Assembly: GCA_029210815.1 (NCBI GenBank)
Contig: JARGGB010000024.1
Coordinates: forward strand, 1-41,321
Length of the DNA stretch: 41,321 bases
DNA from: Candidatus Brevefilum sp.
GTDB lineage: Bacteria > Chloroflexota > Anaerolineae > Anaerolineales > Anaerolineaceae
Direction of reading: 5' to 3'
Under the pieces are notes generated by a model. The model was not told the DNA's origin and ran no database searches. It saw only the letters and a list, made by a program, of their open reading frames with translations. Shown here piece by piece: positions 1 to 41,321 of this stretch; positions within the stretch are counted from its first letter, which is position 1; every line of letters begins with the position of its first letter. A program made the translations under genes and the position numbers.

Positions 1-42
1 TTAATCATAGGCACATCGCTTCAAACGAAGGTACTTTCCTTT

Positions 43-1299
43 TCATGAATTTTTACCAAATCTGCCCTCCAATCGCAGAACAACAACCGTAAAATCATCC
101 TTGATCAACGATTCACCCGAAGAACCAGCCGCCGTTTTCCAGAGTTCTTCACAAAGCCCCTGAGCACTTGTGCTTTCCGATCTCAAAATAGATGCACACA
201 ATTGAGGTAAGTCAGGGGGATTTTCTTGATCTTCTAATGTTTCGCTTAATCCATCACTGTAGATCATTAATGTTCCCCCTTCAGGAATGGGTAACGTCTC
301 GTGATCAAGCGTAAACCCCTCAAAAATACCAACTGCCTGCCCGAGATTATAAGGGACAGGTAGTGGCTGATGATCGTCATCTAACAATACGGGCTTTGGA
401 TGACCTGCACGGGCGTAATCAAAAGTCATTGATTTGTTATCAAAAATCCCATAAATCAAGGTAACGAACATATCAGAGCAATCAATCTGCAGCAGATGAC
501 GGTTCACAGCCTTTAATGTCTCGCTCGGACTGTTTTTTCGCAGAGCTTCCATCCTTACAGAAGAATATGTCAGGGCCATCAGCAGCGCTGCCGGCATCCC
601 CTTGTCACAGACATCGCCAATCACGATCCCCACCCTGTGATCGTCCAGAATAATGAAATCATAAAAATCTCCCCCCACCTGTTTTGCTGGTATCATCAGC
701 GCGCCAATGTCCAATCCAGGAAAATACGGCAGTGTTTTGGGAAGGATATTCCGCTGAATCTGGCTGGCTAGCCGCATTTCCTGTTCTAATTTTTCCTTCT
801 CGATCATGGCAGCCTGGGCGATTTTTAAATCATTGTATGCCTGTGTGAGCTCACGGTTTTTCTCACGTAAATCTTTGATGGTCAGATTTTCAGAATGGTC
901 CAGGCGACTGCAGTAAAGCCGCATCAAATCATATGCCATTTCTGGGTTCCGGCTCAAAACCGCATCCAACCAGGAAAAGGGAACTCGCAGCAAGCTGCAC
1001 GAAGTGTAAGCCCGCACGCTTGCGGTATGTGTGCCGCCTTGACTGAACCTGCTTATCTCCCCAAGCAGTGCACCACGAGTGCTGATCCCCAGGCGACGTT
1101 CATCTGACGTCCCCAATGATTTTATGATCTCAACGTCGCCATCTAAAAGTATGAAGAAGTAATCGTTCCGAAAACCCTCTCTTAGCAGAACCTCACCTGG
1201 CTGAAAAATACATTCATACGATGCCGCAGCTAATGAGCCCAGATCATCATCTGGAAGGTTCTTGAATAATGGGATTTCACGGATTACATCGGAATACAA
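43..1299 (-). CDS. Cyclic-nucleotide-binding / PP2C-type SpoIIE-family (RsbU-like) serine phosphatase
   Basis: A probable cytoplasmic signalling phosphatase. Residues 1-130 form a cNMP-binding fold: a GEISRF stretch near 80 and a TASVRA stretch near 92 match the phosphate-binding cassette pattern. A charged helical linker, probably a coiled coil, spans about 135-185. The rest is a PP2C_SIG/SpoIIE domain with metal-binding Asp in GGDFYD (209-214) and GDVCDKG (228-234), then YSDGLSE and KDDFTVVV near the end. Such enzymes usually dephosphorylate anti-anti-sigma (STAS) proteins, but no STAS or anti-sigma gene is visible here. The start codon is TTG. It is chosen because GAGGAG lies 8 nt upstream and no ATG fits the domain. 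The nearby cyclase at 1940 could supply its ligand (inference). Confidence 0.88.
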   Translation of the reverse strand: MYSDVIREIPLFKNLPDDDLGSLAAASYECIFQPGEVLLREGFRNDYFFILLDGDVEIIKSLGTSDERRLGISTRGALLGEISRFSQGGTHTASVRAYTSCSLLRVPFSWLDAVLSRNPEMAYDLMRLYCSRLDHSENLTIKDLREKNRELTQAYNDLKIAQAAMIEKEKLEQEMRLASQIQRNILPKTLPYFPGLDIGALMIPAKQVGGDFYDFIILDDHRVGIVIGDVCDKGMPAALLMALTYSSVRMEALRKNSPSETLKAVNRHLLQIDCSDMFVTLIYGIFDNKSMTFDYARAGHPKPVLLDDDHQPLPVPYNLGQAVGIFEGFTLDHETLPIPEGGTLMIYSDGLSETLEDQENPPDLPQLCASILRSESTSAQGLCEELWKTAAGSSGESLIKDDFTVVVLRLEGRFGKNS

Positions 1300-1379
1300 T
1301 GTCTGCGCTCCTCGATTGAAAGTGGGAGGAAAAATGCCAGGTATTTTATCAAAAGATCAACCAGTACCAAAGCAACCCA

Positions 1380-1406
1380 GACAGGTGTGAACAATCATCA
1401 CCTGTC
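1380..1406. repeat. Inverted repeat GACAGGTG-N11-CACCTGTC
   Basis: A perfect 8-bp stem lies in the 134-bp gap downstream of the 143-residue gene. No T-run follows it on the minus strand, so it is not a textbook intrinsic terminator. Its left arm plus loop start (GACAGGTGTGAAC) reappears inverted in the palindrome cluster near 5730, which suggests a dispersed repeat. Confidence 0.55.
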
Positions 1407-1433
1407 ATTAAAAATCAGCCAGGAATAATTGAT

Positions 1434-1865
1434 TTATTTACCCCAGGCCAGGGTTGGATCATCAGCCCACTCCCTGATCTTGACTTCTGCGATTTTGGCG
1501 GTGCTGGGAGGCAGGATCTGGTAGTCGTAGGATGGATCACTGATGACCACCCATTGCCTCAGATCCCAATAGGCTAACTTAAGGTTATCAACGTCTCCAC
1601 CAACCTTCGTCAAATCCTCTGAATTGTAGCTAATTCTGAGTTCAATTGGCGGATCAAATTTCACCAGAGGTTTTCCATGGGATCCTTTTGGGAACAAAGC
1701 AATATTTCCAATAGGACGGATCAACTCAAATTTCTTCGGAATATCAACAATACCTTTGGGGAGATCTTTAAACGCAATTTCGTAGTCTTGGTCGATCTGG
1801 TCCGGTAGGAATACCGATACACCTGGATAGTGGTGGGGTTTTTTGTTCATGCCTTTTTCTGCCAT
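1434..1865 (-). CDS. Hypothetical protein, 143 aa
   Basis: I do not recognise a family. The protein has no signal peptide, no membrane segment and no cysteine. It is rich in Pro, Lys, Asp and beta-branched residues, with short alternating hydrophobic stretches (ELRISYN, KLAYWDLRQWVVIS) that suggest a small soluble beta-rich domain. The start is well supported: AAAGGAGG lies 6 nt before the ATG. It sits between the cyclase-ATPase-TPR gene (74 bp upstream) and the cNMP-phosphatase gene (134 bp downstream), all on the minus strand. A place in the same signalling unit is possible but rests only on position. Confidence 0.72.
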   Translation of the reverse strand: MAEKGMNKKPHHYPGVSVFLPDQIDQDYEIAFKDLPKGIVDIPKKFELIRPIGNIALFPKGSHGKPLVKFDPPIELRISYNSEDLTKVGGDVDNLKLAYWDLRQWVVISDPSYDYQILPPSTAKIAEVKIREWADDPTLAWGK

Positions 1866-1904
1866 CTTAATCCTCCTTTAGTAATAAACCTGATTTTCTC
1901 ATTT

Positions 1905-1932
1905 AACAAACCTTTGGAATAATTCTCAAAGG
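1905..1932 (-). terminator. Possible weak terminator hairpin after the cyclase gene
   Basis: On the minus strand, 7 nt after the TAA of the cyclase gene, CCTTTG pairs with CAAAGG around a short GAA/TTC inner stem, and TTTGTTAAA follows. The stem is short and AT-rich, so termination would be partial at best. Confidence 0.3.
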
Positions 1933-1939
1933 AAAACCT

Positions 1940-4900
1940 TTATCTATCAAATGCAATCAGTGCCCGATTCTCCGGGATATTATCACGGTAGGCCACTTTC
2001 CAATCCTCATCTTGAATCATAGCAATTTGATCTTCAATCTCCTTCAACCCTTGCTTCAATACCTGTTGAACCGTATCTCTGTCTCCTAAGGCATCAAATA
2101 CCTTGATGCAGGAAAGATAGGCAAGAATAGGTAATTCCAAACCCTGGGGTCCTTCCTGGCTCAAATAGTGAATGACCTGGAGCGCTAATTGTTCTGCTCT
2201 AGAAATATCACCAGCTTGAATCGCCAGGCGTGCCAGGCCAGCCTGTGTTTCTACAATCCCCGAGGTAACCCCAATATTCTTAAAGGAATTAATTGCTGAA
2301 GTGAAGTGATTAACTGCTTCAGAAAGATCTTCTGCTGCTTCGAAGCTAAGCCCGATATAAAACTGCCGGTATGCCAGGCCTCTTTGGTCCTCCAAAGCAA
2401 CTAAAAAATCCCGACTGCTTTCCAGGACTTCTATGGCTTCTTCAGATCGACCCAAACGCCACTCAGCCAATCCAAGATTGAGCAAACTATAAGCTTCGCA
2501 AGTCTTTGACCCTAATCTTTGGGCAATTTTTAACGCACGTTCAAGCAATTTACGACCAAGTTCAAAGTGACCGAAGGAAAGATAAGAATAACCCAGGTTG
2601 AGCAATCCATAGGTTTCACCAAGGTGGTTGCCCTGCTGTCGATTGATTTCTATCTGCTCCTGGTAAAATTGAACACTTTTTGAAATATCACCAATGGCCT
2701 GGTAATAAGGTGCTAGATTGTTCAACGCGCGAGCTAGGACATCAGCATCCCCGGTTTGGCGTGCTAATGCCATTGAATGTTCAACCAACGATCCTGCTGC
2801 TTTTAAATCCCCCTCTTCTGAAAGTATTGAAATCTTCAAAGGGAGAATCTGTGCCTGCAGCATCAGGTCTTTAGTACGGATAGCCACTTCTAATGCATGA
2901 TCCAAAGTGCGGGCTGCTTCCCGGTTATTACCTTCTCGATATGCCTGACTGCCGATCCGATAATAGGCTTCCGCCAGTCGCCCATCATCTTCGAGAAGTT
3001 TAGCGATATTGAGCAGGCTTACATCGTCTGCATGGCGCGCATCCAGCTCACCTAATGTTCCAACTGCCTCATCATGTCCCAGGGTAGCCTGCCAAAGCCG
3101 GATCAAATCCTGATCGCTGATCAAGTTCAAAGCTTTTTCAAACAACAGCGTTGCCTCCTGCACTGAACAAACCTTGAGCGCCCGTTCTCCTGCTTTAATA
3201 AACCAATCTGCAGCAAGGTCTTTTTGCCCAGCCTCCAAATAATGATTGGCAATCAAAGCCAGGTGCTCCTCCAAGCGATCACCAGAATTTTCTTCAATCC
3301 ATTTTGCTACTTGTTTGTGAAACCTGCATCGATTCTTTATGAGAACCGTCTCGTAAGCCTCATCGCGCAGTAGGGCATGCTTGAACAGGTATTCTTGATG
3401 GCCAGCCAGACTTGACCGCTCCCGGTGGTAAATCAGGCCGCGTTCCCGAAGGGCTTCGAGCATGGAATTAATTTTTTCTATTTCCATCTTATCTTCTACC
3501 AAAGCCAGCAGCAAACCATCCCAAAAAGTTCGTCCAATAATCGCAGCCCGCTGCAGCACCTCTTTTTCAGCAAGCGGCAAAGAATCAAGACGAGCTTGCA
3601 AGATGCCTTTCAAGGTTGAAGGCACGTGCAAATCTTTCAATCTCTCAAGTTCAATCAACAAAGAAGCGTCCTTTGTTGTAATCACTTCCTCATCAAAAAA
3701 CATCTTAATCATTTCTTCAATAAAAAACGGATTTCCACCTGCTTCATCGATAACACACTGGTAAAATGCCTCAGGAATATCTTCAGCCCCAAAAAGGATT
3801 TCATCGATCAGAGACCGGCTTTGCAGGCTGGATAATCTTCTCAATCGTAAATCTCTAAATCCAAGAATGCCTTCACCCCATTTCGGACGTGCTTCAAAAA
3901 ATTGCGTTCGGGCAGTGCAGAGAATCATCATCTTACGATCGCTGATACCACCATACTCAAGCAAAAGTTCCGAAATGAAGTCAAGGGTTTGGTCATCCAC
4001 CCACTGAAGATCTTCCAGGATGATCAATAAAGATTTTTCAGCCAGACTTCGCATATAACTTTTCAGATATAGCTCGGCAACCTGCCTGGTATATGGACTG
4101 ACTTTAAAATCAAAACCAACCAGTTGACCGAGTAAATCCGCCTGCTCGGTATCAATAAAATTTTCGGTTCCTCGCCGGAATTTCTCCAAAGCCTGGGCAC
4201 TGGTATCTGTTTCAAGTATCCCAAAGCTCCGGGCAAATAAATAACGCAAAACACCGTACGGCACATCCTGAGTTCCCGTTATTGCTCGGCCTCGCAACAA
4301 AATGGGGGACATATTTTGTGACCTCGCCCAGGCTGCAAATTCATTGACCAGGCGAGTCTTTCCAATACCCGGATCCCCACTAATCAAGATTAGAGAAGTT
4401 TCCCCTCCCTGGATAGCATCCTGGTAGATGTTCTTCAAGGCTGCCATCTCAGGCTCACGTCCAATCATGGTCGTTGCGACACCATCCAATCCGCGTTTTT
4501 GTATCCGCAGGTGATCGGGCCTTCGCCGCTCTACTAGATAAGTTTTTTCTATTCCTTCACGACCTTTTACAATTAATGGCGCTTGCTGTTGAACATCAAA
4601 CAAACCCCGCACATGCTGATAAGTTGAATGACTGATCAACACACCGTCTTCAGGTGCGTTTTGCTGTAAACGGGATGCCAGGTTTACTGCATCACCCATT
4701 GCAATGTAATCAAGGTGCTTCTCAGGGTTCATTTCTCCTATAACAACCAAACCAGTGTTTATCCCGACCCTGACATGAAAGCCATCAAGAATTTGTGCAA
4801 GTTGGAGTTTTTTTGCGTAGGTTTGTACCCGTGCAACAATCTCTAATCCCGCTAATACCGCTCGTTCAGGATCATCTTCAAGGGCTGAAGGGGCTCCAAA

Positions 4901-5323
4901 ATAAGCCAGTACCCCATCACCCATCACCTGAACGATCATTCCTCCTAATTTGTGAATGGGTTCAAGAAGGCATGGATAAGCATCACGCATAATATCTGCC
5001 AGGTTTTCCGGATCAATCGTCTCTGAGATGGTTGAATAACCGGCAATGTCCGCAAATAATATTGTGACGTTTCGCCGCTCATAAGGATCGATGTGATTCA
5101 TAAAGGAATCGGTAAATGGAACGGATTGTGGTTTATCTTTTTTAGGGCTTAATAAGTCAGTACCCAGTTGAGCAGGCAAACGAACACCGCATTGAGAACA
5201 AAAAGCTGCTCCAGCCTGTGTGCTGGCGCCGCATTCAGGACAGATTACTTTGATTTGCACACCGCAATTGGGGCAAAAGATTGCCCTATCAGAAATCTCA
5301 TAACCGCATTCAGGACATTGCAT
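1940..5323 (-). CDS. Zinc-ribbon / class III nucleotidyl cyclase / AAA ATPase / TPR regulator
   Basis: A very large multidomain signalling protein. Two CxxC-N-CxxC zinc ribbons (about residues 4-22 and 29-47) precede a class III adenylate/guanylate cyclase domain (about 85-265). Both metal-binding Asp are present: FADIAGYS (Asp93) and GDGVLAYFG (Asp137). The substrate-side motif is DYIAMGDAVNLASRL. A P-loop ATPase follows, with Walker A GDPGIGKT (317-324) and Walker B LLIILED. The C-terminal 400 residues are helical TPR-like repeats. The Lys often found before the second metal Asp is Gln here (VQVMGDG), as I recall for other cyclase-ATPase-TPR proteins, so it does not by itself mean loss of activity. 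A GTG one codon upstream is an alternative start. It probably makes a cyclic nucleotide in response to a partner bound by the TPRs; the signal is unknown. Confidence 0.9.
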   Translation of the reverse strand: MQCPECGYEISDRAIFCPNCGVQIKVICPECGASTQAGAAFCSQCGVRLPAQLGTDLLSPKKDKPQSVPFTDSFMNHIDPYERRNVTILFADIAGYSTISETIDPENLADIMRDAYPCLLEPIHKLGGMIVQVMGDGVLAYFGAPSALEDDPERAVLAGLEIVARVQTYAKKLQLAQILDGFHVRVGINTGLVVIGEMNPEKHLDYIAMGDAVNLASRLQQNAPEDGVLISHSTYQHVRGLFDVQQQAPLIVKGREGIEKTYLVERRRPDHLRIQKRGLDGVATTMIGREPEMAALKNIYQDAIQGGETSLILISGDPGIGKTRLVNEFAAWARSQNMSPILLRGRAITGTQDVPYGVLRYLFARSFGILETDTSAQALEKFRRGTENFIDTEQADLLGQLVGFDFKVSPYTRQVAELYLKSYMRSLAEKSLLIILEDLQWVDDQTLDFISELLLEYGGISDRKMMILCTARTQFFEARPKWGEGILGFRDLRLRRLSSLQSRSLIDEILFGAEDIPEAFYQCVIDEAGGNPFFIEEMIKMFFDEEVITTKDASLLIELERLKDLHVPSTLKGILQARLDSLPLAEKEVLQRAAIIGRTFWDGLLLALVEDKMEIEKINSMLEALRERGLIYHRERSSLAGHQEYLFKHALLRDEAYETVLIKNRCRFHKQVAKWIEENSGDRLEEHLALIANHYLEAGQKDLAADWFIKAGERALKVCSVQEATLLFEKALNLISDQDLIRLWQATLGHDEAVGTLGELDARHADDVSLLNIAKLLEDDGRLAEAYYRIGSQAYREGNNREAARTLDHALEVAIRTKDLMLQAQILPLKISILSEEGDLKAAGSLVEHSMALARQTGDADVLARALNNLAPYYQAIGDISKSVQFYQEQIEINRQQGNHLGETYGLLNLGYSYLSFGHFELGRKLLERALKIAQRLGSKTCEAYSLLNLGLAEWRLGRSEEAIEVLESSRDFLVALEDQRGLAYRQFYIGLSFEAAEDLSEAVNHFTSAINSFKNIGVTSGIVETQAGLARLAIQAGDISRAEQLALQVIHYLSQEGPQGLELPILAYLSCIKVFDALGDRDTVQQVLKQGLKEIEDQIAMIQDEDWKVAYRDNIPENRALIAFDR

Positions 5324-5648
5324 CACAGGACCTGATTTCGTATCTATTCGATTTGGATTTTTAACCTTCTGTAAATATTAAAAGTGCCCACAAGCTAAAG
5401 CAGAAGAGAAAAAATCCAGTAAGATAACTTAAGAACGACAACTTTTTAAGGTTGTATTGAAATTTATGTAAGAGACACAAACTCAAAATGCCTGAAAACA
5501 CATAATTTAACTTCATCCATTGGGTGAGGAAAAAACTTCAAAGATGGGAAGCAACAGAAGTTACCTTAAGTATATAAAAAAATACGAACATTTTCAAATT
5601 TTTATTCGATAGGCGATCAATGATGCATCCCCCCAAAAAACCTTAGAT

Positions 5649-5771
5649 CCCACAGGTGAGGACACCTGTGGGTTATATAAATCAGTAGTTCCACCAGGTG
5701 CCCCCTCCCAATCCCTGTTCCACCTGGTGTTCACACCTGTCACCTGATCCACCTGGTGTCCCACCAGGGGG
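5649..5771. repeat. Palindrome cluster of seven CACCTG/CAGGTG cores
   Basis: The cluster starts with a perfect 10-bp stem and 4-nt loop at 5649-5672 (CCCACAGGTG-AGGA-CACCTGTGGG). CCACCAGGTG follows at 5691-5700, and CCACCTGGTG at 5720-5729 and 5749-5758. Further CACCTG cores are at 5734 and 5741, and a half-arm CCACCAGG begins at 5761. The arms can pair in several alternative ways. Spacing is irregular, so it is not a CRISPR array. It is best described as a REP-like or multi-operator element of unknown function. Confidence 0.75.
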
Positions 5772-5816
5772 ACTTCACAAACCTACCCTTTCCAAAAATC
5801 TGGCCAATCCCCCCTC

Positions 5817-5855
5817 AAAAACAAAAAGTCTGCCCAATGCATACTTGAGCAGACT
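5817..5855 (-). terminator. Rho-independent terminator of the aldo/keto reductase gene
   Basis: On the minus strand, AGTCTGC and GCAGACT form a 7-bp stem with a 15-nt loop, followed directly by TTTTTGTTTT. It begins 8 nt after the stop codon. Confidence 0.75.
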
Positions 5856-5863
5856 CTAACTTT

Positions 5864-6850
5864 TCAATAACTTACACCTTTAAGCTCTTCCGTTCTGTCC
5901 GTGGCTATCGCTGGCTTTTGGGTGATAGCTGATATTTCATTATAAAGGTCCGTTGTCATTTTGATATCTGAAGAAGCTAGTGATTCCTCTAATTGCTCCA
6001 GGTTGCGCGCCCCGATGATCGGAGCCGTCACAGCTGGGTGCTCAGCCACCCAGCGCACAGCCAGGCTTGCCGGCGCAACACCCAGGCTTTCTGCAAGTTG
6101 AGAAAATTCACCAGCTGCTTTAAGCATCCAGTCCTCGCCGTATCTCACAGAATACATGTCATTTGTCAATATCCTTCCCTTTGCAGGTTTTTTGCCCGGT
6201 CCATACTTGCCCGTCAGCAATCCCCCGCCAAGCGGGCTGTAGGGGATCACGCCCAGACCCTCTGACAGTGCAAGAGGTAAAATCTCCACTTCTGCCTGCC
6301 GTTTGACCAGGTTGTACATCGGTTGAATCACTTCGAATCTTGCCAATTGCTCCCTTTCAGAAATGCCAAGCGCCTTCATAATCTGCCAGGCTGCAAAATT
6401 ACTCACAGCAGGATACAGGATTTTCCCCTGCTTGACCAGGTCATCCAGAGTTCTGAGTGTCACCGCTAAGGGCGTATTTTCGTCAAAGTGATGGATGAAA
6501 TAAATATCAATCCAGTCTGTACCCAACCTGCGCAAGCTTTTCTCAACCTCAAGCCTGATGTGACGACGGTTCGCACCTCTAGCGTTGACATCCTCACCTG
6601 TCGAGAAATATACCTTGCTGGTGATGATCACCTTTTCCCGTTCTGGAGCGATAAATTTCCCCAGCAATTCCTCTGATCGTCCCCCTGCATAGACATTGGC
6701 GCAGTCAAAGAAATTGATGCCCACCTCCCGGCAGCGCCGATACATTTTTTCGGACATATCCTCATCGGCAATGTCCCCAAAGGACATGGTGCCAAAGCAT
6801 AAGGGGGAAACCTTCAGTCCAGTCCGACCCAATTTTCGATAATCCATCAT
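5864..6850 (-). CDS. Aldo/keto reductase
   Basis: A cytoplasmic NADPH-dependent carbonyl reductase of the AKR superfamily, 328 aa, full length for the family. The catalytic tetrad is readable: Asp49 and Tyr54 (FDCANVYAGGRSEELLG), Lys79 (IITSKV) and His120/121 (IYFIHH). The C-terminal cofactor region contains PIIGARNLEQLEESL. The opening KLGRTGLKVSPLCFGTM is typical of the YajO/Tas/PhdE-like branch. AAAGGA precedes two tandem ATGs and either could be used. It appears monocistronic, with its own terminator and a 152-bp gap to the next gene upstream. The substrate cannot be read from sequence. Confidence 0.92.
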   Translation of the reverse strand: MMDYRKLGRTGLKVSPLCFGTMSFGDIADEDMSEKMYRRCREVGINFFDCANVYAGGRSEELLGKFIAPEREKVIITSKVYFSTGEDVNARGANRRHIRLEVEKSLRRLGTDWIDIYFIHHFDENTPLAVTLRTLDDLVKQGKILYPAVSNFAAWQIMKALGISEREQLARFEVIQPMYNLVKRQAEVEILPLALSEGLGVIPYSPLGGGLLTGKYGPGKKPAKGRILTNDMYSVRYGEDWMLKAAGEFSQLAESLGVAPASLAVRWVAEHPAVTAPIIGARNLEQLEESLASSDIKMTTDLYNEISAITQKPAIATDRTEELKGVSY

Positions 6851-7002
6851 GTCATCCTTTCCCGATTTGTGTAATCTTTACTATTTAAGGGTAACACAAA
6901 GGTCACCAAATTTTTTATTGCATCTCATAAATCTTGTGAGTAGACCGCAATGCAGACCTGGTTTTTACTGACATTGCCTAAGAAGGAACAGATATAATCC
7001 CA

Positions 7003-8577
7003 TTACTTCAAGCGTTTATTAATGCGATCAGCAGCTAACTTCCCAGTGATCAAGGAGACCGGCAACCCGGATGGGCTGTAAGTCCACTGCCCTGCCTGGT
7101 GGACATCAGGCAGCGGCGTTTTCACAGCATTAGCGATCTTCACCAAACGGCTTTCTGCAGGAACCGGGTTATTTGTGAAGGACCATCCTGTTATTGCCCC
7201 ATGTGTGTTGCCTGTGATCTTTTTAATGCTTAAGGGTGTTGATGTGAAACTGTTAATCACAGATTTGGCTAAACCTGGATAGATGGAAGCATCAAGGGTA
7301 TTTATCATCAACTCAGATGAATACGCCCTGAACTGTTCATCCCATCCCTGGTCAGCAATATACTTGGAAAGCTGGTAATCAAATAATACGCTGATGATCA
7401 ATCCTGCCTTACCCTCCGGTGCCAGCGCGCTGTCACGTAAGACCGGGATCGCAATCTCGTAAGTTGTGAGTGCACACAAGGATTCCAGCCAAACCTTGAC
7501 TTCTTCCCAGGTGCCGCCTAAAGGAATAGGTCCTGCTTTCGATTGTCCTTTTCGACTGGGGGTATAAAAGAAATGACCCGTAGCAATCGACTCGAAATAT
7601 GACTTATCAAGATTCGTGCTTACAAACAAAGTGAAAATCGAATCATTTCCTGTCTTGTCCGCAAGGAAGTTTTGCTTTTCCCCCACAACATCGATTAATT
7701 TCTGATCATTTAAACCTTCAATATTGATGCTGCGGTAAAGGGCTTTTTGATCAGCAGCCCAAAGCAATTGGCGATATTCAAATACGTCCCCATCCATTGT
7801 GGTTACTGTCTTTTTCTCCAGGTCAATGGATGTGACGGCTGTACTCGTCCTAATTTCACCCCCATGTTGAAGAATGAAATCCGTCAATTTCTCGATGAAT
7901 ACCCCTGTGCCGCCTTTCGGATAATAATAATCCTGGAAGAGCTTGAAATAACTGAGGGCAAAATAAGCTGGGGTGTCTATAAAAAAATGCTGGGAGATAA
8001 TATCAATCAGCGCGGAGTTCTTGGTAAACTGCTGAAGATACGGGATTGCCGGTAGATTCTTCCCCTTAATCTTTGGGGCAGTAATAGCAAATTTAAACAT
8101 CCAGGGAAAGACTTCTTTGATGAAGTAATCACGATCCGCTTTGATATCCAAGAATAAGGGATTATCGATGCCATACTGAACATCCATCAAATCCATAATC
8201 TTTTTGATGTCTTTAGTGATGGTAGTAATGTCTTCACGGGACTCTGGATAAAGGTTATTGAGTATTTTTTCGTACTCCCTGAGTGCCAAATCAGAATCAA
8301 CCCTGATGATTTGATCCTCAATGCCAAGGGAAACGTGATTTTTTACAAATTCAATTTCTATGCCGAGATTCCGCAGCATCGGGAAAAGTGCGCCGGCGTT
8401 ATCCAAAGCCCGTATACCGCCATCAAACGTGAAGCCATCCCGGGTAAAAGAATTGACCAATCCTCCACAGTGGGGTTCCTTTTCCAGTAGAAGGGTGGAA
8501 CGTCCGTATTTCGCCAGGAAGGCTGCTGAAATCAAACCAGAAACACCAGCACCAACAACAATAGCATCATAAATCAT
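7003..8577 (-). CDS. FAD-dependent oxidoreductase, phytoene-desaturase/CrtI-like
   Basis: A flavoprotein of 524 aa with the N-terminal dinucleotide-binding motif GAGVSG (9-14) and the EKEPHCGGL ribose-binding region. The C-terminal segment near 495-515 (VHQAGQWTYSPSGLPVSLITGKLAA) fits the second FAD-binding motif of the CrtI/CrtN/retinol-saturase-like superfamily. Its start overlaps the SDR stop by 4 nt (ATGA), with AGAGG 4 nt before it, so the two are translationally coupled. The other genes of a carotenoid pathway (phytoene synthase, GGPP synthase) are absent. The substrate is therefore uncertain; a lipid or isoprenoid is a reasonable guess. The related C-terminal motif also occurs in amine oxidases. 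Confidence 0.85.
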   Translation of the reverse strand: MIYDAIVVGAGVSGLISAAFLAKYGRSTLLLEKEPHCGGLVNSFTRDGFTFDGGIRALDNAGALFPMLRNLGIEIEFVKNHVSLGIEDQIIRVDSDLALREYEKILNNLYPESREDITTITKDIKKIMDLMDVQYGIDNPLFLDIKADRDYFIKEVFPWMFKFAITAPKIKGKNLPAIPYLQQFTKNSALIDIISQHFFIDTPAYFALSYFKLFQDYYYPKGGTGVFIEKLTDFILQHGGEIRTSTAVTSIDLEKKTVTTMDGDVFEYRQLLWAADQKALYRSINIEGLNDQKLIDVVGEKQNFLADKTGNDSIFTLFVSTNLDKSYFESIATGHFFYTPSRKGQSKAGPIPLGGTWEEVKVWLESLCALTTYEIAIPVLRDSALAPEGKAGLIISVLFDYQLSKYIADQGWDEQFRAYSSELMINTLDASIYPGLAKSVINSFTSTPLSIKKITGNTHGAITGWSFTNNPVPAESRLVKIANAVKTPLPDVHQAGQWTYSPSGLPVSLITGKLAADRINKRLK

Positions 8578-9500
8578 AGGACCTCTTTCAAATATGGCTG
8601 AACCAATGCTTCACTCCGCTCCCAAACCGCAATCCGCTGTTCCTGCCTCACGGAATACCAGGCTGGTTTTTCTTCAATGGTCTGGTTAAAAAATTTTCCT
8701 GTGACCCCTTCTAATTCCGGGTCCGCTGCCATGTAGTAAATAGCCCTGGCTGAATGAGCAGGATCTTTCAGGAACCTTTGCAGGATGTAGCGGTTGTATA
8801 AACGGTAAATAATCGGGTTATCCATGCCAATATTTGTTCGCACTGCCCCCGGGTGCATCAGATTGACTGTTACACCGCTGTCCTTCAGCAGATCTGCAAA
8901 AACCATGGCGGTATGGATTTGCGCAATCTTTGCTCCGCCATATGCCAGCATGCCAATGAAAGGACGTTTAGACCAGTTAAGATCGTCAACTTTTAGCCAG
9001 CCAAAACGGTGCGCCTCAGAACTGATGTAAAGCACCCGAGACGGGGCAGCTTTCTTAAGATTTTCTGCCAACAGTTTCGTTAACAAAAAGGAGGCAAGGT
9101 GGATCACCCCAAAAGTCATTTCATGACCGTCGGGGGTCAGCCTACGGCGCTTCTTAAAAACGCCAGCATTATTGATCAAGACGTGAATTTCCGGGTAGTT
9201 TTGCCTGATTTCCAAACCAGCCCTTTGCACCTCGGATAATTTTTGAAAGTCAGCAATGACAACCTCCGCCTGGCAGCCATACTCTCCAGCAAGCATCTGC
9301 TGAATTTCGACTGCTTTTTCTGCATTTCTGCAAACCATCACAAGCTGGGCACCCCCTTGTGCAAGCCGTTTGGCAGCCTCGTAACCAATCCCGGAAGTTG
9401 ACCCGGTGATCACACAGACCTTGCCATCCATCCTGGCATCGGTGGTTTTTTGTGTCTTCAAGTTATTTTGGATGAACTGCAATTCTTCAGGGAGCTTCAT
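8574..9500 (-). CDS. Short-chain dehydrogenase/reductase, retinol-dehydrogenase-like
   Basis: A classical SDR, 308 aa. The nucleotide-binding loop is TGSTSGIG (32-39), NNAG lies at 110-113, and the active site has Ser160/161 with Tyr187-x3-Lys191 (AYGGAK). An extra 25-residue N-terminal helix and the C-terminal YMAADPELEGVTGKFF segment resemble the retinol dehydrogenase/WW-domain oxidoreductase-like branch. It probably oxidises an alcohol or reduces a ketone with NAD(P). It is the middle gene of a three-gene operon, 12 bp after the SnoaL-like gene and overlapping the FAD oxidoreductase gene. No strong ribosome binding site is visible, consistent with coupling to the upstream gene. Confidence 0.88.
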   Translation of the reverse strand: MKLPEELQFIQNNLKTQKTTDARMDGKVCVITGSTSGIGYEAAKRLAQGGAQLVMVCRNAEKAVEIQQMLAGEYGCQAEVVIADFQKLSEVQRAGLEIRQNYPEIHVLINNAGVFKKRRRLTPDGHEMTFGVIHLASFLLTKLLAENLKKAAPSRVLYISSEAHRFGWLKVDDLNWSKRPFIGMLAYGGAKIAQIHTAMVFADLLKDSGVTVNLMHPGAVRTNIGMDNPIIYRLYNRYILQRFLKDPAHSARAIYYMAADPELEGVTGKFFNQTIEEKPAWYSVRQEQRIAVWERSEALVQPYLKEVL

Positions 9501-9512
9501 TGATAATAATCT

Positions 9513-9980
9513 CTATCCAAACAAGCGTTTCATAAATCGTGGGTAAAATTTGTTCATAAAGGGCACATTTACAAAAATATCGCCCCATAAATCATAATAA
9601 TCTCTTTGATGGGTAATCCGCCCATCATCCCCAAGGGTAAGCTTGGTGCAGCCAAAAAGTGAGGTGCTCGGCGTTTTTCTGAAGATCATGGTCATTTCCC
9701 ATTCCATGAAAATCTCGTCTTCATTGGCGGCTATAGAGAATATCTTCATTTTCAGTTCTTCACAACGCTCTGTTAATCGATTGCACATATCCACAAAGGC
9801 TTCTTTTCCCACGATTTTTTGAATGGTATCCTGGAAAACGATATCTTCGTGATAATAGGGGAAAATATGTGACCAATCCGGTTTCCCGCTGGTGTTGTAA
9901 GTTTTAGACCATAACCTCAGAACCACCTCGTTATCAAGGGGCTCAAGCTTGCTTTCTTGTTCTTTCTGGTTATTTCTCAT
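9513..9980 (-). CDS. SnoaL/NTF2-like fold protein
   Basis: A 155-aa soluble protein with the shape of an NTF2/SnoaL-like cone: an N-terminal helix (EVVLRLWSKTYN), then HIFPYYHEDIVFQDT, VGKEAFVDMCNRL and long strands ending in ITHQRDYYDLWGD. The His-Arg-Asp-Tyr tail motif is typical of nuclear transport factor 2-like proteins annotated as limonene-epoxide-hydrolase-like or steroid-isomerase-like. Its role is likely catalysis or binding of a small hydrophobic substrate. It is the first gene of the operon with the SDR and the FAD oxidoreductase, which suggests a shared pathway on a lipid-like compound (inference). Confidence 0.8.
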   Translation of the reverse strand: MRNNQKEQESKLEPLDNEVVLRLWSKTYNTSGKPDWSHIFPYYHEDIVFQDTIQKIVGKEAFVDMCNRLTERCEELKMKIFSIAANEDEIFMEWEMTMIFRKTPSTSLFGCTKLTLGDDGRITHQRDYYDLWGDIFVNVPFMNKFYPRFMKRLFG

Positions 9981-10037
9981 AAGTGTCAGTATCTTAATAA
10001 TTCAACCAAATCATGAACGGATAAAACATTGCAAACA

Positions 10038-10072
10038 ATTATACCCATTGCTGACCTGTAGGTAAGCGGTCA
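10038..10072 (-). promoter_or_regulatory. Candidate promoter of the SnoaL-SDR-FAD operon with overlapping inverted repeat
   Basis: On the minus strand a -10 of TATAAT (10038-10043) lies 16 bp from a weak -35 TTACCT (10060-10065). An inverted repeat TGACC-N11-GGTCA (10052-10072) covers the -35, where a repressor or activator would bind. Confidence 0.45.
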
Positions 10073-10113
10073 TGCATTATTAGAAATGTTATTCACATCA
10101 GTTTAATCAATTG

Positions 10114-10143
10114 TTGAATTAGACAGAGGAACAATTATATAAT
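10114..10143 (+). promoter_or_regulatory. Candidate sigma70 promoter of the ACT-domain gene
   Basis: TTGAAT (10114-10119) and TATAAT (10138-10143) are separated by 18 bp, about 75 bp before the ATG. It is divergent from the neighbouring minus-strand promoter. Confidence 0.55.
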
Positions 10144-10219
10144 AGAAGTAAGCAAGGCGTATAGATCTTAATGATGTTTAATTTCACTAATAAATCATAA
10201 AAATCAGGAGGAAAAGATC

Positions 10220-10585
10220 ATGAAAGATATCGCTGTTATCTTAAGGGACAGCCCAGGAACCCTTGCAGACCTTTGTGAACTTCTTGCAAAAGGTGGCGTT
10301 AATATCGAAGGCATCAGTGTTACCACATACAAGGGTGAATGCCCAATTCACATTCTGGTAGATGATGCCGGTCAGGCTAGAAAAATCCTTGAAGGGAACT
10401 GGATGGAGATCATCAGTGAGCGAGAGGTGCTGTTATTAGAAATCACTGATGAAGTGGGGGCTTTAGGAAAGATCTCCCGCCGCCTTGCGGATAATGATAT
10501 TAACATAGAAGTGATCTATCTCACCATCACCGGGGATCTCGCCCTGGTCGTCGATGACTTGGACAAAGCCCAATGGCTGATGTAG
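10220..10585 (+). CDS. Tandem ACT-domain protein
   Basis: A 121-aa stand-alone protein made of two ACT-type ligand-binding units. The first (about 1-66) has the signature ILRDSPGTLADLCELLAKGGVNIEGISV. The second (about 70-121) repeats the pattern as LLEITDEVGALGKISRRLADNDINIEVIYL. ACT domains bind amino acids and small effectors at dimer interfaces, and stand-alone ones usually regulate amino acid metabolism. AGGAGG lies 8 nt before the ATG, so the start is secure. Its own promoter faces away from the SnoaL-SDR-FAD operon. No catalytic or DNA-binding domain is present. Confidence 0.9.
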   Translation: MKDIAVILRDSPGTLADLCELLAKGGVNIEGISVTTYKGECPIHILVDDAGQARKILEGNWMEIISEREVLLLEITDEVGALGKISRRLADNDINIEVIYLTITGDLALVVDDLDKAQWLM

Positions 10586-10595
10586 ATTCCAGATC

Positions 10596-10614
10596 ATTAC
10601 TCGTGTAATTTTTT
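10596..10614 (+). terminator. Possible weak terminator after the ACT gene
   Basis: ATTAC-TCGT-GTAAT forms a 5-bp stem immediately followed by six T residues, 11 bp after the stop codon. The stem is AT-rich and probably inefficient. Confidence 0.35.
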
Positions 10615-10717
10615 GATCACCGACTTCTGAGGATATTTATATTCGGTAGAAAAACCTGGATTCAACTCATAAGTGTAACAAAGCTGGTGAAAGAAAGGTA
10701 AACTGCAGTTCAATAAA

Positions 10718-10990
10718 TTAGCGAATGGGGAACCCACGAAACATATTCCGCAATCCCTGTCCAATCCCGGACAAGCCTGCCAGCATCCCTTTTAACATGT
10801 TTTCAAACCCAACTGCGACACCCTCAAAATACTGAACCGTCTCTTCCCAGGCATTGGAAAGTGCAGGTAAAACGCCCTCTAAAAAATCCCCCAGCCCTGA
10901 TTCAAGCTCTGAAAGAGAACAGGCAGATAGCAAAAAGGTACAAGCAAAAAACAAAATAGCAAGGTAGGGCTGAACTTTCTTCCCAATCAT
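10718..10990 (-). CDS. Small predicted lipoprotein, 90 aa
   Basis: I do not recognise a family. The N-terminus MIGKKVQPYLAILFFACTF runs into a lipobox LLSAC, so it should be exported and lipid-anchored. The mature part (about 65 residues) is helical and amphipathic, with regular glycines and hydrophobics (GMLAGLSGIGQGLRNMF) and no cysteine. The ATG is chosen because GGAGG lies 5 nt before it; a GTG 18 nt further upstream would place the ribosome binding site inside the gene. It lies 70 bp downstream of the alpha-galactosidase gene on the same strand. An AT-rich stretch (about 11024-11045) between them could hold its own promoter. Confidence 0.65.
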   Translation of the reverse strand: MIGKKVQPYLAILFFACTFLLSACSLSELESGLGDFLEGVLPALSNAWEETVQYFEGVAVGFENMLKGMLAGLSGIGQGLRNMFRGFPIR

Positions 10991-11060
10991 TTTTCCTCCA
11001 CAACTCACCTTGATCGCTATTTATATTATATATTAATTTTTGAAAAAATTCTACTTGATT

Positions 11061-12950
11061 TTACGCCAAAATCCTGAACCAGCGACTTTCATGTGGATCA
11101 AGGTGCAATTCAAAATTTTCCTGCAGGAGCTTTAACTTTTCATTTGTATCTACACACATCAAGGTTAGGTCCTGATTTAATCCCAGATTTTTCAGCGGAA
11201 TTAATCGATTCAATTGAGTTTCTGCCCCATTCAAGAAGAATAGGTGCTCGATATCACCTGATTTTTCTTCCTGACGTATCTGAACGATCAAAAGGTCGTG
11301 AGGATCACCAAGGTTTATAAAGCAGCCGGGTTTCTCATCGAGGGATGCCAAATACTTAAAGCGTTCCAGGAGTTGTGATGAAACATCCGGCAAATAATCA
11401 CTGGTCATCAATGTGCCGCCTGTCAAGCCGGCAAGTGTCAGCAGTGCATTAATTTCAATTTCACTAAAATTGTGAAACTCATTTCTCAGCAAAACGCAAT
11501 CCGGGTCGGTTTGGTAAAGGACGCCATTGATAAAATTTCGATTAGGGATTGAAACAAGGGGTGATTTTGGCGTCTCAGCTGAGACCCAATCCACACCCAT
11601 ATCATTCCCGATTCTAACACTGTCAAATATCCCGACTCCTGCCCACAAAGGAACACCGCAGCCTGCCAGAAAGGCTGAACCAACTGCATCGCGGATAAGC
11701 TCACACCCTCTGCGCCAATATTCGATTCGTGTCAAACCCGCTTGATGGTGAGTTACCTTATCAGGACCATTATCGGCGACAAGATACAAAAAATCGGTTT
11801 TGAAATAGTCCACTCCCCATTCATCATGCCAGGTTTTTAACACATGTTGCAAATACTGGGCTGCGGGCGGATAGGTGATATCCAGGAGATAATATTCCTC
11901 ACTTCGTTTATGCCACCTGAATTCACCATAGAATTTCATGCAGGCAAAGGGTCTTCCAGTTTCTGCTTCTTTGACGACCCAATCAGGATGCTGTTTAAAC
12001 AGCTTGCTCCGATTGCCCACTAAAAAAGGTGCAATCCACAGCCCCGGTGTCAAACCAGCTTCTCGAACAGCCTGGACGATGGGCTGCACCCCGTTTGGAA
12101 ATTGTGGTTCACATTCCAACCAGTCCCCCATTTCAGGTGTGAATCCATCATCAATCAGAAAAACATCAAAATCAATCCTTTCTCTTTCCCTGACCTTTAT
12201 CACGCCTGAAAGATTTTCCAGGATGTTTTCTTCTGTTATGGAAGCATAAAGGTTATACCAGGAACACCAACCAATCATGCGCTTGCGTGGAATCCTGGGG
12301 GGGGTTGATGCATTTTCAGCAACCATTTCCGCCCACTGCCTCAGTCCCGATTCAACATCTTCTGTTTCAAAAAACCTGATTTTTTCTGAGGATAAGGTTG
12401 TGTTCCTGGATAACTTTCTGTCCCAACAGCTCACTACCTCAAGAGCCCGATTCCCTTCTTCATTCTTGTGGACAAAATACTGCTGATACCTGTCATGACG
12501 ATCAAAGCCCAATGTCAGGATGTGTTGGCGTCCCTTGGAAATTAACTGGGTCATACCATAGGATTGATAATGCCTGTCCTCCCCAAGTGAGTCATCATCC
12601 ATATAAACACTGCCATCCCAACTGTGATATCCATTAGAAAGAAAAGTGCTCACCCCCACAACATTTTCAAAACCAAGCCCAAAATTATTAATCACACTGG
12701 GATTTGAGCAGCCTTCCAGGTGAAATTGGACCAGCAATTCACCATTAAGATAGGAAATTGAAACCAAAAAAGCATTCACTTCGTCATTTTGAAGCTTATA
12801 ACACAATTCAAATCCGTTCAAATCATTTCGCTTGATGATCGGTGTTGTGCCCCGGTAAGAAACATCATTGATTACCGGATATAAACCGGAAAATTTTATA
12901 AATCCGAAGTCCAAATTGAACAAATTGTCAGAAATATCGATCTTCATCAT
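11061..12950 (-). CDS. Glycoside hydrolase family 36-type alpha-galactosidase
   Basis: A retaining alpha-galactosidase-like enzyme of about 630 aa. An N-terminal beta-sandwich domain (to about 220) precedes a TIM barrel. Readable landmarks, numbered from the ATG, are WCSWYN (about 228), FLIDDGF (about 264-270), GLWIAPFLVG, the nucleophile region YFKTDF (Asp about 386) and the proposed acid/base region RIGNDMG (Asp about 450). There is no signal peptide, so it should act on imported sugar in the cytoplasm. It is the last gene of the LacI-controlled glycoside operon. A TTG 21 nt upstream is an alternative start; neither start has a strong ribosome binding site. Some GH36 members act on other alpha-glycosides, so galactose specificity is not certain. 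Confidence 0.85.
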   Translation of the reverse strand: MMKIDISDNLFNLDFGFIKFSGLYPVINDVSYRGTTPIIKRNDLNGFELCYKLQNDEVNAFLVSISYLNGELLVQFHLEGCSNPSVINNFGLGFENVVGVSTFLSNGYHSWDGSVYMDDDSLGEDRHYQSYGMTQLISKGRQHILTLGFDRHDRYQQYFVHKNEEGNRALEVVSCWDRKLSRNTTLSSEKIRFFETEDVESGLRQWAEMVAENASTPPRIPRKRMIGWCSWYNLYASITEENILENLSGVIKVRERERIDFDVFLIDDGFTPEMGDWLECEPQFPNGVQPIVQAVREAGLTPGLWIAPFLVGNRSKLFKQHPDWVVKEAETGRPFACMKFYGEFRWHKRSEEYYLLDITYPPAAQYLQHVLKTWHDEWGVDYFKTDFLYLVADNGPDKVTHHQAGLTRIEYWRRGCELIRDAVGSAFLAGCGVPLWAGVGIFDSVRIGNDMGVDWVSAETPKSPLVSIPNRNFINGVLYQTDPDCVLLRNEFHNFSEIEINALLTLAGLTGGTLMTSDYLPDVSSQLLERFKYLASLDEKPGCFINLGDPHDLLIVQIRQEEKSGDIEHLFFLNGAETQLNRLIPLKNLGLNQDLTLMCVDTNEKLKLLQENFELHLDPHESRWFRILA

Positions 12951-12997
12951 AAATTGAATTGCCTGATTCAAAAATTGAAAGGGAGCGGCCGTAAAAG

Positions 12998-14008
12998 TTA
13001 ATGACTTGACTTTAGCAAGATTTCCTGTCGGGTTTCAGCGGATTTGTTTGCTGCTAATACCATATCCAGGGAAAGCGCCCCTTCCCTGATCGGGGTTCGG
13101 GTTTGAGAGCCCGTGTTTATCGCTTTTATCAGATCCTGCATTTCAGATAAGTGAATATTCCGGTCTTCTTTGATCATTTCAGTGTCTATTGGATCTTGAT
13201 CAGTAAAGAATAAATTAGCCTCGTTTGCACCAAAAAATTCCACCGTGAGCTTTTCAGCCACCAACCGGTAATCATTGATCCAGCGACCTGGTATCGCGCC
13301 ATTCGTCGCATAAATCACGCCCAGCGCGCCTTTTGGGAAGGAGTAAATCGTTGCGCTTACATCCTCATTGGTGTATCCCGGAACCTCGGTGTGAAACAAA
13401 TTCTCCTGTCGGCTGAAAACGCTCAGGGGTTCACCCATGATATACCGCATTAGGTCAACCATATGAATGACTTGCTCAACCAGCTGCCCCCCGGATTTTT
13501 CTTTATCTCGCCACCAATCAGCGTGTAAAGCATTGCAAAAATACCGTGCACTCATCAAACCCGGACGCCCTGCTGAATTCTCGTCGATTAAAGACTTTAC
13601 CCGCTCGACCGCTTTACCAAACCGGAACATAAAGCCAACCTGTGACTTTATGCCGGCTGATTCAACAGCTTCAACCATACGCCACGCATGCGCCGAGCTA
13701 AGCGCAATTGGTTTTTCAACGAACAAATGAATCCCTTTGGATGCAGCTAACGCCACTTCATCCTTGTGGGCAAACGGCGGCAGTGTGATGACCAAAAGGT
13801 CTAAGGCTGCATTATCAATTAAATCTCGATAATCCTGATAAATTTGCGCCTTCCCCTGTGTATATTGATCTCGAAAGTTAATTGCATTGTCGACATAATA
13901 GTCACAAAAGGCTGTCAATGATACCTCTGAATCCAGACTCAGCAGGTTCTCTGCATGCCGATGAGCAAATTGACCGCAGCCGAGGATTGCCGTGCGTAGT
14001 TTAGCCAT
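12998..14008 (-). CDS. Gfo/Idh/MocA-family NAD(P)-dependent oxidoreductase
   Basis: A 336-aa sugar dehydrogenase-like protein. The N-terminal Rossmann motif is ILGCGQFAHRH (8-18), and EKPIAL (98-103) carries the catalytic Lys of this family. The C-terminal half is the usual beta-sheet substrate domain with the GGQLVEQVIHMVDLMRYIMG segment, where the His contacts substrate in relatives. The ATG at 14008 is preferred because GAGG sits 7 nt upstream. An earlier in-frame ATG at 14020 would overlap the MDR gene and hide that site. In E. coli, the family member YcjS in a similar cluster oxidises glucosides at C3, so a glycoside 3-dehydrogenase role is a good hypothesis. Confidence 0.9.
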   Translation of the reverse strand: MAKLRTAILGCGQFAHRHAENLLSLDSEVSLTAFCDYYVDNAINFRDQYTQGKAQIYQDYRDLIDNAALDLLVITLPPFAHKDEVALAASKGIHLFVEKPIALSSAHAWRMVEAVESAGIKSQVGFMFRFGKAVERVKSLIDENSAGRPGLMSARYFCNALHADWWRDKEKSGGQLVEQVIHMVDLMRYIMGEPLSVFSRQENLFHTEVPGYTNEDVSATIYSFPKGALGVIYATNGAIPGRWINDYRLVAEKLTVEFFGANEANLFFTDQDPIDTEMIKEDRNIHLSEMQDLIKAINTGSQTRTPIREGALSLDMVLAANKSAETRQEILLKSSH

Positions 14009-14009
14009 C

Positions 14010-15068
14010 TTAAGCCTCATTAAGAAAATCTAATACCACCAGTAAAGCCTCTTCAGGCTTCTCATCAAGAAGCTTGTATGCTTCTTCTGCCCTATCAAAT
14101 GGGACTTTGTGGGTGATCAGGTGTCCAAGGTCTATTGCGCCGTTTTCTTGTAGATCCAAAATCGTCCGAATCAATCGAATTCGATCCCATCGGGATGACA
14201 ATTCTGGCGCAATACCCCCAATTTGTGAACAAATCAATTGAATGCGATTGTGATGAAATTCATCCCCCAGGTAGAGCGTTTCTGCACCGCCTTGAATAAA
14301 GCCAAGCACCACAACCCGTGAAGAATACGCCGCAGAGCGAATGGCTTCATGCAGCGCAGTTGTCGACCCTGATGCTTCAATCACAACATCAGCACCGCGA
14401 TTGGCTGTAAGGTCCTTAATGATTTCAGCGGGGCTGCCTTCTTTGGGGTTAATCGCAAAATCAACAGCCTCATTTTGTTTTGCAAGGTTTAATCGCTTAT
14501 CATAAAGATCCACGCCAATTACACGGGCACCTGAGAGCTTTGCAAGGCGCGCTGCGATCTGTCCGACTACGCCCAATCCAAAAATCACTACATTTTCACC
14601 AATATGAATATTGGCATCCAGAACCCCATTCAAAGCAATGGGACCGATATGTGTAAATATTCCCAAAATTGGATCTAAATTTTTTGGAATCAGACGATCA
14701 CTTGCGATCACCTCTGTTTCAATATGCCAGCTTTTATGTCCCCAGGTTCCGCCAACAATATCACCTGATTTTACACGGCTTACATCCTTCCCAATCTCAA
14801 GAATTTCGCCCACTTCTTCGTATCCCCACCCAACAAGTGGATACGCCATACTGGGTTTGACGCCTGGCAGAAAAAGCTTTCGAGTCGGATCCCATTCCTT
14901 TTGTGTATAAACATTCGTTCCACGGTAAGCGGTCATCTCGGTTCCAGCGCTGATACCCGAATACAAAGTCCTGATCCTAACTTCGTTCGGCTGTAGATCT
15001 TGATTTTCTAGTGGAAGAAAAGAGATTTTACCAGGTTCGGTGATAACAAGTACACTGTCTGCGTTCAT
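14010..15068 (-). CDS. Medium-chain (zinc-type) dehydrogenase lacking canonical zinc ligands
   Basis: A 352-aa MDR-superfamily dehydrogenase with an N-terminal GroES-like domain and an NAD(P)-binding motif GLGVVG (164-169). It most resembles the YcjQ-like or threonine-dehydrogenase-like group. The site that normally reads G-x-C-G-T-D reads GISAGTE (38-44), and the normal GHE reads GYE (82-84). The usual catalytic-zinc Cys and His are therefore both replaced, and the four-Cys structural zinc lobe is not seen. AGAGGG lies 5 nt before the ATG. It follows the phosphorylase gene by 8 bp and precedes the Gfo/Idh gene by 1 bp. It probably oxidises or reduces a sugar or keto-sugar in the same pathway. 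Confidence 0.88.
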   Translation of the reverse strand: MNADSVLVITEPGKISFLPLENQDLQPNEVRIRTLYSGISAGTEMTAYRGTNVYTQKEWDPTRKLFLPGVKPSMAYPLVGWGYEEVGEILEIGKDVSRVKSGDIVGGTWGHKSWHIETEVIASDRLIPKNLDPILGIFTHIGPIALNGVLDANIHIGENVVIFGLGVVGQIAARLAKLSGARVIGVDLYDKRLNLAKQNEAVDFAINPKEGSPAEIIKDLTANRGADVVIEASGSTTALHEAIRSAAYSSRVVVLGFIQGGAETLYLGDEFHHNRIQLICSQIGGIAPELSSRWDRIRLIRTILDLQENGAIDLGHLITHKVPFDRAEEAYKLLDEKPEEALLVVLDFLNEA

Positions 15069-15076
15069 GGTTCCCT

Positions 15077-16840
15077 CTATAAATTTTGATTCTTAAGCCA
15101 CATAGATTGATATGGCTTTAACTTGAGCTGTAATACTTGATGGTCGAAATAATAGTATTCTTTGTTGATCAAATCAACAAGCGCTTGCGCTCCTTGCAGG
15201 CAGGTTTTTTCCATATCAATCGTTAAATCAACTAAGTCCGAACTGATATTAACAAGGATTAAAATAGAACTCGAATTATCAGGTGCACATCTTTCAAGGG
15301 CAAAAACGCGATCATCAAACCTGGAAACCTTTTGCGTCGCTTTCGGATCAAAGGCTGGCTGATCAACTCTTACGGAAAGCAAATGGCGGTATTGGTTGAA
15401 TATTTGATGATGAATATTATCCGGATCTTCAAGTAAAGCTTTTAAAGCATCAAATTCAAATTTCTCTCGATTAATCGATCGTGCTCGACCTGTTTTTTTA
15501 ACTTTTTCAATTGCGTTCCTTGACCCAAACAGGCTGTGATAATAAATTCCGGGGACACCAGACAAAGAGAGTAATATCACCTGTGATGCCAAATAGCGAT
15601 CAATATCAACATTGAGGTCAGGTGTTTCAGGATCATTCAACGCGTCATACAAAGTTGTGTTCAGTTCATAGACGGTTTCTGAACCATCCGGGTTTGAACG
15701 ATGCGATAATAATCCGCCGTGATTGTGAACCTGGTCAATTACCCGCTGAAGTTCTTCTTCACTGAGAATCCCTTTTGCTGGAAGCACACCGATACCATCA
15801 TGAGAGGCAATAAAATTAAAGAATACACCTTTTGACTCCAGGCTGTTCACCCATTCTGACAGATGCTTTGCACTGCCCGAAATCAGAGTGTGCAAAACAA
15901 GCGGTGCTAATGGAAATTGATATACCATATGAGCTTCATCTGTGTGCCCGGTCTCAGGATCAAATTCGCCAAAATAACTGATGTTTTCCAAATGTGGGAC
16001 GTTGGTTTCGGTTATTAAAACCACTTCTGGGTCAGCTTCTTCTAAAATAAGGCGGAGAAGCTTAATCACCCGATGGGTTTCAGTAAGGTGGATACAGGTA
16101 GTGCCCGATTCCTTCCACAAGTAAGCAATGGCATCCAGGCGGATGATGGACGCCCCCTGTCGCAGGTAGAACAAGAGAATGTCAATAATTTCAATCAGAA
16201 CATCCGGATTTGCAAAATTTAAATCAATCTGGTCAGCACTGAAGGTTGTCCAAACTTTAACTGGACCTGAAGCCGTCTCAACCTCGGTTAATAAAGGTGA
16301 TGTTCTGGGCCTGACCACTTTTGACAAATCCCAATTTTCGTCAGGATGGATAAAATAATCCTGGTATTTTGGGTCGCCTTGTAAAAAACCCTGAAACCAG
16401 CGGCTCTCTCGAGATATATGGTTGATCACCATGTCAACCATGATTTTTTTTGTTTTTGCCAATGCCCTGAAATCTTCCCATGTGCCCAGTTTCGGGTCAA
16501 TTTTTCGGTAGTCGATCACCGAAAAACCATCATCAGAGGAATAGGGAAAAAATGGCAAGATATGAACCGAATTAATTTTGTCCCCAATAAAATCATCTAA
16601 AAAATTCTTCAGATTTTGCAAACCTGGATAGTCTGGTGCCTGGATGATGTCCCCATAAGTGATTAATATGCTGTCCTTTTCATTAAATTTTTGAGTTTGA
16701 TCCTCATTTTCAGAAGCAACTGGCAAATTGTGATGCGCTTCCAGCAAAAAGAGGACTCTCTCAGTTAAATTTTGTGCCCGCTCTTCTCCGTAAAGGAATG
16801 CCAATTGTTCATGGAGTTTCTTTTTTATTGAGTTATCCAT
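15077..16840 (-). CDS. GH13 subfamily 18 sugar phosphorylase, glucosylglycerate-phosphorylase-like
   Basis: A 587-aa sucrose-phosphorylase-family enzyme that should split an alpha-glucoside with phosphate to alpha-glucose 1-phosphate. The nucleophile is Asp236 in IIRLDAIAYLWKE, the acid/base Glu278 in LITETN, and the transition-state Asp348 in ASHDGIG. The segment after the nucleophile (LWKESGTTCIHLTETH) resembles what I recall of the glucosylglycerate/glucosylglycerol phosphorylase group (E. coli YcjM and relatives) more than bifidobacterial sucrose phosphorylase. The extra 60 residues at the N-terminus also fit the longer group. There is no signal peptide. AAAGG lies 8 nt before the ATG. 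Sucrose 6-phosphate phosphorylase is the main alternative. Confidence 0.87.
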   Translation of the reverse strand: MDNSIKKKLHEQLAFLYGEERAQNLTERVLFLLEAHHNLPVASENEDQTQKFNEKDSILITYGDIIQAPDYPGLQNLKNFLDDFIGDKINSVHILPFFPYSSDDGFSVIDYRKIDPKLGTWEDFRALAKTKKIMVDMVINHISRESRWFQGFLQGDPKYQDYFIHPDENWDLSKVVRPRTSPLLTEVETASGPVKVWTTFSADQIDLNFANPDVLIEIIDILLFYLRQGASIIRLDAIAYLWKESGTTCIHLTETHRVIKLLRLILEEADPEVVLITETNVPHLENISYFGEFDPETGHTDEAHMVYQFPLAPLVLHTLISGSAKHLSEWVNSLESKGVFFNFIASHDGIGVLPAKGILSEEELQRVIDQVHNHGGLLSHRSNPDGSETVYELNTTLYDALNDPETPDLNVDIDRYLASQVILLSLSGVPGIYYHSLFGSRNAIEKVKKTGRARSINREKFEFDALKALLEDPDNIHHQIFNQYRHLLSVRVDQPAFDPKATQKVSRFDDRVFALERCAPDNSSSILILVNISSDLVDLTIDMEKTCLQGAQALVDLINKEYYYFDHQVLQLKLKPYQSMWLKNQNL

Positions 16841-16860
16841 AATCCAACCTTTGTTAAATT

Positions 16861-18222
16861 TTAAAGCAATTCATTCAGTTGACTTTCTAAGACTTTATAT
16901 GAATAATGGCTTTCCGCAATATTGAAATTCTTGTTGACCATCTCTTCCCTGGCAGAACGACTTGTTAGATAGGTCACAAAATGATCTGCGGCTTGCTGAA
17001 TGATCGCATCTGGTACCTGAACAAGATCCCGTTGATCTCGTCCGGTGATTTGAGACCCAAGTGAAATGACATCAAAACCTCTATCCTTTATGTCCTGTAA
17101 ATATACCGGATATTCAAACATAAGGATTGGCAGCTTCGCCCTGAAGGCTTCGAGCAATTGATTCCCCCAACCTTCCCATAAACTGGGATAAGTTACAAAG
17201 TCAGCGACGGCGTAGGTATCCCATAAAGCATATGTTTTGCTGCCGGCATCTGTGCAGCGTTCCGGTCCAATTATGGAATCAATGTGCCGAAGATCAACCC
17301 CCAAATCTTTCGCTTTTGTTTTAAGCTTTTGAAGATAAACACCCGTAGGATCATCGCGGTCATAACCAGCCAGAACAAGCACAATTTTATTTTTCTCGTT
17401 GAAAGCACGCCCATCATAAAGACCACGCGCTTGTAAGATCGCGCGTCTACCCGGTTCGTTCAGGGCTTTAACCGCATCTATCGCCAGCTCAATCCCTTTG
17501 CGTGGGATAATCCGGGTTGCTTGGAGCACACAAATGTCCCCAGCATCCAAACCAATTGCCTGGCGCAAATCCTGATTATAGTCATCAACAACCCAGTCTG
17601 GACCATCAAAATCGAACACATTAGGAATAATTTTTGATGATAATCCCTTAAATTTTTCCAAACTCAATTGGGCAATGCTGTTGATGACAATATGATCAAT
17701 GTTTGGATCTTTTGGCGGCAGAAAGCCTTCATGAATATTATTTATTTCTGGGGAGCCAAGCTTCGGGTTTAATTTCCTCTCCCAGTAAAAATCATGATGA
17801 TGGGCTATTGCCCTGATGCCCAGCGCTTGTCTGACTTTTTCCAAAGCGACAGCAGCTGGAATATTCATCGCCACACTCCAAATATTGTTCACCAGTAAGA
17901 TATCTATCTCATCACTAATGATGATATCCCTGAGGGCATTCTCCAAAATACCAGTTTGATCATTAATACGTTTTTGCAGAGCATCGGATGTCAAATCATC
18001 TCGCTGCCCCAGGATGTTTTGATTAACTAGTTCAATTTCAGGTCGATGATGGTATAACTCGGGCAGCAAAATGCCATCCTGGTTTCCCAAACGTCCTGCA
18101 CACAATAAAACCCGATGCCCCATCTTTTCAAGAACGGTCTTCCACTTATCAACCTCCAGCGAAACACCGTCTGTAAGTCCAAGTTGGTAATGAAAAATGC
18201 CTATTGTTTTTGATGATTTCAT
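16861..18222 (-). CDS. GT4-family retaining glycosyltransferase
   Basis: A 453-aa GT-B glycosyltransferase of family 4. The donor-binding Arg237 and Lys242 lie in ATRIIPRKG, and the E-x7-E motif is Glu350-Glu358 in EGWGNQLLE. There are no membrane segments, so it works on a soluble acceptor in the cytoplasm. It lies 20 bp before the phosphorylase gene and 133 bp after the second permease gene. A transferase in an import and breakdown operon is unusual. It could build a compatible solute such as a mannosyl- or glucosyl-glucosylglycerate, or act with the phosphorylase on a shared intermediate (inference). AGAGG lies 9 nt before the ATG. Acceptor and donor cannot be read from sequence. Confidence 0.85.
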   Translation of the reverse strand: MKSSKTIGIFHYQLGLTDGVSLEVDKWKTVLEKMGHRVLLCAGRLGNQDGILLPELYHHRPEIELVNQNILGQRDDLTSDALQKRINDQTGILENALRDIIISDEIDILLVNNIWSVAMNIPAAVALEKVRQALGIRAIAHHHDFYWERKLNPKLGSPEINNIHEGFLPPKDPNIDHIVINSIAQLSLEKFKGLSSKIIPNVFDFDGPDWVVDDYNQDLRQAIGLDAGDICVLQATRIIPRKGIELAIDAVKALNEPGRRAILQARGLYDGRAFNEKNKIVLVLAGYDRDDPTGVYLQKLKTKAKDLGVDLRHIDSIIGPERCTDAGSKTYALWDTYAVADFVTYPSLWEGWGNQLLEAFRAKLPILMFEYPVYLQDIKDRGFDVISLGSQITGRDQRDLVQVPDAIIQQAADHFVTYLTSRSAREEMVNKNFNIAESHYSYKVLESQLNELL

Positions 18223-18355
18223 TGATGTTTACCTCTGGCAATTGTCAACATTTAATTGTACACCTGTGATGTTATTCCTTAAAATAGCCCGCGTGTTCAC
18301 AGAATGTGAAATATTACTGTTCAATTGAGGTAAATCTAATAACCCTGCCGATTGA

Positions 18356-19255
18356 TTAACCTTTAACACCACCGGCTGTCAAACCTTCAGCCAGATACTT
18401 CTCCAAAGATAAGAAAAGTATGATGATTGGCACGGTCATGATTGTAGAGGCTGCCATCACAACATTGGGGCGTGGGGTGGGGTCATTGAATATCGTGTTA
18501 ATTTTTATCGGCATTGTGAACATGTGACGATCATTTAAGAAAATCAATGCGTACAAAAATTCATTCCAGGCAATCATAAAGGTGTAAATCCCCACCGATA
18601 TCAAAGCAGGAATAGATAGTGGCAGTGTCACCCGCCAGATCACTTCCAAACGACTGCATCCGTCAATCAAAGCTGCTTGCTCAATTTCATCTGGAATAGT
18701 TCGGAAATAATTGGTCAACATATACAGGGCAACAGGTAATGTCTGCGACATATATGTAAAGACTAAGACTCCCAAATTATCCTGTACGTTAAACCCCAAT
18801 TGATCGCCAATTTGGGCAAGCATGGCAAATAGGGGAATTATCAACAGCACACCAGGGAATAAATACACCAGCAAAATACCATTGAGAAGAATATTCTTGC
18901 CTTTAAACCGAAACCTGGCGATGGCGTAAGATCCCAGAACTGCTAAAATTACAGCGATGATCGCCGTGGGGATAGAGACCTTCAAGGTGTTGACGATATT
19001 CCTGCCAAAATCCTGGTAACTTGGATGATTAGGGTCAAATAGCTCTCGATAGGCATCCAAACGCAATCCGCTGGGGACATAAACAGGCTCACGCCCACCA
19101 ATCTCTGCCTTTGTTTTGAAGGATGAACTTACCATCCAATAAAATGGGAAGATGATACTGGTTAAAAAGAAAATCAAGACCACGGAAAATAAGAAGCGTT
19201 TCCAGTTGATCCAATCCGCAAGGTGGCCAATTAAATTCTTCTTTTCGTTTTTCAT
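18356..19255 (-). CDS. Carbohydrate ABC transporter permease, MalG/UgpE-type
   Basis: A 299-aa inner-membrane protein with about six membrane segments. The EAA loop near residue 190 reads EQAALIDGCSRLEVIWRVTLP, which contacts the ATPase. The N-terminus FPFYWMVSSSFKTKAEI is typical of the MalG-type subunit of CUT1 sugar importers. GGAGG lies 7 nt before the ATG, and the upstream permease gene ends 2 bp earlier. It forms the channel with the MalF-type partner. No ATP-binding subunit gene lies in this operon, so a shared MsmK/UgpC-type ATPase encoded elsewhere is expected. Confidence 0.93.
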   Translation of the reverse strand: MKNEKKNLIGHLADWINWKRFLFSVVLIFFLTSIIFPFYWMVSSSFKTKAEIGGREPVYVPSGLRLDAYRELFDPNHPSYQDFGRNIVNTLKVSIPTAIIAVILAVLGSYAIARFRFKGKNILLNGILLVYLFPGVLLIIPLFAMLAQIGDQLGFNVQDNLGVLVFTYMSQTLPVALYMLTNYFRTIPDEIEQAALIDGCSRLEVIWRVTLPLSIPALISVGIYTFMIAWNEFLYALIFLNDRHMFTMPIKINTIFNDPTPRPNVVMAASTIMTVPIIILFLSLEKYLAEGLTAGGVKG

Positions 19256-19257
19256 GG

Positions 19258-20196
19258 CTAATCCTCCACATTCTTCATGACGACAGTCACATAAAGCGTC
19301 ATGAACAAGGCTAAAATCAACAACAAAATCATCGCAGTAGCAGCACCACGACCGAAATCATACAACCTGAAGCTGAATTCGTAAGTCAGCACTGGCAGTA
19401 CCTTTGTCCCAAAACCGCCGCCAGTGTACAGGAAAATGTCGTCGAATTTATTAAATGTCCACATCAAGCGCAGTAAGAACGTTGCACCCAGCACATAACG
19501 CAGTTCAGGTATTGTAATAAAGAAAAATTGCTGGACCACATTCGCGCCGTCAACTTTTGCTGCCTCATAAAGGGTACCGTCAATTGCCTGTAGCCGAGCT
19601 AAAATCATCAACATACAAAATGGGAAATATCGCCATGCGTCCAACAAAATCACAATGATCAGTGAAAGGCCTCGGGATGCTAAATAAGCTTTTGGCAGCT
19701 CAATCAGGTTTAAACTCATCAAAATATCGTTGACAACACCTGAAGGCCTGGGATCCAAGATCCACCGCCAAACAAAGGCTATGCTAACAATCGGCGCCAC
19801 ATAAGGGAATAAGAAAATCGCCCTGGCAACCCCACGCCCTTTGAAAGGGCGATTCAAGAGTAAAGATGCTGCCAAACCCACCAGAACAGCAAGGCTTGTG
19901 GAAGCAAAAGAATAAATTATCGTTGTAACAGCCGCACCCCAATTTTGCAGACCTTGAAATTTAAATGCGTAATCATCAATGACCTTTTTATAGTTATCAA
20001 AACCAATAAAAGGCGCATGGAAAACATCATTTAAATTATCCAGACCAACATCGTGAAAACTAACCCAAACGCTGAAAATTGCAGGAAATATCACAAGCCC
20101 AAAAACGATGAGTGCAGTTGGTGAAATCAATGTCCAGGCTAAGCGGGCTTCCTGCGTTTTCCGGCTTTTTACTTTTTTCGTACCAGCAATAGACAT
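19258..20196 (-). CDS. Carbohydrate ABC transporter permease, MalF/UgpA-type
   Basis: A 312-aa inner-membrane protein with about six membrane segments. The EAA loop reads YEAAKVDGANVVQQFFFITIP, and the N-terminal LAWTLISPTALIVFGLVIFPAIFSVWVSF is typical of MalF-type subunits of CUT1 sugar importers. The start at 20196 is chosen because GGAAGGAG lies 6 nt upstream; an in-frame ATG 15 nt earlier would put that site inside the gene. The gene follows a strong hairpin after the binding-protein gene. It pairs with the MalG-type permease 2 bp downstream. Confidence 0.93.
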   Translation of the reverse strand: MSIAGTKKVKSRKTQEARLAWTLISPTALIVFGLVIFPAIFSVWVSFHDVGLDNLNDVFHAPFIGFDNYKKVIDDYAFKFQGLQNWGAAVTTIIYSFASTSLAVLVGLAASLLLNRPFKGRGVARAIFLFPYVAPIVSIAFVWRWILDPRPSGVVNDILMSLNLIELPKAYLASRGLSLIIVILLDAWRYFPFCMLMILARLQAIDGTLYEAAKVDGANVVQQFFFITIPELRYVLGATFLLRLMWTFNKFDDIFLYTGGGFGTKVLPVLTYEFSFRLYDFGRGAATAMILLLILALFMTLYVTVVMKNVED

Positions 20197-20217
20197 GATG
20201 ACTCCTTCCAAAAATGT

Positions 20218-20247
20218 GCAAGGGTGTGGTTTTCACCACACCCTTGC
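20218..20247 (-). promoter_or_regulatory. Intercistronic hairpin between sugar-binding protein and permease genes
   Basis: A perfect 12-bp stem with a 6-nt loop (arms GCAAGGGTGTGG and CCACACCCTTGC). It lies 13 nt after the stop codon of the binding protein and 21 nt before the permease ATG. On the minus strand a T5 tract follows after 4 nt. It likely stabilises the upstream mRNA segment or terminates part of the transcripts, giving an excess of binding protein. Confidence 0.8.
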
Positions 20248-20260
20248 TGTGTCTTATGAA

Positions 20261-21697
20261 CTACTCGCTTCGTTCTGCATATAGCGCTTCGACTTGCCCC
20301 TGCAGCCATTCAGCTGCAATTTCTGGAGTCATCGTTCCCTCAAGAACAATGTAGCTGATTGCTTGCGGAATGAACAAACGACCTTCGATATCGCCAACAA
20401 CAGCACGTTCTACGCTGCCATAATCCGGTCGGAAGAGCCAGCGCTGCATGGTCTCATAACCATTGGCAACTTGAGCGATCGTATCTTCACTGTAATACTC
20501 GAAGTATTCACTCAGACCGCGCCAGCCATCAACGGCACTCTTCAAAACAGGAACCTTACCCATGGGTGCTAATGCAAGGATATCCAGGTAATTCTGTCCG
20601 GTCATAAAGAATTTCACAACTTCCTGCGCCATTGGGTCAGCGCCCTGAAGAATACCCAAAGCAACTAACTGTCCATATGATGCAGATCCATTGGATCCTT
20701 CCATCATCGGTGCAAATCCAGAGTTGGCAGCCAGGTTTTCAACGACTTCAATATTTCCGCCCTCTTCTGTGCCCGAACCTTCCACGAGGTCATCCATGAT
20801 GTAAGTGCTGTAGAACATCATGCCAGATTGTCCAAGCTCGTAGGATTCCCGGGCACCACGCCAGTATTGCGGACCAGGCATCGCACAACTCTGCAAGCCT
20901 GCATACCATTCAAGTGCTTCGATCATCTCAGGGGTATTCATCGTCACATTGCCAGCCGCATCAAAAGGCCAGGCGTCATTGGAAATTGCCACCTGTTCGA
21001 ATACCTGGTGTGGATAGTTTTGTCCAGGATCTGTTGCTAGTGTCAGCGCGTAAATCAAGTCCCCGGTTCCAGGAAGAGCGTCGCAGGCAGCATCGATATC
21101 ATCCCATGAGATGGGAGCGGCTAAACCAAGCTCGTTGAAAACATCCTCACGGTACCATAACGCCTGGACCCAACCATCAAAAGGTACACCTGCATATTTA
21201 CCTGTTTCCGGGTCTGTGACCATCGCTAAGGGGCCAGCTTGGAAATCGTCTACACCAATGCTTTCAACCGTCGCCGTTGCAGCATCAAGATCGAGGATGC
21301 CATCAGCAGTAAAAGAGGAAATCCGTTCAACGCCCATGCGGATAATATCGGGCAAACGATTGGCTGCCTGGGCAGTAGCAATTCGTTGTGCAATCCCTGC
21401 TTCTTCAATCGGGACGATGCGAAGGTCAATATCCGGGTACTCTTCCATGAAAGCAGCTGCAACCTTTTCATAGGCTAAAACTCGGTCTTCTTCGTTATCT
21501 GTTGTCCAGAATTCGATAACCGTTTTCTCACCAGGTTCCACAGGAACCTCTCTAATCACTTCCTGTGTCTCAATAACAGTTTCCACCACCGTTCGTTCAA
21601 CGGGTACTTCCACTGTTTCTACAACAGTTCTTGTACAGGCGCTGAGAACCCCACTTAAAAGTATGGTTACCAGCATTAAAATCGAGAACTTCTTCAT
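20261..21697 (-). CDS. Extracellular sugar-binding lipoprotein of the ABC importer
   Basis: A 478-aa family 1 solute-binding protein. A signal peptide ends in lipobox LSAC (Cys near 21). A low-complexity Val/Glu/Thr linker follows to about residue 56, with repeats such as VVETVEV and VVETVIE; similar linkers are common in Chloroflexota binding proteins. The binding fold begins at IEFWTTDNEED. There are two Cys in the mature domain (DAACDAL and LQSCAMPG), possibly one disulfide. AAAGGAG lies 8 nt before the ATG. It is the second gene of the LacI-led operon. The ligand is unknown; the downstream phosphorylase suggests a small alpha-glucoside. Confidence 0.92.
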   Translation of the reverse strand: MKKFSILMLVTILLSGVLSACTRTVVETVEVPVERTVVETVIETQEVIREVPVEPGEKTVIEFWTTDNEEDRVLAYEKVAAAFMEEYPDIDLRIVPIEEAGIAQRIATAQAANRLPDIIRMGVERISSFTADGILDLDAATATVESIGVDDFQAGPLAMVTDPETGKYAGVPFDGWVQALWYREDVFNELGLAAPISWDDIDAACDALPGTGDLIYALTLATDPGQNYPHQVFEQVAISNDAWPFDAAGNVTMNTPEMIEALEWYAGLQSCAMPGPQYWRGARESYELGQSGMMFYSTYIMDDLVEGSGTEEGGNIEVVENLAANSGFAPMMEGSNGSASYGQLVALGILQGADPMAQEVVKFFMTGQNYLDILALAPMGKVPVLKSAVDGWRGLSEYFEYYSEDTIAQVANGYETMQRWLFRPDYGSVERAVVGDIEGRLFIPQAISYIVLEGTMTPEIAAEWLQGQVEALYAERSE

Positions 21698-21777
21698 TTT
21701 TCAAACTCCTTTCAAATTTTTAGATTTACAATGTTGGAAAACAAGCAATGTGAATTTTTTCGGTAAAACCTCCTTGC

Positions 21778-22806
21778 CTAAATAGCCCTTTTATCATAAA
21801 TGCCAGTAGACTGTCTTTCAATCAGACTGGGTTTCAACAAAATCTGCTGATGTTCGCTTAATTCGTCTCTAATGATTTTTACAAGCATTTCACAGACCAT
21901 GCTGCCAATTTGATAGACCGGCTGATGAACGGTCGTGAGGGGTGGATGGGAATATTCTGACATGGGGATATCATCGAATCCTGTTACGGAAACATCCTTC
22001 CCAACAACCAGCCCGCGCTCCTGTACTGCGCTCATAACTCCAAAAGCCATCAGGTCATTACAAGCCACAATAGCTGTTGGCGTCTCAGACAAATCGAGAA
22101 GTTCAGCGCCTAATTCATATCCGCTTCTTTGGGTCAAATCGCCTGCTTTGATGTAAGCTGGATCAAGTTTGATGTTGTACTTTTCCAGGCCATCACGTAA
22201 TCCTGCTATACGTTTTTCTGTAAATGCAAGATCGGGTTTTGGTGTTATACATCCAATAACATCATGGTTTAATCCGACTAAATGTTCAGCAACCAGCTGC
22301 ATGCCATAATATCCATCTTCATCAACATAAGAGAAACGGTTGCAATCATCCGTTCTGCCAAAAGCAACAAATGGGAAATTCTTTGATAATAAGTACTCTA
22401 TTCGAGTATCCTGGTTTCGCGTGCGCACCACAATGAAACCATCAACCCGTCCTCCTTCAACCATTTTTTCATAGGCTTTGTTCTCTTCAAACCCGGGCGA
22501 ACGCGTTGAAACAAGCAAATCAAAACCTAAATCTGCAGCCTTATTGCCAATGCCCGCCAGGAGTTCACTGAAGTAAGGATCTGAAAAACGTGGGCTAAAA
22601 GTTGGAAGAATTAGTCCAATCGTATCTGATTGTTGTTTTTGTAATCGTTGTGCAAATGTGTTGGGGGAATAACCCATTTCTTTGGCTGTTTTGAGAATGA
22701 GCTGCTTTGTTTCAGGGCTGACATCATCATAGTCATTAAGAGCCCTTGATACCGTGGTGATAGAGCGATTGACTCTTTTTGCAATATCTTTAATGCTTAC
22801 ACTCAT
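21778..22806 (-). CDS. LacI-family transcriptional repressor
   Basis: A 342-aa regulator. The N-terminal helix-turn-helix and hinge read SIKDIAKRVNRSITTVSRALND and YSPNTFAQRLQ, followed by a type I periplasmic-binding-protein-like sensor domain (SDTIGLILPTF onward). It opens the glycoside operon and should respond to the imported sugar or a breakdown product. Two operator-like sites of the LacI/CcpA type, with a central CG, overlap its own promoter, so autoregulation is very likely. GGAG lies 8 nt before the ATG. The gap to the binding-protein gene is 80 bp and contains an unused-looking AAGGAGG just after the stop codon. Confidence 0.93.
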   Translation of the reverse strand: MSVSIKDIAKRVNRSITTVSRALNDYDDVSPETKQLILKTAKEMGYSPNTFAQRLQKQQSDTIGLILPTFSPRFSDPYFSELLAGIGNKAADLGFDLLVSTRSPGFEENKAYEKMVEGGRVDGFIVVRTRNQDTRIEYLLSKNFPFVAFGRTDDCNRFSYVDEDGYYGMQLVAEHLVGLNHDVIGCITPKPDLAFTEKRIAGLRDGLEKYNIKLDPAYIKAGDLTQRSGYELGAELLDLSETPTAIVACNDLMAFGVMSAVQERGLVVGKDVSVTGFDDIPMSEYSHPPLTTVHQPVYQIGSMVCEMLVKIIRDELSEHQQILLKPSLIERQSTGIYDKRAI

Positions 22807-22822
22807 ATTGCTGCTCCACTAT

Positions 22823-22836
22823 CCAAAACGTTTCGG
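22823..22836. promoter_or_regulatory. LacI-type operator O1 (CCAAAACGTTTCGG)
   Basis: A near-palindrome differing from the perfect O2 at one position. It sits just downstream of the predicted transcription start. Its centre is 31 bp from the O2 centre, close to three helical turns, which places both on the same face of the DNA. Confidence 0.75.
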
Positions 22837-22845
22837 GTTAAATCC

Positions 22846-22874
22846 AGTATATACCAAAACGTTTTGGATGTCAA
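22846..22874 (-). promoter_or_regulatory. Sigma70 promoter of the glycoside operon
   Basis: On the minus strand, TTGACA (22869-22874) and TATACT (22846-22851) are separated by exactly 17 bp. The spacer contains the perfect operator O2. The predicted start is near 22839. Confidence 0.85.
22854..22867. promoter_or_regulatory. LacI-type operator O2 (CCAAAACGTTTTGG)
   Basis: A perfect 14-bp palindrome with the central CG typical of LacI-family sites, lying wholly inside the -35/-10 spacer. A bound repressor would block RNA polymerase directly. Confidence 0.85.
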
Positions 22875-23196
22875 TAAAATATTAAGGGATTGTTAGCAAT
22901 TATTAAAAAAATAAGGAAATTCAAATCTAATTTATTTCTTGTTTGTTATAACATGTCCGGTGTCAACCGAGACTGCAAAATTTTTAATAAATTAGATGGG
23001 AAGTGAAAATTATTTTGAAAAAAATTTGAGCATACCTGAAAAAGGTCACGCCGAATAATGCTATAATCTTGATAATAATCAAGTTCTATAAGCGCTTATT
23101 GATAAATAAAACAAATCTTTCGAGTAAGGGTTTCTTAATTCAATATGATTTTCCAATTCAAAATTGGATGTATTCTTAAGAGTATGGAGTTTTATT
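22875..23196. other. AT-rich divergent intergenic region
   Basis: No gene is seen. The left side is upstream of the glycoside operon promoter and AT-rich. The right side holds the CutA promoter with two adjacent palindromes (23059-23099) and the CutA leader. No further copy of the LacI-type operator is present. Confidence 0.7.
23059..23099 (+). promoter_or_regulatory. Extended -10 promoter and adjacent palindromes before cutA
   Basis: TG-C-TATAAT (23059-23067) is a consensus extended -10. Two palindromes follow at once: CTTGAT-AATA-ATCAAG (23068-23083) and ATAAGCGCTTAT (23088-23099). They would cover the transcription start, so they are operator candidates or an RNA hairpin at the 5' end. 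Confidence 0.55.
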
Positions 23197-23514
23197 ATGT
23201 CCCAAGGATACTGCGTGATCCTGACAACAACCGGCAGCCAGGAAGAGGCAAATCACTTATCAGAATTATTGGTTCATGAAAAATTAGCAGCCTGTGTCCA
23301 GCGCTTCCCAATTACAAGCACCTATACCTGGGAAGGAAAGCTGACCCGTGATTCTGAATGGCTGTTGTTAATCAAAACAAGGTCAGAAAAATTCAAAGAA
23401 ATTGAATCGTTAATTTTGACCCATCACAGCTATAATGTCCCGGAGATCATCCAATTGCCTGTTAAAGCGGGAAATCCTGGTTACTTAACCTGGATTGATG
23501 ATAATACAGCATAA
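23197..23514 (+). CDS. cutA: Divalent cation tolerance protein CutA
   Basis: A 105-aa trimeric ferredoxin-fold protein, the usual CutA1 length. Family signatures are VILTTTGSQEEA at the start, LVHEKLAACVQRFP, STYTWEGKL, EWLLLIKTRSEKF and HSYNVPEIIQLPV. It was named for copper tolerance in E. coli, but its biochemical role is still unclear. The ATG at 23197 is chosen because GGAG lies 8 nt upstream and the protein then begins exactly at the conserved strand; an in-frame ATG 33 nt earlier adds residues not seen in the family. It is followed after 20 bp by a P-loop kinase-like gene, probably co-transcribed. Confidence 0.93.
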   Translation: MSQGYCVILTTTGSQEEANHLSELLVHEKLAACVQRFPITSTYTWEGKLTRDSEWLLLIKTRSEKFKEIESLILTHHSYNVPEIIQLPVKAGNPGYLTWIDDNTA

Positions 23515-23534
23515 GCGACCATCCCTTCCACAAA

Positions 23535-24179
23535 ATGAAAAGTTCAAAGCTAAGACTAAATACAATCTTTTCCTCAAGTTTTATCCTCGGCGGTTCGCCC
23601 TGCAGCGGCAAAAGTACAATTGCAGAGCGCTTATCACAAGCGTTTGAGTTGACGTATTACAAAGTCGATGATCACATAAAGCGCCATCTTGAAAAAGCCA
23701 ACCCACAGGAACAGCCGACAATGGCAGCCTATTCCCATATGAGCTGGAATGATATCTGGTCAAGACCGATGGGACTTCAAGTGGCGGAGGAATTCAATTA
23801 TTACACAGAGCAGTTTCCTATTATCCTGGAAGATTTACTGGAATTTAAAAGCATAAATACGCTCATCATGGAAGGTGCCGCATTTCTTCCTTCCCTGCTT
23901 CATGACTGGGGTATCAAACCTCACCAGGTATTGTTCATGGTCCCTACGAAAGCCTTCCAATTAAAACATTATTCAGAACGCCCCTGGATCGACCAGATCC
24001 TCAAAGAATGTGCGAATCCTCAACAAGCCTTTGAAAACTGGATGGAACGAGATCATCATTTTGGGAAGGAAATAATCAGACAAGCACAAAGTTTATATTA
24101 TACCTATTTCATTGTTGATGGCAGCCTCACTGAAGATGCACTATATACAAAGGTCAAAAACCACTTTCGTTTTGTTTGA
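23535..24179 (+). CDS. P-loop kinase-like protein of unknown substrate
   Basis: A 214-aa soluble protein with an early Walker A loop GGSPCSGKS (19-27). The pattern KSTIAERLSQAFELTYYKVDDHI resembles small-molecule kinases of the shikimate/adenylate/uridine kinase fold, where the Asp pair after the first strand binds substrate or magnesium. A lid-like Arg region follows near 145-175 (SERPWIDQILKECAN, WMERDHHFGKEI). The specificity cannot be read. No clear ribosome binding site precedes the ATG, so translation may be coupled to cutA 20 bp upstream. A kinase acting on a nucleoside, antibiotic or sugar would all fit. Confidence 0.72.
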   Translation: MKSSKLRLNTIFSSSFILGGSPCSGKSTIAERLSQAFELTYYKVDDHIKRHLEKANPQEQPTMAAYSHMSWNDIWSRPMGLQVAEEFNYYTEQFPIILEDLLEFKSINTLIMEGAAFLPSLLHDWGIKPHQVLFMVPTKAFQLKHYSERPWIDQILKECANPQQAFENWMERDHHFGKEIIRQAQSLYYTYFIVDGSLTEDALYTKVKNHFRFV

Positions 24180-24273
24180 GATGTTACTTTCTTAATTGAT
24201 TTAAGCTGAAGAAAATTTTTTAGGAGATAAAGAGGGGCATGCGTTATACTACATAATAAATCAGGATAAAAAT

Positions 24274-26736
24274 ATGGGCGTAAAATCTTCAGCGGGTGAT
24301 GGCCAAAAATCTACTTGGCAGGGACTTGGCCTTGCCCTGGTTTCTGCCGGGGCACTTTGTTTTGAAATCAACCTGACCCGACTTTTCTCAGTCTCGCAGT
24401 TTTATCATTTTGCTTTTATGGTGGTCAGCATTGCCCTGCTTGGGTACGGTGCCAGCGGCACTTATTTATCCCTGAGAAAGCACAAAAATTCAGGGAGTGA
24501 GGGGAAAAATTTTCCGCTTTTAGCCGGACTTGCTGGCGCCTGCATGATCGGTTCCTTCATTCTTATAAACTATTTGCCCTTCGATTCTTACAGTATATTC
24601 GTTAACCCAGGTCAACTAGGTATCCTGATGCTCCATTATCTGGCACTTGCATCCCCATTCTTTTTCATTGGGATGATTGTCAGCTTGATGCTGCAAAAAT
24701 TTAGTAAGGTCAGCGGCAAAGTTTATGCCTGGAATTTGGTCGGATCGGCAGCCGGCTGTTTGATTGCTGTTATTGTTCCGGGGGTTATTGATGGTGAGGG
24801 TGTTGTCGCATTGAGTGCAATCATGGCGTCTTTCGGTGGATTGTTATTCTTTATCGGAACAAAACAAAACTCGAAAGATAAAGGCAAAAGAAACATAATT
24901 AGCCTGTTACTGATCATCATCATTCTGATTGCTTCACTACTCCCAATCAGCATTCGGATGATGACGGGTGAGATGCCTGGATTTTTCACCCTGAATATCT
25001 CACCTTATAAAAGCCTTTCTTATGCCCTGCAAAATCCACAAGCTGAGGTCATCAGCAGTCAATGGAACAGCATTTCGAGAATTGACCTGGTCCAAAGCCC
25101 GAGCCTTCATTCCTTGCCCGGATTAAGTTACCGCTATCTTGACCCCCTGCCAGCCACCCAGGGCCTCTTCTGGGATGGCGACAACCTCAATCCGCTCCTG
25201 CCCGCCAATTCATCCACAAATTTTGCTGAACACCTTCAATTTGCAATCGCTTATTCACTCATAGAAAACCCCTGCACCCTGATTTTGGAACCCAAAGGGG
25301 GCATGTCAATTGTGTCAGCCTTAGCTTTGGGGGCAAACCAGATCACAGCTGTTGAGGCAAACCCACTGGTGATAAAAGCGGCAATAGACATTTATACTTT
25401 ACCCGGTGTTAGGACGGTCACAGCAAGTGGACGCAGCTTTTTGCGTTCCAATAAAAGTCAATTTGATATTATCCAACTCCCCTTAACGGACAGCTATCAC
25501 CCAGTCAGTTCAGGTGCGTATGCTTTGGGTGAAGATTACCGCTACACACTGGAATCCTTTTCAGATATGATCGATAATTTGAAGCCTGATGGGATCCTGA
25601 TTAACACACGCTGGCTTCAGGAAGACCCCAGTGAGTGGCTCCGCACCTTCACCCTTGCTGTGACTGCATTGGAAAATCAAGGGATCGACCCTTCCATGAA
25701 TATTATTGCTCTTCGAGGCTACAACACCGGCACAATTCTGGTGAAGAAAAATGCCTTTAAGCCAGAGGAAAATGATAAAATACGGTTTTTTGCGCAGGAG
25801 AAAGCCTTTGACATCGTGCAAATGTCAGACTTAAAGTTTGAAGATGTCAATCAATTTAATATACTCTCCGAGCCAGTCTACTATCAAACATTCAACAGCT
25901 TTTTAACTTCAATACCAAGGGATAAATTATATGAAAATTATCCTTATGATGTCAGACCGCCCACGGATGACCGCCCATTTTTCGGGCATTATTTCAAATG
26001 GTCACAAATGGACCAAATCCTTAAATCATTAGGAACCACCTGGCAGCCCTTTGGCGGGGCTGGTTACCTGGCGATCATCATTATTTTTATCATTGCACTC
26101 ATTTTATCCGCCGGGTTAATCTTGATTCCTATCCTCATAAATAGAACCCGCAAAGCAAAATTTTCAGACAAAGCCATCCCAGTTTATTTCGGACTGATCG
26201 GATTAGGGTTTATGCTGATCGAGATTCCCCTGATCCAGCGATTCACCCTGTATTTAGACCAGCCAGCCTATGCTATGGCAATTGTGCTCTTCAGTATTTT
26301 GCTTTTCTCCGGCCTTGGCAGTCGTTTTGGAAGCAGCACTATGTCCTTTTCTACGGCATTACTCTTACTGCTTGGTTTATTGGGCGTAAATATCGCATTT
26401 CTCCCTGGAATTCTACACAAAACCCTTGGGCTTCCACTGTTGATCCGGGTGGGAATTAGTTTAATAATGATCAGCCCGCTTGGCTTTTTGATGGGCGTCC
26501 CTTTCCCCAATGGACTTCGCTGGTTACGAAGAAAAAACCAAACCTTGTCTGCTCCTGGCGAATGGCTGATTCCCTATGTATGGGCGGTAAATGGTGCCTG
26601 CTCTGTGATTTCATCCATTCTTGCTTCCTTAATATCACTTAGCTTTGGGTTTAAAGTAACATTTGCCCTTGGTATGGTTTTTTATGCCCTTGCCTTTTCC
26701 ATTTCAAGGAAGGAAACCAGACTTAATATTGAATGA
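24274..26736 (+). CDS. Large membrane protein with a spermidine-synthase-like domain
   Basis: An 820-aa inner-membrane protein in three parts. About seven membrane segments occupy residues 17-228. A soluble Rossmann-type domain follows (about 240-600), with LILEPKGGMSIVSALALGA (336-354) and the acidic strand end AVEANP (359-364), as in spermidine synthase/SAM methyltransferase folds. About six more segments lie between about 605 and 815. Similar fusions are often annotated as spermidine-synthase-like membrane proteins. The glycine-rich loop is GGMS rather than the usual GGG-D, and I cannot see the catalytic Asp pattern with confidence, so aminopropyltransferase activity is doubtful. AGGA lies 8 nt before the ATG. 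Confidence 0.78.
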   Translation: MGVKSSAGDGQKSTWQGLGLALVSAGALCFEINLTRLFSVSQFYHFAFMVVSIALLGYGASGTYLSLRKHKNSGSEGKNFPLLAGLAGACMIGSFILINYLPFDSYSIFVNPGQLGILMLHYLALASPFFFIGMIVSLMLQKFSKVSGKVYAWNLVGSAAGCLIAVIVPGVIDGEGVVALSAIMASFGGLLFFIGTKQNSKDKGKRNIISLLLIIIILIASLLPISIRMMTGEMPGFFTLNISPYKSLSYALQNPQAEVISSQWNSISRIDLVQSPSLHSLPGLSYRYLDPLPATQGLFWDGDNLNPLLPANSSTNFAEHLQFAIAYSLIENPCTLILEPKGGMSIVSALALGANQITAVEANPLVIKAAIDIYTLPGVRTVTASGRSFLRSNKSQFDIIQLPLTDSYHPVSSGAYALGEDYRYTLESFSDMIDNLKPDGILINTRWLQEDPSEWLRTFTLAVTALENQGIDPSMNIIALRGYNTGTILVKKNAFKPEENDKIRFFAQEKAFDIVQMSDLKFEDVNQFNILSEPVYYQTFNSFLTSIPRDKLYENYPYDVRPPTDDRPFFGHYFKWSQMDQILKSLGTTWQPFGGAGYLAIIIIFIIALILSAGLILIPILINRTRKAKFSDKAIPVYFGLIGLGFMLIEIPLIQRFTLYLDQPAYAMAIVLFSILLFSGLGSRFGSSTMSFSTALLLLLGLLGVNIAFLPGILHKTLGLPLLIRVGISLIMISPLGFLMGVPFPNGLRWLRRKNQTLSAPGEWLIPYVWAVNGACSVISSILASLISLSFGFKVTFALGMVFYALAFSISRKETRLNIE

Positions 26737-26765
26737 ATGATTGGCTTGTGTTCACAATAATCATT
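26736..26765. terminator. Hairpin between convergent genes, overlapping both stop codons
   Basis: AATGATT pairs with AATCATT and an inner TTGTG pairs with CACAA. The element starts on the last base of the plus-strand TGA and ends inside the minus-strand TAA. No T-run is present, so it may block read-through from both sides only weakly. Confidence 0.5.
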
Positions 26766-27570
26766 ATGGTGTTGGGCTTTGTCCTCCCCCTTCAGAAACC
26801 CCTGAACCAGTGAAGGGCACGAACATTACCGAGCCCATATTATACGCTGTCAATTCCCCATCTTGTTTTACAAATTTCCATAAAGTCTGATAGAAGCCGG
26901 GCGGTCCAATTGGGATCACGATCCTGCCGTTTTCCCCAAGCTGTTCCGCAAGTGGTGCTGGCAAATGGTCTGGTGCTGCCGTTACAATAATCGCATCAAA
27001 GGGTGCGTACGCTTCCCATCCATAATAGCCATCTCCCTGCTTAATTTGCACATTTTCATATCCGAGTTCTTCAAGAATCTCGGAAGATCTCTCATAAAGT
27101 TCGGGTACAATTTCAATCGAGTAGACTTCAACATAGCCCAATTCGGCAAGGATCGCTGCCTGGTAACCAGATCCGGTTCCAATTTCAAGTACTTTATCAC
27201 CCGGTTCAAGTTCAAGCAGTTCTGTCATCCTGGCTACCAATGATGGTTGGGAGATGGTCTGACCGTAGCCAATCGGCAGCGCATGGTCCTCATAGGCCTG
27301 CGCCACCAGGTCCTCGGGTATAAAAAGATGCCTTGGTACCGAACCCAGGGCTTTGATAACATCTTCGTTCTCCAATCCCTGACGCTCAACGGATTTTGCG
27401 ACAAGCCGTTGTCGAGCCTGGATAAATTCCATTTTCTCAACCTTAACACCTGTCGGGGCGTGTGTTTCTATAACTTGACCGTCACAGCTTGTCAAAATGA
27501 CAATCACGGAAGAAAATAGGATAAGGGAGAAAACTAAATGGTTTTTAATATGATCATTCGGTAATTTCAT
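26764..27570 (-). CDS. pcm: Exported protein-L-isoaspartate O-methyltransferase, predicted lipoprotein
   Basis: A 268-aa SAM-dependent methyltransferase that repairs isoaspartyl residues. The PCMT signatures are GYGQTISQPSLVARM (101-115) and the SAM loop VLEIGTGSGYQAAIL (127-141), with PFDAIIVTAAPDHLP later. Ahead of the enzyme is an unusual N-terminus: a hydrophobic stretch (HLVFSLILFSSVIVILTSC) ending in a lipobox, with Cys29 as the anchor. The enzyme would therefore lie outside the membrane, where SAM is not normally available. The ATG at 27570 is chosen over an upstream TTG because AGG lies 6 nt before it and the signal peptide then starts normally. The gene converges on the membrane-protein gene. 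Confidence 0.88.
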   Translation of the reverse strand: MKLPNDHIKNHLVFSLILFSSVIVILTSCDGQVIETHAPTGVKVEKMEFIQARQRLVAKSVERQGLENEDVIKALGSVPRHLFIPEDLVAQAYEDHALPIGYGQTISQPSLVARMTELLELEPGDKVLEIGTGSGYQAAILAELGYVEVYSIEIVPELYERSSEILEELGYENVQIKQGDGYYGWEAYAPFDAIIVTAAPDHLPAPLAEQLGENGRIVIPIGPPGFYQTLWKFVKQDGELTAYNMGSVMFVPFTGSGVSEGGGQSPTP

Positions 27571-27712
27571 GGTACCTGGGTTTCGATAAGTTGGATTTTC
27601 ATCAAAATGAGTAACATCAAACCACAATTATTTTTCAGTTTCCATTTCAATAAGGCTGACCTTTACATAATCTGATCAATCGAATTTGACTTTCAATAAA
27701 TGACTAATTATG

Positions 27713-28354
27713 TTAAATGACCTTGTATCGTAAATGAAAATAATTATCATCAATCACCTGATATTCTAACAGCTTTAAATCTATAACCTCTGAAAAAGAT
27801 TTCAGGTCTGGAGCAACAAAGATGGATTTTGGGCTCTGACCGCCTGTTAACTGGGGAGAATACACAATACTGACTTCATCGACAAGGTTCTCTCGAAGCA
27901 ATACACCCGCCAGAATTCCACCACTATCTGTACGCAGAACTTCAATACCAAAAATCTCATGAAGATCCTCAAGCGCAGCAGCAAGATCTACGTGGTCAAT
28001 TCCATGGATCAGGCTGTGAATTTGCAGGTCATTAAGCCGGTCTACGTAGGCTTTAGGTGTAGCATCCGAACAAAGAACAATCGGTGTGTCATTCCAATAA
28101 GCCTGACGCTTGATTATCTCCCAATTATTTATCCTCCCTTTACTGTCAACAACGACCAAATATTGATCACTTAATTTCTTGATATCGGGATGATCAGACA
28201 TTTCCGCGGCTAAAAATGTCCGGCTGCCAGAAATCATTGCGTCAACTTTCCAGCCTTGAATGACCCGGTAGTAAATAAAATTGTCTGGTTTCAGCCAATC
28301 AATTCGTCCATCCAGGCTGCAGCCAATGTGTAAAATGACCTTTGGCAGCATCAT
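27713..28354 (-). CDS. RibD C-terminal/dihydrofolate-reductase-like pyrimidine reductase
   Basis: A 213-aa stand-alone reductase of the RibD_C/DHFR fold. Features are the N-terminal strand KVILHIGCSLDGRIDWL, a central YLVVVDSKGRINNW, LRTDSGGILAGVLLRENLVDEV with the glycine-rich NADPH loop, and the C-terminal VDEVSIVYSPQLTGG. The last motif is typical of the riboflavin reductase domain (5-amino-6-(5-phosphoribosylamino)uracil reductase) and its paralogues. No deaminase domain and no other rib gene is present, so it may be a paralogue acting on a folate- or flavin-like compound. GGAGG precedes two tandem ATGs; the second (28351) has the better spacing. Gene gaps of about 100 bp on each side suggest a single-gene unit. 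Confidence 0.8.
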   Translation of the reverse strand: MMLPKVILHIGCSLDGRIDWLKPDNFIYYRVIQGWKVDAMISGSRTFLAAEMSDHPDIKKLSDQYLVVVDSKGRINNWEIIKRQAYWNDTPIVLCSDATPKAYVDRLNDLQIHSLIHGIDHVDLAAALEDLHEIFGIEVLRTDSGGILAGVLLRENLVDEVSIVYSPQLTGGQSPKSIFVAPDLKSFSEVIDLKLLEYQVIDDNYFHLRYKVI

Positions 28355-28448
28355 TAACCTCCATTTAGTAAGTAAATTGATTCCAGATATAATAAATTAA
28401 ACAATGAAATGAAAGCTTTTTCAAGTATGCAGATAATTCTTGATCAAA

Positions 28449-28970
28449 TTACTGGTTTTCAAGTAAGGGCAGCACCGCGTCATCAAGCATCTCTTGTGTG
28501 AGCGGACCAAACCACACTTTTATTATCCTGCCCGTTTCATCCAGCAGCAGCGATGCCGGCAGACCATTGATCCCCAACGCAATCATGGTATTGCCCGTTG
28601 GATCCGACCAAACCGGAAAGCTGAATCCATTTGCCTCAATATATTCCGCAGCATCTTCAGCACTTTCACTGACGTTGATTGAGAGCAGTGTGAATCCCTC
28701 GGCTTGGTGTGCTTTATAAAAATCATCAAGGATTGGCATTTCATCCCGGCAGGGACTGCACCAGCTCGCCCAATAATTCACAAGCACAACTTGCCCTCGC
28801 AGATCGCGAAGGTGAACAGTTTTCCCTTCTAAATCCTTCAATGTCAGATCAATCGGGGGCTTTGGTGTCGGTGTCTCAACTTGTTCAGTAGACGAACCTG
28901 CCACACAAGCCGTCAACAGCATAAAAATGACAGCCAGTGTGGCAAGATCCGTCGTTTTAATATGACTCAT
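28449..28970 (-). CDS. TlpA/ResA-like thioredoxin-fold lipoprotein
   Basis: A 173-aa extracytoplasmic thiol-disulfide protein. The signal peptide ends in lipobox LLTAC (Cys22). After a Pro/Thr-rich linker comes a thioredoxin fold with the redox motif WCSPC (Cys71, Cys74) in NYWASWCSPCRDEMP. The cis-Pro region is GINGLPASLLLDETG. Such proteins reduce or oxidise disulfides in exported proteins, often in cytochrome maturation or redox defence. The gene starts 3 bp after the livF stop codon, so it is probably co-transcribed with the Liv operon. Whether it serves the transporter is unknown. Confidence 0.9.
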   Translation of the reverse strand: MSHIKTTDLATLAVIFMLLTACVAGSSTEQVETPTPKPPIDLTLKDLEGKTVHLRDLRGQVVLVNYWASWCSPCRDEMPILDDFYKAHQAEGFTLLSINVSESAEDAAEYIEANGFSFPVWSDPTGNTMIALGINGLPASLLLDETGRIIKVWFGPLTQEMLDDAVLPLLENQ

Positions 28971-28973
28971 CGA

Positions 28974-29684
28974 TCAATGAATGCCCAGGTAAGTCTTGCG
29001 GACATCATCATTGGTCGCCAATTCAGAAGCAGGTCCTTCCAATTTTATTTGCCCGGTTTCAAGAATGTAGGCGTAATCAGCAATGCTCAGGGCTGCACGA
29101 GCATTTTGCTCAATCAGCAGAACCGTTTGGTTTCGCTTTTGATTGAGTTCCACCAATTTGCTCAGAACATCCTGCGAAAGCACCGGTGCCAAGCCCAAAG
29201 AAGGTTCATCAATCATCAACAAACGAGGTTTGGACATCAATGCACGACCCAAAGCCAACATTTGCTGTTCGCCGCCGGAAAGAGTGCCCGCGCTTTGCGT
29301 GTGACGCTCTTCCAAACGGGGAAACAATTCATAGATTTCCTCAATATCAGCTTTGATCTTCTCTTTGTCCTTACGAGTGTAAGCACCCAATGATAAATTT
29401 TCTTTTACCGTCAGGTTTGAAAAAACGCGCCTTCCCTCCGGAACCAGTGCAATACCTTTCATGACAACCTGGAATGACTTTAAGCCTAATAAGTTCTCAC
29501 CTTCAAACTCGATAGACCCCTGGTCTGGTTTTACAATACCCATGATGGTGCGCAGTGTTGTGCTTTTTCCAGCGCCATTCGCACCAAGCAGCGCAATAAT
29601 TTTTCCTTCCTCTACATCGAGAGAAATCCCTTGTAAAGCCTGGATGCCGCCGTATGATACATAAAGGTTTGATATGTTAAGCAT
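28974..29684 (-). CDS. livF: Branched-chain amino acid ABC transporter ATP-binding protein LivF
   Basis: A 236-aa ATPase of the HAAT/Liv importer class. Walker A is GANGAGKS (34-41), the signature is LSGGEQQM, and Walker B is LLMIDEPSLGLAP with the switch His in LIEQNAR replaced as usual for LivF. LNISNLYVSYGGIQALQG is the typical start. The ATG at 29684 is preferred to an upstream TTG because GGGAG lies 10 nt before it. It overlaps the end of livG by 8 bp. It works with LivG and the LivH/LivM permeases. Confidence 0.94.
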   Translation of the reverse strand: MLNISNLYVSYGGIQALQGISLDVEEGKIIALLGANGAGKSTTLRTIMGIVKPDQGSIEFEGENLLGLKSFQVVMKGIALVPEGRRVFSNLTVKENLSLGAYTRKDKEKIKADIEEIYELFPRLEERHTQSAGTLSGGEQQMLALGRALMSKPRLLMIDEPSLGLAPVLSQDVLSKLVELNQKRNQTVLLIEQNARAALSIADYAYILETGQIKLEGPASELATNDDVRKTYLGIH

Positions 29685-30450
29685 GGTCCACAACTCCCAG
29701 GTAGGCTTCGATCACGCGATCATCATTCTGGATTTGTTCGGGGTTGCCTTCTGCAATTTTCTCACCATGGTCAATTACAATGATTCGAGGGCAAATACCC
29801 ATCACAACCCGCATTTGATGTTCAATCAGGAATATTGTTAAATTAAAGGAATCCAGAATATGTTGAATGAAAGCCATCAATTCCTCTGCATCCGAAGGGC
29901 TCATCCCTGCAGCAGGTTCGTCAAGCAAAAGCAAACGGGGTTCTGTCGCTAAAGCTCGGGCAATCTCCAATTTCCGCTGCAAACCATAAGGCAAAGATGT
30001 CGGCTCATCTTCAGCAAAGCGATCCAGACCCAGGGACTCTAAAAGTGTCATCCCCGAACTGCGCATTTTGCTTTCCTCTTTCAAATAATTTGGCAAATGC
30101 AAAATAGCAGATGCGGGATCAGACGCCAGTCGTAAGTGTTTCCCAACAATTACATTTTCAAGAACGTTTAATCCCTTAAATAAGCGAATGTTTTGAAATG
30201 TGCGAGCAATCCCTTTTTTGGTGATCTGGTCCGGTCGCTTGCCAGAAATATCCTCACCCTGGAAAATAATATTGCCTTCTGTCGGCTCATAGATGCCGGT
30301 AATGACATTGAAAATGGTTGTTTTACCCGAACCATTCGGTCCGATCAATGCACATAATTCTCCTTCCACCAGTTGGGTGGAAAAATGATTGACAGCTGTC
30401 AAACCACCAAATCGTTTTGTTAAATCTTTAACTTCCAGTAAGGTGGTCAT
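29677..30450 (-). CDS. livG: Branched-chain amino acid ABC transporter ATP-binding protein LivG
   Basis: A 257-aa ATPase. Walker A is GPNGSGKT, followed by the LivG-specific RTFQNIRLF segment and LPYGLQRKLEIARAL in place of the canonical LSGGQ signature, as is usual for LivG. Walker B is LLLLDEPAAGMSP and the switch region LIEHQMRVVM. Its ATG overlaps the livM stop by 4 nt, with GGAGG upstream. It forms a heterodimer with LivF on the LivH/LivM channel. Confidence 0.94.
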   Translation of the reverse strand: MTTLLEVKDLTKRFGGLTAVNHFSTQLVEGELCALIGPNGSGKTTIFNVITGIYEPTEGNIIFQGEDISGKRPDQITKKGIARTFQNIRLFKGLNVLENVIVGKHLRLASDPASAILHLPNYLKEESKMRSSGMTLLESLGLDRFAEDEPTSLPYGLQRKLEIARALATEPRLLLLDEPAAGMSPSDAEELMAFIQHILDSFNLTIFLIEHQMRVVMGICPRIIVIDHGEKIAEGNPEQIQNDDRVIEAYLGVVDHA

Positions 30451-31520
30451 GATTCATCTCCTCCCGTTGATCCTTCACCCTTTTTCGAACGCAGTCGATT
30501 GAATAATCGGAACAAGCCATCCCACGAAAATTCGGTGTTTCCCATCAGCCCCTTACGAGAGAAAAGGATGACCATCAATAACAAGACGGAGAAGATAACC
30601 ATCCGCATACCTGGAATGCCTGGAACAGTGAGTGACCCGATCGTGAACTGGGATTCGAGCGGTCGCAGCGCTTCAAGAAATATCGTGTATAGACTGGCAG
30701 AAATCACACTGCCCGTCAGGCTGCCCATGCCGCCCATGACGGTGACGCCCACAATTTGATACGTCAATGTGAACAGGAAAACCTTCGGATCAATCGTGCT
30801 GATCAGGTTCGCCATCAATCCACCTGCAACACCGACAAAGAAGGATGAAACGCCAAAAGCCATCATTTTATGCTTGAACAAATTGACACCGAGGGCTTCT
30901 GCTGCTACTTCGTCATCCCTCACAGCAGATATCGCCCGTCCATAAGAGCTATCCACCAGGCGCTTGATGATGAATATACAAACTGCCAAACACCCCCAGG
31001 ACCAAAATAAGTTTGTATATCCCGGGATACCCTTAAGACCAAGGGCACCATTGGTCAGAGACTGCATATTGACCATCAGTGACCGGATGATCTCACTAAA
31101 CCCCAGTGTGGCGATCGCAAGATAATCGCCCCGTAATCTTAAGGCTGGCCAGGCAATTAACATCGATAGAACTGCTGTCAGCAGACCCCCAACAATCAAA
31201 GCAAACAAGAATGGAAACTCAACGTTTGCAAGGGGTGAGATAATGGGTTTAAGAAAGAAATTTACAGCCTTTTGTGCCGGGGAGAGCGTGAGCAGCGCTG
31301 CAATATATGCGCCGATGGCAGCGAAACCTGCATGGCCCAGTGAAAATTGACCTGTATAACCAAATATGAGATTGAATGTTACAGAAAATATCGAATAAAT
31401 TGCGCACAGATTAAGGATGCGTTTGTAGTAAGGATTAAGAGATTTTTCTGCTAAAAACAATAAGACAATTATGACCAGCAAAGCAATAATGGTTAAGATT
31501 GTGTTTCGTTTCATTTTCAT
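30447..31520 (-). CDS. livM: Branched-chain amino acid ABC transporter permease LivM
   Basis: A 357-aa inner-membrane protein with about nine to ten membrane segments. The LivM signatures are FGYTGQFSLGHAGFAAIGAYIAALL near 55-80, LRLRGDYLAIATLGFSEI and SAVRDDEVAAEALGVNLFKHKMMAFGVSSF, with the EAA-like ATPase contact in the last. AAAGG lies 9 nt before the ATG. It sits 4 bp after livH and overlaps livG by 4 nt, so the genes are tightly coupled. Confidence 0.93.
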   Translation of the reverse strand: MKMKRNTILTIIALLVIIVLLFLAEKSLNPYYKRILNLCAIYSIFSVTFNLIFGYTGQFSLGHAGFAAIGAYIAALLTLSPAQKAVNFFLKPIISPLANVEFPFLFALIVGGLLTAVLSMLIAWPALRLRGDYLAIATLGFSEIIRSLMVNMQSLTNGALGLKGIPGYTNLFWSWGCLAVCIFIIKRLVDSSYGRAISAVRDDEVAAEALGVNLFKHKMMAFGVSSFFVGVAGGLMANLISTIDPKVFLFTLTYQIVGVTVMGGMGSLTGSVISASLYTIFLEALRPLESQFTIGSLTVPGIPGMRMVIFSVLLLMVILFSRKGLMGNTEFSWDGLFRLFNRLRSKKGEGSTGGDES

Positions 31521-31524
31521 CGTC

Positions 31525-32418
31525 TTATACCTTTTCTGGTTGGACTTCTCCCATGATCCCGGTAGGCCGGAACAACAGCAGGAGAATTAATATAGAAAAT
31601 GAAAAGGCATCTCGATAGCCCGACAGGCTGGGGAAGAATGCCACCAGCATGATCTCAACAATTCCTAATAACAGCCCCCCAATCATAGCACCACCTACGT
31701 TTCCAATTCCCCCCAGGACAGCTGCAACAAATGCCTTCAATCCTGGCATCACGCCCATCAAGGGATTTATTTGTGGAAACTTAATCGCCCAAAGAATGCC
31801 GCCAACAGCTGCCAAGCATGACCCGAGTAAAAACGCAAACATGATAATTTTGTTGGTGTTCACACCCATCAAACCGGTGGTTTCAATGTCTTTTGAAAGC
31901 GCACGCATGGCAGTGCCAGCTTTTGTATGGTTGATGATCAGGATCAAGCCTACAAAAAGCACCAACGAAACGCCAATAATAATGGGGGTATAACTGACAA
32001 ATGTGATCGAGCCGATATTCAGCATTTTGTCCAAAAATGGCGGCCTTGAAAAAGCTTTCGGACGCCCACCAAAAATGACGATCGCCAAATTTTCCAATAA
32101 AAATGAAACTGCTACCGCCGCCGTAAACAAGTTGATACGAGGGAATTCCCGCAAAGGGCGATAAGCAACTTTCTCCATGACCACACCAACGCCAGCAGTG
32201 ACAGCAATAGCAAAAATGAATGCTGCCCACCATGGAAGGAAGAACATTGAGACCCCATAAAAAGCAAAATATGATCCCAGCATGACAAGATCCCCATGCG
32301 CAAAGTTGATCAGCCTTAAGATGCCATAGACCATCGTATAGCCTATAGCGATCAGGGCATATAAACTCCCCAGGGAAATCCCGTTGGCTAAGTTCTGTAA
32401 AAACGAATCAAAAGTCAT
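31525..32418 (-). CDS. livH: Branched-chain amino acid ABC transporter permease LivH
   Basis: A 298-aa inner-membrane protein with about eight membrane segments. The signature GYTMVYGILRLINFAHGDLVMLGSYFAF and the EAA-like region MRALSKDIETTGLMGVNTNKIIMFAFLLGSCLAAVGG are typical of LivH. The ATG at 32418 is used here; a TTG 27 nt upstream is an equally possible start since neither ribosome binding site is strong. It follows the binding-protein gene after a GC-rich hairpin and pairs with LivM. Confidence 0.92.
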   Translation of the reverse strand: MTFDSFLQNLANGISLGSLYALIAIGYTMVYGILRLINFAHGDLVMLGSYFAFYGVSMFFLPWWAAFIFAIAVTAGVGVVMEKVAYRPLREFPRINLFTAAVAVSFLLENLAIVIFGGRPKAFSRPPFLDKMLNIGSITFVSYTPIIIGVSLVLFVGLILIINHTKAGTAMRALSKDIETTGLMGVNTNKIIMFAFLLGSCLAAVGGILWAIKFPQINPLMGVMPGLKAFVAAVLGGIGNVGGAMIGGLLLGIVEIMLVAFFPSLSGYRDAFSFSILILLLLFRPTGIMGEVQPEKV

Positions 32419-32453
32419 AGGATTTATCCAATCGATAAGATTCAAAACATCCA

Positions 32454-32489
32454 GAAAACAAAAGGGCGCCCGTCCAAGGCGAGCGCCCT
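32454..32489 (-). terminator. Intercistronic hairpin/attenuator between livJ-type and livH genes
   Basis: A 7-bp GC-rich stem (AGGGCGC and GCGCCCT, 14-nt loop) is followed on the minus strand by TTTTGTTTT. It starts 16 nt after the binding-protein stop codon. The T-rich tail makes partial termination likely, giving more binding protein than permease. Confidence 0.7.
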
Positions 32490-32505
32490 ATCCAATTGAT
32501 TAAGT

Positions 32506-33663
32506 TTACGGGCTAACCGTCGACAGATACTTAAATTCGCCGTTCTGTACCTCAAGAACAACGGCATCCTTGACAGCATCACCGATTTCGTTGATGGTGA
32601 TATAGCCAGTTACGCCCTCAAAGTTCTCTGTGGCAGCCATCGCATCACGAATGGCTTCACGATCGAAGGACCCTGCCCTTTCAATAGCATCAATCACCAG
32701 CATATACGCGTCATAACCCAAGGCAGCCATTGCGCTTGGTGCTTCGCCGTATTCTGCCCTGAAAGCTTCTACGAAGGGCGCTGATGCCGGGGTTGTCGCA
32801 GCTTCTGCGGAATAGTGAGAGCTGAACACAGCACCTTCAGCAGAATCTCCGCCAATGTCGACAAGCTCAGGAGCCTCCCATGCATCCGTCCCCATGAAGA
32901 GACCGGTGAAACCCATTTCACGCGCTTGTTTCATCAATAAGGCTGCATCGCCGTAATACCCTGGCGCAAAAATTGCCTGGGCATCACCAATGTCTGAAAG
33001 CTGCGCCGTGAAGTCCTGGTCACCATCCTGGTAGGAGGTTTCACTAACGATGCCTTCCTCAGAACCGGTCAGTTCAACCCAGGATTGCTTAAAGAAGGCA
33101 GCTAAGCCCACAGAATAATCCTGTGAAATATTCTGAATGATGGCTACCTTTTCGATGTCATGTTCAGTGGCATATTTTGCCATCACACGACCCTGGAATG
33201 GGTCAATAAAACAAGCTCGGAAGTAATATTCTTTACCTTCTGTCACCAGTGGGTTCGTTGGTGAGCAGCCCATCACAGGCACACCAGCCGCTTCAGAAAC
33301 CTCACCACCAGCCATTGAGTTTGAAGAACCGTAGCTGCCGACGACCGCAATTGCATTTTCCTGTTCGATCAAACGTGTCATTGCGGTTGCAGATTCAGCT
33401 TTATCGCCGCGGTTATCAACCAGCACCATGCGAATAGGCACACCTAATACTTCATCTTTTTGGGCATAAGCAAGGTCAACACCCTGCATTGTCTGAACCC
33501 CGCCGGCAGCCTGGGCACCTGTCATCGGTTCATAGACACCGATCACAACTTCCTCAATTTCTTCAATTTCACCCGGCTCTTCCGCTTCAGGCGTACAGCC
33601 AAGCAGAACAGCACTGATCATTATCAGCGCAAACCCGACATTCAAAATTCTCTTTAACAGCAT
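32506..33663 (-). CDS. Branched-chain amino acid/amide-binding lipoprotein, LivJ/LivK-like
   Basis: A 385-aa type I periplasmic-binding-fold lipoprotein. The signal peptide ends in lipobox LLGC, then a Glu-rich linker (EAEEPGEIEEIEE). The mature domain shows VVIGVYEPMTGAQAAGGVQTMQGVDLA, AVVGSYGSSNSMAGGEVSEAAGVP and YDAYMLVIDAIERAG, all typical of the LivJ/UrtA group. The ATG at 33663 is chosen because AGGAGAGG lies just upstream; an in-frame TTG 18 nt earlier would place it inside the gene. It is the first gene of the Liv operon. The ligand (Leu/Ile/Val, other amino acid, urea or amide) cannot be decided. Confidence 0.92.
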   Translation of the reverse strand: MLLKRILNVGFALIMISAVLLGCTPEAEEPGEIEEIEEVVIGVYEPMTGAQAAGGVQTMQGVDLAYAQKDEVLGVPIRMVLVDNRGDKAESATAMTRLIEQENAIAVVGSYGSSNSMAGGEVSEAAGVPVMGCSPTNPLVTEGKEYYFRACFIDPFQGRVMAKYATEHDIEKVAIIQNISQDYSVGLAAFFKQSWVELTGSEEGIVSETSYQDGDQDFTAQLSDIGDAQAIFAPGYYGDAALLMKQAREMGFTGLFMGTDAWEAPELVDIGGDSAEGAVFSSHYSAEAATTPASAPFVEAFRAEYGEAPSAMAALGYDAYMLVIDAIERAGSFDREAIRDAMAATENFEGVTGYITINEIGDAVKDAVVLEVQNGEFKYLSTVSP

Positions 33664-33816
33664 TACACCTCTCCTTTTCAAGATATATTAAAGACCTAAA
33701 TTAAGTTAAATGGGGAATTTATTTAATCTGACGATAGGCGAACCTCCTTTTGGCGAGTATTGGTCCTGCCGAACATTGATTATTTTTCTTACAATGTGTT
33801 CATCACGATCAAGAAA

Positions 33817-33825
33817 ATTTTACCA
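33817..33825 (-). promoter_or_regulatory. Candidate extended -10 of the Liv operon
   Basis: On the minus strand TG-G-TAAAAT matches an extended -10, about 150 bp before the binding-protein ATG. A TTGACT lies further upstream with poor spacing. The long leader also contains an AAAGGAGG near 33745 that is not followed by a start codon. Confidence 0.35.
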
Positions 33826-33865
33826 TAATTTCTTGTTCGTTTTTAAGTCAAACCTTTATAATAAC

Positions 33866-34831
33866 TCACAAGCCTCGCTCGCCACGGATGTATGGCACAC
33901 CAAGGGCAGCTGGTGCGCCACGACGCTTGCGCCTGGCTGTGCTTGATCCCCACACCAGGGCAATGATCGTGAGAATAAAAGGGGTCATCTGTAAAAAGAA
34001 AACCAGGTTATGATCATAAAAGAATGGATTTCGCATCCCAAGAAAAGTCATCGGACCCTGCAGGTCAAGTGTGAACCGGCGCAGCATGCCGAAGAAATAG
34101 CCGCCTAAAGCCACCGGGAAGGGATTCCAATGAGCAAAGATCACCAATGCAATAGCAATCCACCCCTGACCTGATGTGGTCAGGCTGCTATACCAACCTG
34201 GGGAGATGGCAATACTGATGGCTGCGCCTGCTAATCCAGCCATGCAGCCGCCAATAAAAGTGTAAATGTATCTCAATCGATACACATTTATGCCTAAAGT
34301 ATCTGCGGCTGAGGGTTTTTCACCTACGGCTTTGAGGTGCATCCCCGGTCGAGTTTTATGAATGTAAAACCAGGTCAACGGCACCAAAATATATCCTAAA
34401 TACACAAGAATATTGAAGTCGGAAAAGAAAATCCTGCCAAACCAGGGAATGGATGATAATAATGGGATGTCCAATTTTGGGAGGATCGCGGCGTTTTTCC
34501 CGGTCAATCCCTCACCTAAAACCAGCGCTAACCCAGTGCCTAAAAATGTCAGTGATAAACCGCTCACGGTTTGATCTGCCTGAAAATGGATTGTTACCAC
34601 GCCATGTGCAAGGCTGAGAATCCCGCCAGCCAGGATGCCTGCCAGCAAACCCAACCAGGCGTTTTGAGTTGTAAATGCCACCTTGAATGCTGCCATAGCA
34701 CCAATCAGCATCATCCCTTCAACGCCCAGGTTCATCACACCAGATCTTTCTGCCAGGATTTCACCCAGTGAAGCAAATATTAATATTGTGCCGGTTGCTA
34801 ACCCGGCGCGTAAGATAACCTCAAAGCTCAT
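33866..34831 (-). CDS. BMP/nucleoside-type ABC transporter permease (NupQ/YufQ-like)
   Basis: A 321-aa inner-membrane protein with about eight to nine membrane segments. ATLIFASLGEILAERSGVMNLGVEGMMLIGA near the start (observed as GTILIFASLGEILAERSG and VMNLGVEGMMLIGA) is the hallmark of this permease branch of simple-sugar/nucleoside importers. The ATPase-contact region is MHLKAVGEKPSAADTLGINVYRLRY. Its ATG overlaps the first permease gene by 4 nt, with AGGAGG upstream. It is the last gene of the four-gene operon. Confidence 0.92.
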   Translation of the reverse strand: MSFEVILRAGLATGTILIFASLGEILAERSGVMNLGVEGMMLIGAMAAFKVAFTTQNAWLGLLAGILAGGILSLAHGVVTIHFQADQTVSGLSLTFLGTGLALVLGEGLTGKNAAILPKLDIPLLSSIPWFGRIFFSDFNILVYLGYILVPLTWFYIHKTRPGMHLKAVGEKPSAADTLGINVYRLRYIYTFIGGCMAGLAGAAISIAISPGWYSSLTTSGQGWIAIALVIFAHWNPFPVALGGYFFGMLRRFTLDLQGPMTFLGMRNPFFYDHNLVFFLQMTPFILTIIALVWGSSTARRKRRGAPAALGVPYIRGERGL

Positions 34832-35931
34832 GCAATCTCCTCCTGGCGTTTTACTATGCTGATCCTGTACCGCAGCAGCACATCACTGCTGATCACCAGG
34901 AATAAAATCGTGCCCTGGATCATAAAGCTCAACCCGGAAGGTTGAATTTCACGACCTGCAACAATCAAAGCTCCAAACAATATCGAAACAAGAATGACCA
35001 CAAAGGGGTTCAATTTTGCCAACCAGGCAACAATCACACCTGAAAATCCGTAATTAGTCGAAATCCTTTCCTGCAAGCGGTGCACGACACCTGTGATTTC
35101 AGACATACCGGCTAAGCCAGCAAGGGCACCAGAAACCATCATTACCAAAATCATATTCCGGGCGATATTGATGCCAGCATATTCTGCCGCTTTTGGGTTG
35201 TCACCAATCAGGTTGATCTCATATCCCCAGCGACTGTATTTCAAAATTAACCAAATAATAACCGCCGCCACCAGCCCAAATACAACACCGAGGTGCAGGG
35301 TGATCCCTGAAAAAACCGGGTACTGCTTTGCCAAATCTGCCAATCTGGGCAGCCAGGCGACTTTTTCAAATGTTGGTGTCATCTGGAAACCGGCATCGGA
35401 ATATTTCCCAAAAATCCAGTAGTTGTTCCAGAAGACCGCAACATAGTTAAGCATCAATGTTGTAATGACTTCATTGACGTTAAATTTTGCCTTTAAAAAA
35501 CCGGGGATGAAACCGTAAACGGCACCCCCAAGAATACCCATAACCCCCATCAGAGATAATACCAATACTCTTGGGCTGTCCATTGGCACCAGCGGCACCA
35601 GCACAACCAGGCTGGCAAAAAATGCACCCATGTAGAACTGCCCTTCAGCACCAATATTGATCATGTTCATTCGGAAAGCAAGGCTGCAGCCCAAACCAAT
35701 CAATATTAATGGGGTCGCTTTAACGATAATATCCGAAAAAGCCCCCCAGCTGCCAAAAGAAGCCCTGAAGAAAAAGCCAAAAACCCTTAAGGGATCCCCG
35801 CCAATAGACAAAAGTACAATACCGCTGATAATAAAGGCAGCGACAACTGCCCCCACCGATGTGGCAAGCGGCAGCCATTTAGGGATTTCTTCTGTCCGCC
35901 TTGTTAATTGAACTCTGAATGGCAGCTTCAT
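34828..35931 (-). CDS. BMP/nucleoside-type ABC transporter permease (NupP/YufP-like)
   Basis: A 367-aa inner-membrane protein with about eight membrane segments. Typical pieces are ATPLILIGLGCSLAFRMNMINIGAEGQFYMGAFFAS, KFNVNEVITTLMLNYVAVFWNNY and YEINLIGDNPKAAEYAGINIARNMILVMMVSGALAGLAG. It pairs with the shorter NupQ-like permease 4 nt downstream and overlaps the ATPase gene by 4 nt upstream. The architecture matches importers for nucleosides in Bacillus, Brachyspira and streptococci. Confidence 0.92.
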   Translation of the reverse strand: MKLPFRVQLTRRTEEIPKWLPLATSVGAVVAAFIISGIVLLSIGGDPLRVFGFFFRASFGSWGAFSDIIVKATPLILIGLGCSLAFRMNMINIGAEGQFYMGAFFASLVVLVPLVPMDSPRVLVLSLMGVMGILGGAVYGFIPGFLKAKFNVNEVITTLMLNYVAVFWNNYWIFGKYSDAGFQMTPTFEKVAWLPRLADLAKQYPVFSGITLHLGVVFGLVAAVIIWLILKYSRWGYEINLIGDNPKAAEYAGINIARNMILVMMVSGALAGLAGMSEITGVVHRLQERISTNYGFSGVIVAWLAKLNPFVVILVSILFGALIVAGREIQPSGLSFMIQGTILFLVISSDVLLRYRISIVKRQEEIA

Positions 35932-37463
35932 TCGTCACTCCTCAAAGAGCCGGTCATCATCATGCCGACTGTGTTCAAATCCGCCTGATCAGCATCAAGC
36001 TGACCGACCAATTCACCTTCATAAATGACGGCAATGCGGTCACTGAGCTCAAACAATTCTTCCAGTTCTTCAGAAAGCAGCAAGATCGCAGCGCCATTTG
36101 ACCGCTGCTCCAGCAGTAAATTTTGAATACTTTCTATCGCCCCCACATCCAAACCCCGTGTTGGCTGCATAGCAACGATTAATTTCGGATCACAGGAAAT
36201 TTCTCTGGCGAGAATTAATTTTTGTAAATTTCCACCAGAAAGTTTTCGTGCCTGGGTGTTCACACTGGGGGCTTGAATGTCATACAAATCCTTTAAACCT
36301 GATGCATGTTCATCTGCAGCTGGATAATTGATCCGCCAGCCATTGCTGATCGGTTCCTGCCGGTAATTTTTCATGATCGCATTACCAGTAATCGAAATAT
36401 TCGGTGCTGTCCCAACCCCCGTACGATCTTCAGGAATGTGTGCCATGCCGCATTTCATCCCTGCCCTTGGTGATTGATTCGCAACCTCCTGACCATTAAT
36501 GCAAATCGACCCGGTACAGGGGCGCAAACCCGTAATCGCCTCCACAAGCTCACTTTGTCCGTTGCCAGCTACGCCAGCAATTCCTAAAATCTCCCCTTCG
36601 CGAATAGTAAAGGAAACATCTTTAACCGCTGGCAGCCCGCGACTATTTTCTGCGCTCAAATTGCTGACTTTAAGGACAACTTCTCCAGGCTCCTTGTGAT
36701 GCTTTTCAATCCGAAAGATAACCTCTCGACCAACCATCAACTCAGCCAATTGGGTTCTTGTAAGTCCTTCAACCGGGATACCTTCCGCTGTCACCTTCCC
36801 TTTTCTTAAAACCGTCAAACGGTCGGCAACTTGCTGAACCTCATTCAACTTATGACTGATAAAGATGATTGATTTCCCCTGCGCGACCAGGGCGGACATG
36901 GTCTCCATCAAATCTTCAATTTCCTGGGGCGCTAGCACAGCTGTAGGTTCATCCAAAATCAGGATATCCACACCGCGGTAAAGCATTTTAAGTATTTCAA
37001 CGCGCTGCTGCTCCCCCACTGACAACTGCCAAATTTTGGCAGTAGGATCAACCTTAAGCCCATACTTTTCCTGGAGCTCTCCAATCTTACTGTTGTATTT
37101 AGGCAAGTTCATGATGAATTTAGGTTCATCCAAACCTAAAAGGATATTCTCAGTAACTGTCAATGTTGGTACCAGCATAAAGTGCTGATGCACCATGCCG
37201 ATACCGCTCGCTATTGCATCTTTGGGAGAATTAAAGATTATCGTTTTACCATTAATCTTGATCGTTCCGGACTCAGGACGATACAAGCCGGAAAGCACAT
37301 TCATTAAAGTGCTTTTGCCCGCGCCATTCTCACCCAGGAGGGCATGAATTTCCCCCCGTTTCAATGTGAAGTTGACATGGTCGTTCGCTAAAACCCCGGG
37401 GAAACGCAGGACAATGTCTTCCATTTCCACGGAAAAATTATTTTCTTGTCCTATCGAACTCAT
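35928..37463 (-). CDS. Double-cassette ABC ATPase of a BMP/nucleoside importer (NupO/YufO-like)
   Basis: A 511-aa protein with two ABC cassettes. The first has Walker A GENGAGKS, signature LSVGEQQRVEILK and Walker B ILILDEPTAVLAP. The second has a degenerate Walker A (GVAGNGQSEL), signature LSGGNLQKLILAREI and IVAMQPTRGLDVGAIE where the Glu after Walker B is absent. A degenerate second cassette is normal in this family and in sugar ATPases such as RbsA and MglA. It energises the two permeases downstream. CAGG lies 5 nt before the ATG. Confidence 0.93.
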   Translation of the reverse strand: MSSIGQENNFSVEMEDIVLRFPGVLANDHVNFTLKRGEIHALLGENGAGKSTLMNVLSGLYRPESGTIKINGKTIIFNSPKDAIASGIGMVHQHFMLVPTLTVTENILLGLDEPKFIMNLPKYNSKIGELQEKYGLKVDPTAKIWQLSVGEQQRVEILKMLYRGVDILILDEPTAVLAPQEIEDLMETMSALVAQGKSIIFISHKLNEVQQVADRLTVLRKGKVTAEGIPVEGLTRTQLAELMVGREVIFRIEKHHKEPGEVVLKVSNLSAENSRGLPAVKDVSFTIREGEILGIAGVAGNGQSELVEAITGLRPCTGSICINGQEVANQSPRAGMKCGMAHIPEDRTGVGTAPNISITGNAIMKNYRQEPISNGWRINYPAADEHASGLKDLYDIQAPSVNTQARKLSGGNLQKLILAREISCDPKLIVAMQPTRGLDVGAIESIQNLLLEQRSNGAAILLLSEELEELFELSDRIAVIYEGELVGQLDADQADLNTVGMMMTGSLRSDE

Positions 37464-37507
37464 AATACCTGCTTAATAATAAAAAAATCGATAATGCCAA
37501 TCAAACA

Positions 37508-37548
37508 TCACAACCAGGGATTACAAGCATTTCCATCCCTGGTTGTGA
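37508..37548 (-). promoter_or_regulatory. Intercistronic hairpin between BMP-type binding protein and ATPase genes
   Basis: A perfect 13-bp stem (arms TCACAACCAGGGA and TCCCTGGTTGTGA) with a 15-nt loop. It lies 16 nt after the stop codon of the binding protein and 44 nt before the ATPase ATG. No T-run follows, so mRNA stabilisation is more likely than termination. Confidence 0.8.
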
Positions 37549-37564
37549 CAAATACAAGTTTATT

Positions 37565-38794
37565 TTACAGATCAGGCAGTTCAGCCGTGATATTTTCGTT
37601 CCACCAATACATACAGGTTTCACATTCACTGCCAAACTGTTTGAAACCATCCAGGTCCAATTGTTCAAGGCTCTCGCCTTCTTCCAAAATGACATTACCC
37701 TGGTTGTCTACAATAGGCCCAGAGAACACATCAAAGCGAGTAAATTCACCAGCCAGCATTTGGTCAAGGATATCTCGCACCAATTGAAGATCTTCTTCTG
37801 GCAGCTCAGCGACGCCGGGCATTAATTCTTCACCTTCCATAAAGCCGTACAGGCCAAGCGCACCGGAATCCGCATCAAAATACTGCCAACCACCCTTCCA
37901 GGTGCCATCACGAGATCCTTCTACGATTTTTGCGTATTCGGGACCCCAGTTCCAGTACATGGAAGTCAAGCAGGCATCAAGGGTGCAGTTACCATAATAA
38001 TCGTAGGTGATGCCCCATTTGCCTTCTGGAGCAGCAATCGCTGGTGCGGGTGTATCTGCACCTGTCATAACGACCTGCGCACCAGCAGAGAACAGAGATT
38101 CCGCACCTTCCTGTTCCAAAATAGGATCGTGCCAGGTATTGATGAAACGCACGTCAATGGTGCATTCTGGGCAAGTTAATTCAGCACCCAATGCAAAGGC
38201 ATTACCTAAACGAAGTTCTTCCGGGATGGGGAAAGTCGCCATATAACCCAACTTCGGATTGCCATCCATCATTGCACGTGAACCAGCAAGCATACCTGCG
38301 AGGTATTTAATATCTTCCATGGCACCCATCAGGTTGCCAAAGTTCTCGCCATTGGCTTTATAACCGCTGATGTGAATAATATCCACGTCCGGGAATTCAT
38401 TGGCAACAATCTCTGAAGAGTCCATGAAGCCAAAGGAGGTTGTGAAGATCACATCAAAGCCCTTGCGAGCGAGGGATCGTGTTACCTGCTCAGAGTCTGC
38501 ACCTTCTGCTACATTTTCAACATAAGCTGTGTGCACACCTTCCAGGTTTTCTTCAACATAAAGACGCCCAACGTCATGGGCTTGTGACCAGCCGCCGTCA
38601 TCATGAGGCCCGACGTAAACAAAAGCAACGTTGTAGCAGCCTTCAATCGGTGCAGGAACCTGGTAACTCCCGACAGCTTCGGCAGTGGTTTCAGCTCTGC
38701 AATCGACTTGCTCTGGTGCTGTCTCACCGCAGCCGACCAAACCAATCGACAGGATAAGCAAAAAACATACAAACATAATAATTTTTTTCTTCAT
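37565..38794 (-). CDS. BMP-family (basic membrane protein) substrate-binding lipoprotein
   Basis: A 409-aa lipoprotein of the BMP/Med/TmpC/PnrA family that binds nucleosides in characterised members. A Lys-rich signal peptide ends in lipobox LVGC (Cys22). The mature domain opens with YNVAFVYVGPHDDGGWSQAHDVG, the typical first strand and helix, then DVIFTTSFGFMDSSEIVANEFPDV. It carries eight further Cys, several as close pairs (CPEC, CTLDAC, CETC), which is not usual for the family. The ATG at 38794 is chosen because AAAGGA lies 7 nt upstream; the frame is open 126 nt further but without signal-peptide character. It is the first gene of the importer operon. Confidence 0.91.
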   Translation of the reverse strand: MKKKIIMFVCFLLILSIGLVGCGETAPEQVDCRAETTAEAVGSYQVPAPIEGCYNVAFVYVGPHDDGGWSQAHDVGRLYVEENLEGVHTAYVENVAEGADSEQVTRSLARKGFDVIFTTSFGFMDSSEIVANEFPDVDIIHISGYKANGENFGNLMGAMEDIKYLAGMLAGSRAMMDGNPKLGYMATFPIPEELRLGNAFALGAELTCPECTIDVRFINTWHDPILEQEGAESLFSAGAQVVMTGADTPAPAIAAPEGKWGITYDYYGNCTLDACLTSMYWNWGPEYAKIVEGSRDGTWKGGWQYFDADSGALGLYGFMEGEELMPGVAELPEEDLQLVRDILDQMLAGEFTRFDVFSGPIVDNQGNVILEEGESLEQLDLDGFKQFGSECETCMYWWNENITAELPDL

Positions 38795-38908
38795 TTCTTT
38801 TCCTTTTGATAGTAAAAGTTTTTGAGGGTAAATTTCTAATTTGAAACTTTTCCGATAACACTCCTTTCGCAAAATCAAAAATGGTGCCCCTTGAAATAAT
38901 ACTTCCCA

Positions 38909-38914
38909 ATTATA
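38909..38914 (-). promoter_or_regulatory. Candidate -10 of the BMP-importer operon
   Basis: TATAAT on the minus strand, about 115 bp before the binding-protein ATG. The -35 region is weak (TAACAT at 17 bp), so this is only a candidate. Confidence 0.3.
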
Positions 38915-38968
38915 AACCAATATTTATTCATCATGTTACGAAATATCACAAATAAAATAATGAATGGG

Positions 38969-39268
38969 TTATTTTAATTCTTTGGCTTCAATTATTATCC
39001 GCCTTAGAAACCAAAAAAGTGCCAGGACTATTGCCAGGATGGTCACCACAAATGATGGTTTGATTCCCAAAGACTGACGATGGATAAAATCTGCATACAG
39101 CGAGAGCGGCCATCCAATGACTGCCAGCGGATAACCAAGAATTGGCGAAAATACGTTATCTTTGCCTATCGAGAGATTGTAAAAATATCCGGAAAGATAA
39201 TAAACGCTGCCCACAATCACATAAGCAATTAACAACCTTATCACCCAATTGAAGACTTTCTTGACCAC
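38969..39268 (-). CDS. Small membrane protein, 99 aa
   Basis: I do not recognise a family. Three membrane segments are visible: about 7-27 (NWVIRLLIAYVIVGSVYYLSG), about 42-62 (SPILGYPLAVIGWPLSLYADF) and about 75-96 (FVVTILAIVLALFWFLRRIII). The start codon is GTG, with AAGGAG 8 nt before it. There are no cysteines and no charged motif suggesting catalysis. It lies 42 bp after the PHP gene on the same strand and could be the last gene of an alr-PHP operon. Confidence 0.7.
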   Translation of the reverse strand: MVKKVFNWVIRLLIAYVIVGSVYYLSGYFYNLSIGKDNVFSPILGYPLAVIGWPLSLYADFIHRQSLGIKPSFVVTILAIVLALFWFLRRIIIEAKELK

Positions 39269-39310
39269 AATATTTTCTCCTTGTGAATTGATGGGTAAAA
39301 AATTCTGTTA

Positions 39311-39991
39311 TTAAATTGCTTTCTGAAATTTCTTTATCAACTTAGCAAACCTCGAGTAGAAGTGAATAAAAATTGGAGAATGCTGTGTAATTTTCTCAGC
39401 CTGTCTCAAGCCTGCTCTAAAGCTTTCCGCATCTGAAAAATCAGGCATTCGGAGTGTTGCCCTTCCAAGTTCTCTCAATGTGTGCGCGTCCGAGCCTACG
39501 GTTTCTAGCAGTCCATGGTGTCTGCCAAAATCAGCGGCTGTAAGATTTGCTTGTTTTCCAAAACATCGAGCATTGAAGGTTTCAACGGCATCAATGTAAG
39601 GAGCCAGCCCTTCAAGGTCGCCTGGGTCCCAATCTTTTCCTCGAAATGGGTCAAAGGGATGGGGAATGCTGATAACTGCACCCTGTTCCCGCAATCGTTC
39701 GATCGTTTCCTTAGGATCCAATCCGGGTGGCACCCATTCTGAGACCAAATAGGCAATCAATTCACCTTTTGTCGTCTGAATTTCTTCACCTACAATCACC
39801 ATATCCGGTGCCATCGCTTTTGCTGATTGGGCAGCATGAATCACATTGTGATCTGTGATTGCAATTTTATTGATACCAAGGGTTTTGCACCGGGAAAGAA
39901 TCTTTTCCACCGATACAAGGCTGTCAACCGAAGCAGATGTATGACAATGTAATTCCACCCTGAGGCTTTGTTTATTTTGCGTATGCATCAT
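39311..39991 (-). CDS. PHP-domain metal-dependent phosphoesterase
   Basis: A 226-aa PHP-family protein of the YciV/TrpH/RNase AM-like type. The metal-binding motifs are all present: ELHCHTSASVDS, ITDHNVIH, GEEIQTTKGELIAYLV, ISIPHPFDP and GSDAHTLRELG. Relatives hydrolyse 5' ends of short RNA or 3',5'-bisphosphates; the substrate here is not known. Its start overlaps the alanine racemase stop codon by 4 nt (ATGA), so they are co-translated. A second ATG one codon later is possible. Confidence 0.87.
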   Translation of the reverse strand: MMHTQNKQSLRVELHCHTSASVDSLVSVEKILSRCKTLGINKIAITDHNVIHAAQSAKAMAPDMVIVGEEIQTTKGELIAYLVSEWVPPGLDPKETIERLREQGAVISIPHPFDPFRGKDWDPGDLEGLAPYIDAVETFNARCFGKQANLTAADFGRHHGLLETVGSDAHTLRELGRATLRMPDFSDAESFRAGLRQAEKITQHSPIFIHFYSRFAKLIKKFQKAI

Positions 39992-41100
39992 TCGGAATAC
40001 AAACGTGGTAAGCGGTCAGCTAAACCGCACACAACTTCATAATTGAGTGTTCCCCATCGAGCGGCTAAATCATTGGCGCTGATCTCCTGGCTTGATTGTT
40101 TGCCGAGCAGCACAACTTCATCACCGACTTGCGCTTCAGGGACAGAATCTAACTGCAGCATGCACTGGTCCATGCACACCCTGCCAACCACATTCACCAG
40201 CTTGCCCCTGACGATCACCTGCTGCCCTGCTTCACGCCGAAAGCCATCGCCGTATCCAACCGGGATAACACCAATGCGCTCATGACCAGATGTCACATAA
40301 ACAGATCCATAACTGACACCATGCCCTGGCGGCAGCACCCGCAGTGATGTCAATCGTGCTTTCCAGGTCAACGCTGGGCGGAAAGTCTCAGGTACTGGCG
40401 AACCTGGAGAAGGGTCCAACCCAAATAATGCAATACCCGGGCGGACCATGTCAAAATAGGCTTCTGGAAAGTTGAGAACCGCAGCAGAATTAGCCGCATG
40501 CACCATTGGTGGGCAAAGGCTAGCCCCTCGCAACTGTGCTAATAGTTTATTAAAGATTGCCAGCTGGCTGCCAGCAGAATCAACCTGCGGCTCATCCGCA
40601 CGCGCGAGGTGTGTAAAAATGCCATCGATGTCAAATTTTGGATGATGATAATAAGTCGACATGAAATCAAGCGCTAAACCCGGTGCCATCCCCAACCGCC
40701 CCATCCCGGTTTCGATTTTCAGATGCGCTTTAAGTCTGCTATCGACTTTATCTGCTTGTAATTCATAGGCTTTTGCCATTTCAGAATCGTAAATGGCAAC
40801 ATGGATATCATTCTTGATCGCTTCCGGGATCATCGTTGCCGATGTATAGCCGAGCACCATCACCTCAGATTTAATGCCAGCAGCTCGCAGATTTAATGCT
40901 TCTTCCATGCGAGCAACACCCAGCCACGCCGCCCCCGCTTGCTCAGCTGCTTTTGCGACCGCTAACACCCCGTGCCCATACGCATTGGCTTTGATGACAG
41001 CCATCATGCGTGTGCCCGTCATCGCTTTTATCTGCTTGATATTATTTTTTATGGCACCTAAGTCGATTTCGAGCCAGGTTGAATAAGGCTTCGTATCCAT
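39988..41100 (-). CDS. alr: Alanine racemase
   Basis: A 370-aa PLP enzyme that makes D-alanine for peptidoglycan. The PLP Lys37 lies in MAVIKANAYGHG, and the second catalytic base Tyr lies in GHGVSYGSVY. VRPGIALFGLDPSP, GVIPVGYGDGFRR and VVGRVCMDQCMLQL are further family landmarks. The ATG at 41100 gives a typical length and a usual start (TWLEIDLGAIKNNI). The only good ribosome binding site (AAGGAGGG) is 14 nt away, slightly long; an upstream in-frame ATG (MARRA) lacks one. It leads a probable operon with the PHP and small membrane genes. Confidence 0.94.
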   Translation of the reverse strand: MDTKPYSTWLEIDLGAIKNNIKQIKAMTGTRMMAVIKANAYGHGVLAVAKAAEQAGAAWLGVARMEEALNLRAAGIKSEVMVLGYTSATMIPEAIKNDIHVAIYDSEMAKAYELQADKVDSRLKAHLKIETGMGRLGMAPGLALDFMSTYYHHPKFDIDGIFTHLARADEPQVDSAGSQLAIFNKLLAQLRGASLCPPMVHAANSAAVLNFPEAYFDMVRPGIALFGLDPSPGSPVPETFRPALTWKARLTSLRVLPPGHGVSYGSVYVTSGHERIGVIPVGYGDGFRREAGQQVIVRGKLVNVVGRVCMDQCMLQLDSVPEAQVGDEVVLLGKQSSQEISANDLAARWGTLNYEVVCGLADRLPRLYSE

Positions 41101-41250
41101 GGCTTGAAGTATAGCCCTCCTTGCCATTCCTTTCAAGTCTGGGAGGAAAGAAATCGATATCAAATATTTCCCAATCCCTGACCATATAACCCAAATTTAA
41201 GATCTCCCTAAACAAGGCAAATTACTGGAATTGTCTCGACAAGCCTAAGG

Positions 41251-41256
41251 TATAAT
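41251..41256 (+). promoter_or_regulatory. Candidate -10 (TATAAT) for the truncated plus-strand gene
   Basis: TATAAT lies about 40 bp before the ATG at 41297. The best -35-like element, TTGTCT at 41231-41236, is only 14 bp away, so the promoter is uncertain. Confidence 0.35.
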
Positions 41257-41296
41257 CTAAACCTGCAGCTTAAAACAAAGAAATTCAGGAAATACT

Positions 41297-41321
41297 ATGG
41301 CAAATTCACAATTCAAATTTG
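41297..41321 (+). CDS. Start of a gene cut by the window end
   Basis: ATG at 41297 with AGGA about 8 nt upstream and a TATAAT box further up. Only eight residues (MANSQFKF) are visible, so no function can be given. It is divergent from alanine racemase. Confidence 0.4.

Follow-up and report, generated by a model that had tools for sequence, protein, structure and literature searches.

The 41,321-nt stretch of DNA analysed here (Candidatus Brevefilum sp., contig JARGGB010000024.1; hereafter the window) carries nine ORFs, all on the minus strand between positions 11061 and 22806. Profile searches placed them in the families that the initial annotation had read from the sequence, namely, LacI, SBP_bac_1, two BPD_transp_1, Glycos_transf_1, Alpha-amylase/GH13, ADH_zinc_N, GFO_IDH_MocA, and Melibiase/GH36 (Table 1). 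The ORF coordinates leave intergenic gaps of 80, 49, 2, 133, 20, and 8 bp from the LacI gene to the MDR gene, an 11-bp overlap between the MDR and Gfo/Idh genes, and 26 bp between the latter and the GH36 gene. These short gaps and the overlap make the set operon-like, in agreement with the close single-strand spacing first described. Judged from sequence, the nine genes look like one LacI-autoregulated operon. Neither a kinase nor a phosphomutase is found among them, which counts against the catabolic reading preferred below. An ORF for a 96-aa lipoprotein-like protein (positions 10718 to 11008) follows the GH36 gene; nothing matches it in the other loci examined.

Table 1. Genes and predicted control sites, in operon order
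Feature	Position	Strand	Basis or remarks
Sigma-70-like promoter	22846..22874	-	TTGACA, 17-bp spacer, TATACT; 11/12 consensus positions
LacI operator O1	22853..22868		TCCAAAACGTTTTGGT on minus-strand reading; within promoter spacer; palindromic, predicted
LacI operator O2	22822..22837		31 bp from O1, directly 3' of -10; palindromic, predicted
LacI-family regulator	21778..22806	-	Operon's first gene; family profiles
Sugar-binding lipoprotein (SBP), YcjN-like	20261..21697	-	SBP_bac_1; lipobox read in sequence
Strong hairpin between SBP and first permease	20218..20247	-	13 pairs, 8 G-C
MalF-type (CUT1) permease	19258..20211	-	Profiles; 32% identity to YcjO; TTG start as listed
MalG-type (CUT1) permease	18356..19255	-	Profiles; 40% identity to YcjP
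GT4, mannosylglucosylglycerate-synthase family	16861..18222	-	R237, K242, EX7E (E350/E358) intact
GH13_18, glucosylglycerate-phosphorylase type	15077..16840	-	D236, E278 (in TETN), D348, loop-A E392
MDR dehydrogenase	14010..15068	-	Without Tdh zinc Cys or zinc lobe; YcjQ sister clade
Gfo/Idh/MocA oxidoreductase	12998..14020	-	EKP motif; clade apart from YcjS
GH36, Thermotoga-type alpha-galactosidase-like	11061..12971	-	TTG start as listed

The promoter-like site, a consensus match only, scores highest of the 27 found in the region, where shuffled sequences are expected to yield 26.4 such sites. O1 and O2 flank its -10 element, and the same operators recur upstream of related LacI genes; through the two of them, LacI would hold its own promoter off until an inducer arrives. 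Weighing against the preferred reading, the operator is missing upstream of 7 of 16 LacI genes (that of L022, the closest relative, among these) and its genome-wide count is not above that of the control pattern. The hairpin is a candidate 3' stabiliser or attenuator.

The order LacI-SBP-permease-permease-(GT4)-GH13_18 is collinear in 6 of the 26 loci (L numbers) fetched from relatives, with a seventh carrying the GT4 gene on the opposite strand. Most of the operon order, including the MDR and Gfo/Idh genes, is also present in Halanaerobium congolense, and the Halanaerobium locus L099 reads LacI-SBP-F-G-GT4-GH13_18-MDR-Gfo-(distant Melibiase). This collinearity and the Halanaerobium congolense order argue that the gene set is more than a chance assemblage. 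Related genomes keep the genes together; the scattering that would have spoken against the initial annotation was not found. In relative L035, the genes for LacI, the importer, GT4, the GH13_18 enzyme, and a MOFRL glycerate kinase stand in a row, with MDR-Gfo-GH36 divergent. L022 has no MDR, Gfo, or GH36 gene, which again counts against the preferred reading.

The GH13_18 phosphorylase-type enzyme and the E. coli ycj cluster

Glucosylglycerate phosphorylases (GGaP; EC 2.4.1.352) are recognized by a TETN motif and a loop-A Glu (PMC7178133). The window enzyme has E278 within TETN at the acid/base position and E392 within VYELN, aligned with the YEIN of YcjM; it shares the catalytic triad residues and tree position of GGaP, and we found no sequence difference from that type. 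Its identity to YcjM is 38% over the full length (585 alignment positions). Among 63 related GH13_18 proteins from the loci, (T/S)ETN is present in 62 (the exception is a 412-aa fragment) and the loop-A pattern in 60 (all except those of L046, L075, and L098). The window enzyme groups with YcjM in a tree whose only outgroup, three long-branched proteins identified as sucrose phosphorylases by their annotated names, lies across a branch with support of 100. The grouping with sucrose phosphorylases that would have spoken against the initial assignment was not found, and by sequence the enzyme is of the GGaP type, not a sucrose phosphorylase.

These results bear on a more familiar explanation, a conventional msm-type operon for sucrose and raffinose-family sugars. 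Such operons with gtfA combine a regulator, an SBP, two permeases, a GH36 alpha-galactosidase, and a sucrose phosphorylase, outwardly the same gene kinds as here, and in NCBIfam the GH13_18 protein matches TIGR03852 (sucrose_gtfA) best. However, that match reaches 227 bits against a cutoff of 334, GGaP motifs replace the sucrose-phosphorylase loop-A motif, the three gtfA proteins fall on the far side of the well-supported branch, and the scheme has no place for GT4, MDR, or Gfo/Idh. We regard it as very improbable.

Homologues of YcjM, YcjN, YcjO/P, and LacI stand together in the window, and it has in common with the E. coli ycj cluster (ycjM-W) a LacI regulator, a YcjN-like SBP (second-best PDB match, 8vqk, E. 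coli YcjN; E 1.7e-37), two permeases, a GGaP, and a YcjQ-related MDR (32% identity). In contrast to ycj, it has no match for YcjR, the GH65 kojibiose phosphorylase, or beta-phosphoglucomutase (for YcjR and YcjT [GH65], no tblastn match within the window at E 0.01); its Gfo/Idh protein is of another clade, GT4 and GH36 are added, and LacI is the operon's first gene. The original idea of a ycj-like variant keeping the phosphorylase and both dehydrogenases stands for the GGaP-type enzyme, the SBP, and the MDR but not for the Gfo/Idh protein, which is no YcjS orthologue. The initial annotation also put GT4 and GH36 in place of YcjR, GH65, and the phosphoglucomutase, but GT4 is no stand-in for YcjR or GH65, because Bacilli locus L098, one of the only three among the loci examined with YcjR (with L048 and L176), carries GT4 alongside ycjQ, R, S, and T homologues.

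The GT4 protein and its neighborhoods

The GT4 protein belongs to the mannosylglucosylglycerate synthase (MggS) family, known from Petrotoga. This membership, which the initial annotation had not noted, says more about the likely substrate class than any other clue. The protein matches profile NF041101 over nearly its full length (382 bits; E 2.7e-114), below the curated cutoff of 640. All 21 GT4 proteins scanned, the window's included, fall short of that cutoff (the other 20 all score 427 bits or less), a point against the preferred reading. The GT-B fold is present with EX7E and the phosphate-binding R/K pair. Such an intact site fits both synthesis and breakdown of a cap, which likewise counts against the preferred reading.

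Among 80 GT4 loci on named contigs, 31 have 6 kb or more of flanking sequence to each side of the gene. Within six genes of the GT4 relative, a GGaP is present in 21 of these 31, GGaP plus importer genes in 17, and a GlxK-type glycerate kinase in 9. Across all 80, an MDR gene is found near GT4 in two and a GH36-like gene in one, which counts against the preferred reading; this rarity and the composition of L022 mark the MDR-Gfo-GH36 block as optional.

GT4 could instead build an osmolyte, acting as an MggS on GDP-mannose and imported or GGaP-made glucosylglycerate, with GGaP balancing the pool. The near-full-length profile match and intact site suit this, as do the neighbors of other GT4s. In a sister clade of 24, 10 have both GGaP and GpgS/GpgP-like genes as neighbors and another 2 have a GpgS-like gene, in clusters that hold Usp-GT2, His-phosphatase, and, in some cases, MGH1-like genes. 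Within the window's own clade, five loci (L058, L059, L109, L110, and L111) have a GT2/GT81-like gene, a possible GpgS, and a ten-row branch, mostly from Planctomycetota and Verrucomicrobiota, has no GGaP nearby; thus, this clade is not purely catabolic. Mannosylglucosylglycerate accumulates in a planctomycete, according to the account in PMC3694870. Against synthesis, searching the window's own genome with a GpgS-like query gave no match to its transferase part, and the E. coli mannose-1-phosphate guanylyltransferase had no hit in the retained ORFs of the loci. The LacI switch, the importer, and the glycerate kinases, moreover, suggest catabolism. Synthesis is a possibility that we hold to be rather unlikely.

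The MDR-Gfo/Idh-GH36 block

The MDR protein and YcjQ are reciprocal best matches among the proteins tested (the window's own genome and five E. coli MDRs), and the tree places the former in a separate sister clade. When YcjS is searched against the same genome, the Gfo/Idh protein ranks third by bits but is the only full-length match, two others scoring slightly higher over shorter stretches. With YcjS in a clade apart in the tree, where branches are long, we rejected orthology. The GH36 protein matches the Melibiase profile with 55 bits (cutoff, 27); residues 209 to 529, about half of it, align with the Thermotoga maritima-type enzymes 1zy9 and 5m0x (E ~1e-44). In this alignment, D393 and D457, presumably the catalytic residues, fall in the KxD and RIGxD motifs of 1zy9.

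The block is also present at eight other loci of the same class (L023, L035, L148, L150, L152, L153, L154, and L156). GGaP belongs to the same run at five of these (L023, L150, L153, L154, and L156) and to the divergent operon in L035. The block recurs in Halanaerobium with a different GH36-like enzyme. On the GGaP tree, it requires 5 changes among 32 rows (L099 counted in), which implies repeated gain or loss. In support of the preferred reading, MGH1-like genes (mannosylglycerate hydrolase family) adjoin the MDR-Gfo-GH36 block in L150 and L156 and the Gfo-GH36 pair in L159. Close Gfo/Idh genes are without GH36 in 8 of 15 places, some cut by contig ends, a point against the preferred reading.

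A proposed route for capped glucosylglycerates

GGaP is repeatedly accompanied by an MggS-family GT4, glycerate kinases, and decapping enzymes that vary between loci, a pattern that suggests capped glucosylglycerates as a common substrate class. Our best reading is a variant ycj-type operon that imports its substrate and in which a hexosyl cap is taken off glucosylglycerate stepwise. From its sequence, we lean toward a substrate-inducible operon for import and stepwise dismantling of hexosyl-capped 2-O-alpha-glucosylglycerate or related hexosyl-glycerate osmolytes from other microbes.

The YcjN-like lipoprotein and two permeases would bring in the glycoside with energy from a MalK-type ATPase, for which the genome carries a candidate gene outside the operon. 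The cap would come off in the cytoplasm. GT4 may act on a mannosyl cap, building or removing it, and the MDR and Gfo/Idh proteins would probably oxidise the cap at C3 and then reduce it again; as no C4 epimerase of the YcjR type is present, the net effect would be inversion at C3, e.g., guloside to galactoside, after which GH36 may cleave an alpha-galactosyl-type cap. The galactose-type cap and 3-keto route raised by the initial annotation are plausible candidates. Last, GGaP would convert glucosylglycerate and phosphate to glucose 1-phosphate and glycerate, as its motif suggests, and the glycerate could be phosphorylated by a glycerate-2-kinase-type (DUF4147/MOFRL) protein whose gene lies outside the operon. 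The serial order is a guess.

Alternatively, the importer might accept several small osmolytes from algae or bacteria (glucosylglycerate, galactosylglycerol or galactosylglycerate, and mannosylglycerate), each with one enzyme. Alpha-galactosyl and alpha-mannosyl osmolytes are found in algae, and decapping genes differ between loci (GH36, GH38, GH130, MGH1-like, GH65, and GT4), as mix-and-match would have it. However, GH36 adjoins GGaP and GT4 lies near GGaP so often that a shared substrate is simpler, and we consider such parallel use unlikely.

Within the decapping reading, we advance a bolder version only tentatively: the window's GT4 clade might include mannosylglucosylglycerate phosphorylases, operons in several phyla might dismantle hexosyl-(1->2)-glucosylglycerates by exchanging one decapping module for another, and the ycj substrate class might be a gulosyl- or kojibiosyl-type glycerate. 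GT4 would then convert mannosylglucosylglycerate and phosphate to mannose 1-phosphate and glucosylglycerate ahead of GGaP. According to a 2022 review (PMC8950772), characterised GT4 phosphorylases are all trehalose phosphorylases, so this would be a new activity, and it would give compatible solutes a dedicated food-web route in which some microbes make them and others import and eat them. The operon's make-up also suggests what the E. coli cluster might consume; a ligand screen of its binding protein, YcjN, yielded none in the account of PMC11543891, and the missing substrate class would, if this version is true, gain a name. The modules would be GT4 for mannose, MDR-Gfo/Idh-GH36 for a galacto/gulo cap with C3 inversion and no epimerase, YcjQRS-YcjT for the E. 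coli gulo/gluco cap, and GH38, GH130, or MGH1-like enzymes in others.

Gene content and proposed LacI switch of the operon

The window is one entire contig of a 2.66-Mb assembly that is 96% complete. Profile matches confirmed the gene families of all nine genes that the initial annotation had named, namely, the LacI regulator, the sugar-binding protein (SBP), two permeases, GT4, GH13_18, the MDR and Gfo/Idh dehydrogenases, and GH36, with short gaps between them (see the table). Downstream of the SBP gene lies a strong hairpin. The lipoprotein-like open reading frame (ORF) downstream of GH36 was considered as a conserved component of the operon and rejected, as it had no match in any other comparison locus.

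Features of the window
Feature	Position	Strand	Description
Multidomain protein	1940-5326		1128 aa
Lipoprotein-like ORF	10718-11008	minus	96 aa; same strand as GH36 and after it
Nine-gene operon	11061-22806	minus	LacI to GH36
Two adjoining ABC systems	30447-38920	minus	part of the genes there scanned
Promoter elements	upstream of LacI	minus	TTGACA, 17-bp spacer, TATACT
First palindrome	within the 17-bp spacer between TTGACA and TATACT	minus	TCCAAAACGTTTTGGT
Second palindrome	shortly before the LacI start	minus	CCCGAAACGTTTTGGA

LacI is the first gene of the operon, and the two palindromes upstream of it are separated by 31 bp. Searched in the window with up to 3 mismatches, the operator pattern gave two matches versus 0.32 expected, and 2 of 100 shuffles gave as many as two. 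Genome-wide, with at most 1 mismatch, it matched these two sites only, but the same pattern read backwards as a control matched four. The genome-wide count thus proves nothing alone, an earlier claim that the genome has no other such operators is weakened, and a genome-wide regulon was rejected with counts at chance level. The readings of the operon presented here are left unchanged, because they rest on gene content and its conservation. The case for the operators rests on position and conservation rather than on counts: of 16 related LacI genes, the window's among them, nine are preceded by similar sites (four of the 16 upstream stretches are shorter than 400 bases), and the pair is spaced by 31 to 32 bp in eight of these nine, compared with 0.4% of shuffled upstream regions. 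The operator was absent upstream of the other seven, among them that of the closest relative (L022), whose LacI is 79% identical. This evidence supports a local, autoregulated LacI switch, with binding of LacI to the operators predicted.

Elsewhere in the window, the two ABC systems are of the branched-chain-amino-acid (Peripla_BP_6) and PnrA/Bmp types, the latter with a double ATPase, and the multidomain protein combines zinc ribbons, a guanylate-cyclase domain, an AAA domain, and TPR repeats.

The GH13_18 phosphorylase and its neighborhoods

The GH13_18 protein aligns with E. coli YcjM at 38% identity over 585 alignment positions and has a (T/S)ETN motif at E278 and the loop-A Glu at E392, both of which are given as marks of glucosylglycerate phosphorylases (GGaPs) in a review (PMC7178133). 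Among 63 related proteins in the loci, the (T/S)ETN motif is present in 62 and the loop-A pattern in 60; the gene of one relative (G042) contains a stop. A tree of 41 proteins separated three plasmid gtfA sucrose phosphorylases from the other 38, including YcjM and the window protein, with a branch support of 100; this outgroup is small and long-branched, and the motifs are concordant with the tree. The phosphorylase, whose placement had been proposed as a check, therefore does not group with the sucrose phosphorylases. Tree and motifs together make a sucrose or raffinose operon unlikely, and we rejected that reading in favor of a GGaP-type operon.

A GH13_18 search of 61 genomes (its own and 60 relatives) found a match in 60, many of them other GH13 enzymes; matches with at least 44% identity and an E value of at most 1e-127 occurred in 27 genomes, its own included. 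We took 26 loci from 25 of the 26 other matching genomes, leaving out G053; gene labels came from BLAST against a limited set of references, with ORFs chosen greedily, by which genes were missed, and several other loci end at contig ends. The order LacI-SBP-permease-permease followed by GGaP, with or without an intervening GT4, is collinear in L022, L023, L026, L029, L034, and L035, and L038 is of the same type with GT4 on the opposite strand. In L035, LacI, the importer, GT4, GGaP, and a MOFRL glycerate kinase are consecutive, with MDR-Gfo-GH36 divergent. Related genomes thus keep the gene set together, as the second proposed check asked: six loci are collinear, and eight, of which L023 and L035 belong to both groups, carry the MDR-Gfo/Idh-GH36 block (see below).

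Loci of another type (L028, L031, L040, L043, and L045) contain Usp-GT2 (GpgS-like) genes, several also with a His-phosphatase, an MGH1-like gene of the mannosylglycerate hydrolase family, and a further GT4, and resemble a putative cluster for glucosylglycerate synthesis and turnover. Separately, the Chloroflexota loci L028, L031, L043, L045, and L120 to L122 combine Usp-GT2 (GpgS-like) genes with two kinds of GT4, many with a His-phosphatase and GGaP, which suggests synthesis and turnover of glycosylated glucosylglycerates.

The GT4 glycosyltransferase

GT4 matched the mannosylglucosylglycerate synthase profile (NCBIfam NF041101) nearly end to end, with 382 bits, under the cut-off of 640. None of 20 further GT4 proteins scanned passed this cut-off, and 18 of them matched NF041101 best (230 to 427 bits), while two (L031:3122-4348 and L036:7247-8482) scored higher on another GT4 model. 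The AlphaFold model has a GT-B fold (pLDDT 95.4), and its best PDB matches include BshA, HepE, PimA, and TreT (Z 24 to 30); a single-sequence search recovered no PDB relative at E 0.001. R237, K242, E350, and E358 are invariant in a 68-sequence alignment that includes the window. L037 and L061 carry an identical GT4.

Scanning named genome contigs gave the best 80 of at least 571 GT4 relatives, picked by similarity to the window GT4 and not at random; these include Chloroflexota, Halanaerobia, Paenibacillus, Vibrio, Spirochaetota, Atribacterota, and Planctomycetota. Of these 80 loci, 31 have 6 kb or more on either side of GT4; among those 31, the genes found no more than six genes from GT4 are GGaP (21 loci), a MalG-type permease (20), LacI (12), and a GlxK-type glycerate kinase (9), and GGaP together with importer genes occurs near GT4 in 17. 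Across the 80, other neighbors are GH130 (8), GH38 (6), a 2-hydroxyacid dehydrogenase (5), and phosphomannose isomerase (4). This is a strong functional link between GT4 and GGaP that speaks for neither direction, building or breakdown. The pairing was not described in the titles and abstract openings found on mannosylglucosylglycerate or glucosylglycerate phosphorylase, nor was literature found linking glucosylglycerate with Anaerolineae.

Phosphomannomutase adjoins GT4 in three Vibrio loci and lies 7 to 8 genes off in two more, and an E. coli ManC query found no match among the GT4 neighborhoods; this is too narrow to assign a direction. A FastTree GT4 tree gave no clean split between synthesis and breakdown. 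Its window clade is mixed (n = 72: importer and GGaP, 26; importer, 16; GGaP, 6; none, 24), with many loci ending at contig ends, and the sister clade (n = 24) comprises GGaP with GpgS/GpgP (10), importer and GGaP (6), none (4), GpgS (2), GGaP (1), and importer (1). Two observations make a purely catabolic window clade unlikely: a GT2/GT81-like gene is present in five of its loci, and GGaP was not seen nearby in a ten-row, mostly Planctomycetota/Verrucomicrobiota branch; a planctomycete accumulates mannosylglucosylglycerate (PMC3694870). Of the Vibrio loci with GT4 and phosphomannomutase (L084, L089, L090, L097, and L102), four of the five also have a ROK regulator and a 529-aa-type protein (e.g., L089:10065-11654) with no Pfam match at E 1e-8.

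The MDR-Gfo/Idh-GH36 block and a candidate route

The operon is best read as a variant of the ycj cluster type for which a candidate substrate class can be named; what is established is its gene content, the switch sites, the enzyme types at the level of motifs, and the conserved association of the genes. The proposal that it is a ycj variant stands as to cluster kind and its GGaP-type phosphorylase; it is unsupported in that the Gfo/Idh protein lies outside the YcjS clade and GT4 is no stand-in for YcjR or GH65, since a Bacilli locus (L098) has GT4 alongside homologs of both. That locus, from a Bacilli bacterium MAG, unites GGaP, glycerate kinase, GT4, a GH4 enzyme, and ycjQ/R/S/T homologs, and is a natural bridge between the ycj and GT4-GGaP cluster types. 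YcjR is absent from the window, as initially annotated, and occurs among the comparison loci only in L048, L176, and L098. L176 is an Enterobacter hormaechei plasmid (NZ_AP025884.1) of the IncHI2A type, which has psp genes and, next to a quinolone-resistance gene, a ycj-like cluster running from SBP to pgmB; the E. coli-type ycj cluster is thus carried on such a plasmid.

The window Gfo/Idh, used as a query against 298 genomes of the class (E 1e-70), found 16 places in 14 genomes, its own included. Of the other 15, six have MDR, Gfo/Idh, and GH36 in an uninterrupted row: L148, L150, L152 (whose contig ends within GH36), L153, L154 (where GH36 appears as two ORFs), and L156. GGaP comes after GH36 in four of these six (L150, L153, L154, and L156). 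L159 has Gfo-GH36 with no called MDR, and no GH36 was called in L149, L151, L155, L157, L158, L160, L161, and L162, some of which end at contig ends. Adding L023 and L035 brings the loci with the full block to eight apart from the window, and GGaP is present in six of these. Mapped on the GGaP tree, the block requires five changes over 32 rows, with the Halanaerobium locus L099 counted and five of 37 rows with less than 4 kb seen on a side left out; therefore, block and GGaP have joined or parted several times. A uroporphyrinogen-decarboxylase (URO-D) family protein (325 to 388 aa) lies beside or near MDR/Gfo-Idh genes in L151, L156, and L158.

The block MDRs form one clade of ten (support, 98), L099 included, beside a seven-member clade with YcjQ. 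A YcjQ query of the own genome gave the window MDR 150 bits versus 37 for the next gene, and the window MDR against five E. coli MDRs gave YcjQ 141 bits versus 72. The block Gfo/Idh proteins belong to an 18-member clade (support, 96) that includes members without GH36 and is distinct from that of YcjS (support, 99); this part of the tree has several long branches. A stretch around YFCNxLHxxWWR...SGGQ is common to the block members, L099 among them, and is missing in YcjS.

Both motif aspartates of GH36 are kept in the six sufficiently complete relatives (L023, L148, L150, L153, L156, and L159), three fragments being too incomplete for judgment. MGH1-like genes adjoin the block in L150 and L156 and Gfo-GH36 in L159, and a GH38 lies near the block in L156. 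Across the phylum, the window-type GH36 was found at E 1e-60 in 3 of 400 genomes including its own, the other two aligned over only about 310 to 320 residues; this even draw evidently missed the genomes of L023 and L035 and says little on GH36 frequency. Because the GH36-like enzyme of Halanaerobium is only a distant relative (23% identity over 169 positions), the GH36 role there may fall to a different enzyme or have no counterpart.

In E. coli, YcjQ is annotated as D-guloside 3-dehydrogenase, YcjR as 3-dehydro-D-guloside 4-epimerase, YcjS as D-glucoside 3-dehydrogenase, and YcjT (GH65) as kojibiose phosphorylase, an enzyme that acts on alpha-1,2 links. D-Gulose and D-galactose differ only in configuration at C3, so ycj-like dehydrogenase steps with no epimerase would give a galactoside that GH36 could cleave. 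We infer that such a C3 route, in which the roles of both dehydrogenases and the order of reactions are predicted, would account for the presence of GH36 and the absence of YcjR and GH65. Mannosylglucosylglycerate, a candidate substrate, is named alpha-mannosyl-(1->2)-alpha-glucosyl-(1->2)-glycerate in a title cited in PMC4555173. Since its cap and kojibiose phosphorylase both concern alpha-1,2 links, all decapping variants would leave glucosylglycerate for GGaP. In the own genome, one GpgS-like query found no counterpart of its transferase part; this genome contains a glycerate-2-kinase-type gene and a MalK-like ATPase, and these three results are in keeping with the possible use of an imported solute.
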